A stretch of 64,000 nt of DNA, taken from the NCBI GenBank assembly GCA_036365515.1, contig CM070875.1, forward strand, positions 89,356,128 to 89,420,127, given 5' to 3'. Positions 1-64,000 of the stretch are shown piece by piece. The notes beneath the pieces are model-generated. The model saw nothing but the letters and a program-made list of their open reading frames with translations. It did no database searches and was not told where the DNA came from. The translations under genes were made by a program, and so were the position numbers. Each line of letters opens with the position of its first letter. Positions within the stretch are counted from its first letter, which is position 1. The stretch comes from Torymus aiolomorphi. Lineage: Eukaryota > Arthropoda > Insecta > Hymenoptera > Torymidae.

Positions 1-95
1 ATTATAGAAAATTCAAAATTGAGGAGAATAATGAAAAATAGTGATGTGTTGGTAACTATGTAATTTTTGCTTCCTCCTAGAGGAAGCTTTGTGAT

Positions 96-196
96 AGTAA
101 ATTTTTGAGTTGTTATAAAAACATGTTATAATTGTGTTCCGAGGTGTTAGGAATCAAAATACATGGTTTTTGAAAAATGTCTGTATGGATGTGTGT

Positions 197-233
<37 letters not shown>

Positions 234-1340
234 CCTGGATCTCAGCTTCTACTCGGCCGTTTTTTACCGGACAGATCTCATTTTTTTTGTTTTTTTTGTG
301 TGATGGCGGGTCAAAAATCCGTTTTTTGATTGGGGCGATCCGTTTTTCTTTTTTTTCTTCAAATTTTCGATTTTCTCAAAACTGTTTTTTGATTTTTTTT
401 AATGATAGGATCGAGTTATTCGAATCTGATGGGTAGCGTTCGAAAGACAATTAAAATACCTATATTTTCTAAAAAAAAAAGTTTCTAGCTATCACGGTTC
501 TTTTGTTATTAACAAAAACGTGTTTTTTATTTAGAAGCTTATAACTCCTAAACTTAACGGTCAATTTTTTTGAGAAAAATCGTGATAATACAGAATATAA
601 ATAGCTATAATCTGTTAAAATTTGAATACATTCTGTAGGCTACATTTTGACTAAAAAATTTAAAAATGAACAAAATCAGTTTTGTATGTCCAACGATTAC
701 AAGAGTAAAATTGACTTCAAAATTCCTTTTAGAGGTAGATTTTTTATAGTTCTCGGACGAGTTCTTTGGGCAAAATTTTGGGCAAAATCCATAAATTTCA
801 GAGATATTTGAGGTTAAAAATTTTTTGACATTTTTTTAAAATCGTAATTTCTCGAGAACGGCTCGACGTATCTGAATGGAGTGGGTGGCATTCGAAAGAG
901 AATTAAAATACCTATATTTTCTAAAAAAATTAATTTTCTATCTATCACGGTTCTTTAGTTATCATCAAAAACAAAAACGTGTTTTTTTTTTAAACTCATA
1001 ACTCCATTTTATGCGTTTTTGAACCTAAAAAGCAAGGCTAAATTCATTTTCGCGATTTTACATAATTTTAGAGCAGAGGGAGAGAATGAATTTCTTTACA
1101 CGATAGGTAAAAAAAATCACTTTTTAGAACATATTTTTATGTAGGAAAACGCAGAAAATCATTCATGTGTTACAAAAAATAATTTAATCTCTAAATTAAA
1201 AAAGATTTATATTTTATTTTTAAAAAACGCGCAGTGATATCTACCGCTAGGTGGTGTGGAATGAGGAAACGTCATTGAGTAGGCATTCGATGATTTTTTT
1301 TAATTTTTAAAAACCAACCAACAAAATGAATTAAAATGGT
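96..1340 (+). repeat. Dispersed AT-rich repeat A, two imperfect tandem units
   Basis: Two related units lie ~450 bp apart. The stretch at about 432-530 (GGTAGCGTTCGAAAGA, then AATACCTATATTTTCT, then AACGTGTTTTTT) recurs at about 885-990. The same family returns at 38822-39475, including the flank before the TG run, and in inverted orientation at 2402-2600. It has no usable coding sequence; the reading frame across 134-436 is only the TG run and low-complexity sequence. From 1000 to 1340 the sequence is AT-rich with nothing recognisable. This looks like a non-coding remnant of a mobile element; I cannot name the family. Confidence 0.6.
190..230. repeat. (TG)n microsatellite
   Basis: About 20 TG units with one A interruption, inside repeat A. 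The sister copy of repeat A carries a longer TG run at the same internal position (38910-38979), so the microsatellite is part of the repeat and has changed length since the copies separated. Confidence 0.9.
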
Positions 1341-1458
1341 TAAAAATTATATCTATTATAATCTGTTATAATTATGAATTATGCATTATGAATGCATTAT
1401 ATTCTTATAATTTATTTGTGAGTTATGAAATTTAAAAAAAAAACACGTTTTTGTAATA

Positions 1459-1860
1459 TATATGGGATCCTGCGAGGGCCAATACGTAGAAAAAAAAAAC
1501 ACAATTGTAGCTTGTGCGACATTTCGTCAGCTTGATTACTGACCTCTTCAGGCTTTATTAAAAAATATACAAAATAGTTAGAATTTATTTTACAATTAAA
1601 CAGAGATAACAAATTAACAATAATAATTAGACCAGGCTTACCACAACAATTATTAGCATAGATTTTTTGTTGTGGTAAGCCTGGTCTAATTATTATTGTT
1701 AATTTATTATCTCTGTTTAATTGTAAAATAATTTCTAACCATTTTGTATATTTTTTAATAAAGCCTGAAGAGGTCATTAATCAAGCTGACGAAACATCGC
1801 ACAAGCTACAATTGTGTTTTCTTTTTTTCTACGTATTGGCCCTCACAGGATCCCATATAT
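1459..1860. mobile_element. Foldback element FB1 (near-perfect palindrome)
   Basis: The left arm from TATATATGGGATCCTG (about 1457) is repeated in reverse complement up to CAGGATCCCATATAT (about 1846-1860), with the centre near 1655. The arms are about 195 bp with very little loop. They carry conserved stretches such as CCTGAAGAGGTCA and GCTGACGAAA. The predicted 121-residue reading frame over it is a by-product of the palindrome. It is inserted in repeat A (ACACGTTTTTGT precedes it) and is a non-autonomous foldback/MITE. Confidence 0.8.
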
Positions 1861-2373
1861 GAGGCGTTTCACGTCAGCTCTCCAGGTGCGGCGCGCGAGC
1901 GCGAAATCATGCTGTTTTCAGCTTGTGTTTGAAGGGCTAAGATGTATCTAAAAAAAATAATCCCCAAGTGATTTCGATGTATTTTTTCCTCAGCTTTCCG
2001 ATGGTGCTATTAGTTTCTCAAACTTTTTCAATTCTAAGTATTTCTTGAATAATATCTCGAAAAAATAAAAAAACCCTTATGTAGAAAAAGGCTATATCCA
2101 TGTAAAATTTCCTCCTCTTTCGATCTAGCAGGTCAAAAAAAATATTAAAAATATAGTTTTTGAGATATAACACGTTTTATGTTTTTTTGAGGTTAGAATT
2201 GAAAATTTTTGAGAAACTAATAGCACCATCGGAAAGCTGAGGAAAAAATACATCGAAATCACTTGGGGATTATTTTTTTTAGATACATCTTAGCCCTTCA
2301 AACACAAGCTGAAAACAGCATGATTTCGCGCTCGCGCGCCGCGCCTGGAGAGCTGACATGAAACGCCTCATAT
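1861..2373. mobile_element. Foldback element FB2
   Basis: The arm 1861-2025, starting GAGGCGTTTCACGTCAG, is inverted at about 2205-2373, ending CTGACATGAAACGCCTC. The arms are ~165 bp with a ~180-bp loop. The end of each arm is GC-rich (GGCGCGCGAGCGCGAAATCA) in otherwise AT-rich DNA. It directly abuts FB1 through a shared CATATAT, so one probably inserted at the end of the other. Confidence 0.8.
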
Positions 2374-2401
2374 ATTACTATATTTCACATTAACAATGGA
2401 G

Positions 2402-2600
2402 GGTGCCTCTATCAACTTTAAAACACGTTTTTGTTAATAACAAAAGAACAATGATAGCTATAAATTTTTTTTTCTTAAAAAATATGAATTATGAAATATA
2501 AAAAAAACACGTTTTTGTTAATAACAAAACAACCGTGATAGCTATTTGTTTTATTATAAAATATAGATATTTTACTTCTATTTCAAATGATAACTTTATT
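2402..2600 (-). repeat. Inverted copies of repeat A
   Basis: Two short inverted copies of the repeat A core: AAACACGTTTTTGTTAATAA at about 2421 and again at about 2506, each followed by a TGATAGCTA stretch. With the plus copies at 432-990 they flank FB1 and FB2 in opposite orientation, so this whole end of the window is palindromic at low resolution. Confidence 0.5.
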
Positions 2601-2721
2601 TATCAGCTCAAAATTTATATAAATTTGATATAAATAAATAATAAATAAATTTAAAAATGAACAATTTTTTATATTCATAAATGAATTTAATTATAATTAT
2701 GCAATAAATTTTGTTATAAAA

Positions 2722-2800
2722 ATTAATTAAAGGAATCAACAAATTACGGTTGAGGAAGCTACGTGCCAATGAATTGGCAGCGGTTTTTTATATAGGCTTT
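2722..2800 (+). repeat. Repeat segment that is the empty site of FB9
   Basis: The segment reading GGAATCAACAAATTACGG, GTTGAGGAAGCTACG, then GCCAATGAATTGG matches the two flanks of the foldback at 39512-40570 without the insert. It serves as an internal empty-site control for that insertion. Confidence 0.7.
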
Positions 2801-2884
2801 GACTTTTCGTAAATACCTGAAAAGATTCTTATGAATTTTAGAAATAAAAAGAAGGTATTATAGTTATATAATTAAAATAATTTT

Positions 2885-2991
2885 CGCCCACACGGGCGTA
2901 AAGTACGTAGATACTATAAAGTTTTGTAGGAGTGTGTGAGCTATTGGGCCTCTTGGACGTTATATAGTACTTTACGCCCGCTGGCTGAATA
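2885..2991. repeat. Small inverted repeat
   Basis: CGGGCGTAAAGTAC at about 2894 is inverted as GTACTTTACGCCCG at about 2968. It is a ~107-bp imperfect foldback with no coding content. Another GGGCGTAAAA lies just downstream (about 3010). Confidence 0.5.
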
Positions 2992-3421
2992 ATTTTGAAG
3001 TTACTACGTGGGCGTAAAATGTAATTTTACACGCGAGGTACGAAATGTTCTTATGGCCGGTACTTGACAACAATTAATTGATTTCAGTACTTTCTTGTGT
3101 TTATTTTGTATAGAAGAATGAAGAAATTTGAATATATTTCTGAGAACACAGTCATACAGTTTTTCGGAGAATGGTTTATATTACTTGGCTATCGATAATT
3201 GATTTCACAACTTTCGTTTGTTTGATTTGCAGTGAACAATTTGAATGTACTTACATATAATTTGTTGAGCATACATTGACTCAAAGAAGTAAAAGACTTT
3301 TTTACTAGAATTTATTTGACTTCTTTTAAAAAATCATAAATATTATTTTATAGATTATACAGAAAAAACTTCTATACTTGTCTTATTTAATACTTTCGTA
3401 GAAAGTTTTATTAACAATATT

Positions 3422-3551
3422 GGTAACATCGTACACGTGATGCGTATTTTTTGTTTCTTTCACATGACAGTTTCTTACTTATTATATGTACATACTATCT
3501 TGTATCATGGGTTTCGGCCCGTATGTTATTAAATAAATAAATAAATAAATA
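3422..3551 (+). mobile_element. Short retroposon tail with (AAAT)n
   Basis: The related block at 31195-31230 reads AACAATATTATTATT without an insert. Here ~125 bp ending in GGGTTTCGGCCCGTATGTTA and seven AAAT units splits that sequence, with AATATT on both sides. This fits a 5'-truncated LINE or SINE 3' end with its target duplication. It is too short to assign a clade. Confidence 0.6.
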
Positions 3552-4235
3552 AATATTATTATTTCTACAGTCATGAACAAAATTATTACCATTTGTAGAG
3601 AGTGTTTATTGAATAGATGAGATTAGAATAAATAAAAGGACTATAGACAAATTGTGTTGTTAGAATATATTTAAAACATTAATTTTTTAAAGAACGTGTT
3701 GATTGTTTTGAAAAAATATTTAAGCTCTCATTAAAGTTTTTGGTACAGAGTTTGACGGAGATTGAGAGAGAGGGAGAGAGGGCGAGTGAGAGGGGGAAGA
3801 AAGAGAGGTTTAGAAAATACTTTAAAAAATAGTTTTTAAAAGTGTTTTTTATAATTGTTTCAAAAAAACATTTAAGCTTTCAGTCAAGTTCTTTGTAGAG
3901 AGTTGGACAATTGTTGAGAGCAAGATTGTTTGGATAAAAACGTTAAACTTTTATTAGTATTTAAACAGAGAATTTAATGTTGTTAAAAAAGATAACAATA
4001 ATATATTTTTTCTTTGTAGCTATCGCAAGGAATAAAAGAAAAAAGTACAAGTTCTGAGAATTACAATTCAAATCTCTGTATCACCTGATTCTCTTGCTTT
4101 TATAAAATCGAAGCTTAAAGTTGGCTGAGAAGTTGAGTTCTCATGTCAACTGCCATTTCCATCATAGCAGCAGGCGGTACAAAGTTTTTTAAAAACTATT
4201 CTTTCGCATCTATTTCTCTGAAATCACCTAATCCT

Positions 4236-5047
4236 CTACCCTGTTGAAAATATCCATGTGGATTTTACACTGATTTCCACATGGAATCCATATGGAATCC
4301 ATATGGAATCTATACGGATTCCATATGGATTCCATGTCGATTCCATGTGGAAATCAGTCCCAAATCGTCCTGTGGACTTCCACATGGAATTCCATACAGA
4401 TATCCTTATGAATTTTTCTACAAACATTTGTAAAACAAAATCCGTATGGATTTCCATGTAGATTTTCATGGGGAAATCCAGGTAAAAACGACATGATCCA
4501 TGTAGATTTCCACATGGATTTCCATATGGTAATTTTAATATTTATAAAAATGTTTATTTATAAAATTGTTATATTTTTTTTTTACTAGGATACTTTTTTT
4601 TGACAACAAGTACTGTAGAATCTTTTCGAAGAATTACATAAGAGGAAATTATAGTTTATAATTTTTTATGCTTTACTGATATGGTAAAAAACGTATCCCT
4701 AGTAAAAAAATTTTAAAATTTTATAAATAAACATTTTTATAAACATTTAAATTACCGCATGGAAATCCATATGGAAATCTACATGGATCATATCGTTTTT
4801 ACCTGGATTTCTCCATGGAAAACTACATGGAAATCCATACGGATTTTGTTTTACAAATGTTTGTAGAAAAATTCATATAGAAATCTATATGGAATTCCAT
4901 GTGGAAATCCACAGGACGATTTGGGACTTATTTCCACATGGAATCCACGTGGAATCCATATGGAATCCGTATAGATTCCATATGGATTCCATATGGATTC
5001 CATGTGGAAATCAATGTAAAATCCACATGGATATTTTCAACAGGGTA
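4236..5047. mobile_element. Foldback element FB3, arms of ATGGAATCCAT-type repeats
   Basis: TACCCTGTTGAAAATATCC at the left end is inverted as GGATATTTTCAACAGGGTA at the right, with the centre near 4645. Each ~300-bp arm is built from degenerate tandem copies of an ~11-bp self-complementary unit (ATGGAATCCAT / ATATGGATTCC). The inner ~170 bp is AT-rich loop. TA at each edge may be the target duplication. The small reading frames rich in M-E-S-I-W-N-P are products of these repeats. Confidence 0.8.
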
Positions 5048-5444
5048 GCCTTTACAAAATGCGAAGCTCAAAGTTTGCCAAGTTAACTACCCTTACGTAA
5101 CAGCACCTGATACTAAGTTTTTTCACAAAACACTTTTATGCATCCATTTGCTCTTGTTTTTTTTACAAATTATTACTACATTATTAAATTTGTGCTAAAA
5201 TTTACCTCTAGCATTCTATTGCATATTCTAAAGCTGGAATTCGTTTCATTATTTTGGTATCCATATATTTCTTTTTCATAATATTTTTTTTTTATCATAC
5301 ACATAATCTTATAAAATTAAAATCACAACCAGTTGATGAATTAAACATTATTATTATCTCAATCTTGTATAGAAAAATATGTACTAAAAACTTCTCTGAA
5401 ACATTTTGACATCTCCTACCGTGAGAAAATCATGAAATAGATTA

Positions 5445-6075
5445 CACAGCCCCACAAAAAAAAAAGAAAAGGTTCTGTACTTTAGATCGGACTATCATAT
5501 CTCGGTGTATTTTGGCCCCCTAAGTATGATTCCAAGGTCAAAATTCATTCACCACGTCTGAATTTGAAGATATCATTAGGTATAAGATTTTGAGATATCT
5601 TAAAAAACAAAGTAAAAACAATTTTTTTGTTAATCTTTTCTACAAAACAATGTAGCATTGTTTGTTCGCTTCAAGACCAACTTTACACCATCCGTCTACA
5701 ATTTTTTTTCTCCGAGATCTAAATACCTGAATTTTGTAAACTCGCGCATATAATGTCTTAAAATTAAATTCCTTATTTCTATCCCGAAATTTACATATTC
5801 AGATCTCCGAGAAAAAAACTTGTAGAGGGATGGTGTAAAGTTGATCGTGAAGGGCGCAAACAATGCTACACTGTTTTGTAGAAAAGATTAACAAAAAAAT
5901 TGTTTTTACTTTGTTTTTTAAAATATCTCAAAAATCTTATATCTAATGATATCTCCAAATTCAAGCACGGTGGACAAATTTTAACCTTGGAATCATACTT
6001 AGAGGGCCAAAATACATTGAGATATGATAGTCCGATCTAAAGTACAGAACCTTTTCCTTTTTTTGTGGAGCTGTG
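5445..6075. mobile_element. Foldback element FB4 with TTA target duplication
   Basis: It starts CACAGCCCCACAAAAAA and ends TGTGGAGCTGTG, with ~310-bp inverted arms centred near 5762. TTA flanks it on both sides (5442-5444 and 6076-6078). The uninserted sequence AGATTAACTGAGC is present in sister units at about 6620, 33353 and 34136, so the insertion point and the 3-bp duplication are directly shown. CACAG ends with a 3-bp duplication would suit an EnSpm/CACTA-type non-autonomous element (inference). Confidence 0.8.
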
Positions 6076-7206
6076 TTAACTGAGCACTTGCATTCCTTGA
6101 AATTTTCGCAATAACACGTCATTTTTGCTCTTTTCAGTACTTCCATGTTCATTAAACATAATCTTTTCATTGGCACTTGGAATAAATATGTACAACAGCA
6201 CAGCATTGATATCGACTAAGTTTTTTAAAGATGACACATGCTTTTTAAACCAAGACTCAGACCAATATTTCAAATAGGCATCATAAATTATATTGTATAT
6301 TTATATCCTCACGTGACACTCAGCAATATTTTCTTCTATGCCAAAGCTTATTATGAAATGTATGAACCTCATAACACGTAATTATTTATTACTACACACT
6401 TGTTCTATTCTCAAAACATTTGAAACTGATTTTTAATAGAAGTTTTTAAATTTGATCATAAACACTTCATGCAACACATTTTACCAGTATTTTATATTTT
6501 TTATATTATCCAAAACACTGATATATAAGTTCTTGAAATTATTATCTTAATCTTGTCTAGAAAAATATTTACTAAGAACTTCTCTGAAACATTTTGACGT
6601 CTCCTACCGTGAGAAAATCATAAATTAGATTAACTGAGCACTTTTATTCGTTGAAATTTTCATAATAACACATGATTTTCACTTTCTTCAATTTACATAA
6701 TCGTTTAATTAGTGCTTGTGTAAATATGTACAACAGCACAGCACTGATATCGACTAAGTTTCTTGAAAATGACAAACGCTTTTTAAACTAAGGCTCAGAT
6801 CAATATTTCAAATAAGTATCATAAATTATATAGTATAGTAACATATTCTTCTATTCAAAAGCTTATTATGAAGTTTATGAACCTCATAAGACGTAATTAT
6901 TTATTGAGCTATCCTCAAAACATTTCAAACTGATTTTAAGTAGAAGTTGTATGATTATAAACACTTAATGTAACACATCATACCAGTACTTTATTTTATT
7001 TATTGCACAAAAAACTGACTAGATGTCACTTTTTAATTAATCACTATATTATCTGCTATGAATAAAATTTGATAATAAATACTTCATGCAACAGATCATA
7101 CCGGTATTTTATTTTATTTATTACACAAAACACTGATTAGATGCCATTTTTTAAATAGATGATCTATTAAAATCACAATTTTCTTTTCTTATTTTGAAGA
7201 ACTTAC

Positions 7207-7727
7207 TTCAAAACATAATACTTTTTTCGTACTTTGAGTGCAATACTGTCTAAATAAACATCTTAGTTTTTGCTTCCTAACAGCTTTCATTACATTTTGA
7301 GAATCATTTGGATCTTGCATACACATTGAAGAATCAAATCAGGATATTTCTACGTTATTTTCTTGTACATCACGCTTGTTGATTTCCATTTCTTCAGGCA
7401 GATGTTTATAATACTCTATGAAGACTGAGGGAATTCGTCCAGTAGTAGTATATATTCCAAAATTGCATCTAACATCCAGAAGCATGCTATACCACCAACA
7501 ATAAAATTCATACAAATTTAGATGGTGATAAAAAAATTCAAAACTTGAAAATATTTCATTCTGTCATATTACACTCACGTTTCTAGGAATGACTATAATC
7601 AATACAGTTTGAGTCTCCACATGTAGCAATTTTTCCTGCTATATTCAATTTTGACTCAGTTTCTTTTATTTCATTATTTTCAATATCATATGTATATTAC
7701 CCAAAGACTGAGAATTGTATAATCTGA
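7207..7727 (-). pseudogene. Decayed exon-like coding stretch of unknown origin
   Basis: Read on the minus strand, about 7544 down to 7207 encodes a plausible peptide of ~110 residues (containing NLYEFYCWWYSMLLDVRC and IYTTTGRIPSVFIEYYKHLP) with one stop. It ends at a good splice-donor sequence (GAA then GTAAGT). Upstream, a TTTTTCATTTTCAG acceptor-like sequence at about 7728 precedes a second stretch (ENNEIKETESKLNIAGKIA) with two stops. The amino-acid mix is more protein-like than neighbouring noise. I do not recognise the family. It could be a dead host-gene piece carried with the relic at 3-7 kb, or TE coding sequence. Confidence 0.3.
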
Positions 7728-8340
<613 letters not shown>

Positions 8341-8365
8341 CGAGTCGAGTGAGTTTATTTACTAC

Positions 8366-8366
<1 letters not shown>

Positions 8367-8428
<62 letters not shown>

Positions 8429-8439
8429 ACACACACACG
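8367..8439. repeat. (TA)n(CA)n compound microsatellite
   Basis: About 12 TA units run directly into ~24 CA units with one T interruption, ending CGCGCG. It lies 29 bp after the CT run. Confidence 0.95.
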
Positions 8440-8772
8440 CGCGTAAGATAGACGAGAACCGGAAGTGTCGTAAGAGCTGCAAACCGGATGCCGGAATAAG
8501 GAGAAGAAAAGTTCGGAAAGGAAACAGCACATAAAAAAATTCAGCTCTCTATATCTTTTGAACGACATAATCTTTTTAAATAAAATCTTTTGATTTGAGT
8601 AGAGCAATGAAATAGCTTTCGATTGAGAGTAATATGTTATATAGTTTAAACTAATGCAGACATGTATAGGCGCATTGAATTTCTCGCACACCCATTTCAA
8701 TGTATATGTAGCACGGGTCGCTCCTTTAGGCTTCTTCTATACTTGTCTTCGGAGCACTCCCGCGCTCCTTGA
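8440..8772. other. Unassigned sequence
   Basis: Mixed-composition single-copy-looking DNA. The short reading frames show no family motif. Nothing supportable seen. Confidence 0.4.
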
Positions 8773-9420
8773 TAATATTACGCATCTTGAGAGGACAAGA
8801 GAAAAAGTCTTCAGCTGCTCTAGCAGGGGTGATCCTCCGTTCTCCCATACATACTTGGCGGGCCCGACGGTGTACAGTTTACAGGTGGACTAGTTCCATA
8901 AATGTACAATACTAAATTTTGGCATAAATTAATTTACAATATTTATATGAGCCCACTATAAATAATTAGGTTAGCTCTAATTTTTAATTGATTTCGTCTG
9001 AGTACAATATTCCTACAGGTACTGTGTGCATTACCATGATTTATTTTTATTACCCAAAATATTTTTCCTTGTGTCCGTCTTTTTTTAAACGCTAAAAAAT
9101 TCATATAAATTTGTAGTCTATATTGAAAAGAGCTTTGCACTTTACTAGCCATTTTATAAGCAACTTCTTTGTATCCTTTTGAACTATCTATTTTAAAAAA
9201 GTGATAGATTCACGGATCAGTATTTAATATGTACAAGCAATCCATTTATACATTTTACTTGATCTTTAAACATATGAACATTTACATGAAAATCACCATG
9301 TCTACACCTTGAACTACAAATCGTCGGGCCCGCCAAGTATGTATGGGAGAACGGAGGATCACTCCTGCTAGAGCAGCTCTAGACTTTTCTTCTCTCGTCC
9401 TCCCAAGATGCGTAATATTA
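8773..9420. mobile_element. Foldback element FB5, ~98-bp terminal inverted repeats
   Basis: TAATATTACGCATCTTGAGA at the left and its inverse, ending CAAGATGCGTAATATTA, at the right bound ~98-bp arms at roughly 90% identity. The arms contain CGTTCTCCCATACATACTTG and GGCGGGCCCGACG. The ~450-bp AT-rich interior has no coding signal. It is a MITE-like non-autonomous element. Confidence 0.75.
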
Positions 9421-9905
9421 TACTATAGAAAGTTCAAAATTGAGTATAAATAAGGAAAAATATAGGGAAACTATGTACCATCGTTTCGTAAAGGGTCCAC
9501 AATATATTTGCAAGAAAAAGGTTTTATGGAGATACATTGCGCTCACAACGAGGAAAAATAATTTTCGTACACCCGAGGTACGAAAAATTCTATTATGTCA
9601 GTCAAGTTAACTTACGGATACTTGACTACAATAAATTGATTTCAGTACTTTCTTGTGTTTAATTTGTATAGAAGGATGAACAAATTTGAATACATTTCTG
9701 AGAAAAGTCACACAGTTATTTTGGAGAGCTGTTTGCATTACTTGACTATCGATAATTGATTTAAAAACTTTCGATTGTTTAATTTGCAGTGAACAATGGG
9801 AATGTACTATACATACAATTTGTTGAGCATATATTAGCTCGAAGAAGTAAAAGACTTTTTCGCTAGTATTTGATTTCTTTTACAAAATCATAAATATTAT
9901 TATCT
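9421..9905 (+). repeat. Second copy of the repeat seen at 3030-3350
   Basis: From CGAGGTACGAAAAATTC (about 9573) through CTTGACTATCGATAATTGAT and CATACAATTTGTTGAGCAT, the block repeats 3030-3350 with scattered differences. The sequence just after FB5 (ACTATAGAAAGTTCAAAATT) also resembles the first bases of the window. Confidence 0.65.
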
Positions 9906-9907
9906 TA

Positions 9908-10335
9908 CACTGAAAAAAATTTTACGTTGTGAGAACTGAAAGTACGGTTCTGACAACGATACAGTTTGGCTGATTTTCTTTTTGCTAAATTTTACAGGTA
10001 CAGTAATTGTACTTTTATAGTTGTACGCAAGTGGCTGTATTTGCTGTATGGTACAGTTATGAGAACTGTACAAGGTACAGTGAAGGTAGCACTAATGTTA
10101 GAAGTTCTTTTATCGAAACATTAAATACCGACAAGGAGAATACATAACCTTTGGGAAGCGGATCTTAATAAGGCTTTGAGAATCTTTAAGATATTTAAAA
10201 TTCAGTATTTTCTAGATATATTTTTCTATTTTTTATGACTTTAATGTCGATTTTGTTTTGATATTAATAGTGCGTTTGATTATTTTTTATATTATTTTAT
10301 TACATAAATACAAGAAAGGATGACAATTTCTTTAT
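9908..10335 (-). mobile_element. Putative 3' terminal region of EnSpm-like element (CACTG end)
   Basis: The sequence CACTGAAAAAAATTTTACG begins right after TTA at 9905-9907. CACTA/CACTG ends with 2-3-bp duplications are typical of EnSpm/CACTA transposons. The transposase-like gene just inside ends ~430 bp away and points toward this end. The MITE at 55715-56104 has very similar ends (CACTGAGAAAAAT). I could not find the matching other end near the 5' part of the gene at 36.2 kb, so the element may be incomplete. Confidence 0.4.
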
Positions 10336-11823
10336 TCACAAGTAAGAACGTAACAAAACATATTTTGTATAATTTTTTGTTATTAAACTTAATTGTCTGT
10401 GGTAAGATAAATCATCGTATGCTCATAATATAATTTCACAAGTTTCACATTCCTCAATTATTTTATACGCGTATTGATGGTAAACAAAGATTCTTATTAA
10501 TTTATTATATATAAAATAAACTTTAGAGTTTTTTATGTATATAAACTTTATTGTCGCAAACAATGACTCTTCGTCGCTTTTAAGTACTATAATCATATTT
10601 GGCTTATAAATGCTACCATTAGTCTTGATCCAACTTACGTTATTAACAGTTGCATTTCATAAATTTTTATTTTTGGATAAAGATTCACAAAATGAACTTG
10701 ATAAATGTATCAATGTACAATTTTTTACACTCCTGTATTCTAAATTACATTTAACAGATTTTCGATACAATGTGAAAGCTAATCTTAATTGGGCTTTAAA
10801 AGCAATACTTTCACAAACATTTTTTTTTAATGCGAAACTGCCGTAGCATTTTTAGCTGGTTGATGGTTGGCTTCAAGTTTCATACACCAATAATTAATAG
10901 CGGGTCCAGATTCAAATATTATTGTAGGATAATGTGTGAGAAAATGATCCTTTGGCAGAAGCGATCTTTTTAAAATAGACCGTACTAATTGGTGATGCTC
11001 TTGAACAAGTGTCTTTAACAAAGAACTACATTGAATTTGAATAGACGATGCAGTTACTAGGGCTAAGATTTTACGTAAATTTAAATAAATTGCCCAAGCT
11101 AGATTATCTTGAGGGATTAAATCGCCAATTAAAATTCCAAAATATGTAACAAACGTCAGCATTTCAGAAGCAGACATACGAATTTTATTTTTACTTAAAT
11201 CTTTCTGTGGGATTTCCGGAGGTATGTTTGCTTCGGTTATACCCCAATCGTGAAATATAGTCCTATGATTCAAATCAAAAAGCGTGAATACTTTATTAGA
11301 TATCAAATATTTGATCAACGAGACCATATCAGAAACACAAACTCCTTCTAAAAGGTCATGAAGAATATCGCAACATAAATTTTTTGTACAGTGAAAATCA
11401 ATTAAACGATGAAAAATGCAGCCTCTTTTTACACCAGTTTCAGATATGTCGCGTTTTACATTTTTTTCGTAATTATTCTTATCTCGTAAATAGCCCTTAT
11501 CTTCTTCAGTCGCTTGTGATCGTTGAAGTTTATCCATTTTACAAAAACGACATGCATAGTTCGCGTTAAAGCTTTCTACAAAGCCGAGAAGTTGGTGAAG
11601 CCCTAAATTGTCCCCAACAATTAGACCTAATTTGAAAAATAATATTATTCTGCCTTTTGGCAGTTCAAGCTCTATCCCTTCGAATTCAAGAAACCGTAAC
11701 TCATCAAGCAGACGTCGATAAACAGGGAAATAACCATATTTTTCTCGATCCTTTGCATAAAAAAGAAGAGCGTGAAAAATTGATGTCAAAGTAGACTTAT
11801 AAGCTAGAGGAAAACAAGGAATA
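10336..11823 (-). pseudogene. EnSpm/CACTA-like transposase pseudogene, 3' part
   Basis: An open 320-codon stretch (11789 down to 10827) matches a transposase-like family common in animal genomes. It has ANYACRFCKMD (CxxC region), the hallmark DILHDLLEGV, and near the end HFLTHYP and a KLEANH motif. After a frameshift in an A-run near 10826 the homology continues through VSWIKTNGSIYKPNMIIVL and VYHQYAYKI to a TGA at about 10336, with a few stops. The 5' part of the gene lies 24 kb away at 35920-36236, and the Copia insertion at 11829 separates them. Even with the insertion removed, the two frames differ by one base, so the gene had probably already decayed. Assignment to EnSpm/CACTA rests on the CACTG terminus nearby and on memory of the family. 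Confidence 0.6.
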
Positions 11824-11828
11824 GTTAC
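11824..11828. other. Copia target-site duplication (GTTAC), left
   Basis: GTTAC here and at 35915-35919 flanks the Copia LTR ends. Five bp is the usual Copia duplication length. Confidence 0.9.
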
Positions 11829-12100
11829 TGTAAATTATGATGGATGTAGTAAGTCTGGGACACAGAGCTTCTTCAAATAAGCACACACACCGGCTAACAT
11901 GAACAGTAAATATCTTTATTAATTCCCGGCTTCTCCAGTACAGCTCTTTCGCTTACAACCGCTCTGTGCGGAGGGCGACGATCAAGTGAGCTCCCGCTCG
12001 GGCGCTCGCTCTCGCTATACTCTTACCTAGTCTTATGTAAGGTGGCGCTGCGCATCTACTTTCTACCTTTCTGATATAAATGTACTCACATATTCCAACA
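11829..12100 (-). mobile_element. Copia 3' LTR (272 bp)
   Basis: On the minus strand the LTR runs from TGTTGGAATATGTGAG to CATCATAATTTACA, so it has TG...CA ends. A purine-rich tract (GTAAGGAGGCG, 12101-12111) lies just upstream of it in element sense. Its partner is the split LTR at 13963-14154 plus 35835-35914, with about seven differences over 272 bp, so the insertion is fairly young. Confidence 0.92.
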
Positions 12101-12140
12101 CGCCTCCTTACATTTATATCTCTCGCTATTACAATATTCT

Positions 12141-13737
12141 TTAAATCAAATTTAATAAACTCCCCAACTTTTCAAATCTAACTCGCCCAAGAGCTTTGGT
12201 CAAAATGTCTGCAACATTTTTCTCTGAACTAACTTTCACAATTTCAATGACGCCCTTTTCATAATTCTCATTTACAAAATGATAACGTACTTCGATTTAC
12301 TTTGATTTCTTGGTAAAATTACCATACTTAGCAATACTAACTGCACCTGAGTTATCCTCATATATATTTACAGGTTTCTCATTTTTTACCTTAAAGCTAT
12401 TTAACAAATCCTTTATCAATAAAACTTCGCTTACTGCTTCTGACAGTGCAACATATTCTGCAGCTGTTCAAGACTTTGTTACACTTCCTTGTTTCCTTGA
12501 TTTCCAATAAATCACATTTCCATATAATCTTACAATATAACCAGTCGTTGACTTCCTATCTACGCTATCTCCTGCCCAGTCTGCATCTACATAGCATTCA
12601 AGAACATCTGCTTTATCATTTTTCTTATAACTTAATTTTAAATCTTTAGTCAAATACAAATATTTTAAAATTCTTAATGCATATTTATAGTGAGTCTCAT
12701 CGTAACAGTTTTGGAATCTACTTAAATAATTAACACTGTAACTCACATCTAATCTAGTTCCTGAACTAATATACAAAAGTGCTCCTATCAAATTTCTATA
12801 CTTTAAATTTTCATTTATTTCTTGAGCAGGTTCTAATTTCAAATTCAATTCCATAGTAGTCTCATATAATTTAGCTTCTTCAATCTGATATTTTCTAGCT
12901 AGTGATTCAATATACTTTTCTTGATCTAAAGACATCTCATTTTTCTTTTCATCATATTCAATATTAATTCCTAAATACATACTCACTTTTCCCAAATTTT
13001 TCATCTGAAATCTTTCTTTTAATAAACCTTTTATTAAATCTAAATTGTGTCTATTTTTACAGCAGATCAAAAGGTCGTCTACAAATATAATCAAATATAT
13101 AATCTCATCTTTTTGTTTCAAAGTATACAAACAATAATCATTTTTGCTTCTCATGAATCCTAATGATTTTAAATAATCATCCAGACACTCGTACCATGCT
13201 CTCGGACTCTCTCGCAAACCATACAATGCTTTATTCAACACAATATCGACCATGTGTGGCATACTTTCTGGTAGCGTTAATAAAAAATAGTTTAGTTTAT
13301 CTTCTTTCGTCACATTTTCTCCTGCATTTTTTAATTCATTCACTAATTTTTCAGTTATTATAAAAGTCTGTCGGGTTTTCACTTTCTTCCATTTTCAAAT
13401 CAAGTAGTCTTCTTTTACATAATAATTTCACAGCACTACTTTTGACTAAGTAATTTTCATCCAACTTAGCAACCATTTTCTTTGCAGTTTCTTCTGAAAT
13501 AATTAATTCTAGCTGTGTATTTGTCATACTGTTCACTATATAATTTTTGGTTTTTATTTCTTTCTTCTTCCATTCGACTTCTTCTATCGCTGCCGGTCTT
13601 TCATCATTTTCAATAACTTCACTGCATTCTTTGAATTCCAAGAACAATTTCAACTTGTACTTCCATTTATCATAGTGTGTCCCATCAAATACTTGTAACG
13701 TGAAGCCTTTGTTTTCCGACGCCATCTCGTTTGCCAC
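12141..13737 (-). pseudogene. Copia gag-pol pseudogene with large internal deletion
   Basis: The minus strand encodes a gag N-terminus (MASENKGFTLQVFDGTHYD, then WKYKLKLFLE) from about 13737. A frameshift follows near 13370, and gag continues to LNYFLLTLPES. It is then joined directly to the C-terminal part of a Copia reverse transcriptase (LNKALYGLRESPRAWYECLD, FVDDLLICC) and an RNase H (VDADWAGDSVDRKSTTGYIV). Protease, integrase and the first part of RT are missing. A TGA at about 12467 interrupts the RNase H; the homology carries on (TAAEYVALSEAVSEV, ILTKALGRVRF) to a TAA at 12141-12143. The element totals only ~2.4 kb, and the order and motifs are unmistakably Ty1/Copia. Confidence 0.9.
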
Positions 13738-13951
13738 AGGAATTTCCTTTGTTACCTCTTTATCTTCTGTTTAAAAAAATTCTTCTTCACTTTCAGTTTC
13801 ACTTGACTTTTCACACTTTACTTTAGGTTCTTCTTTTACGCTCACGCGTCTTCCTTTGCTCTCGAACTTTTTTCTTTCATGCATCAAACTTTCCCACTAC
13901 TTGCCGAGGCTTGCATTGGGTCAGAATCAAACAATGTTCACAAACCACAAA
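13738..13951 (-). other. Copia 5' leader
   Basis: Sequence between the primer-binding site and the gag start in element sense. It is rich in acidic/lysine codons on the minus strand, interrupted by stops, and probably leader with a degraded upstream reading frame. Confidence 0.4.
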
Positions 13952-13962
13952 CACTGCTACCA
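13952..13962 (-). promoter_or_regulatory. Copia primer-binding site
   Basis: Directly inside the 5' LTR the minus strand reads TGGTAGCAGTG. This matches the complement of the initiator tRNA-Met 3' end (...CTCTGCTACCA) at all but one or two positions. Confidence 0.65.
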
Positions 13963-14154
13963 TGTAAATTATGATGGATGTAGTAAGTCTGGGACACAGG
14001 GATTCTTCAAATAAGCACACACACCGGCTAACATGAACAGTAACTATCTTTATTAATTCCCGGCTTCTTCAGTACAGCTCTCTCGCTTACAACCGCTCTG
14101 TGCGGAGGGCGACGATCAAGTGAGCTCCCGCTCGGCCGCTCGCTCTCGCTATAC
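13963..14154 (-). mobile_element. Copia 5' LTR, fragment 1 (192 bp)
   Basis: It matches the intact LTR from its TGTAAATTATG edge up to CTATAC. The intact copy has exactly 192 bp from that edge to CTATAC (11829-12020). The remaining 80 bp lie at 35835-35914 beyond the giant insertion. Confidence 0.95.
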
Positions 14155-14789
14155 CCAGCGTTGGCCCCGCGAGGATGCTCCCGATGAAACGGAATCATTT
14201 GATTAAGTTCAGAGCGCTGCTCCGGCAGACCGCGGTGAAGAGAGCAGATACTATAGCAAAGAATCAAGTGTTCTGTTGAGTTTTCCTTTTTACAAGAGTA
14301 AATTTGTGGAAATTATGATGTTAATATACAAGAACATATTTTAGCAGCGATGAAGAGAATTCAGATATGTATTATATACTTATTATATCCTAATAATTTT
14401 TTAGTTTTTGCCTTAGCGGAAATATTTTTGTTCTATAAAGTTTTAAAAACTGTTGGTAAGAGTTTACTATAAACTGTTAATTACCAATTATTAATTCATT
14501 TTAAATGTCATTAAAAATTGTTTGAAAGTGTTTCAAACCCGTATAAACTATTTGAAACTGCGTTCAAAATCCTATATTTCGTAACATTTATAAACAGTTA
14601 CAAATAGTTTTAAGTAATTGTTGACAATTATTAACTGTTATTGACATTAATAATTTAGTACAAGGTGAATAAAAATTATTCGAATAGATTCTTTGTGAGT
14701 TTTATTTTTCATTTCAGAAAAACGTGTACATTGCAATGCCAGCCATAGGACTAAATTTTGGAGCTGAGAACTGATTGAAAATGATTAAT

Positions 14790-16790
14790 AGCAATCATAT
14801 CTGGACTGGTGCGAATAACTTTGATCAAGATAAAAGTTATTATGTTTAAGGGAGGTGAATAATTATGTGTTATCGGGTTCATAAACTTTATGGAACTTTA
14901 TGTAAAAGCTTTTGGATAGAAGAAAATATTGATGAGTAACCCGTGAGCATAAATAAACAATATAATTTATGATGCTGATTTGACATATTGGTCTGAGCTT
15001 TGGTTTGACATCTTCAACGACATTAGTTGATATCAGTGCTGGGCTATTGTCCACATTTACTGAAGCACCCGTTAAAAGATTGTGTTAAATGAATATTGAT
15101 ATACTGAAAAAAGAGAAAATGATGTGTTATTGTGAAAACTGTAGTGAATAAAAGTGTTCAGTTAATCTAATTTATGATTTTGTCAAGGTGGGAGACGTCA
15201 AAATGTTTCAGAGGAGATCTTTGTAAATATTTTTCTACACAAACTTTAAAAATTCTCAGTGATTCTTAGTTTCTAAACTGGTTGTGATTCTTAATTTTAC
15301 TAGATTATGTGTGACAATTATGGGTTATTAATTTAAGTTGATTCAATCAATAATAATTTCATATGTACTCTATAGTGTTTGCAACTGAATAATTTTTTCA
15401 CGCATTGTGGATTTAGAATGATGTTTTACAAATGGCTATAATATCTGGGCTGTTGCGAATAACTTTGATCAAGATAAAAGTTATTATGTTTCAGGGAGGT
15501 GAATAATTATGTGTTATGAGGTTCATATACTTTATAATAAGCTTTTGCATAACAGAAAATATTGGTGAGTGACACGTGAGCATAAATATACAATATAATT
15601 TATGACGCTGATTTGAAATATTGGTCTGAGACTTGGTTTAAAAAGAATTTTTCATCTTCAACAAAATTAGTTTATATCAGTGTGCTGTGCTATTGGACAT
15701 ATTTACTCAAGCACCAGTTAAAAGAATATGTTAAATGAATACTGAAATATTTTAAAAAGCGAAAATGATGTGTTATTGTGAAAATTTTAGTGAATAAAAA
15801 TGCTCAGTTAATCTAATTTATAATTTTATCACAGTGGAAGACGTCAAAATGTTTCAGATGAGTTCTTAGTAAATATTTTTCTACATAAGATTTAGATAAT
15901 AATTTGAAAAAGTTATATCCATTCAAGAATGTCAAGAAAGCTTTAATAATTCTCAGTGATTCTTAGTTCATAAACTGGTTGTGTTTCTTAATTTTACTAG
16001 ATTATTTGTGACAATTATGGGTTATTAATTTAAGTTGTTTCAATCCATAATAATTTCAAAAGTTCTCTATAGTGTTCACAACTGAATGATTTTCTCAAGA
16101 ATTGGGGATTTAAAGTGATGTTTTATGGTACATAAATGGCAATCATATCTGGACTCTTGCGAATAACTTTGACCAAGATAAAAGTTATCATGTTTAACGG
16201 AAGTGAATAATTATGTGTTATGAGGTTCATATACTTTATAATAAGCTTTTGCACACAAGAAAATATTAGTGAGTATAGTGACACGCAAGCACAAATATTA
16301 TGAGGTACATAAACTTTATAATAAGCTTTTGCATAGAAGAAAATATTGGTGAGTGACACGTGAGCATAAATATACAATATAATTTATCATGCTGATTTGA
16401 AATATTGGTCTGAGACTTAAATTGGTTTAAAAAGAAATTGTCATCTTCAACAAAATTAGTTGATATCAGTGCGCTGTGCCATTGTACATATTTACTCAAG
16501 CACCAGTTAAAAGAATATGTTAAATGAATATTGAAATATTTTAAAAAGCGAAAATGATGTGTTATTGTGAAAATTTTAGTGAATAAAAGTGCTCAGTTAA
16601 TCTAATTTATAATTTTATCACAGTGGGAGACGTCAAAATGTTTCAGAGGAGTTCTTAGTAAATATTTTTCTACACAAGATTCAGATAATAATTTCAAAAA
16701 GTGATATCAATTCAAGAAAGTCAAGAAAGCTTTAATACAAATGATAATCATATCTGGACTGGTGCGAATAACTTTGATTAAGATAAAAGT
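14790..16790 (+). repeat. Tandem ~0.6-0.7-kb units in the left arm
   Basis: The phrase GCGAATAACTTTGAYCAAGA starts at about 14810, 15452, 16157 and 16759 (periods ~645, ~705, ~600). Each unit also carries AGTTAATCTAATTTAT and GACGTCAAAATGTTTCAG. The third unit holds an internal duplication around ATAAGCTTTTGCA. The small reading frames in these units are not conserved between units in a way that suggests protein. Mirror copies lie at 33200-35140, and diverged copies at 5345-7100. Confidence 0.85.
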
Positions 16791-16799
16791 TATTATTAA

Positions 16800-17240
16800 A
16801 TATTTTCGATTTAAATTGGTTCCTAGATTGGAGAAATATTAGAAATTTGGAGCAAGGGATTTCTCAATTGAAAATGACCAAAGCTGAGCTTTTTGTCAAA
16901 AATAGCTAAATATGAGGCAATTGGAATTGGTGGCTTGGGCTTAAACGAGAAATAAATCGATTATAACACTCAAAAGCTGTGTTAGCATCTAAAGAAGGTC
17001 ACTTAAGGTCTCAAGTAGAATCAGTTTAAATGTTTAAATAAAATTGGAAGGTATGAAACAACGTCATGAAGAACGAAAAAAGACACTTGCAGATACAAAT
17101 AACTCGCATGACAGAATATCTAGATTTATAAATAGGCTACAGAAAAAGATGCAACTTGTGACAAGAGAAAGCAACATGTACAGGCAACAACTAGATACAT
17201 ATGAAATAGAAATATCTGGATACCAAAATAATAGTTAAGA
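16800..17240 (+). pseudogene. Captured coiled-coil gene fragment resembling Mad1 (left arm copy)
   Basis: From 17044 a 64-residue open stretch reads as coiled coil, including RFINRLQKKMQLVTRE and MYRQQLDTYEIEI. This resembles the conserved segment of the spindle-checkpoint protein Mad1 (LQ-(K/R)-(K/R)-x-LVT-(K/R)-E ... Y). Upstream (16820-17040) further heptad-like residues (RNLEQGISQLKMTKAELF) appear, with stops between. Mad1 is a long coiled-coil protein of the nuclear envelope and kinetochore that holds Mad2; a piece this small would have no such function. It is most likely a piece of host gene carried by the element. It could be another coiled-coil protein; the motif match is from memory. 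Confidence 0.5.
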
Positions 17241-17753
17241 ACGAAAGCAAGTTAGTAAAGAAAAGCAAGAAAGTTAACTAACGAGAATGGTAAGAATTCT
17301 GAATAAATGGTTGACGTGACTGAAGCTCCTTAATATAATACAAAATAAGGAACATTAAAATTTCATTTACTATTTTGATCATGGCACTTGTAAATTAAAT
17401 ATCAATAATTTTAAGTATAAATAAATTTCTACAAAAAGTTGCATAAATTTTTTCCATTTTCTAATTTTAATTTTTCTATTCTTACATGGTCTCTTAAAAA
17501 GTTGTGGAATCCACAAGTATTCTACGAAAGTCATAACTTATAGGCAAGTGTATATTATCATTCCTTGCCAATTCTTTAATTTATTAATAAGAATTAAAAG
17601 TTCACGCAAAACCTACGTGTTTGGAAAATAAATTATTGTTATTATCTCTCTTAACAACTGCAAAGTTTCTTTTCGAATAACAATAATTACATAAAACATA
17701 TTTAAATAAGAAAAATGAAAAGTTTATGGAAAACTTATATGCTACCCAGGTGA

Positions 17754-18036
17754 TTTCTCAGGTGAGATATCATGTGAGATCTCAGGTGAGATATCATGTA
17801 TCAATTTTTAAAAATTGAAAAATTGTGTAAAATGCTTTGAAACATGTATTTTTGAGCTGGTCTGGGGGGTAAAACATCCTAAAAGGCAATTTCCAATACT
17901 GAAGAAGCTGATCTTTAATTAACGTAAGTTTTCGGCAGCATCTGGAGCAGAATCTCAGGTGAGATTTTGGCGTGAGATTTTACATGAGGTCTCACCTGAG
18001 AAATCACCTGAGATCTCACCTGAGATTTTTCAGTAG
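17754..18036. mobile_element. Foldback element FB6, GAGATCTCA-type arms
   Basis: TGATTTCTCAGGTGAGAT at the left is mirrored by ATCTCACCTGAGATTTTTCA at the right, ending GTAGGGAC. The arms are tandem copies of a self-complementary CAGGTGAGATCTCACCTG-like unit. The loop (about 17800-17940) is unrelated AT-rich DNA. It sits exactly between the end of the left inverted repeat and the first satellite unit. A remnant of its right end lies at about 19771-19800. Confidence 0.7.
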
Positions 18037-20595
18037 GGACGTAGATGTGCCATATTAGGCAAGACAATTATTTAAATAATTCCAAAACCCAAGTAGAGGG
18101 GAAAGCATGATCTGCGCGTATAAGGAAGTTACCTAGACGTGCTAAATTAGGAAAGATAATTATTTAAATAGTTCCAAAATCCAAGTTGGCGGGGAAAGCA
18201 AGATCCACGCGTATAAGGGAGTTACGTGGACGCCCGCGTGAAAATATAATATGAGATATCATGTGAGATTGTAATTGAGATCTCATATAGATTTCATATG
18301 AGATCTATATGAGTTCTCATATGAGATATCATATGAGATCCTTATACGAATTTCAGACATTATATCTCATGTGAGATCTCATATGAGATCTCATCTGCAA
18401 TTTTATAATTAATAAAAAAATTTCAGACCTTAGAACTCATGTAAAATCTAATATGAGATCTCATATGAGATCTCAGATCTCTGCAATTTTAATTAATTAA
18501 TAAATAATTTATTGTTAATGTAAAAGTATGAATAAACAGTATATTTTAATGAATCTTAAAAAAAAGCAATAAAGTTTTATCAATACGTTTTACTAATGTT
18601 AATATTTTATTTCATTCTATTTCTAAATATTCCATAAAATATAACATTTATTAAAAAAATGAATATTATAAAAAATAAATTTATTGCAAAAATAAATTAT
18701 TTATTAACTAATGAAAATTGCAGACGAGATCTCATATGAGATCGCAGATGAGATCTAATGTCTCAAATTTTTTTACTTAATAGAAAATGACTGATGAGAT
18801 CTCATATGAGATCTCATATGAGTTATATAATGTCTGAAATTCGTATAAGGATCTCATATGAGATCTCATATGAGAACTCATATAGATCTCATGTGAAATC
18901 TATATGAGATCTCAATTACAATCTCATATGAGATCTCATATTACATTTTCACGCGGGCGTGCATAATTAGGTAAGACCATTATTTAAATAATTCTAAAAC
19001 CAAAGTAGTCAGTGGAAGCGAGCTAGGTACTTGCGTATAAAGAAGTTAGCTGGACGTGCTCAATTAGGCATGATTATTATTTAAATAATTCTTAGTCGCA
19101 AGTAGCAGTGGAAAGCAAGGTCCACGCGTATAAGGAAGTTACGTAGACGTGAATAATTTGGCAAAACAATTATTTAAATAGCTCTAAAACCTAAGTAGCC
19201 GGGGGAGGCGAGGTTCACACGTACAAGGGACTTACGTAGATGATGTGCCATATTAGGCAAGATAATTATTTAAATGATTCTAAAATCCAAATAGCCAGTG
19301 GAAGTGAGGTATACTTGCGTATAAGAGACTACGTATGCGTATAAAATTAGGCAAGATAATTATTTATATAGCTCCAAAACCCAAGTTTCCGGGGAAAGCA
19401 ATGTCCACGCGTATAAGAGAGTACGTGGGCGTGTAGAATTAGGCTAGATCATTACTTAAAGACTTCTAAAACCCAGGTTACCGGGGTAGCAATGGCAACG
19501 CGTACGGCGTAGTTTCGTAGGCGTACTAAATTAGGCGAGGTCATTTTTTAAACAATTCTAAAATCCAAGTAGCCAGAAAAAAAGGTCCACGCGTATAAGG
19601 ACGTTTCCTAAATGTGCTAAACTAGGCAAGATAATTACTTAAATAATTCTAAAACTCAAGTAACCGGGGTAAGCGAGGTCCTCGCGTAAAAGAAAGTTAC
19701 GTAGACGTGCAAAATTATGGCATGATTATTATTTAAATAATCCTTAATCTCAAGTAGCCGGGGGAAGCGGCCACCTGAGATCTCACCTGAGATTTTTCAG
19801 ATAAGGGAGTTACCTAGATGTGGAAAATAAATCTAAAACCCAAGTAGACGGGGGTGGGGAGGTCCACGCGTATAAGGGAAATACGTAGACGAGCAAAGTT
19901 AGGAAAGATTATTATTTAAATTATTCTTAATCGCTAGTAGCCTGGGAAAGGAAAATCCATGCGTATGACGTCGTTGGATAGACGTGCACCATGAGGCAAG
20001 ACAATTATATAAACCAAAGTAAATAAATTCTAAAACCCAAGTAGCCGGGGGAAGCGAGGTCCTTGCGTATAATGGAGTACATAGACGTGCAAAGCCAAGT
20101 ACGACTATTATTTAAATAATTCTAAAACCCAAGTAGCCGGGAAAGCAAGGTCCACGCGTATAAGGAAGTTACCTAGACATGCTAAATTATATGCAAAACA
20201 CTTATTTAAATAATTCTCAAATCCAAGTTGCCGGGAGAGCAAGTTTCACGCGTATAAGGAAGTTTCCTAGACGTGTGAAATTAGACAAGATCATTACTTA
20301 AATAATTCTACAACAAGTAACCGGGAGAAGCGAGGTCCTCGCGTATAATGAATAAGTTACGTAGACGTGCTAAATTAACGAAGACAATTATTTAAATAGT
20401 TTTGAAACCCAAGTGGTCGGAGACAGCGAGGTCGACGCGTATTAGGTTAATTATCTAGACGTGCAAAATTAGGGATGTAAATTATTTAAATAGTTTTAAA
20501 ACCCAAGTAGCCGGGGGAAGCCAGGTCCTCGCGAATAAGGAAGTTACACAGACGCGCTGAATTAAGCAACAAAATTATGTAAATAATTTGGAAAA
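18037..20595 (+). repeat. ~105-bp satellite array, plus orientation
   Basis: The units contain the palindrome ATTATTTAAATAAT, then CTAAAACCCAAGTAGCCGGG, then a CACGCGTATAAGG box and GTTACGTAGACGTGC. About 18 units remain, interrupted by FB7. Unit-to-unit identity is moderate, with frequent base changes, so the array is not freshly amplified. No coding sequence. Not CRISPR: there are no spacers, and the units diverge along their whole length. Confidence 0.9.
18233..18957. mobile_element. Foldback element FB7, CATATGAGATCT-type arms
   Basis: CGCCCGCGTGAAAATATAAT at the left is inverted as ATTACATTTTCACGCGGGCG at the right, inside a satellite unit. The arms (~200 bp) are runs of degenerate AGATCTCATATGAGATCT, each itself a palindrome. 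The interior (18480-18720) is AT-rich. Confidence 0.8.
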
Positions 20596-21346
20596 CTAAT
20601 TGACGTGGTTTACGTGGACCTCCCATCCTCCCGCAACTTGGGTTTCAAAATTATTTAAGTAATTGTTTTGCCTGATTGTGCATGTCAACGTAACCATTTT
20701 ATAGACGAGGACCTCGCTTCCCCCGGCTACTTATGTTTAAGAACTTTTTCAATCATATAATTGCCTAATTTTGAACGCCTATCTCTCCCTTATACGCGTG
20801 GACCTCGCTTCCCACGGATAGTTAGGTTTCAAAATTATTTGAAGAATGATCTTGCATAATTTTTCATATCTACGTATCTCCCTTATACGTGTGGACCTCC
20901 CTCCCATCGGCAACCGGAGTTTTCTAATATTGAAATAATAATCATGCCTAATTTGCACGTCTACGTAACTCCCTTATACGCATGGACGTTGCCTTCCCTA
21001 GCTACTTGTGTATTTGAATTATTTAAATAATGATTTTGCCTAATTTTGTACGTCGCTGTTACTACCTGAAACACGTGTACTTCGTTTCCCCCGGCAACTT
21101 ATGATTAAAAATTATCTAAATAATAATCTTGGTTTATTTTGAACGTCTACGTAACATCCTTATTCGGACTGTCTTTACACCCCTGGTTACTTCATTTTTA
21201 GAATAATTTAAATAATGATATTGCCCAATTGTCCATGCCTACGTACTCCCTTATACGCAAGTGCCTCGCTACCCGTGGCAACTTGGGTTTAAGAATTATT
21301 TAAATAATGACATTGCTTATTTTTTGCACGCCTACGTAACTCCCTC
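20596..21346 (-). repeat. ~105-bp satellite array, minus orientation
   Basis: At about 20596 the orientation reverses: units now read CTTATACGCGTGGACC, CCCCGGCTACTT, then TTAAATAATGATCTTGCCTA. Seven or so units run up to the LINE, and the same array resumes beyond the LINE at 25442-25496. Confidence 0.88.
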
Positions 21347-21448
21347 ATTAGATTAGATTAGATTGTAAACTCGCGGAGACCATAACAGTGTAGCGCTCTT
21401 AGCTTGCTTGCCATTGTACGCTATTCCCCACCTACCTCGGGTCCCACC

Positions 21449-24400
21449 TTAGAGGAGGCCAACTGCAGAGCAGTAGTCAAGGACCCCCCTAATTCTGTGC
21501 TCCCTAATCTCTTCTGGTATTGCCACCGCCCTGCCAAACCACTTCCTTCTGGATTCCGCCAATGCAGGGCACTCACAGATCACGTGGATTGGCGTTTCCT
21601 CACAGTCTTCCCCGCACCTGGGTGTTGGAGGTTTCCAACCTGCGGGGTTCCGCAGGTCGCAGTGCTCTGTTATCAATTTTACTGCCCTTCTGAGTTGCCA
21701 CCTGCCGAGGGAGAGAAGTTCTCGGCCCCATTGGTCACCCGTTACTCCCGACATGGCCTTGGATTTGCTGCAACGCTCAGTCGCGAGCCACTTCATTTCG
21801 CATAGGCTCATGATGTGAGCAGCTATTCTGCTCCGGCCTTCTTGCGCCGACATGCCAGCTTGCTGTCTAATGGGGCCGTGAGTGCGACCCCCTTGTTTAG
21901 CAAGAGTATCCGCCCTTTCATTACCTTTCCACCCGGAGTGACCCGGAATCCAGGTTAAGTTGAGAAGGTTAACCATACCTAGTGCATCCAACGAGGTCTT
22001 TGTTTCCATTACTAACTTAGAGCAAGTAACGGTCTTCTCGATGGCTCTCAATGCCGTCTGGCTGTCCGAGCAGATCCAAATAATCTAGCCCGACTTGCTA
22101 GCCCTTGTTAGTCCCTCCGCGTATGACTTGATCGCGAGTATCTCGGCCTGGAAAACCGTGTGGTAGCTTTCCATTTTAAAGCAGACGCTGTCCTGCTGCC
22201 TAGGTCCACAGAAGCCAGCTCCCACCCCTTCCTTTGCCCTAGACCCGTCCGTGAACCAAATTTCGCCGTGTTTGGGTCTACATTCCTCCCACCTCACCCT
22301 CTCCGGAATGTGGATTTTGCATCTCCCCTTCCTTACCGGTTGAGGTGGTATTATATCCTGCGGTTCTTTCCAGAGCTCCCTCAGTGAATCCCCGAACAGC
22401 CGTTTATGCCTCTTGCTGTCCGTTTTCCACAGACCGACGCAACCTAACCGGTATGCCGTATTCATTGCCTCAGACTTGATGTGCAGTGCCAGAGACGGTA
22501 GGTTCAGCATGGTCCTCATAGCGGCACAGGGCGTACTCCTTCTAGTGACAGTTATGCTCCTTAAGAAAAGCGCCTGTACCTGATTCAGCTTCATGCAATC
22601 CGTGCTCCGCAGTGTTCTACTCCACCAGACTACTGAGGCAAACGTTAACCTCGGCACAATAATGGCAGAGTAGATCCAGTGCATTGGCCGCGGATCCACT
22701 CCCCACCTTGAATCCAATGCTCCTCTGTATTGCCAGAAAGTGGAGATTGTTTTTCTACATTTCTCCTCGAGGTACCTGCGCCAGAGTAACTTTCTATCGA
22801 GGATAACTCCCAGATATTTGGTTTCCTCTGCGAAAGGAATCTCTAAGTTCCCCGCCTTCATCTTCCTCAGCTTTCTAATTTTATAGCGCTTTGTGAAGAT
22901 AAGGGATACCGATTTATCCCCATGAATTCGCTATGCTTTGCTACTGCACCACTCCTTCGTTGCCTTGAGGGCTCCTTGAACCAAGTCCCTAAGAACTTCT
23001 TCATAAGCTTCCCTCGCTAGGATAGCTATATCGTCCACATATCCTACCGCCTTGACTCCCACCCCGTTTAGTACTCGTAGTAAGCTGTCTACCACCAGGC
23101 TCCACAGCAGGGGGGACAAAACCTGGGGACAGCCTTCGGATACTCGCCCACCGATCGAGTGTCCCATCCAGGATTCCCTACTCACCATTCCCTACTCACC
23201 ATGAAGGAGCTCATGATCCAGTCAATGATGCTCTTAGGGATACCATGTTCTACCGCATCCTTCCGGATCGCCTCTCTAGAGGTCCGATTGAACGCTCCTT
23301 CAACGTCCAGAAAGGCTCCTATGCATACTCCTTTCAGCTCAAGCTGTTCTTCAACGTAGTTGACCACCGAAAGGAGCGCTGTTTCCACTGACCTGCCCGT
23401 GCGATACACGTGTTGTTCATCGTGAAGCGGACAGATCTTCAGAGGACCTTCTTTAAGATAGCCATCCACAAGCTTTTCAATCGCGTCTTCAAAAGAAATG
23501 ACGTGGGCTAATGGCCCGGTAATCTTTCACATCCGTGTAACTCTTCTTCCCTGGCTTGGGGATGACATTCACCTTTGTTTTAAGCCACTACCTGGATGTG
23601 TACCCAAGGGCTATGCAGCCCCTCAGTACCCCTGTCAGCAGTCCCGTAATCTCCTCCAGGTCCTGTTGCAGCAGCACTGGGGTGATGTTATCCATGCCTG
23701 CAGGCATGGTGCTTTGTATGGCTGAAAGGACATGATAGCCTCTTTGACCCTTTGCGCTGTGACTACCTGCTCTGCTATGCTCCAATCCGCCTTTCTACCA
23801 GCCCTCCGGGAGGGAGGGGGGCTCGTCCGCCCCGCCCGTCCGCCTGAAGTCAGGGATATTGGTCTCCAGCAGCACTGCTGAGTCTCTTCCGGTGTCCTAG
23901 TAAAACTCCCATCAGCCTTCCTTATTAGCCTTAGTTTCCCATTTAGAGCCCCCGCTAGGACATTGAAAAGTCTAGCCGTGTCGCTTATTGTGCTACACTC
24001 TGAGCACCATTTCCTCCAAGAGTCACGGTTTTCCTCTCTAATGAGGCTCTTATAGTCTTTGACTAAGCTTGTAGGCTTCCCAAATCTCTATCGTGTTCTT
24101 TTTCCTCGCTCTATTAAAGAGCCTACCTGCTTCCTTCCGCCTTGCCTCCGACTCTTTACTCCACTCCGCCTGCTGCGTCCAGTGGTTTTTTGAGTGATGG
24201 GACAATTTTCCTCGAACACGATTGTGATCACCGTCCTGATAAAGGCTTCGGTGCGTTCCAGCTCGTTCGGTGTACCATATCTCGCCCCCTGAATCCGACT
24301 GTGCATCGCCGTATTGAGGCTCTAAAGCCATCCCAGTCTGTTTGCTTGGAATCCCTATACCAGACCACGTTGGGGACAATGCCCCTCAAGGTGGCGCTCT

Positions 24401-25005
24401 GATAATCCTATGGTCCGACATGGAGGGCTCCTCAGAGACTCTCCAGTCGTGAACCCATCCCTTCAGCAGTCCGAAACAGAAGGTGGTATCGAGTACCTCG
24501 CTTCTGTTAGACGTAACAAAGGTCGGTTCCGCATCTGTGTTTAAAACCATGAGGTTTTTCTCAATCGGGTACTCCAGGAGTTCCTCCCCCCGCTCATTTG
24601 TGTCCGTGCTACCCCACACCTCATTGTGGGCGTTGGCATCACATTCAACAATGAGCCCGAGTCCTTCCTTCCTACAGTATCTGGTTAACCTTTTAAACTC
24701 CTCTGGGGGAGATTTTCTCTCATGCGCACAGTAAGCAGATGCTACGATGAACTCTTTGCCCCTGTTAAAGCCGTACTTCCCACGAATTCTTACCACCGAG
24801 TCGCCTCCAGCCCTTTCACGACTACGCATGCTCATTGCCCGACATGCTCCCCACTCGCGTAGACATGCCCCATGACCGATAGTCCCTTTATCTCCTTCCT
24901 GACCAGCCAGGGTTCTTGCACCAGCGCAATAGCTGGGCATGTGTGTCTGACAGTCATGCACCTGGTTAATACCACTGAGGTGCTTTTACTGTGATGCAAG
25001 TTAAT
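21449..25005 (-). pseudogene. LINE ORF2: endonuclease, reverse transcriptase, RNase H (decayed)
   Basis: On the minus strand, in order: the start of an APE-type endonuclease (LQINLHHSKSTS near 25000), its core (VECDANAHNEVWGSTDTNER) and SDHRII near 24410. Reverse transcriptase follows between ~23900 and 22100, with FLDVEGAFN, GCPQVLSPLLW (two residues usually present before VLSP are missing) and the catalytic YVDDIAIL. An RNase H comes next (WFTDGSRAKEGVGAGF, QAEILAI, WIPGHSGWKGNERADTLAKQ), then a C-terminal zinc-knuckle-like CGEDCEETPIHVICECPAL. A downstream RNase H fits the LOA or related clades. At least five frame breaks or stops separate these pieces, so it is dead. Confidence 0.85.
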
Positions 25006-25017
25006 TTGCAGGATGTC

Positions 25018-25441
25018 TCAATGCTGATCCACCCCTACATCATCCTGCTTCCCTTTCGCGTCCTCGCCAACCGGATTTTTCGAAGACCAGCTAAAGGTGA
25101 TCTCGCTTGTCCCCAGGAAGGCCTTGCCAACCCTGGCCTCTAGCACACCCAGAGGGGCCTCGTCAACCCCCAGGCGAAGGAGGCAAGCCGGGCCCCCCTC
25201 CAAGCACTGGAGAATCCTCCACTTTGACGTATCCAACACCGGGTTCTGGCGCCCCAGGAGCTTGACCAACTGGGAGGCTTCTCTTCTTGGCCGCGGTACC
25301 AGTGCCGTCACATTGACTCTCTTAATGAGTTCCTCTGGGACGACAATCCACGCCAGAGTCACGACACCGAGATTGGTGGACGGCACTGCCTCTCGCAGCC
25401 ACCGCTCCGACTCCCCATCATTACAAATGAAGGTCGCTTCA
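25018..25441 (-). pseudogene. LINE ORF1 (gag-like), C-terminal part
   Basis: An open frame on the minus strand from the truncation point to a stop at 25018. It includes ICNDGESERWLREAVPSTNL, VVTLAWIVVPEELIKRV and LLRLGVDEAPLGVLEARVGK, the style of sequence seen at the end of ORF1 proteins of LOA-type LINEs. The N-terminal part is missing because the copy is 5' truncated. No zinc knuckles remain. Confidence 0.65.
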
Positions 25442-25496
25442 CTTTATTTAAAGTTAGAATTATTTAAATAATGATCTTGCTTAATTTTCTACGTCT

Positions 25497-25742
25497 AACA
25501 AACTAAACTAACTGGGGTAAGCAAGGTCCACGCGTATAAGGGATTTATAGTCGTGCAAAATTAGGCAAAATCATTATTTAAATAATTCTACAACCTAAAT
25601 ATTCGGGGGATACAAGATCCACGCACAAAATCCCCTTATGTTGACATGCAAAATCAGGCAAAATAATTACTTAGATAATTTTAAAAACCAAGTAGCCGAA
25701 GGATGGTGGGTTCACGTAAAGGAGGGCATTAGAATGTTTTTA
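25497..25742 (+). repeat. Short plus-orientation satellite block
   Basis: After a minus-oriented remnant (25453-25496) two to three units read GGTCCACGCGTATAAGGG in plus orientation, then switch back near 25742. The block mirrors 20600-20850, including a matching degenerate unit: ACAAAATTATGTAAATAATT at about 20571 has its inverse, ATTATTTACATAATTTTGTT, at about 25745. Confidence 0.75.
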
Positions 25743-28700
25743 GTATTATTTACATAATTTTGTTACTTAATTCAGCACGCCAAGGTAACTTCTTTATACG
25801 CAAGTATCTCGCTTCCACTGGCTACTTGGGTTTTCGAATTATTTAAATAATGGTATTGCCTAATTATGCACGTCCACGTAACTCCTTTATATGCGTGGGC
25901 CTTGCTTTCCCGGCAGCTTAAGATTAGGCATTATTTAAATAATAATCTTGCGACAATTTTGCACGTCTAAGTAACTTTCTTATACACGAGGATCTCGCTT
26001 CTCCCGGTTACTTGAGCTTTAGAAATATTTAAGTAATAACCTTGCCTAGTTTAGCACGTTTAGGTAATATCCTTATACGCGTGGACCTTTTTTTTCTGGC
26101 TACTTGGATTTTAGAATTATTTAAAAAATGACCTCATCTAATTTAGTACGCCTACGAAAATACGCCGTAAGCGTTGCCCTATTGCTACCCCGGAAACTTG
26201 GATTTTGGAACTATTTAAATAATGATCTAGCCTAATTTTACACACATATGTACTCTCTTATACGCAAGTATACCTCACTTCAACTGGCTATTTGGGTTTT
26301 ATAGAGCTATTTAAATAATTGTTTTACCACATTATTCCCGTCTACGTAACTTCCTTATACGCGTGGACCTTGCTTTCCACTTCTACTTGCGACTAAGAAT
26401 TATTTAAATAATAATCATGCCTAATTGAATATGTCCACCTAACTTCTTTATACGCAAGTACCTACCTGGCTTCCCTTGGCTACTTGGGCTTTAGAATTAT
26501 TTAAATAATGGTCTTGCCTAATTATACACGTCCACGTAACTCCCTTATATGCGTGGACCTTGTTTTCCCCGCCAACTTAGGTTTTGGAACTATTTAAATA
26601 ATTGTATTCCCTAATTTAGCGTGTCTTGGTAACTACCTTATACGCGTGGGCCTTGCTTTCCCGGCTACATGGGTTTTAGAATTATTTAAATTATGACCTT
26701 GCCTAATTTAGTACGTCTACGTAACTCCGCTATGCGCGTTGCCTTTGCCTCCCCGGTTACTTGTCTTTTAGAATAATTTCAATAATATTGTTGCCTAGTT
26801 GTACACGTCTACGTAACACCCTTATACGTGAGGACCTCGTTTCACCAGGCTACTTGCGATTAATAATTATTTAAATAATAATCTTGCCTAATTATGCACA
26901 TCTACGTAACTCCCTTATACGCGTGGAACTTGTTTTCCCCGAAACTTGGCTTTGGAACTATTTAAATAATTGTCTTCGCTAATTTAGCACGTCTAGGAAA
27001 CTTCCTTATACGGGACGACCTCGCTTCCCTCGGTTTCTTGAGTTTTAGTATTATTTAAGTAATGATATTGCCTAATTTTACAAGTCTAGGTAACTTCCTT
27101 ATACGCGTGGACCTTGCTCTCCCGGCAACTTGGGCCTTAGAATAATTTAAATAATTGTTTTGCCTATAATTATGCACGTCTGCGTAACTCCCTTATATGC
27201 GTGGACCTTGCTTTCCCCGCCAACTTGGGTTTTGGAATTGTTTAAATAATTGTCTTCCCTAATTTAGCTCGTTTAGGTAACTTCCTTATACGCGTGAGCC
27301 TAGCTCTCCCGGCTACTTGGGTTTTAGAATTATTTAAATTATGATCTTGCCTAATTTAATACAATTACGTCACTTTGCTTTGCACGGTGCCTTTGCTTCC
27401 CCGGTTACTTGTGTATTAGAATAATTTCAATAATGATGTTGCTTAGTTTTGCACGACTACGTAACACCCTTATACATGAGGATCTTGTTTCACCAGGCCA
27501 CTCGCGATAAAGATTTATTTAAATAATAATCTTGCCTAATTATGCACATCTACGTAACTCCCTTATACGCGTGGACCTTGCTCTCCCGGCAACTTGGGTT
27601 TTAGAATAATTTAAATAATTGTTTTGCCTATAATTATGCACGTCTGCATAACTCCCTTATATGCGTGGACGTTGCTTTCCCCGCCAACTTGGATTTTGGA
27701 ACTGTTTAAATAATTGTCTTCCCTAATTTAGCTCGTCTACGTAACTTCCTTATACGCGTGGACCTTGCTTTCCACTGCTACTTGCGACTAAGAATTATTT
27801 AGATAATAATCATGCCTAATTGAGTATGTCCACCTAACTTCTTTATACGCAAGTACCTAGCTGGCTTCCCTTGGCTACTTGGGTTTTAGAATTATTTAAA
27901 TAATGGTCTTGACTAATTATGCACGTCCACGTAACTCCCTTATATGCGTGGACCTTGTTTTTCCCGCTAACTTAGGTTTTGGAACTGTTTAAATAATTGT
28001 CTGACCTAATTTAGCGTGTCTTGGTAAGTACCTTATACGCGTGGGCCTTGCTTTCCCGGCTACTTGGGTTTTAGAATTATTTAAATTATGACCTTGCCTA
28101 ATTTAGTACGTCTACGTAACTCCGCTGTGCGCGATACCTTTGCTTCCCCGGTTACTTGTGTTTTAGAATAATTTCAATAATGATGTTGCCTAGTTTTACA
28201 CGTCTACGTAACACCCTCATACGTGAGGACCTTGTTTCACCAGGCTACTTGCGATCAAGGATTATTTAAATAATAATCTTGCCTAATTATGCACATCTAC
28301 GTAACTCCCTTATATGCGTGGACCTTGTTTTCCCCGAAACGTGGCTTTGGAACTATTTAAATAATTGTTTTCGCTAATTTAGCATGTCTAGGTAACTTCG
28401 TTATACGGGACAAGGTCGCTTCCCCCGGTTTCTTGAGTTTTAGAATTATATAAGCAATGATCTTGCCTAATTTTACACGTCTAGGTAACTTCCTTATACG
28501 CGTGGGCCTAGCTTTCCCGGCTATTTGGGTTTTAGAATTATTTAAATTATGACCTTGCCTAATTTAGTACATCTACGTAACTTTGCCGTGCGCGGTGCCT
28601 TTGCTTCCCCGGTTACTTGTGTATTACAATAATTTCAATAATGATGTTGCTTAGTTTTGCACGTCTACGTAACACCCTTATACGTGAGGACCTTGTTTCA

Positions 28701-30960
28701 CCAGGCTACTTGCGATTAAGAATTATTTAAATAATAATCTTGCCTAATTATGCACATCTACGTAACTCCCTTATACGCGTGGACCTTGTTTTCACCGAAA
28801 CTTGGCTTTGGAACTATGTAAATAATTGTTTTCGCTAATTTAGCACGTCTAGGTAACTTCCTTATACGCTTGGGCCTTGCTTTTCCGGCTACTTGGGTTT
28901 TTGAATTATCTAAATTATGACCTTGCCTAATTTAGTACGTCTATGTAACTCCGCTGTGCGCGTTGCTTTTGCATCCCCGGTTACTTGTGTTTTAGAATAA
29001 TTTCAATAATGATGTTGCTTAGTTTTGTACGTCTACGTAACACCCTTATACGTGAGGACCTTCTTTCACCAGGCAACTTGCGATTAAGAATTATTTATAT
29101 AATAATCTTCCATAATTACGCACATATACGTAACTCCCTTATACGCGTGGTCCTTGTTTTCCCCGAAACTTGGCTTTGGAACTATTTAAATAATTGTTTT
29201 CGCTAATTTAGCACGTCTAGGTAACTTCCTTATACGGGACGACCTCGCTTCCCCCGGTTTCTTGAGTTTTAGAATTATATAAGTAATGAGCTTGCCTAAT
29301 TTTACACGTCTAGGTAACTTCCTTATACGCTTGGGCCTTGCTTTCCCGGCTCTTGGGTTTTTGAATTATCTAAATTATGACCTTGCCTAATTTAGTACGT
29401 CTATGTAACTCCGCTGTGCGCGTTGCCTTTGCTACCCCGGTTACTTGTGCATTAGTATAATTTCATTAATGATGTTGCTTATGTGTGCACGTCTACGTAA
29501 CAGCCTTGTACGTGAGGACCTTGTTTCACCAGGCTACTTGCGATTAAGAATTATTTAAATAATAATCTTTCCTAATTATGCACATCTACGTAACTCCCTT
29601 ATAGGCGTGGACCTTGTTTTCCCCGAAACTTGGCTTTGGAACTATTTACTATTAGGTAACTTCCTTATACGGGACGACCTCGCTTCCCCCGGTTTCTTGA
29701 GTTTTAGAATTATTTAAGTAATGATCTTGCCTAATTTTACAAGTCTAGGTAACTTCCTTATACGTGTGGACCTTGCTCTCCCGGCAACTTGGGTCTTATA
29801 ATAATTTAAATAATTGTTTTGCCTATAATTATGCACGGCTGCGTAACTCCCTTATATGCGTGGACCTTGCTTTCCCCGCCAACTTGGGTTTTGGAACTGT
29901 TTAAATAATTGTCTTCCCTAATTTAGCTCGTCTAGGTAACTTCCTTATACGCGCGGACCTTGCTTTCCCCTCTACTTGGATTTTGGAATTATTTAAATAA
30001 TTGTCTTGCCAAATATGGCACATCTACGTAACTCCCTTGTACGTGTGGACTTCGCCTCCCCCGACTACTTAGGTCTTAGAGCTATTTAAATAATTTAAAT
30101 AGTTGAGGACGATCTTTGGAGGCAAAATGAAATGATCTTATTTCTTTATGGCAACGTTTCGTTGGCTTAGTACGCCAACCTCATCAGGCCAAAATTATAA
30201 ACGTATATATCATACGTCGATCAGATGTTATTCTCGACTCAATGAGGTTGGCGTACTATAAGCCAACGAAACGTTGCCATAAAGAAATAAGATCATTTCA
30301 TTTTGCCTCCAAAGATCGTCCTCAACTATTTAATATAAAAATGGATGGCGTTATACATTCAACATATTTAAATAATTGTCTTTCCTAATTATGCATGACT
30401 ACGTAACTTTCTTATAAGCGTGGACCTTGCTTTCCCCATCAACTTGGATTTCAAAACTATTTAAATAATTGTCTTCTCTCATTTAGCACGTCTAGGTAAC
30501 TTCCTTATATGCGTAAACCTTGCTTCGCCGGTTAATTGGGTTTGAGAATTTTTTAATGATGATTGTGCCTAGTTTTGCACGAGTACGTAACCCCCTTGTA
30601 CCCGAGGACCTTGTTCCCCCAGGCTACTTGCGATTAAGAATTATTTAAATAATAATCTTGCCTAATTTTGCATGTCTACCTAACTTCATTATACGCGTGG
30701 ACGTCGCTTCCCCCGGCTATTTGGATTTTAGGATCATTTAAATAACTTTCTTGACTAATTGGGCACACGTACGACCCCCCCCCCCCCGCCGCTACTTAGA
30801 ATTAATAATTATTTAAATAATTTTGTAGCCTAATTTGACTCATCTACGTAACTCCCTTATACGCGGGGACCTTGCTTTTCCCTGCTACTTGCGATTAAGA
30901 ATTATTTTAATAATTACCTTTCCTAATTATTCGACGTCTACATAACTCCCTTATATGTCT
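25743..30960 (-). repeat. ~105-bp satellite array, minus orientation, higher-order structure
   Basis: About 48 units with the same consensus as the left array, inverted. Variants recur in blocks: a unit with GTGAGGACCTTGTTTCACCA returns near 26830, 27478, 28225, 28686, 29052 and 29512. That is a multi-unit higher-order period of ~370-750 bp, typical of unequal exchange in satellites. Interrupted by FB8. A run of ~15 C lies at about 30775-30787. Confidence 0.88.
30101..30329. mobile_element. Foldback element FB8
   Basis: AATAGTTGAGGACGATCTTT at the left is inverted as AAAGATCGTCCTCAACTATT at the right. The arms are ~95 bp and carry GGCAACGTTTCGTTGGC, with a ~40-bp loop. It is inserted in a satellite unit. 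The motif pair (CCTGATGAGG / GCCAACGAAACG) resembles that of FB1. Confidence 0.8.
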
Positions 30961-31449
30961 CGTACTGGGACTCCCAAATGATTTTGTGATTTTTGGCTTC
31001 GACTATCTGACAGCAGAAAATAAGCACAAAAATATGTCCTTTTTCCATAATCGCCAAATCGAATACTCGCAAAGTTACCAGAAAGCGGTCTGCTAGCTTA
31101 ATTTTATAAGCTAGCAGATAGCACGTTTCTCGGAAACGGCTATAGCAGAAAAATCGATTTAGGCGTAGGATAATATACTATACTTGCCTCATTTTATACT
31201 TTCATAGAAAGTTTTATATTAACAATATTATTATTTGAAGAGTTATGAAAAAATTATCACCATTTGCAAAGTGTGCTTATTGACTTGATAAGATTCGAAG
31301 AAATAAAAGGACTGCTTAAAAATTGTGTTGTTAAAACTTACTTAAAAAATTTCTTCTTCTTAAAAACGTGTTGATTGTTTAAAAAAAAATATTTAAGCTC
31401 TTATTAAAGTTTTTGGTATTCAGTTTGACGAATGTTGGTTGAGACAGGG

Positions 31450-31529
<80 letters not shown>

Positions 31530-32200
31530 GAGAGAGAGGCTAATACTTGCCTTAGTTTAAACATTTGTATAATGTTATGAGAGTTTATTATATAGTACAT
31601 TTTTAATATTATTATTAAATAGAAGTATTGTTAGTCACAATACGTTAGACACAAAAAGTTTTAAATTTGAATGTTTCTATAAGGAGCTCGATACAATGAT
31701 TACATTAGTAACGTTTCTTGAAATAATATAATCAAACCTGTATTTTATGTACGATAATAAATTTTCAATACTATTAATTTGTAAAGTCATATGAAAATAT
31801 ATTTCTTTTTATTTTTATAGATTCCAGGAAAACCTTATACGTGCCTTATTTTATACTTTCGCAGAAAGTTTTATTATTTCTACTTTAATTTAGATAAATG
31901 AATATATCAAAAATTATTTTCGAGAAAAAAATGTTAATGCATTCTTTTTAGAAAAAACATTTTTCAAACATTCTGTAGTTCTAATTTCCAAATAAAGTTT
32001 GTTAGTATATTATTCTTGTACAAAATGTCTTGTTGGCTGTTTCAAAAAAATATTTAGGCTCTTCTGAAAGTTTTTCGTGGTGTCGTTATACAGTTGTTAA
32101 GTAAGAAAAGATGAGAGAAAAGGAGGGGACGGGGGTGCTGAATTTTTTTTTACAAAGTGACTTAACGGTGGTTTAGAGAGATAATAAAAATAATTGATTT
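30961..32200. repeat. Right-side-only segment of the giant element
   Basis: This segment lies between the satellite and the right inverted repeat and has no left-side counterpart. It contains a hairpin (CTGCTAGCTTA ... TAAGCTAGCAG, about 31099-31127). Two copies of a block related to 3375-3990 start at about 31185 and 31840, with AAATATTTAAGCTCTT at about 31388 and a variant at about 32048. An imperfect (GA)n tract occupies 31451-31538. No coding signal. Confidence 0.65.
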
Positions 32201-35200
32201 TGGGTAGCATATAAGTTTTCCATAAACTTTTCATTTTTCTTATTTAAATATGTTTTATGTAATTATTGTTTTTCTAAAAGAAACTTTGCAGTTGTTAAGA
32301 GAGATAATAACAATAATTTATTTTCCAAACACGTAGGTTTTGCGTGAACTTTTAATTCTTATTAATAAATTAAAGAATTGGCAAGGAATGATAATATACA
32401 CTTGTCTATAAGTTATGACTTTCGTAGAATACTTCTGGATTCCACAACTTTTTAAGAGACTATGTAAGAATAGAAAAATTAAAATTAAAAAAAGGAAAAA
32501 ATTTATGTAACTTTTTGTAGAAATTTATTTATACTTAAAATTATTGATATTTAATTTACAAGTGCCATGATCAAAGTAGTAAATGAAATTTTAATGTTCC
32601 TTATTTTGTATTATATTAAGGAGCTTCATTCACGTCAACCATTTATTCAGAATTCTTACCATTCTCGTTAGTTAACTTTCTTGCTTTTCTTTACTAACTT
32701 GCTTTCGTTCTTAACTATTATTTTGGTATCCAGATATTTCTATTTCATATGTATCTAGTTGTTGCCTGTACATGTTGCTTTCTCTTGTCACAAGTTGCAT
32801 CTTTTTCTGTAGCCTATTTATAAATCTAGATATTCTGTCATGCGAGTTATTTGTATCTGCAAGTGTCTTCTTTCGTTCTTCATGACGTTGTTTCATACCT
32901 TCCAATTTTATTTAAACATTTAAACTGATTCTACTTGAGATCTTAAGTGACCTTCTTTAGATGCTAACAGAGCTTTTGAGTGTTGTAATCGATTTATTTC
33001 TCGTTTAAGCCCAAGCCACCAATTCCAATTGCCTCATATTTAGCTATTTTTGACAAAAACCTCAGCTTTGGTCATTTGCAATTGAGAAATCCCTTGCTCC
33101 AAATTTCTAATATTTCTCCAATCTAGGAACCAATTTAAATCGAAAATATTTAATAATAACTTTTATCTTAATCAAAGTTATTCGCACCAGTCCAGATATG
33201 ATTATCATTTGTATTAAAGCTTTCTTGACATTCTTGAATTGATATCACTTTTTGAAATTATTATCTGAATCTTGTGTAGAAAAATATTTACTAAGAACTC
33301 CTCTGAAACATTTTGACGTCTCCCACTGTGATAAAATTATAAATTAGATTAACTGAGCACTTTTATTCACTAAAATTTTCACAATAACACATCATTTTCG
33401 CTTTTTAAAATATTTCAATATTCATTTAACATATTCTTTTAACTGGTGCTTGAGTAAATATGTACAATGGCACAGCGCACTGATATCAACTAATTTGGTT
33501 GAAGATGACAAATTCTTTTTAAACCAATTTAAGTCTCAGACCAATATTTCAAATCAGCGTGATAAATTATATTGTATATTTATGCTCACGTGTCACTCAC
33601 CAATATTTTCTTCTATGCAAAAGCTTATTATAAAGTTTATGTAGCTCATAATATTTGTGCTTGCGTGTCACTATACTCACTAATATTTTCTTGTGTGCAA
33701 AAGCTTATTATAAAGTATATGAACCTCATAACACATAATTATTCACTTCCGTTAAACATGATAACTTTTATCTTGGTCAAAGTTATTCGCAAGAGTCCAG
33801 ATATGATTGCCATTTATGTACATAAAAGATCACTTTAAATCCTCAATTCTTGAGAAAATCATTCAGTTGTGAACACTATAGAGAACTTTTGCAATAATTA
33901 TGGATTGAAACAACTTAAATTAATAACCCATAATTGTCACAAATAATCTAGTAAAATTAAGAAATACAACCAGTTTATGAACTAAGAATTACTGAGAATT
34001 ATTAAAGCTTTCTTGACATTCTTGAATGTATATAGCTTTTTCAAATTATTATCTAAATCTTATGTAGAAAAATATTTACTAAGAACTCATCTGAAACATT
34101 TTGACGTCTCCCACTGTGATAAAATTATAAATTAGATTAACTGAGCACTTTTATTCACTAAAATTTTCACAATAACACATCATTTTCGCTTTTTAAAATA
34201 TTTCAATATTCATTTAACATATTCTTTTAACTGGTGCTTGAGTAAATATGTCCAATAGCACAGCGCACTGATGTCAACTTATTTTGTTGAAGATGACAAA
34301 TTCTTTTTAAACTAAGTCTCAGACCAATATTTCAAATCAGCGTCATAAATTATATTGTATATTTATGCTCACGTGTCACTCACCAATATTTTCTGTTATG
34401 CAAAACCTTATTATAAAGTATATGAACCTCATAACACATAATTATTCACCTCCCTTAAACATAATAACTTTTATCTTGATCAAAGTTATTCGCAACAGCC
34501 CAGATATTATAGCCATTTGTAAAACATCATTCTAAATCCACAATTCGTGAAAAAATTATTCAGTTGCAAACACTATAGAGTACATATGAAATTATTATTG
34601 ATTGAATCAACTTAAATTAATAACCCATAATTGTCACACATAATCTAGTAAAATTAAGAATCACAACCAGTTTAGGAACTAAGAATCACTGAGAATTTTT
34701 AAAGTTTGTGTAGAAAAATATTTACAAAGATCTCCTCTGAAACATTTTGACGTCTCCCACCTTGACAAAATCATAAATTAGGTTAACTGAACACTTTTAT
34801 TCACTACATTTTTCACAATAACACATCATTTTCTCTTTTTTCAGTATATCAATATTCATTTAACACAATCTTTTAACGGGTGCTTCAGTAAATGTGGACA
34901 ATAGCCCAGCACTGATATCAACTAATGTCGTTGAAGATGTCAAACCAAAGCTCAGACCAATATGTCAAATCAGCATCATAAATTATATTGTTTATTTATG
35001 CTCACGGGTCACTCATCAATATTTTCTTCTATCCAAAAGCTTTTACATAAAGTTCCATAAAGTTTATGAACCCGATAACACATAATTATTCACCTCCCTT
35101 AAACATAATAACTTTTATCTTGATCAAAGTTATTCGCACCAGTCCAGATATGATTGCCATTAATCATTTTCAATCAGTTCTCAGCTCCAAAATTTAGTCC

Positions 35201-35828
35201 TATGGCTGGCATTGCAATGTACACGTTTTTCTGAAATGAAAAATAAAACTCACAAAGTATCTTTTCGAATAATTTTTATTCACCTTGTACTAAATTATTA
35301 ATGGCAATAACAGTTAATAATGGTCAACAATTACTTAAAACTATTTGTATCTGTTTATAAATGTTACGAAATATAGGATTTTGAACGCAGTTTCAAATAG
35401 TTTATACGAGTTTGAAACACTTTCAAATAATTTTTAATGACATTTAAAATGAATTAATAATTGGTAATTAACAGTTTATAGTAAACTCTTACCAACAGTT
35501 TTTAAAACTTTATAGAACAAAAATATTTCCGCTAAGGCAAAAACTGAAAAATTATTAGAATATAATAAGTATATAATACATATCTGAATTCTCTTCATCG
35601 CTGCTAAAATATGTTCTTGTATGTTAACATCATAATTTCCACAAATTTACTCTTGTAAAAAGGAAAACTCAACAGAACACTTGATTCTTTGCTATAGTAT
35701 CTGCTCTCTTCGCCGCGGTCTGCCGGAGCAGCGCTCTGAACTTAGTCAAATGATTCCGTTCTGGTTCGCTCTGAAGTTAATCAAATGATTCCGTTTCACC
35801 GGGAGAATCCTCGCGGGGCCAACGCTGG
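32201..35828 (-). repeat. Right terminal inverted repeat of the giant element
   Basis: Reverse complement of 14155-17758 with the same internal order. Near the outer end it carries a ~35-bp tandem duplication of the TCAAATGATTCCGTT segment (about 35740-35797) that the left end lacks. The high identity of the arms implies recent formation or ongoing gene conversion. Confidence 0.93.
32705..33140 (-). pseudogene. Captured coiled-coil gene fragment resembling Mad1 (right arm copy)
   Basis: Mirror of the left-arm fragment. The 64 residues at 32711-32905 (minus) are identical to those at 17044-17238, while flanking bases differ in places: of ~50 bp upstream, two differ. It carries the same LQKKMQLVTRE and YRQQLDTYE motifs and the same stops upstream. 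Identical residues with changed flanks could mean selection, conversion or simply youth; these data do not separate them. Confidence 0.5.
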
Positions 35829-35914
35829 CTATACTCTTACCTAGTCTTATGTAAGGTGGCGCTGCGCATCTACTTTCTACCTTTCTGATATAAATGTACT
35901 CACATATTCTAACA
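35829..35914 (-). mobile_element. Copia 5' LTR, fragment 2, with duplicated CTATAC
   Basis: It begins with the second CTATAC copy (35829-35834) and completes the LTR (35835-35914, 80 bp) to ...TATTCTAACA. GTTAC follows at 35915-35919. 192 + 80 = 272 bp, the exact length of the intact LTR. Confidence 0.95.
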
Positions 35915-35919
35915 GTTAC

Positions 35920-36236
35920 ATAAGTCCCGCATAATTTATTAACTCCGGCGTGCCAAGAACATTACCAGTTTCATAGTCATCACTAAATAAAAATAGCGGT
36001 AGAACGTTTCGAGATTTGAAATTTTTAGTTTTTTCCTTCCATAGTCTACTTTGTACAAAGTTAGAAATAACATTTTTTTCATTTTGTAATTCTTTTACAT
36101 AGGAAATTATATCATCATAAACATTTGGCAATTCAAAAAAATTTTTAAGCATAGTTCTTAACGGGAAAAAGTAAATATACGATTTTTCAAGCTCTTCTTT
36201 AGTTTCTCCACTTGCTTTACGCTTAAAACCTTGCTC
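35920..36236 (-). pseudogene. EnSpm/CACTA-like transposase pseudogene, 5' part
   Basis: The minus strand encodes a stretch with YFFPLRTMLKNFFELPNVYD, NFVQSRLWK and VLPLFLFSDDYETGNVLGTP. It belongs to the same transposase-like family as 10336-11823 and comes just before it in the family's order. The frame ends at TAA created at the Copia target site. The one-base offset to the downstream part shows a frameshift near the junction. Upstream of 36236 the open frame continues only through an unrelated repeat. Confidence 0.6.
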
Positions 36237-38200
36237 GTTTTTAGGCACGACCGCTTCTCGGGAGAGCCTTATATTTTCGTTAGGGCGAAAATTGTAACAC
36301 TTCAAATTCTTAAATTTACAACATAACAACTATTTTCCACCCAAAAGAAGAACATTTTAAGCGTTTTCAGAGATCTATGTATGTCTGTACGTATGTATGT
36401 GATCAAGTAACCCGATTATCTCAGCGAAATTTCGACGGATCCAAACGGGCTTTGGGGACTATACTCGTCTAATTATAAGTAACTGACAGTTCTCTACCGA
36501 GCCAAATCGATCGACAAATAAAAAAACGCCAGGGCAAATAAAAATTTGAAAAAATCGATTTTTGAGTATACGGTGAACAAAATTAAATTTAAGTCAAAAC
36601 CAACAAATGCATTTGCTAAAACTAATTAAAACACGTCTTTTTTACATTGAACATTTTTTTTTATGAACAATATTTAACAATGTAATAGCGAAAAAATCGC
36701 TAAAATCATCAAAAATAGTCGTTTTTTTTCTATTACTTTACAGGATTTGAATTTACACAAAAATGTTAAATACAAAAGTTATAGATAATATCGAAACAAA
36801 ACTTTTTCCCATTCAACATTTTTTTCTACGATCAATTCCAGATGAGTTAAATCCAAAAAACGGGTTTTAACGCCTAAATGTACATAAAATGGCTGATTTT
36901 CGTTTATAACTGAGCAGAATTTGACTTTACACAAAAATTTTAAATGTAAAAGTTATAGATAATATTAAAACAAAACTTTTTTATATTGAACATTTTTTGC
37001 TACGACCAATTCCTGACGAGTTAAATCCAAAGAAACGATTTTTAACGCCTAAATATACCTAAAATCGCCGATTTTCGTTTATAACGTTGCAGGATTTGAT
37101 TTTATACAAACAAAAGTTATAGATAATATTTGTCCCATTTATTTTTTGTCCGATTTTTTAGGCACGACCGCTTCTCGGGAGATCCTTATATTTTCACTAG
37201 AGCGAAAATTGTAAGACTTCAAAAACGAACAATTTGTTGCATAAAAACTATTCTTCACCCAGAATTAATTCATTTTAGGCGTTTTTTATGGTGTATGTGT
37301 GTATGTCCGTTCGTATGTAGTCAAGTTTATGGAATATCTTAGCGAATTTCCAATAGATCTTAACGAATTTTGGCCCAGATACTCGTCTAATTATAAGTAA
37401 GCTCCAGTCTTATACCGAGCCGAAAAAATCGATTTTTGAACATAATATGAATAAAATTAATTTTACGTCAAAAAACAACAAATGCATCTGCTAAAACTAA
37501 TTAAAACACGTCTTTTTTACATGGAAAATTGTTTTCTATGAACAATATTTAACAATGTAATAGCGAAAAAATCGCTAAAATCATCAAAAATAGTCGTTGT
37601 TTTGCTATTTCTTTACAGGATTTGATTTTACACAATAATGTTAAATGTAAAAGTTATAAATAATATTAATTATAAATAAATTATTATAATAAATATTTAT
37701 TATAATTATAATATTATAATAAATATTTATTATTATTATAAATAAATTAATATTAAAACAAAACTTTTTCCTGTTAAACATTTTTTTGTACAATCAATTC
37801 CTGACGAGTTAAATCCAAACAAACGATTTTTAACGCCTAAATATACATAAAATGGACGATTTTCGGCTATAACTTGACAGGATTAGATTTTACACAAAAA
37901 TGTTGAATGTAAAAGTTATAGATAATATTAAAACAAAACTTTTTCCTATTAAACATTTTTTTGTACAATCAATTCCCGACGAGTTAAATCCAAACAAACA
38001 ATTTTTAACGCCAAAACATACATAAAATGGACGATTTTCGCTTATTTCAACGATTTGACTTTACACAAAAATATTGAATGCAAAAGATATACTTATGGAT
38101 AACATCGAAACAAAACTTTTCCCCAATTAATATTTTAATGTACAATCAATTCTGATTATCTAAACCAATAAATACGACACTTTACATATTTAATTTTCGC
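36237..38200. repeat. Tandem repeat block, ~920-bp unit with ~190-bp subunits
   Basis: TTAGGCACGACCGCTTCTCG occurs at about 36240 and 37159 and starts two ~920-bp units. Within them ~170-190-bp subunits recur, marked by TTTACACAAAAATGTTAAAT, AAAACAAAACTTTTT and ACGAGTTAAATCCAAA (about 36760, 36930, 37630, 37895, 38060). A TTATTATAAT-rich run sits at about 37670-37750. Non-coding. Confidence 0.75.
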
Positions 38201-38821
38201 TTATTTAACATGATTCGATTTGACAAAGAATTATTCAATGCAATAGCTTTAAATAATATCGGAAAAATCAATATAACATTCGAAAGATCATATAATTATA
38301 AAAATATAATCATAAGATATAAAATTGCATTTAATTACAATGTTAAAATAGTACATTACGATACTGCCACTGAAGTCACATGTATCGTACGATATCTTAT
38401 AGCACGTTTACCTCAGCCCGCTGTCACGCCTATCCGTACTTTAATCAGTCCACTAGCTACGCTCGCGCGCTAACCTCACGGTGCAATAATCGACTACTTA
38501 GGTCACGGGTAGGCGTGACTTAAGTGCGGACTTAGGTCACACTGTGCTATAATAGTACATTTCGACACGGGTGGGGAAGTCGATTATTTAGCTGGTGTGA
38601 CTTTTTGCACGAGCGAAGCGAGTGCGAAAAAGTCAGACCACCTAAATAATCGACTTACGCACTAGTTTCGAACGGTATTTTATATTTTATAGGTATTTAT
38701 AGAGTGCCGAAAAATCATATCAAAGTTGTGATTTTGAGATTAGAGTGGTATAAAATGAGATAAACACATAGAAAATATAATTTAAAAAAAAGAAATATCT
38801 AATGTTTACAAAATGCCAAAT
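38201..38821. repeat. Degenerate palindromic repeat with CACGAGCGAAGCGAGTGCG
   Basis: Contains CCCGCTGTCACGCCTATCCG (about 38417) and CACGAGCGAAGCGAGTGCG, flanked by inverted CTAAATAATCGACTT / AAGTCGATTATTTAG. Related sequence (GTCCGCTGTCACGCGTATCC) is at 40796. It is a dispersed palindromic repeat; family not recognised. Confidence 0.5.
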
Positions 38822-38906
38822 ATCCAGAAATTTTTGAGTTGTTGTAAAAACACGTTATAATTGTGTTCCGAAATGTTAGGAATCAAAATAGATGATTTTT
38901 GAAAAA

Positions 38907-38982
<76 letters not shown>

Positions 38983-39511
38983 CCTAGATCTCAATTTTTA
39001 CTCGGTCAATTTTGACCGGGCAGGTCTCATTTTCCGGTCAAAATCCGTTTTTTCTTATTGGGGCGATATGTTTTTGTTTTTTTTTTTCAAATTTTCGATT
39101 TTTCTCAAACTGCTTTTTGATTTTTTTTTTTTTTTTAATGATAGGATCGAGTTATTAGAATCGGATGGGTAGCGTTGGAAAGAGAATTAAAATACCTATA
39201 TTTTCTAAAAAAATTATTAACAATAACGTGTTTTTTTTTTAGATGCTTATAACTCCCAAACTAAACAGTCAATTTTCTTTGAGAAAAATCATGATAATGG
39301 ATAATATAAATAAATATAAATCTGTAATGTTTTAATTCATTTTGTTGGTTAGTTTTTTAGAAAAAAATTGAAAAATGAAAATTGATTTTTGTATATCCAA
39401 CGATTACAGGAGTAACAATGACTTAATCGCTTAAAAATTCTTTGTAATCGTAGATTTATAAATTTCGTTAGTAAATATTAATTAAAGGAATCAACATATT
39501 AAGGTTGAGGA
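38822..39511 (+). repeat. Second copy of repeat A with (TG)35
   Basis: Matches 96-730: TTTTTGAGTTGTTGTAAAAA, the TG run (here ~35 units, 38910-38979), GGATCGAGTTAT and TTATAACTCCCAAACT. It continues into GGAATCAACATATTAAGG, the segment at 2722-2800, so the two copies share overall organisation. Confidence 0.75.
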
Positions 39512-40570
39512 ACCCTGGCGCAAGAAAAAACTGTACCTTTCTGTACATTTCTGTACATTTCCGTACATTTTTGTACATTTTCGTACATTTTTGTTACTTA
39601 AGAGACTTTTGTACAGATTTGTACAGTTATGTACGGAAATGTACAAATTAGTACAGCAATGTACGGAAATGTACAGAAATGTACAGGAATGTACACGAAT
39701 ATACGGTAATGTTGATAAATAAAAATCAAAGTTTATTTATAATATTGTAAAAAATATGTTGTTAGTATTGAATTATTTGATATTAATTACATCCAAATAT
39801 ATATTTTGAGTCAATAGATATGGACAGTTGTGGTAAACGGATGAAATGATTTTTGCATGCCCGTGTGACTTTAATTTTGAGTTACTTTATCGACATTAAC
39901 TTAATAACATATCCTTCAATAATAGAATAACATAAAAACCTCACTGTCAACTCAATTATGGTAACATCAATCACATTTGTCAACTTTGGAATCATTATCA
40001 TTTTTAAACTGAGAATGAATTTAATGTGTTAATTAGTATAATGTACCATATAAGGGCGATTTGAATCATCACAGATAAGTATACTTCAATTGCGCAGATG
40101 GTAAAGGGTCGGCTTAGTAATCTAAAGATTGTGGGTTCGATTCCCAATAACAATCGGACTTTTTTTTAAATTATTTTTTTATAATTTTATTGCTTTGGCC
40201 AACCCTTATCCAATTCAATTTCCAAATATAAATATATTATTTTATTAATTATTAAAAATTTTAAGGATTTTGAGTATTTTTTATATTATTCTTTAGAATT
40301 GTACATTTCTGTACATTCTTGTATAATTCTGTGTATTTGTGTACATTTCCGTACATTTCTGTACATTTCTGTACAAATCGGTACAGAAGTCTCTTAAGTA
40401 ACAAAAATGTACAGATATTTACATAAATGTACGAAAATGTACGAAAATGTACGGAAATGTACAGAAATGTACAATAATGCACAGATTTGTACGGAAAAGT
40501 ACCGGAATGTACAAGTATCTACGGAAATGTACAGAAGTATACAGAAATGTACAGTTTTTTCTTGCGCCAG
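39512..40570. mobile_element. Foldback element FB9, TGTACATTTC-type arms
   Basis: CCTGGCGCAAGAAAAAACTG at the left is inverted as CAGTTTTTTCTTGCGCCAGG at the right. The arms (~190-270 bp) are degenerate tandem TGTACATTTC / GAAATGTACA units. The site is split relative to 2722-2800 between GTTGAGGAA and ACTACGGGCC, suggesting a 3-4-bp duplication (GAA). The ~550-bp loop holds a tRNA-like promoter. Confidence 0.85.
40091..40167 (+). ncRNA. tRNA-like Pol III promoter with T-run terminator
   Basis: An A-box-like TGCGCAGATGG (40091-40101) and a perfect B box GGTTCGATTCC (40134-40144) are spaced as in tRNA genes. TTTTTTTT follows (40160-40167). The acceptor arm and anticodon stem do not pair well, so this is not a working tRNA gene. 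It could be the head of a tRNA-derived SINE or a tRNA pseudogene inside FB9. Confidence 0.45.
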
Positions 40571-40915
40571 GGAAACTACGGGCCAATGAATTGAAAGAGG
40601 TTTTTTTAATTAATGAATAAATATCGATAAAAAATTTATCGTACTAATACATTACGATACAAGTGCGATAAGTGGCACATTATTTCATGGCGTAAAGTTA
40701 AGGCCCGAGCGTAACGAGGATCCTTTGACAGCGTGTAATGTCTTACTTAACGCATTAGTATCGTACAATTTTTTATAACACTGCCTGCCCTAAGTCCGCT
40801 GTCACGCGTATCCGTGCGCTAAGCAGTTCACTATCGCACCGTGAGGTTAGCGCACGAGCGAGCAAGTGCGATAAACATGGTGAAATAATGGACTACATAT
40901 CGCACGGATATTTTT
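40571..40915. repeat. Degenerate palindromic repeat related to 38.4 kb
   Basis: TACATTACGATACAAG is loosely mirrored by ACGCATTAGTATCGTA. GTCCGCTGTCACGCGTATCC and GCACCGTGAGGTTAGCGC match the block near 38417-38480. Non-coding. Confidence 0.5.
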
Positions 40916-42000
40916 TTTTTATTAAATTATACCTACTTCTAGAAAGATGAAATTTGCTTAAAAGAACATACGATGCCTGAAATACATTATAGAAGCAGAG
41001 TTCTATTATTTTTATACATAAGCACATTTACGCCAACTAAACATCGACAACACTGAATGATGAGTACACCTGCTAAATCTGACTGGTGGCTTTTATAACA
41101 TTACAGGAGCAGGATTAATTTATCTTTCATGTTGTAAATTTCAGCCTAATTAATTAAATAGGTTTTCTCTTATGAAATCTGAAGGGCCATGTAGTGTGAG
41201 CTTGTCTGAAAGATTTATAGAGTATGCTTAAATAAATATTCTGGAAACCTGTCAGAATTATGAAAAGTTCACCATAACCTCTAAAAGTCAATTAATACTG
41301 GTAGTTAATGGATAAGCTCATTGTTCATTAACTACTACAATTCGACAGAATTTTACAGATTAAAATAACTTTTCTCACAATTTTTATACGTACTCAGATT
41401 TATTGTTATGGCGGGACAAGCTGTATAGAAGTTTCAGACACACTCACACTACATTACACTACAGTATACGGACCAAAATTAAAAACTTAATAAGAAAATT
41501 CATCCGGCTCCTACAATATAAAAGCCACTTGTCAGATTTAGCAGGTGTACTGAGCATTCAATGTTATCGATATTTACTTTGAGGTAATGTGTCCGTACTT
41601 AATCCAAAAGACTAATAATGATAGAAACCGGCTTCAGTAATGCATCTCAGACATTCCATGTATTTTTGAGTTGACTCTATCTTTTTGAAAGTACATGTAA
41701 TTTAATAAAAAAAATAAAAATACAGTTCTATAAAAAATACACAAGCAGTGCCTGAATTAAATCTGAGAAATTGCATGACTTATTTCTTTCTTTTTATTAA
41801 ATTATACCTACAAAAAAAAAGATAAAATCAGCTTAAAAATACATAAGTAGCTTGAAATGAATTATAAAAGCAGATTTCTATCATTCTTATGTTCTTCTAA
41901 ATGAAGTTTGAAAAAACATCCTCAAAGTAAATATCAACCACATCAATGAATGAGGAATAGATCTGTTAAATTTGACCAGTTGCCTCTTATAATTGCTGCT
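40916..42000. repeat. Imperfect repeats around 41.0-41.9 kb
   Basis: TACACCTGCTAAATCTGACT at about 41066 is inverted as AGTCAGATTTAGCAGGTGTAC-like sequence at about 41534. A diverged direct copy lies at about 41960. TATAGAAGCAGAGTTCTATT at 40988 also recurs in altered form at about 41866. No reading frame shows family motifs. Confidence 0.5.
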
Positions 42001-42349
42001 TTTTCTGAAAGGATAATACAAACCCTGAAACAAAAAATGAAGCTATAGTAACGGTTGAAAGCAGTAGATTACTGAAATAATAATTATTCAATGAAGAGAC
42101 CACAAAGTGGTCACAGTGAATTAAAATAAATACAGACTAGATCACCTTCCATTGATAATCTATAGAAAGATGAAGCTGCCAAGATGTGTGCATCAGGAAG
42201 CCCTTCACTCAACGTTACCCACTATAATGCCATTGTTGAGTTTCTCAAAGTTGCCGTTCCCAATTTGGTCCTATTTTTTTGAAAGTCTCCTGCTTTATGA
42301 TAGTCATATAATGACGCCCTCGAGAAAAGAACAATTATATGAAGACGTG

Positions 42350-42790
42350 TTGTCTTCTGCAGGAACTCTTCGCCCTAGGCCAAAAACATAATTACAACAA
42401 GAATAACTTGGTAACGGAGGGAGTACAGAGAAGCCACACTCCTGTCAAAGGGGTAAGAAATTATTGCAGGATAGATACTAGCTTAAAAGTATAAACCAAT
42501 AAACATTCTTACAGTAAGCTACTCACCAGATAATTTTTTCAACGAGTTCAGAGGTTGTCAATGTCCACATAAAATATGTCAATCAATCCAACATATAGTC
42601 CCAATAAAAACCGCTAGCTGCAGGTGTTTAGAACGCCGTGACGTCGTCTGCAGGAGCTCTTCGCCCTAGGCCAAAAACATAATTACAACAAGAATAACTT
42701 GGCAACGGAAGGAGTACAGAGAAGCCACAATCCTGTCAAAGGGGTAGAAAATTATTGCAGGATAGATGCTAGCTGTAAAGTAAACGAGAA
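42350..42790 (+). repeat. Direct repeat pair, ~135-bp core at a ~300-bp period
   Basis: CTTCGCCCTAGGCCAAAAAC occurs at about 42368 and 42659. Similarity extends through GGAGTACAGAGAAGCCACA to TTATTGCAGGATAGATRCTA and beyond, at roughly 90-95% identity. Confidence 0.8.
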
Positions 42791-42886
42791 AACATTCTCA
42801 CAGCAAACTACTCACAATATAGTGTTAGCGTGTCGATAAGATCATTCATAGCACTATATATTTACCAAGATATGTTGAGAGAATTG

Positions 42887-43625
42887 AAAGGGATCTTTGC
42901 ACTCCAAAGTCGAAAAAGCGCATGTGTATTCTCAACTAAGACCTCCTCACCCTCACTTAAAGTTTACCAGAATGTTCACACACAATACAATACATACAGA
43001 GGGATTGCGTATGCAATTTCAGATCGACTCAATCAGCTGGTACGGAGAAAATGACATTTTTCTCAAAAATTTCTTGAAAAAGACAGAAATTGCAATATCT
43101 CCAGACTTGCTGATTATGCATATCTAAATCTTGATATACTGTCCCTCAGCATGTATTCCATCATGTATGGAAAGTTTAAGATACTTGTAGGGAATAGAAA
43201 GGGATTTTTGCACTCAAAAGTCGAGAAAGCGCATGTGTATTCTCAACTAAGACCTCCTTACCCTCACTTAAAGTTTACCAGAATGTTCACACACAATGCA
43301 ATGCATGCTGAGGCATTGTACGTTAAGTTTCAGATATACTCAATCAGCCAAATTGGAGGAAATTAATTTTCTTTCTTAATAATTTCCTCAAAAAGCACAC
43401 AAAAAATGCTGTAACTCCACACTTGCTGATTATTTAGATCTGAAACATGGTATATAATCCCTCAGCATGCATGATATGGTGACGTGTGTAAAGCTGAAGA
43501 TATTTTCAGAGAAAGGAAAGGTATTTGTATACTTGAAAGTCGAAAAAGCTCATTTACACTTCCAACTAAGACTACCTTGATCCTTGCTCAAAGTTTAACA
43601 AAATGTCCTTGTGAAAAAAAGATGA
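42887..43625 (+). repeat. Three tandem units of ~310 bp
   Basis: GTCGAAAAAGCGCATGTGTA at about 42909, a near copy at about 43220, and a diverged third at about 43540. Each is followed by CAACTAAGACYWCCTYR and AAAGTTTA. The short open frames they create are not conserved between units. Origin unknown. Confidence 0.75.
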
Positions 43626-44071
43626 AAACCCTGCAAGATTAGAAAAGAGCTAGTATTATTGAAATAATACTTACTCAAGGGTAAGACCACAACTTAATAA
43701 ACAGAGAACTCGACCAACATCAATATCGATCCATACAGCAATTTAGGAAAAACAGTGACTGCAGATATAAACATTGATGACTGCCGTCTGCCGGACTGTC
43801 GTGCGCACATGGTTGACATGGTGCGGGTGGGAGTCAGATAGGAAGCGAAGCACTGTAGCGATAATACATACGTAGTAAGCAGCTTTCTTGTGTTCACTCC
43901 GTACTGAAACTTTTTCACTAGAAGTTCGGCCTAGCCTTTTTCTCGCATCATCCACGACGCCGTGTAGCTTACGTAATGAAGCTACGAGCTATCAGCTGAC
44001 GAGCCAGACGAGACGAGCAGGTGAGCCGCAGCGCATGCGCATGCGCGCACACTCACATGAGTGAAGTGTGT
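43626..44071. other. Apparently unique flank of the Gypsy cluster
   Basis: Less AT-rich, non-repetitive-looking sequence with a GCGCATGCGCATGCGCGC tract at about 44031. It may be host DNA into which the Gypsy element inserted. No gene seen. Confidence 0.4.
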
Positions 44072-44715
44072 TGTTATGACCCGAGTCGGGATCTTCAAGC
44101 AGAAGGGCGTTTCTGCAATGGTCGCCGGGTTGACCAATTAGAATTTGGGAACGTGGCTCAATTAAGCGCTAAAGCGCACAGAGTTGCGAGAGGTTTAAGT
44201 AAAACTCAAACTCAAGAGATTTAGAGTTTATTCCGTGTTTATTGAATTAGATATCACTTTAATTAATGTCTTTAACAATGCTTTCGTTAATGTGTTCGTG
44301 ACTCGATATAAACTTTAACTGACAGTAAGATAAAGCCAGCTTGCGCGCGCTGATGCAATAACCGTTAACAAATCGGATTTCGCGCACTGATGCAATACTT
44401 GTTACGAAGCTTTAAGAGTACTTGGTAACGCTCGACTAAAAGCTCAACGGCGCAACGTACACGGTAACAAAGACCAGACTAGTTGGCAGCCGACTGTTAG
44501 AGCTTCTGGGCGCAACATGCACAAGTGCAGCAGAGTACCAAGCGAGTTGGTAACGACCCAGGTCTAAAGCTACAAAGCGTCTCATGCGCTCGGTAGCGAC
44601 TGACTCTGGCGGCCCGGGGCTCTTCTTTTATATCCTGGACGCGGACCTTAAACCGTTGACGAGAGGGTATGGGAGGAGCCAGTTCCTCTGGTGGCGAAAA
44701 GCTGAATCTTCTGGA
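44072..44715 (-). mobile_element. Gypsy 1 truncated 3' LTR
   Basis: Matches 50957-51600 nearly base for base from TGTTATGACCCGAGTCGG to GCTGAATCTTCTGGA, then stops; the remaining ~1.07 kb of the LTR is absent. Confidence 0.9.
44598..44632 (-). promoter_or_regulatory. Gypsy 1 3' LTR core promoter
   Basis: On the minus strand TATAAAAG (44632-44625) lies 31 nt before the A of TCAGTC (44603-44598), an arthropod-type initiator. Confidence 0.65.
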
Positions 44716-47700
44716 AGTAACGGCCCGCGTATTGCTCATCGAATTTCCCTACTTGCGGTTCTTTTAGCAAGTATACGCTTTCTCCGATCTTGAAATTCTT
44801 CGCATTTAATTTTTGATCATATCTTTTTGATCGCTCTTTTGCTTCTAATAAATGCGCTTTCGCTGTTCTTGGGGTAGTATTAAGTTTAAATATTAACTCG
44901 TCTAAATACATTTCATAGGTTTTTTCGACATTTCTCGACTCGAATTCCGAGGGCAGCCGTGTTTTTTGGCCGAAAATTAATTCATGGAGGGTAAAACCGT
45001 GTGCCGAATGAACCGACGTATTGTATGAAAACATAGCCATTTTAATCCAGGTATCCCAGTCAGTTTTATCCGTGTACATCTTTAAATATTCAACTAAAGA
45101 ATGATGACTCCTTTTTAATGAGCCCATAGTTTGCGAATGGAAGGAGGTAGATCGTAATTGTTTAATTTTAAATATTTTAGCTACCTTTTGCATTAGACTG
45201 CTTTGGAAATTACTACCTTGATCGGTCTTAATGGCTTCAGGACAGCCGAATTTAGTAATAAAATCATGAACTAAAGCTGTTGCAACCATTTCAGCAGTCA
45301 TATCGGGGATTGGAAGGGCATCGGAATATTTCGTTAGGTTACACTAGAGGGTTAATATATACTTATTCCCGGCTATAGTTACGGGTAGAGGGCCTACTAT
45401 ATCTATTTCTAAAACCTCGAAGGCCCTGCTAGGGGTGGTAGTAATTTTCATAGGTTTCTTGGTTTTGACGCAGACTAATTTCTTCCTTTGACAATTCTCG
45501 CAAGTTCGTACATATTCAGAGATATCCTCCTTCATTCCTGGCCAAAAGAATCTTTCTCGAACGCGATGGTAAGTTTTTGCAATTCCCTTATGTCCTCCTA
45601 TTGTGGAATCATGGGCCTCATTAATTATTCCTAATCTATCTTCGGAGGGCGGGATAGTTACTTCACCTGTGCAAATAGTAAGCTTAGGAATTTCGTCTTT
45701 CCATTCAGAGCGTAGCATGAATTCTACCGGTAGCCAGTGAATCTGTTCCAACCCATCCCCGGTTTTAGAAATGCTTACGGATTTTATTTTATCTTTTATC
45801 ATGACCGTTCGGAGACAGGTTAAGCAATTTATTATCACTGCTATCTTCGCTATCTCATCGGATTTCTCTTTAATGAACAATGAATAGATTATTTTTCCGT
45901 TAGATAAGTTAGTCTGAGTGACCGCACCGACCCCTATTGGTTCATTTTTGAGTTTTCCAAGATCTATCATTCGTGATGCTACTAGCTGTTGGCAAATGGA
46001 GGAGCTTGGGTTGCAATCTACGGATGAAAAATGTGCAATGTTATCATGTCTCATTAAAAGGTGATCTCGCGAGTATTAAACAGCGGATATTACAAGGAGG
46101 GGCTCTATTTTATTTAGATGGGAGGGTTCTGTCCACACAGGACTTCCATTTTCCACAAGGAATTTAACTCGTTCCACACAGGATTTTCTTTCAACATACT
46201 CCACACAGGATTCTCTTTTCCCACACAGGGTTCTGGGTTACATATTTTGATGCTCACTACTTGGGGTATTTCGTCATCATCGTAAACGTCGGACGCACTT
46301 TCTCTATGGGTTTTGTCAGTGGTCAATTCGTCATCTGTTGTTGGTTCTCGGAGAGCAATCACCCCTTGAACCTCTGTTCGTATATTGGGAGCCTTACTTT
46401 TGCCAGACGGGATTTCTTGATAGGATTTTTCCTGTTGGTCCCTGGCCCTATCCTTCGCATATGCGGAAGTACTTCGCTCCAAGGCCGCATGGTCCTTGAG
46501 CCCCCCAACACACTTGAGAACTTCAGTTGCAGTGGTCGTAACCGGAACTTTATCACTTGCCAGGGTTTCTTGATAGGAATTTTCCTGTTGGCCCTGGATC
46601 CTACTCTCCTCGATACGTGCTGAAGTACTCCGGCCCGTCGGGATTTCTTGATAGGAATTTTCCTGTTGGCCCCCCCCCCCCGACACGCACGAGGGCATCG
46701 GTCATGTTTCCCACGACCGGACTTTTCCGAACTCCTCTTGCGAGGGCATCAGTCACGTTTCCCACGACTGGATTTTCCCTAACTCTACTTTCCTCTACTT
46801 CGAGGGCATCAGCCACGACCCCTACAACCGGTACTTGTCTAAAGCTACCTCGGTTATGTTTCCCACAACCGCTGCTCTCTCCTAATGAAGAGACAGAGCT
46901 AAACCTATGTATGTCAGTCAGTCCATCGTTCATGCTAATGAGTGTGTAAGAAGTGTCGTGGCACTCAGCTGCTTTGGAATTTGATTCAGAATTATTGATT
47001 ATAAACAGTTTTTCTATGTTAATTTCAGGTGACGGTTCCTCCGCGCTGAGGTCTTTGAGATTTACGGTCAGGGAAGAAGTAGGGATAGGATTTCTGGACA
47101 GTGCGTCCGCGTTCATGTTACTTTTACCGGGTTTGTGTACGATTTCATACTCGTATTCTCTTAATAGGATTTTCCAGCGGGCCAAAAACGTAATGGGGTC
47201 TCTCAATTTGTGAAGCCATAGAAGGGATCGGTGATCGGTCACCAAAGTAAATTTTTCGCCGTATAAATATGGTTTAAATTGTTTAACTGCGTGAACTATC
47301 GCTAATAATTCCTTTTCGGTAGTAGTGTATCACGCTTCAGTATTGTTTAAGGCCCTAGAGGTATACGCGATGGGGAGATCCTTCCCGATTGGACCCTGGC
47401 TCAAAACACCGCCTAATGCGTAATCGGACGCGTCAGTAGTCACCACGAATGGTTTCTTAAAGTCGGGATACTGCAGGAGGGGTTCTGAACAAAGTATCTG
47501 TTTAAGGATAATAAATGCTACCTCCTGGGGGTTCTCCCAAATAAAACCCTGCCCTTTCTTTAAAAGAAGACTGAGGGGTTTGGCAATTTTAGCAAAATTT
47601 GGAATGAACTTCCTATAATATCCGGCTAAACCTAGGAATTGCTTAACGTTTTTCGCGGTTTTTGGTCGCGGAAACTCTGATACGGCCTGGGTTTTTCGGT

Positions 47701-49171
47701 GGTCGGGTCTAACTCCCTTTTCCGAGATAATATGGCCTAGGTATGCTACTTCTTTCTTTAAAAATAGACATTTATCAGGTTGCAGGGTTAGGCCAGAAGT
47801 CCTTAATCTACCAAAAAGTTTCCGTAATTTCCGCGTATGTTCTTCCAAGGATTCGGCATATACAACGATATCATCCATATATACAAAGAGCTCAATGCCT
47901 TGCAACCCGCTAAGGACCTTATCCATAAGAGCTTGGAACGTTGAACGAGCGCCCTTTAAACCCATGGGCATTCTTTTGTATTGGAGGTGATTAAATGGGG
48001 TCGAGAACGCGGTTTTTGGGGCATCTGCGGGGTCGACAGGTACCTGGTGAAAACCGGACGCTAAATCAAGGGTGGAAAAATATTTGCTACAACCTAACTG
48101 ATCAAGGATCTCAGTGATATTAGGGAGTGGGTATGTTGATGCTATTGTTTTTTCGTTCAAAGCCCGAAAATCTATGACAAGCCGCCAGCGCTTATTTCCT
48201 TGGGGGTCTGGTTTTTTCGGCACTATCCATAGCGGTGAATTATACGGCGATTCAGATTCCTCTACTATATCGTTATCAATTAGCTCTTGAACGTGTTTTT
48301 GAACTACATCGCGTAATTGGGGCGGATACCGATATTGCTTTACATTTATTGGGATGTTGTCTGTGGTTGGTATTTTGTGGCTAATCATCGATGTTCTACT
48401 CAATATGTCGCCTGGTAAGTGAAATTGACAGGGAAATTGACTAACAAGGTTTTTTACACTCTCCCGTTCCTTTTGATCAAGGTCTGCTATATCTAATAAA
48501 TTCATTATTTTGTCTACTCTATGTTGAAGTCCAATCTCGGCCTCCGAATTAGCTATAATTTTGACGGAACGCACCGGCTTGATAGTGCTATCGTATAATT
48601 CTAAAGTCAATGGCGGAATAATAACGTTGATATCCTCCGCGGTTGTATTTATTGCGAACAGATAAGCCTTACCATCCCTATTTTTGACCAAGCATTCACC
48701 TATAAAAAGTCCAAGTCCGGCATTTATACGGCGAATATAACCGGCAGAGCGCATATTATTTCGAATTTTAATTTGAACAAGAGTTTTTGTTCTAGCAGGT
48801 AAATAAAGGGTGTCATGATTTATAAAGGTTGCGGTTTCACGCGGATTCCCGAAAGAGATTGATCCGTTCTTGAAGGATAGGGTGGCTTCCTGTTCTCTTA
48901 GAAATTCCGTACCGAGAATTCCATCTGCGTTTATTGGGAAGTTATCCGATACGATGTTAAGCCGACATTTAATATCCCCAAGGCTCACATTCGCATATCC
49001 CAAAGTATCGATTAAACCGTCACTGATTCCGGCCAGGCGATAAAGAATATTTGATTGAATGGTAACGTAGGGTTTTAATAGAGACTCTTTAATAATATTT
49101 AATTCCGACCCAGTGTCGATAAGAAAACGCGGTAGGGGCTTCGTTAAATCATTGCTTTTAAATATTACCAC
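44716..49171 (-). pseudogene. Gypsy 1 pol: protease, RT, RNase H, linker, integrase
   Basis: Minus strand, starting before 49171. Protease LIDTGSELN is near residue 18. RT has WRLVIDFRALNEKT, LDLASGFHQ and YMDDIVVY (residue ~430), and RNase H has TTDASDYALGGVL. A CGA-to-TGA-type stop at ~47333 interrupts RNase H, which continues in frame (TDHRSLLWLHKLRD, ADALSRNPI). A ~400-residue repetitive linker follows, with a frame change at a C/G homopolymer (~46669-46681). A stop sits before MRHDNIAHF (~46077). The integrase zinc domain (H, H, CENCQ) comes next, then a CAG-to-TAG-type stop at ~45344, and the core (EIDIVGPLPV, KTDQGSNFQ). The third catalytic residue is Lys (GSLKRSHH) where element 2 has Glu. 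The C-terminus is cut by the deletion. Dead element. Confidence 0.9.
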
Positions 49172-49437
49172 CGGGGAGTTAGACTCATTAGTGGTTGTAA
49201 TGAGGATGGCGCGGGTCGGGGCGCGGGGGTTGTTGGATTCGAAGGGTTCGCCATGGCGCCCGTATGACGAACCACGGGGGCGTTTAAAGGCTTGGCGTTG
49301 TTATTAGAAGAGAATCGTCGAAACGGTTGGTTTGCAGGAAGATTACCAGGGCCCGCCCTTGGCCGCCTTCTACAGGTTCCGTAATTATGTCCTCCTATTT
49401 TGCAATAATTACAGTATGGACTCGAGTCTCTCCTTGA

Positions 49438-50391
49438 TCAATCTCTCGCAAGACGACCGGGCTTGTTACATCGGTAACATCTGCGTCGCTTTATTTCCAG
49501 TGTGTCCTCATCTTGAGGTTTGGTGATGTGACAATACGCTCGTTTCCGATTGTCGTCTATCTTATCGCAATGCAACTCTTTCCGCTGTTGCACATACTTC
49601 TCGCAAGTTATGACGGCACTAATGGTTTGCTCGAGGATAGTTGATACCTTTCCGATCATACGCGTAGCTATTTCAGAATTTAACCCCAGGGTAAAACATT
49701 CTATTGCCGTATTCGTGGTTCCTTCGATCATTCCATGCGCTACAAGAGGGTTAAAATTTTCATCAATCAATTCGCGCGCTTTCTGCGGGATTTTGGTCAC
49801 CCGTAATCCATATTCAGACACCTTTTCTTGCGGATATTGTTTAACGCGTGCTAAATCTGTTTGAACCTGGGGTAAATTCTGGCTGGGCGAGAAAAATCTT
49901 TTTAATTCTAACAAAAGTTGATCTAAATTATCGAAAGATTTGAATTGCAAATAATCGCTCGCTTCTCCAGTAACACGTGACTTTACTAGCTTCATAAAAA
50001 AGCTCCTATCACCGGGATTCACGAAATTTTCGGCTTCTCTACATTCTCTAATAAAACGATTTACCGAAATGTTTTTCCCATTAAATTCGGGGAGTATTCG
50101 CATGATTTCATTAGTCTTTTTATAGCTCCAAAAAGCATCTGATTTAATGGATCTATTATTTATTGAATTATTATCGAAGTCATCACGCGTAATTGAATTA
50201 TCCCCAATATTACGCGACCTCGGGGCGGGATTAAGCGGCGGCTTAGCCGTTGTTAAACTTGGTTCGACGCGTGTATTTATTGTTAAATTTAGTGCTTCTA
50301 TAACTTCAGGTAAACTATTAATTGTATCCGTTGGCCTACAATTCTCCGAAATTGACCATGAACCCGACGCTTGCTTGCTATTAATCGACAT
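49438..50391 (-). pseudogene. Gypsy 1 gag
   Basis: 317 codons from MSINSKQASGSW to a stop. The middle has the capsid-like region (FNGKNISVNRFIREC, LLLELKRFFSPSQN, QTDLARVKQYPQEKVSEYGL). The end is a damaged zinc knuckle (CYRCNKPGRLARD then stop) in which the usual His is Arg and the last Cys is a stop codon. Past the stop, the same frame gives a complete second knuckle (CNYCKIGGHNYGTC), so gag was originally longer and reached toward pol, which lies in another frame. The start follows the leader and is supported by a similar start (MSNNGKIPSGS) in element 2. Confidence 0.85.
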
Positions 50392-50956
50392 TTTGCAATA
50401 ATCGCTCGCTCGCTCAGGTTACTTAGCTCGGGTTCTTCCTTTTAGCTGTCTCGCAGATGACCCTGGTAGTTCGGGCAGGGGTTGATGATTCTTGTGTGCT
50501 GATGACTCGTGGTAGGTGCTGGGGATCCGCTGATGATTAGTGGCGGATGTTAACCTTGACAATGCCTGCAGTGCGGGGGCGTGGGCAGGCAGTGGAGAGA
50601 TCGCAGGTGACGTCCTGAACGTAGTTGATATAGGCTTCTTCTACTACGAAGTCGTTGCCTGGGTGTTGGCCTTGGAGCTGCGTCGTTTTCACTCTCGTAT
50701 CCTGAATCAGGAGTGATCTCTCTTGAGTTGGATAGTGCCTCGACGCCGTCGTTCATGAAGTTCTTCGATTTGAATGGGGATTTCACTTTGATACTTGCCG
50801 TGGACCCAATTCCTCAAATCGGATGTTCCGGCATTCCCCCGTGGTCCAGGAGAAACCACGGCTCAAAAACCCTGGACAGAACACTATACACTTCACTTCG
50901 TTTAGTCTTTTCACTCGCGAACTCCTTTGAACAATCCCACCGCTGTCACCAAAAAT
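50392..50956 (-). promoter_or_regulatory. Gypsy 1 leader and primer-binding site
   Basis: Non-coding leader between LTR and gag. Just inside the LTR (about 50940-50956) the minus strand reads ATTTTTGGTGACAGCGG; the TGGTGACAGCG part is the likely primer-binding site and is shared with element 2. The cognate tRNA was not determined. Confidence 0.6.
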
Positions 50957-52672
50957 TGTTATGACCCGAGTCGGGGTCTTCAAGCAGAAGGGCGTTTCTG
51001 CAATGGTCGCCGGGTTGACCAATTAGAATTTGGGAACGTTGCTCAATTAAGCGCTAAAGCGCACAGAGTTGCGAGAGATTTAAATAAAACTCAAACTCAA
51101 GAGATTTAGAGTTTATTCCGTGTTTATTGAATTAGATATCACTTTAATTAATGTCTTTAACAATTCTTTCGTTAATGTGTTCGTGACTCGATATAAACTT
51201 TAACTGACAATAAGATAAAGCCAGCTTGCGCGCGCTGATGCAATAACCGTTAACAAATCGGATTTCGCGCACTGATGCAATACTTGTTACGAAGTTTTAA
51301 GAGTACTTGGTAACTCTCGACTAAAAGCTCAACGGCGCGACGTACACGGTAACAAAGACCAGACTAGTTGGCAGCCGACTGTTAGAGCTTCTGGGCGCAA
51401 CATGCACAAGTGCAGCAGAGTACCAAGCGAGTTGGTAACGACCCAGGTCTAAAGCTACGAAGCGTCTCATGTGCTCGGTAGCGACTGACTCTGGCGGCCC
51501 GGGGCTCTTCTTTTATATCCTGGACGCGGACCTTAAACCGTTGACGAGAGGGTATGGGAGGAGCCAGTTCCTCTGGTGGCGAAAAGCTGAATCTTCTGGA
51601 TGTCTGTTCCGAGGCCTGTAGGTGCCTAGAAGGGCCGAGAGCTTCCCTCTCTTCTCTTAATCATGGCGAGCTTTGTGGTGGGGGAACACCTGTGGATGCT
51701 CAGATCCTGGCCGAAAATCCCTTCTTGACTTGCGGCGCTTGGGCCTGCTTCTTGATTGGTTCCCCTCTGTAGGCCGTTACGTTGTGATGTAGTAGCTTCC
51801 GGTTGGTAGTGGGGACAGTACGATGTAGAGGCTATAGGGCGCCAAGTTGCCTCAGAGGCCTCCCCCACTCTGAGGTAGAGAGAGAGTGGAAAGAGCGGCG
51901 GTGGAGGGGCGTCAGACCCGAAAGTAAGGTCGAGAGCGCTGAGCGGCGAATGACGGTTGGCGGCGGAGAGGGGTTACTTGTCTCTGATTGGCTGCTACTC
52001 TGCCAGCCGTTATGCTCGTAGCCCCTCGAGTTGGTTGCGTCATGGACCCACGAGCTGATGCAACGTTGTCCAACGAATTCCAAGAGTTGTTGACTGTTGA
52101 TGACTCATAACTCGTTCCTTGCCATGTTCAACCATCGTGCATTCCAGAGGCCCTTCGCGAATGGCCCTTCTCTGAATTGTTTGTGCCCTGCTGAGCCGTT
52201 GGCTAATGGATTCCGGGAATTGATTGTCCGTTGATTGTCGTGCTGCTGACTGTCCTCCTAAAAATAGAGCTTTACCCTACCTGAGCGAGCTTTTTCCTAG
52301 CTATTATTATTATTACAGTTCATCTCGTAATTATTATTTATTATCAGAATAGTTATTGATTTAACCGCAGATTATTATCGTTACTTATTTCTAAATCCCA
52401 ATTTGTTTATTAAGGCATTGCTATACGGAGGCAATTATTATTTGTTAATGTTAATTAGTTAACAAATTCAGTATCGCTTGTTTATCATCAATTTCTATTC
52501 GAGTTATCGTTAATTACTTGTTTATAACTTGGTTAATTAACTAAACAATGTATAGATTAGTCTTTGGTATTTATTTAAATTATCTTATTATTTATTTGTG
52601 GGAATGTTCCGGAATCATTGTAGGGTGACCCTAAATGCAACGATACTCGTTCGCGTGAACGCAGTTCATAAC
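50957..52672 (-). mobile_element. Gypsy 1 5' LTR (1,716 bp)
   Basis: On the minus strand it starts TGTTATGAACTGCG and ends GGGTCATAACA. It is ~250 bp longer than the element 2 LTRs, with the conserved part toward the promoter end. To its right, in element sense, sits the polypurine end of another copy rather than flanking DNA. Confidence 0.88.
51483..51517 (-). promoter_or_regulatory. Gypsy 1 5' LTR core promoter
   Basis: TATAAAAG (51517-51510, minus) lies 31 nt upstream of the A in TCAGTC (51488-51483). Same layout as the other three LTRs in the window. Confidence 0.7.
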
Positions 52673-52930
52673 AGTCCCCCCTTCTTTTAAAACACGAACC
52701 GATGGTTCGGGCTTTTACAAATCAAAATTTTGCATAGGTCCAAAATTTGGTTTTTAAGGGTAAAATTTTATTTTAAGGTTTTAAGAGTTGAAGTTTACGG
52801 GCAGCGATTCATGTACAATTTTAAGGGTTTTTTCCTTTGCACAATTAAGGATCTGAAAAGGGGGGAGGGTGAATTTGTAATTAAAGATTATAATTTAAAG
52901 TTTAAAAGGTTAATTTATAATTCATAACAG
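52673..52930 (-). mobile_element. 3' internal end of another Gypsy copy, inverted
   Basis: Reverse complement of the region just before the element 2 3' LTR: GGGGGAC next to the LTR, then CCATCGGTTCG and CAAATTTTGGACCTATGC. It places a polypurine tract directly against the Gypsy 1 5' LTR, so the LTR is shared with an upstream copy now reduced to 258 bp. Its right end reads TTCATAACA, the inverse of an LTR start. Confidence 0.75.
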
Positions 52931-54391
52931 TGTTATGAACTGCGTTTGCGTAGACGAGTCGTGCAACACATAAAGACGATTCTACAATGGCACCTTGAAC
53001 ATTGATTTCTGATAAAAGTTAAATAAAATAATAAATTAAATAATAATAATTGAATGCGTTCGTATAACAATCTCGATCTAAAATTCCAATAGTAGAATCT
53101 ATATATTAATTAGTTAATTAACTAATTTATAAACAAGTAACCCGAATAGGAATTGACGTTAAACGAGCGATAATCAATTTATTAACTAATTACCTTTAAC
53201 AAATAGTAATTGCGCCCGTATAATTAAACTATCAATGGCAAGGTTAACGCGCTAACGAACAAATTGAGATTAGCAATAAAACTAAATAAACGGTAGTAAT
53301 CTGCGATTAAATTAATAACTATTTGGACGATAAATAGTAATTACGTCATAATAATTAGCGATTCGATAAATAATTAATTAGGAAAGCTCGCTCAGGTGTG
53401 AAGAAGCTCTGTTACAGAAATTTCCAAGGACAGCCAGCAGCTTGAGAAACAATTCAAGGATAAACAAAAGACGTGAACGCTTCCGAGAATCAATTAGCGA
53501 AGGGCTCGAGGAAACTTAATCCACTTCAAGGTCAAGAGTTTCAGGAATGCATCAACGGTCAAACCACGAATGCCTAAACACTTCTTGGAATCTATTAGGT
53601 TAGGGAAAGGATTAATGGACATGCCAGGAATGCGCAAACAGTTCTCAGAATCCATTAGTGCCAACGGTCGCCCGACGAGAGACAAACAATTTCCAGAACT
53701 ATGGCGCAGTGGCGCAACAACCTAACGGTCCGAGCCATCATCAACAGCCAATCACAGACTAGCGGCGTCCCGCGCCACTAGAGGGAGGCGGTCCGTCACC
53801 CGCTGCTCATAGCTCTCGACCCTGTTTTCTGGTCTAGGGCCCCTCCATCGCCACTCTCCCCACTTGGGAGTGGGGGAAGGCTTCTGAGGCAGTCTGGCGC
53901 CCTACAGCCTCTACACCATACTGCCTCCCACTACCAGCCTGAAGCTGCCGACCAATAGCGTTTCTCCTAGGATCCTTGTCAACGGCCTGAGGTCCGCGTT
54001 AGGGGTATAAAAGAAGAGCCCCGAGCCTCCAGGGTCAGTCGCTACTGAGCACATGAGACGCTTAGTAGCTGCAGCTTGGGTCGTTATCAATATTTTTGGT
54101 ACTCTGCTGCACATTGTGCATGTTGCGTCCAGAAGCTTTAAATAGTCATTGAATTATATAGAGTCACGGTTCTAAAGTTCATTGGTTGTCAAAATTAACA
54201 AAGTTCTGAATTAATTCAATAAATTCAAGTTAAAGTTTATTCTCTCGAGTTCGAGTTTTATTTCAATTTCCCTGCAACTCCATGCGCTTTAGCGCTTAAT
54301 TGGGCAAACGAATTCCACGTTCCGATTGGTCAACTTGGCGACCATTGCAGAAGCACCTTTCTGCTAGCCGAGCCCGACTCGGGTCGTAATA
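52931..54391 (+). mobile_element. Gypsy 2 5' LTR (1,461 bp)
   Basis: Starts TGTTATGAACTGCGTTTGCG and ends CGGGTCGTAATA. Differs from the 3' LTR by scattered substitutions and a small indel near 61388 (AATTAACAATA). Confidence 0.9.
54006..54040 (+). promoter_or_regulatory. Gypsy 2 5' LTR core promoter
   Basis: TATAAAAG at 54006-54013 and TCAGTC at 54035-54040, with the initiator A 31 nt from the first T of the TATA box. Confidence 0.7.
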
Positions 54392-54928
54392 AATTTTGGT
54401 GACAGCGGTGGGATTGCTCAAGCAGTTATGAAAGAAGAGACGCCATCAGAGGAATTCCAGGATCACGTTCTATCCAGGGTTTTGAGCCGTGGGGTCCCCT
54501 GGATCACGGGCGAATGCCGAAACGTGTGATTGGAGATTTAGGTCCACGGCAGCAAAAGGAAATCGAGCCCCATCCAATCAACAACGCAAACAGAATTCCA
54601 GCAAACACGAGAACCAACACCAATAACACATCTGACTGAAGATACCAAAACAATATCAGCGACGGAACTTCAAGTTTAGCACCCAGACGACGATCATACA
54701 GTATAGAAGGCCCATATCAGCTCTCGACTTCGTCTACGAGTAGGATACTGCCCATTTTTCGCCACCCAACTGCGCAAGCACTGCCAAGGTCATTAAAATT
54801 TACAACGAGTCTCCAGCACCTGTCACCGGTCACAAGCATCTGTCACGAGTCATCAGCTCCTGCCCGAAGCACTGAGATTATCGGGGAAAATTAGAGCTAA
54901 GTATCCTGAGCGAGCAAGCGCGTAAATA
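54392..54928 (+). promoter_or_regulatory. Gypsy 2 leader and primer-binding site
   Basis: AATTTTGGTGACAGCGG directly after the LTR, then ~500 bp of non-coding leader, similar in layout to element 1. Confidence 0.6.
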
Positions 54929-55045
54929 TGTCTAATAACGGTAAAATACCTTCCGGTTCCGTATCGGTTAGTGATGATTTGATAATAGTAAATACGAATA
55001 AAGAATTAGTTCTAATCTTTTGCACGCGCCGGCGTTGTCGAAAGT
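54929..55045 (+). pseudogene. Gypsy 2 gag, N-terminal remnant
   Basis: ATG at 54929 opens MSNNGKIPSGSVSVSDDL and stays open for ~35 codons before homology to element 1 is lost. The capsid region is missing. A possible gag C-terminal remnant rich in N-Y-P (NYPPNINYPP) flanks the MITE at 55670-56160. Confidence 0.55.
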
Positions 55046-55714
55046 GTTAGATTTAAGGAGGTTCTACCAGTAATACAATTAAAATTAAGATACGTGTGAA
55101 ATTTGGTATACAGGTACCATAAAAATTTTCAGAAGACTAGAGAGGCTAGAAAGTAAGATAATAATATTTTCGTTTTTTGCTGATTAACATGAGTTTTTAT
55201 GGGAAGTCGCGATTTCTTGGTACTTATTTGTGTATTAAAAACCATTAAAAATTGAGATTCTATTCATATTTTTGTAGTAAATAATGAAATTATGACGAGA
55301 ATTGGGAGACGCTGTCTTATAACAAAATTATGTTGAATACAAAGAACGTACATTTAACCTCGAAAATGAGTCAAATTATCGCCTATACAGAATTCTTAAT
55401 TGATAATAAGGCCATATAAAATTGTAAAATTTAAATGAATAATCGGTATTTCGTGTAAGTTTATCCATGCAGTGTCTTTAGTGCAATATACTTCGCGAAT
55501 GCATCGTTAATAAAAAGTGCGCTCATTTTGACTAGTGACGTACCTGGAGAATCTCCTTAAGCGGAAATAGTGATAGAGAATCACACCGGGAACTGATGAG
55601 ATCGCGACGAACGTTTTCACTCGGTAATCGGGGTAATTCGGTTTCTCGTGATAGTGTGTAGGAGGCAACTTCGGAATAACTATCCGCCAAATATTAATTA
55701 CGCGCCGAACGCTA
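55046..55714. other. Unassigned sequence replacing Gypsy 2 gag/pol
   Basis: About 500 bp of AT-rich sequence (55046-55560) with no match to element 1 or to other parts of the window. It is followed by ~150 bp that may be gag C-terminal sequence. It could be an insertion or very diverged gag. Confidence 0.4.
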
Positions 55715-56104
55715 CACTGAGAAAAATATTGTATTTTCACATAAAAGTACCATAAAGTATGGTGATATTTGGCTATTACATCTGTATTTCATAGTGATAC
55801 AAACAATAAAAATTATGATAAAGATAGCTCTAAATATGATTTGGATGCTGTATTGTAAATTTTGAAATATCAAAAGGCTTCGAATGGAAAGATTATATTA
55901 TACTGAAGAGATGTGGTAAACTCTATTGAAAATTTAGTTAAATGTGCAATAATTGAGTTGCTATAACTGTTTAGTCGTGTGAATTATACGAATATATTTA
56001 TTATTAACATATTATCGTTCATTTTGAATAATAATAGTTAAGGTAATAATATCCAGTTTTGTTATGCAATATGGTTTACATTGCAAACGTCTTTTTTCTC
56101 AGTG
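55715..56104. mobile_element. MITE with CACTGAGAAAAA ends
   Basis: CACTGAGAAAAATATTG at the left and TCTTTTTTCTCAGTG at the right (390 bp), with TA on both sides (55713-55714, 56105-56106). It interrupts an N-Y-P-rich gag-like stretch: ATCCGCCAAATATTAATTA occurs before it and ATCCGCCGAATATTAATTA after it. The ends resemble the terminus at 9908, which suggests a shared EnSpm-like transposase (inference). Confidence 0.7.
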
Positions 56105-56186
56105 TAATTATCCGCCGAATATTAATTATCCGCCTATTACTAATTACCCATAGCAGCAACTTCACATTAGTAATCCTCGCCCGATT

Positions 56187-59100
56187 ATGCTTTCGGAAGG
56201 GTATCAAGTTGTAGGACCCAATAGGAAAACGCCTCCCAATTTTTTACACCTATTAAAACAAAAGGAAATAAAAACATTTAACAATTTTTGGGATTGGCGG
56301 GGTATTATCGTCGGTTTATCCCTGACTTTGCTAAAATCACTAAACCGCTTATTACCTCTTACAAAAGGAAATTAAATTTACGTGGGGAGATGCACACGAG
56401 AACGCGTTTATCACTCTTAAACAGAAGCTCTGCTGTTAACCCTTATTGCAATATCCGGATTTTAACTAACTCTTCGTGGTATCCACGGGCGCGTCAGATT
56501 TCATTTTAAGGGGAGTATTAAGCCAGAGTCTCATCGAAAAAGACCTTCCAATTGCATATACCTCGAGAGCGTTAGTTAGCGCAGAATTAAGATACACAAC
56601 CACGGAGAAAGAATTGTTAGCTATAATGCATGCGGTGAAACAGTTTAGACCGTATCTCTACGGCCGGAAATTTACATTAGTAACCGATCATAGACCGTTA
56701 TTATGGCTGAATAAATTAAGAGATTCTATTGGACGGGTAGGACGCTGGAAAATTCTATTAAGGGAATACGATTATGATATTATTCACAGACCGGGGAAGA
56801 CAAATATGTACGCGGATGCACTGTCCAGAAACCCTATACCAATTCTTCCCATACCTACAAATCCCATCGATTCTGATCCAGAAGAATTGTGCCCAGAAAC
56901 TAATATTGAAAGATTATTCCTAATTAATCGTGCTGAATCAAGTAGGAAGGGACAGAATTCCGAAGGATCAGAGAATTCCGATCATTCCTATACCCCAACT
57001 AGACAAGACGATAGGCTAATGAACACTGACGGACGGACTGATGGACTTAGCACTGTCTCCTCAACAAAAGAGACAGCGGTCATCGTATATCATGACCGAG
57101 GTAGCTCTAGTGAAAGTCCGGTTGTAAGGGTCGTGGCTGATGTCCTCTCGAGAGAGGAGAATAGAGTAGGGAGACCGGTCGTGGATATCGCGGCCGATGC
57201 CCTGAAAAATGGAAGATTTAGTGTTAGGAATAGTCCGGTTTCAATCAATGTTACCGATGTCTCTGAGTGTGCTGGGGGGCTCGGGGGATGTGTGAACCTG
57301 GAGCGAAGTACTCCCACATATTTCAGAGAGAATGCCGGGGGCCTACGGGAAAATTCCCATCAAGAAACCCTGCCAGGCGAACCAAGGCCAGTCACGAGGA
57401 GTACAACCGATGATCTTACGTGCGCTGGGGGGCTCGGGGGATATGTGAACCTAGAGCGAAGTACTTCCACGTACGTTGAGAATGATAGAGCCGGGGACCT
57501 ACAGGAAAATTCCTATCAAGAAATCCCGTCAGGCGAAAATAGGGTTGAGAGGACGCAGACAAAGGTTCAAGGGGAGGTTGATCGCCAAGAACCAATAACA
57601 GATAACCTTAATAGTGTATCCGACGATTCTGGGTATGAATTAGAAAATGAAATTATTGGAATAAAAACCTATGAGATTCGGGCTTCTGTTGTCACGGGTG
57701 AATCCCCTAACATACAGTCCTATGTGGACAACAGCACAGAGTCCCATGTGGAAAACAACACACGGTCCTATGTGGACAACAACGCACAGCCTTATGTAGA
57801 CCATGACGCCCAGTCCTATGTGGACGATCCGATACACAAAACACCGTCCTCAATGGACCACACAACACCATCCTCAACAAACACGATACACGAAACCCAA
57901 CCCCACCTAAACCTGACTCCGCCTATCGCGAATAGAATAGATCAGGTCTTAGTCATAACTTCCGTCGAATACTCCCGGGACCAACTTCTAATGAGAAAAG
58001 ATAATGTCGCGCATTTTATGTCGGTAGATTGCGAAATAAGTACCCCTATTTGCCAACAGTTAGCAGATTTAGAAATGATAAATATCGAAAAATTAAAGAC
58101 GGAACCCATTGGTATAGGCGCGGTAGTACAGATAAATTTATCTAATGGAAAAATGATATATTCATTATTTATAAAGGAAAAGTCGAACGAGATAGCTACC
58201 GCGGCCATAATAGTTCAATGCTTAGATTCCCTCCAAATCGCGATGATTGAGGAGAAAGTAAATTCGGTTAACATTTCAAAAGTTGGGGACGGGTTGGAAA
58301 AAAATCATTGGTTACCTATAGCAATAACTTTGCGAGCGCATTGGAAAACCGGACCTCCGAAACTAACTATTTGCACGGGGAAAGTAATTGTCCCATCTCC
58401 TGACAATAGACTAGGTATTATTGGCGAGGCCCACGATTCAGCTATTGGGAGCCACAAAGGCATCGCGAAAACTTATCACCGCGTACGCGAACGATACTTT
58501 TGGCCTGGAATAAAGGAAGATATATCCGAATATGTTAGAACTTGCGAGGAATGTCAAAAAAGGAAACTAGTTCAAGTAAAAACCAAGCAGCCCATGAGAA
58601 TTACTACAACCCCTAGCAAAGCATTCGAAGTCTTAGAAATGGATATCGTAGGGCCCTTACCTGTAATTGTAGCCGGGAATAAATATATATTAACCCTCCA
58701 GTGCAACCTAACTAAGTATTCTGACGCCCTTCCTATTTCTGATATGACCGCTGAGATGGTTGCCACCGCGTTAGTCCATGATTTCATTACTAGGTTCGGT
58801 TGTCCCGAAGCCATAAAAACCGATCAGGGTAGTAATTTTCAGAGTAGTTTAATGCAAAAGGTAGCAAAAATATTTAAAATTAAACAATTAAGATCAACCT
58901 CCTTCCATCCCCAAACAATGGGATCCTTAGAAAGAAGTCACCATTCACTAGTAGAATATTTAAAAATGTATACGGATAAAACTGATTGGGCGCTTGGATT
59001 AAAATGGCTATGTTTTCGTATAATACGTCGGTTCATTCAGCGCACGGTTTTACCCCCCACGAATTAATATTCGGTCAGAAGGCGAGGCTACCCTCGGAAT

Positions 59101-59441
59101 TCGAGACCAAAACCGTGGAAAAAACCTACGAAATGTATTTAGACGAACTAATATTTAAATTAAACGACACTCAGAAAATGGCAAAAACCCGATTATTAGA
59201 GGCAAAAGAACGCTCGAAAAGATGTTATGACCAAAAATTAAATATAAAGGATTTCAAGGTTGAGGAAGAGGTATATTTATTGAAAGAGCCGCGAATAGGT
59301 AAGTTTGATGAGCAATACGCGGGCCAGTATAAGGTAATAGAATTAATAGGCGATAGAAACGCGAGAATAGATTTAGGGAATAACAGGACAAAGGTAGTCC
59401 ATGTGGACAAACTAAAACACGCATGTTTGCGACCGAGCTAA
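56187..59441 (+). pseudogene. Gypsy 2 pol remnant: RT end, RNase H, linker, integrase
   Basis: 56187-56475 holds the end of RT with several frame breaks (GLAGYYRRFIPDFAKITKP). From 56476 a long open frame (863 codons) covers RNase H (EKELLAIMHAVKQFRPYLYG, ADALSRNPI at residue ~113) and a ~530-residue linker with repeated GLGG(Y/C)VNLERST, QE(T/I)PSGE and SYVDN motifs. The integrase zinc domain follows (HDSAIGSHKG near 653, CEECQ near 690), then the core with the D, D-35-E triad intact (EMDIVGPLP, KTDQGSNFQ, GSLERSHH near 818). A frameshift near 58990 moves the C-terminus to a second frame (58986-59441: YNTSVHSAHGFTPHELIFGQ, then RIGKFDEQYAGQYKVIELIG). Confidence 0.9.
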
Positions 59442-61179
59442 TTTTTATTCATTTCTTCTTCCCTTACGCGATGTTTATAATGTTACTCTGTTCGGCGTTT
59501 GTACTTTTATATTTTGCGTGCGACCTAACTCTAAATTCATGTATCCTGTTTGTAACCAAATTAATAAAAAATAAAGTAATAAGGGTCATAGGAAAGATGG
59601 CCAGGGCTCGTCTTAGAGTTAGAATGCAGAATGTTTAAAATAATCTCTTGCTTGGTGCCCTGGAGATGGGAAACCGGAAGTACTCCTGATACATTATATC
59701 AGAATGGGTCCCAGCGAGCCATAGGAAGTATCTCACAGAAGGGGGCGATGGCAGGGGCTCTCTTCACCCTTAAAAAATTTAAATTATTAAAATTAAAACC
59801 CGTGTTTCATTATGGATTCACCCTTAAAATTTAAATTATTACCCGCGTTTCATTGTAGATTCACCCTCAAAATTTAAATTATTATTCGCATTTTGTTGTA
59901 GATTCACCCTTAAAAATCAAATTATAACCCGCGTTTCATTGTAGATTCACCCTCAAAATTTTAATTATTACCCACGTTTTGTTGTAGATTCACCCTTAAA
60001 AATTTAAATTATTTAAATTAAACCCGTGTTTCATTATGGATTCACCCTTAAAATTTAAATTATTACCCGCGTTTCATTGTAGATTCACCCTCAAAATTTA
60101 AATTATTATTCGCATTTTGTTGTAGATTCACCCTTAAAAATCAAATTATAACCCGCGTTTCATTGTAGATTCACCCTCAAAATTTTAATTATTACCCACG
60201 TTTTGTTGTAGATTCACCCTTAAAAATTTAAATTATTTAAATTAAACCCGTGTTTCATTGTAGATTCACCCTTAAAATTTAAATTATTACCCGCGTTTCA
60301 TTGTAGATTCACCCCTAAAAATTTAAATTATTTAAATTAAGACCCGTGTTTCATTGTAGGTTCACCCTTAAAATTTAAATTACTACCCGCGTTTTATTGT
60401 AGATTCACCCCTAAAAATTTAAATTATTTAAATTAAAACCCGTGTTTCATTGTAGATTCACCCTTAAACAAATTAAATTATTTAAATTATAACCCGCGTT
60501 TCATTGTAGATTCACCCTTAACAAAATTAAATTATTTAAATTACAACCCGCGTATCATTGTAGATTCACCCTAAAAAAAAAAAAAAAATAATAATAAAAT
60601 TTTTATTGAAATTTACACTTAAAATTCAAAATTGCTTATCGAAAGGTTCACCCTTAAAAATAAAAAAAAAAAATAATAAAAAAATTTTTAACTTCACCCT
60701 TAAAATTTAAAACTTACATATTAAAAATTCACCCTTAACAATTAAGGGTATTCATTGAAAGTGCACCCTTAAAATAAAAAAAAAAATTTTATTAAAACTT
60801 CACCCTTAAAATTTAAAACTATATATTGAAAATTTCACCCTAAAATTTAAAATTATTAACAATTCACTCTTAGAGATTAAACATATTGATTGTTCGCCCC
60901 TAAAAGGATATAAATTTGAATTTCACTTAAATTACATAAATCCTATAAATTACCTTTTAAGAGATCTATAATTATACAGAACCCCCTTCAAATTAGGTAA
61001 TATTAACGAGTGCAACCTTTTAAAATTTAAATTCTGCATGAAACGCCGCCCGTAATAAAATTCAACCCTTAAAACCTTAAAATCAAATTTTACCCTTAAA
61101 AACCAAATTTTGGACCTATGCAAAATTTAATTTGTAAAAGCCCGAACCATCGGTTCGTGTTTTAAAAGAAGGGGGGGAC
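59442..61179 (+). repeat. Gypsy 2 3' untranslated region with minisatellite and polypurine tract
   Basis: From ~59790 to ~60590 about 18 units of ~43 bp carry TTCATTGTAGATTCACCC and TTAAATTATTACCCGCG-type sequence; a ~226-bp higher-order block is repeated once (59799 and 60025). Looser TTCACCCTTAAAAT repeats continue to ~61090. AAAAGAAGGGGGGGAC (61164-61179) directly precedes the LTR and is the plus-strand primer tract. Confidence 0.8.
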
Positions 61180-62650
61180 TGTTATGAACTGCGTTTGCGT
61201 AAACGAGTCGTGCAACTTATAAAGGCAATTCTACAATAGAACCTTGAATACTGATTTCTGATGAGACTTAAATAAAATAATAAATAAAATAATAATAATG
61301 GAATGCGTTTCTATAATAATCTCGATCCAAAATTCTAATAGTAGAATCTATATATTAATTAGTTAATTAACTAAGTTATAAACAAGTAATTAACAATAAC
61401 ACGAATAGGAATTGACGTTAAACGAGCGATAATCAATTTATTAACTAATTACCTTTAACAAATAGTAATTGCGCCCGTATAATTAAACTATCAATGGCAA
61501 GGTCAACGCGCTAACGAACAAATTGAGATTAGCAATAAAACTAAATAAACGGTAGTAATCTGCGATTAAATTAATAACTATTTGGACGATAGATAGTAAT
61601 TACGTCATAATAATTAGCGATTCGATAAATAATTAATTAGGGAAGCTCGCTCAGGTGTGAAGAAGCTCTGTTACAGAAATTCCCAAGGACAGCCAGCAGC
61701 TTGAGAAACAATTCAAGGATAAACAAAAGACGTGAACGCTTCCGACAATCAATTAGCGAAGGGCTCGAGGAAACTTAATCCACTTCAAGGTCAAGAGTTT
61801 CAGGAATGCATCAACGGTCAAACCAAGAATGCGTAAACACTTCTTGGAATCCATTAGGTTAGGGAGAGGATTAACGGACAGGCCAGGAATACGTAAACAG
61901 TTCTCAGAATCCATTAGTGCCAACGGTCGCCCGACGAGAGACAAACAATTCCCAGAACTATGGCGTAGTGGCGCAACAACCTAACGGTTCGAACCATCGT
62001 CAACAGTCAATCACAGACTAGCGGCGTCCCGCGCCACTGGAGGGAGGCGGTCCGTCACCCGCTGCTCATCGCTCTCGACCCTGTTTACTGGTCTAGGGCC
62101 CGTCCATCGCCACTCTCCCCAATTGGTAGTAGGGGAAGGCTTCTGAGGCAACCTGGCGCCCTACAGCCTCTACACCATACTTTCTCCCACTACCAACCTG
62201 AAGCTGCCGACCAATAGCGTTTCTCCTAGAATCCTTGTCAACGGCCTGAGGTCCGCGTTAGGGGTATAAAAGAAGAGCCCCGAGCCGCCAGGGTCAGTCA
62301 CTACTGAGCACATGAGACGCTTAGTAGCTGGAGCTTGGGTCGTTATCAATATTTTTGGTACTCTGCTGCACATTGTGCATGTTGCGCCCAGAAGCTTTAA
62401 ATAGTCATTGAATTATATAGAGTCACGGTTCTAAAGTTCATTGGTTGTCAAAATTAACAAAGTTCTGAATTAATTCAATAAATTCAAGTTAAAGTTTATT
62501 CTCTCGAGTTCGAGTTTTACTTCAACTTTCCTGCAACTCCATGCGCTTTAGCGCTTAATTGAGCAAACGAATTCCACGTTCCGATTGGTCAACTTAGCGA
62601 CCATTGCAGAAGCACCTTTCTACTCGCCGAGCCCGACTCGGGTCGTAATA
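61180..62650 (+). mobile_element. Gypsy 2 3' LTR (1,471 bp)
   Basis: Same boundaries as the 5' LTR (TGTTATGAACTGCG ... CGGGTCGTAATA). TATAAAAG at 62265-62272 and TCAGTC at 62294-62299 show the same promoter spacing, here shifted by only 2 nt. Confidence 0.9.
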
Positions 62651-62812
62651 AAAGCCAACAAGCCAGCAGTATCACCGCCATCACGTGATTGGCGTTGCTA
62701 TATACGTTACCCATGTGAATATATGATGTTGTAATTTTTATATCGTTTATTGCGATTATTGCGAATCGCGTAAAATCAAGCTCGTATTGTCATCACTTTG
62801 CATAAACATCTG
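62651..62812. other. Short unassigned spacer
   Basis: About 160 bp between the Gypsy 3' LTR and the presumed mariner end. No feature recognised. Confidence 0.4.
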
Positions 62813-64000
62813 CGAGGGTCATTTGACAAGTACCTAGCCTCACCGCCAGATGGTGCCACTATCGCACCAGAAATACACTACAGTGCAGTATCTTCCTGTA
62901 AACGGTTACAGACGAAATTTCAGCCGGATCGGAGTTGTAGTTTATTTTTGAGAGCGTGTGAAAGCAAATGTGTCCGTTGATTTTTGAAAAAATGGAGAAA
63001 GAACAATATCGGACGGTGATTCGATTCTTGTTTTTGGAAGGTAAATCGCGCAGTGAAATTAAAGAACGCTTGGATGCAGTGTATGGGGATGCTTCTCCTT
63101 CGATGGCGACCATTAAATTTTGGTATAACAGGTTTCAACGTGGTCGTACGTCGGTTTTTGATGATCCTCGCCCAGGTGCTCCGAAAACAGCCACTACGGA
63201 GGAGAACGTGACAAAAATACACGATATCGTTTTGTCAGACCGCCGATTAAAGGTGCACGAGATAGCTGCGATAGTAGGCATCTCAGAAGAACGCGTGTGG
63301 CATATCCTACATGAGATTTTAGGCATGAGGAAGCTGTCAGCAAGGTGAGTGCCGCGTTTGCTGACTGCAGACAACAAGCGCATCCGTGTGACCAGTTCAG
63401 AGTAGTGTTTGGAGCTGTTTAATCGCAATCCAAAAGAGTTTTTGCGTCGTTACGTGACCGTCGACGAAACATGGATTCACTACTACACTCCAGAGACCAA
63501 GGAGCAGTCAAAACAGTGGACCTTACCCGGTGAACCTGCTCCGAAGAAGGCGAAGACGGTCCCGTCGGCCGGAAAGGTGATGGCCACTGTTTTCTGGGAT
63601 TCTCAAGGTGTGATTTTTATTGACTATCTGGAGAAGGGCAAAACGGTCCCAGGATAGTACTACGCCGAACTATTGAGCCGATTTGACGCCGTGTTAGAAG
63701 AAAAACTGCCCCATTTGTCTAAAAAGAAAGTGCTTTTCCACCACGATAATGCACCGGCTCACACTTCTGCACTCGCCACGGCTAAATTGGTCGAATTACG
63801 CTACGAACTGCTGTCCCATCCACCGTATTCTCCAGATTTGGCTCCGTGCGACTTTTTCTTGTTTCCGAACCTAAAAAATTCGCTCGGCGGGAAGAGATTC
63901 CACTCCAATAACGAAATAATCGCCGCCACGGAGGCCTATTTTGCAAACCAAGAGAAAACATTTTTTTCAACGGGGTTAAAAAAATTGGAACACCGCTGGA
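62813..64000 (+). mobile_element. mariner element, right part outside the window
   Basis: The left end is placed at CGAGGGTCATTTGACAAGTA (about 62813) because mariner ends of this style (GAGGGTCATT...AAGTA) lie ~180 bp before the transposase start. No flanking TA is obvious. The right end lies beyond 64000. Confidence 0.75.
62992..64000 (+). pseudogene. mariner transposase pseudogene (irritans-like), three nonsense codons
   Basis: Start at ATG 62992 (MEKEQYRTVIRFLFLEGKSR). An N-terminal helix-turn-helix region is followed by the catalytic domain: TVDETWIHYYTPE, WDSQGVIFIDYLEKGK, FHHDNAPAH and HPPYSPDLAPCDFFLFP. There are 34 residues between the last two Asp, the mariner D,D34D signature. Stops interrupt one otherwise continuous frame at 63346-63348 (TGA), 63403-63405 (TAG) and 63655-63657 (TAG). 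No frameshift is seen up to the window edge, where the frame is still open, so the decay is by point mutation only. The overall resemblance is to the irritans group (from memory). Confidence 0.93.

Follow-up and report, generated by a model that had tools for sequence, protein, structure and literature searches.

A giant foldback element with CAGCG ends in Torymus aiolomorphi, probably a shortened copy of a 38.8-kb palindrome

The whole stretch of DNA that was analysed (64,000 nucleotides, hereafter the window) was placed at C3:89356128-89420127 by a search of its own genome (1.08 Gb, 21 contigs; the best 40 of 298 candidates were scored). A foldback element lies at positions 14156-35827 of the window, beginning with CAGCG and ending with CGCTG, and it has split an LTR of a Copia element. 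The left piece of this LTR is at 13963-14154, the right piece ends at 35914, and an intact twin LTR at 11829-12100 serves as an empty site within the window. The left piece of 192 bp was 96.9% identical to the twin, and the right piece was 97.8% identical. The nesting is sound, because Copia's own 5-bp duplication, GTTAC, flanks both LTRs (11824-11828 and 35915-35919). The initial annotation had considered the borders proven inside the sequence by the split LTR and its twin, and this comparison upheld that claim. The LTRs of the host Copia (11829-14154) are separated by only about 1.9 kb, so this element seems to be internally deleted too.

The left arm of the element (14156-17746, plus strand) is matched by the outer part of the right arm (32201-35827, minus strand). 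The inverted arms were 98.3% identical over 3561 bp (14188-17748 against 32201-35760), and the inverted repeat extended as far as either border, interrupted near the end by a single 35-bp indel, so the proposed foldback is real. An end alignment showed that positions 14156-14265 (plus strand) are a family-conserved terminus with subterminal repeats, of which the left copy lacks one 35-bp repeat. Between the arms' outer parts, 93-bp satellite arrays in both orientations (18039-21348) are interrupted at about 18246-18942 by a ATGAGATCTCAT palindromic repeat. They are followed by a LINE remnant on the minus strand with endonuclease, reverse transcriptase, RNase H and DUF4780 domains (21349-25440, the 5' limit being approximate) and by a long 93-bp satellite array, mostly in minus orientation (25500-30955), in which a small palindromic repeat was seen by eye (approximately 30101-30332). 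Each arm also carries a fragment of the host gene MAD1 that is broken by stops, on the plus strand at 16778-17232 and on the minus strand at 32717-33171 (converted from element positions 18562-19016); the two fragments were 98.7% identical. With its long, internally repetitive inverted repeats and little or no coding sequence, the element belongs to the foldback class.

Other genomic copies with identical ends had been predicted, and they were found in number. The family terminus is CAGCGTTGG. A search with a 28-bp terminus, allowing up to two mismatches, gave 112 + 106 = 218 ends genome-wide, and a reversed control pattern gave none. The pairing of ends was based on 100 listed ends of the 218, all of them exact and on contigs C1 to C3. 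Among these, 29 facing pairs were found, spanning 13.4-64.1 kb (median 30.2 kb), while neighbours within 100 kb included two back-to-back and no same-strand arrangements. No pair shorter than 13.4 kb was present among the 100 listed ends; smaller relatives may be found among the remaining 118, and the longest pairs may hold nested insertions. The end of the element gave no match in a scan of viral contigs.

Four relatives, E1 to E4, were read whole. E1 (25.3 kb) has the same terminus and an exact 8-bp duplication, but with differences at about 342 of 1113 arm bases it represents a second arm type. The outer 1.35 kb or so of E2, E3 and E4 showed only 4-6 differences between copies, whereas the two arms of the window element differ from each other at 19 of 1315 bases in their outer part, which suggests a recent burst and a somewhat older window copy. 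A permutation test that compared left-right with between-copy differences across 25 elements, using their outer 130 bp, was not significant (p = 0.076), and arm homogenisation is therefore not claimed from the ends. Mariner/Mos1-like transposase frames were observed near family ends at two loci, L044 (8747-9823; C3:64.9) and L031 (2536-3444), and E1 also holds a mariner transposase frame. Frames with reverse transcriptase and/or GIY-YIG domains (Penelope-like) were seen in or near related elements at L029, L045, L046 and L047. Both kinds of frame look like passengers.

The comparison of copies also corrected the ends. The base preceding CAGCGTTGGCC in other copies is A, C, G or T, and since the base before CAGCG varies between copies, the terminus is CAGCG and the element spans 14156-35827. 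The left target-site duplication of the window copy is GCTATACC (14148-14155) and the right one is GCTATACT (35828-35835); the twin LTR carries GCTATACT, from which the left copy differs by one base. Duplications were examined in 26 paired copies, namely 23 of the 29 exact-end pairs together with E1, E2 and the window copy. An 8-bp duplication was exact in 17 of the 26, had one mismatch in three (the window copy included) and was absent in six. Among these six, C2:129.25 has an exact 8-mer at an outer, doubled end, C1:213.94 has an 8-mer behind 9 bp of filler, and C1:205.34 has an imperfect 8-mer (6/8) outside a doubled end. Closer inspection of the flanks of C2:52.26, E4 and C1:246.8 revealed no matching duplication. 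A doubled or stuttered outer terminus was observed at the right ends of E4, E1 and C1:205.34 and at the left end of C2:129.25, possibly a trace of imprecise end joining.

When both strands of the 20 pairs with no more than one mismatch were pooled, the target motif was G-T-C-S-S-G-A-C; T2, and hence A7, occurred in 21 of 40 target sites pooled over both strands. CAGCG was present in all 50 aligned ends, which had been chosen by a match to the terminus. The initial annotation had read a 6-bp duplication and a CCAGCG end, by misreading one base per side, and had judged that CCAGCG ends fitted no known group. The window copy itself invites that reading, with CTATAC as an exact repeat and an extra C/G pair that resembles part of the inverted repeat. 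However, an element with 6-bp duplications and CCAGCG ends outside the known superfamilies is refuted by the variable base in the other copies and by their 8-bp duplications, which fit 20 of the 26 pairs, and we give it practically no chance of being correct. An 8-bp duplication with CAGCG is instead a pattern of the P or hAT kind.

Three groups in which 6-bp duplications occur had been mentioned, and membership in each was rejected. Polinton/Maverick elements did not fit the 8-bp duplications, and the rve integrase matches lay in frames outside the element. IS3EU/GingerRoot elements have TA..TA (or TG..CA) ends and a 6-bp duplication (PMC10045372), and were rejected on the CAGCG ends and the 8-bp duplication. 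Dada elements have no terminal inverted repeats, target small RNA genes and make 6-7 bp duplications (PMC3706591); here the inverted repeats are long and the target is a Copia LTR.

The window copy was compared with E4 (C1:45345418-45384205). As assembled, E4 is a 38.8-kb palindrome with arms of about 19 kb that were 99.7% identical (18287/18335 aligned bases), the alignment being interrupted by gaps of 1.6 kb and 0.46 kb. The expectation of a longer relative carrying a transposase was thus borne out for the length, but no transposase was recognised in the inner arm of E4. The 3.6-kb arms first described in the window are present but form only the outer portion of longer arms, which extend for about 19 kb in E4. 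The second arm of the window element (17747-35827, minus strand) is near-complete and colinear with the E4 arm from the centre outwards; from centre to end, 15690 of 16021 aligned bases (97.9%) were identical, with seven gaps of 70-2402 bp. The left arm is truncated. It corresponds to E4 positions 1-6033 except for the number of tandem units, and at 17746/17747 the match passes from E4 position 6033 straight to the centre. Because the left arm ends there and the sequence then runs from the centre outwards, the window copy is best read as what would remain of an E4-like master after loss of about 14 kb of its left arm. Long stretches of E2 (31.7 kb) and E3 (32.4 kb) run colinear with E4, but both copies lack parts reaching or flanking the centre; E3 has an 8-kb insert that is itself largely palindromic. 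A further copy, C2:26.85 (37.7 kb), is flanked by an exact 8-bp duplication, and MAD1 pieces lie in inverted orientation close to its two ends.

Palindromes of tens of kilobases are hard to assemble, and those of the E4 type are known from the assembly alone, so that collapsed or mirrored haplotypes might have produced the inverted arms. Such an artefact is very improbable: the arms of the window copy differ by 1.7% over the 3561 bp, its insertion is nested in a Copia element with its own duplication, and the exact 8-bp duplications around 17 of 26 pairs also argue against it.

The LINE and the 93-bp satellite arrays are shared family parts. Both LINE junctions of the window recurred in E2, E3 and E4, and both were present in each arm of E4. 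Since the junctions are common to these copies, the LINE was inserted before E2, E3, E4 and the window copy separated. The MAD1 pieces were likewise found in both arms of E2, E3 and E4. In the window, each arm holds 455 bp with 80.3% identity to the parent gene, which lies at C3:3355925-3357191 and has no stops in the three exons matched. As judged by eye, the match takes in the end of an intron, which indicates that genomic DNA was captured. The longest exact run shared with the parent gene measured 30 nt in E2 and 39 nt in the window copy, E3 and E4. At C3:51265013, an older relative carries 1001 bp of the MAD1 gene at 81.5% identity, intron sequence included. MAD1 pieces were present in at least 14 of the 32 elements checked (67 scored matches of 368 candidates), an undercount, because the window's own two pieces were missing from the match list. 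Among the listed matches, all 14 neighbouring MAD1 pairs outside the parent gene were arranged plus then minus. The Pfam MAD model also gave sub-threshold matches in 2 of 14 control genomes, and the DNA match is independent of that model. A search of solved structures with the MAD1 piece returned no match.

No transposase was recognised in Pfam scans of the window, which covered all six frames of 14155-18950, three minus frames of 20590-25740, two plus frames of 30700-35828 and selected open frames, nor in scans of the six frames of the E4 inner arm, part of the E3 insert and part of E1. These scans left out most of the satellite stretches and returned the LINE domains and the MAD1 piece, with some weak or sub-threshold matches. 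The earlier statement that the element has no recognisable transposase of its own agrees with all frames scanned. By eye, none of the listed hAT or P matches in the genome (150 of 790 and 150 of 867 candidates, respectively) lay inside the 29 pairs, E1, E2 or the window copy.

Two superfamilies were weighed as the source of a transposase acting in trans. hAT ends follow the rule YARNG, to which CAGCG conformed in the 50 aligned ends, and hobo/Hermes-type ends start with CAG, as do those of this family. The 8-bp duplications with T2/A7 likewise resemble those of hobo and Hermes, whose targets are given as GTNCGNAC (PMC3276498) and nTnnnnAn (PMC2803484), and hAT domains were common in the genome (best 150 of 790 candidates scored). 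However, the terminus was absent from all 24 hAT loci examined out of the 150 listed, 20 of which were read only 1 kb downstream, and hATs are described, in the part of the source concerned, as 2.5-5 kb long with inverted repeats of 10-25 bp (PMC3942097), unlike the giant arms here. The satellite, in addition, points to P rather than to hAT. That a hAT-superfamily transposase moves the family as a hAT foldback, by the same mechanism with another enzyme, is therefore a tentative alternative that we hold to be somewhat the less probable.

For the P superfamily, the duplications agree with a length of 7-8 bp and a motif near GTCCGGAC, as given for the P element (PMC3276498), but hobo is alike in this and the agreement is not exclusive. 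The best 150 of 867 candidates were scored, many in long open frames. The terminus was absent from the upstream 1.8 kb of the eight P loci examined. One of these eight, with a 915-aa frame and a Tnp_P_element domain, is adjoined by a 92-bp tandem array, and the 93-bp satellite of the foldback aligned to this array with a score of 50.5, compared with at most 11.5 in 200 letter shuffles. At its outer edge the array reverses orientation, and it may thus belong to a neighbouring satellite rather than to the P element. The likeness between the foldback's satellite and this array leads us to favour P slightly over hAT on these sequence comparisons, neither being proven; the chance that the family's transposase belongs to the P superfamily appears to be about even. 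Open frames of 500-1150 aa hold many of the 150 listed P matches, which fall into several score classes, a pattern suggestive of a recent expansion of P elements. At C2:117246833 (minus strand) and C2:117257283 (plus strand), 10 kb apart, a pair of 645-aa P transposase frames with equal scores lies in inverted orientation, and these may be a foldback carrying its own transposase.

Most foldbacks are regarded as Mutator-like. Mutator ends start with G, whereas the end here starts with CA. Tetris of Drosophila virilis, with its foldback shape and 8-10 bp duplications, has been assigned to that group (PMC4079207), but the duplications here were 8 bp where found and had a P/hobo-like motif, and a Mutator-like foldback seems improbable. 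Tetris is otherwise similar, being an apparently non-autonomous foldback whose internal tandem repeats are linked to satellite DNA and whose partner was not found; it differs in having three structurally complete copies, and the available description mentions neither a giant palindrome nor a host-gene piece (PMC4079207).

The nearest relative that we found, judging from the portions of the reports available, is Galileo, a P-superfamily element of Drosophila whose longest copy is 9 kb. It is foldback-like, with arms extended by tandem repeats and insertions (PMC4168063, PMC3688188), makes 7-8 bp duplications, and lacks a transposase segment in its longest willistoni copy (PMC4168063). That copy is 9021 bp with arms of 4.2 and 4.7 kb (PMC4168063), compared with about 19-kb arms in 38.8 kb here. 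Its duplication is mostly 7 bp with the consensus GTATTAC (PMC4168063), whereas that of the present family is 8 bp, and the CAGCG ends and the host MAD1 piece also set this family apart. Galileo has a THAP site about 70 bp from the end and further sites in its tandem repeats (PMC3688188); the two subterminal repeats at about 33-97 bp from the end of the present family may parallel these, a likeness that is suggestive only. Metazoan Pack-TIR elements are DNA transposons said, in the text consulted, to duplicate host sequences (PMC8277862), but in the present family a giant palindrome bears the host piece in each of its arms. In Teratorn a herpesvirus is fused with a piggyBac-type transposon, and genes of that sort were not seen in the frames scanned here. 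A hAT or P foldback of such size was not found in the open literature searched, most subscription papers and bioRxiv lying outside that search.

We consider it probable that the window element is a copy of a giant CAGCG foldback family, likely an internally deleted 38.8-kb palindrome that was likely inserted by cut-and-paste with a transposase acting in trans and cutting the target with an 8-bp stagger. From the shared ends, duplications, palindrome and common LINE and MAD1 pieces we infer mobilisation in trans, growth of the arms by insertion, capture and inverted duplication, and loss by central deletions. One arm of an ancestral element would have acquired a LINE and genomic MAD1 sequence, and the loaded arm would then have become an inverted duplicate through template switching or arm-to-arm conversion. 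A recent burst may have spread the palindromic element, and deletions at or flanking the centre would have given shortened copies, among them the window copy, from which some 14 kb would be missing between position 6033 of the left arm and the centre. Against this explanation, E4, the fullest palindrome, has no matching duplication, and the same is true of C1:246.8 and C2:52.26. Nor did the 24 hAT loci and the upstream flanks of the eight P loci yield an autonomous partner sharing these ends.

Cut-and-paste transposons are usually a few kilobases long. A recent burst of 13-64 kb elements with 8-bp duplications, dispersed over scattered sites and including at least one near-perfect palindrome, would mean that transposases of the P/hAT type are able to move far larger units, and many copies are available for testing how palindromes form and are shortened by central deletions. 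The family also offers a test of the capture of a host gene, MAD1, and its doubling into potential hairpins. The mobile unit might be a near-perfect palindrome of about 39 kb, several times the longest Galileo copy found; its arms, if transcribed, could form an 18-kb or so MAD1 hairpin RNA, and each copy would then be a mobile silencing locus. We regard this as unlikely, though if true the hairpin would carry 39 nt of exact identity to the live spindle-checkpoint gene MAD1.

Small foldbacks abound in the window: four palindromic repeats of 0.4-0.8 kb were observed at 4236-5048 (with CCCTGTTGAAAAT-like ends), 5445-6075, 1458-1860 and 1855-2375. Positions 3346-7018 hold a diverged relative of the right half of the element, in pieces 74-94% identical and interrupted by palindromic repeats; its termini were looked for and not found, and a trace of MAD1 was seen at about 5168-5295. 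Two Gypsy-like retroelements with reverse transcriptase, RNase H and integrase domains were also present, at 44648-50418 and 56470-59441.
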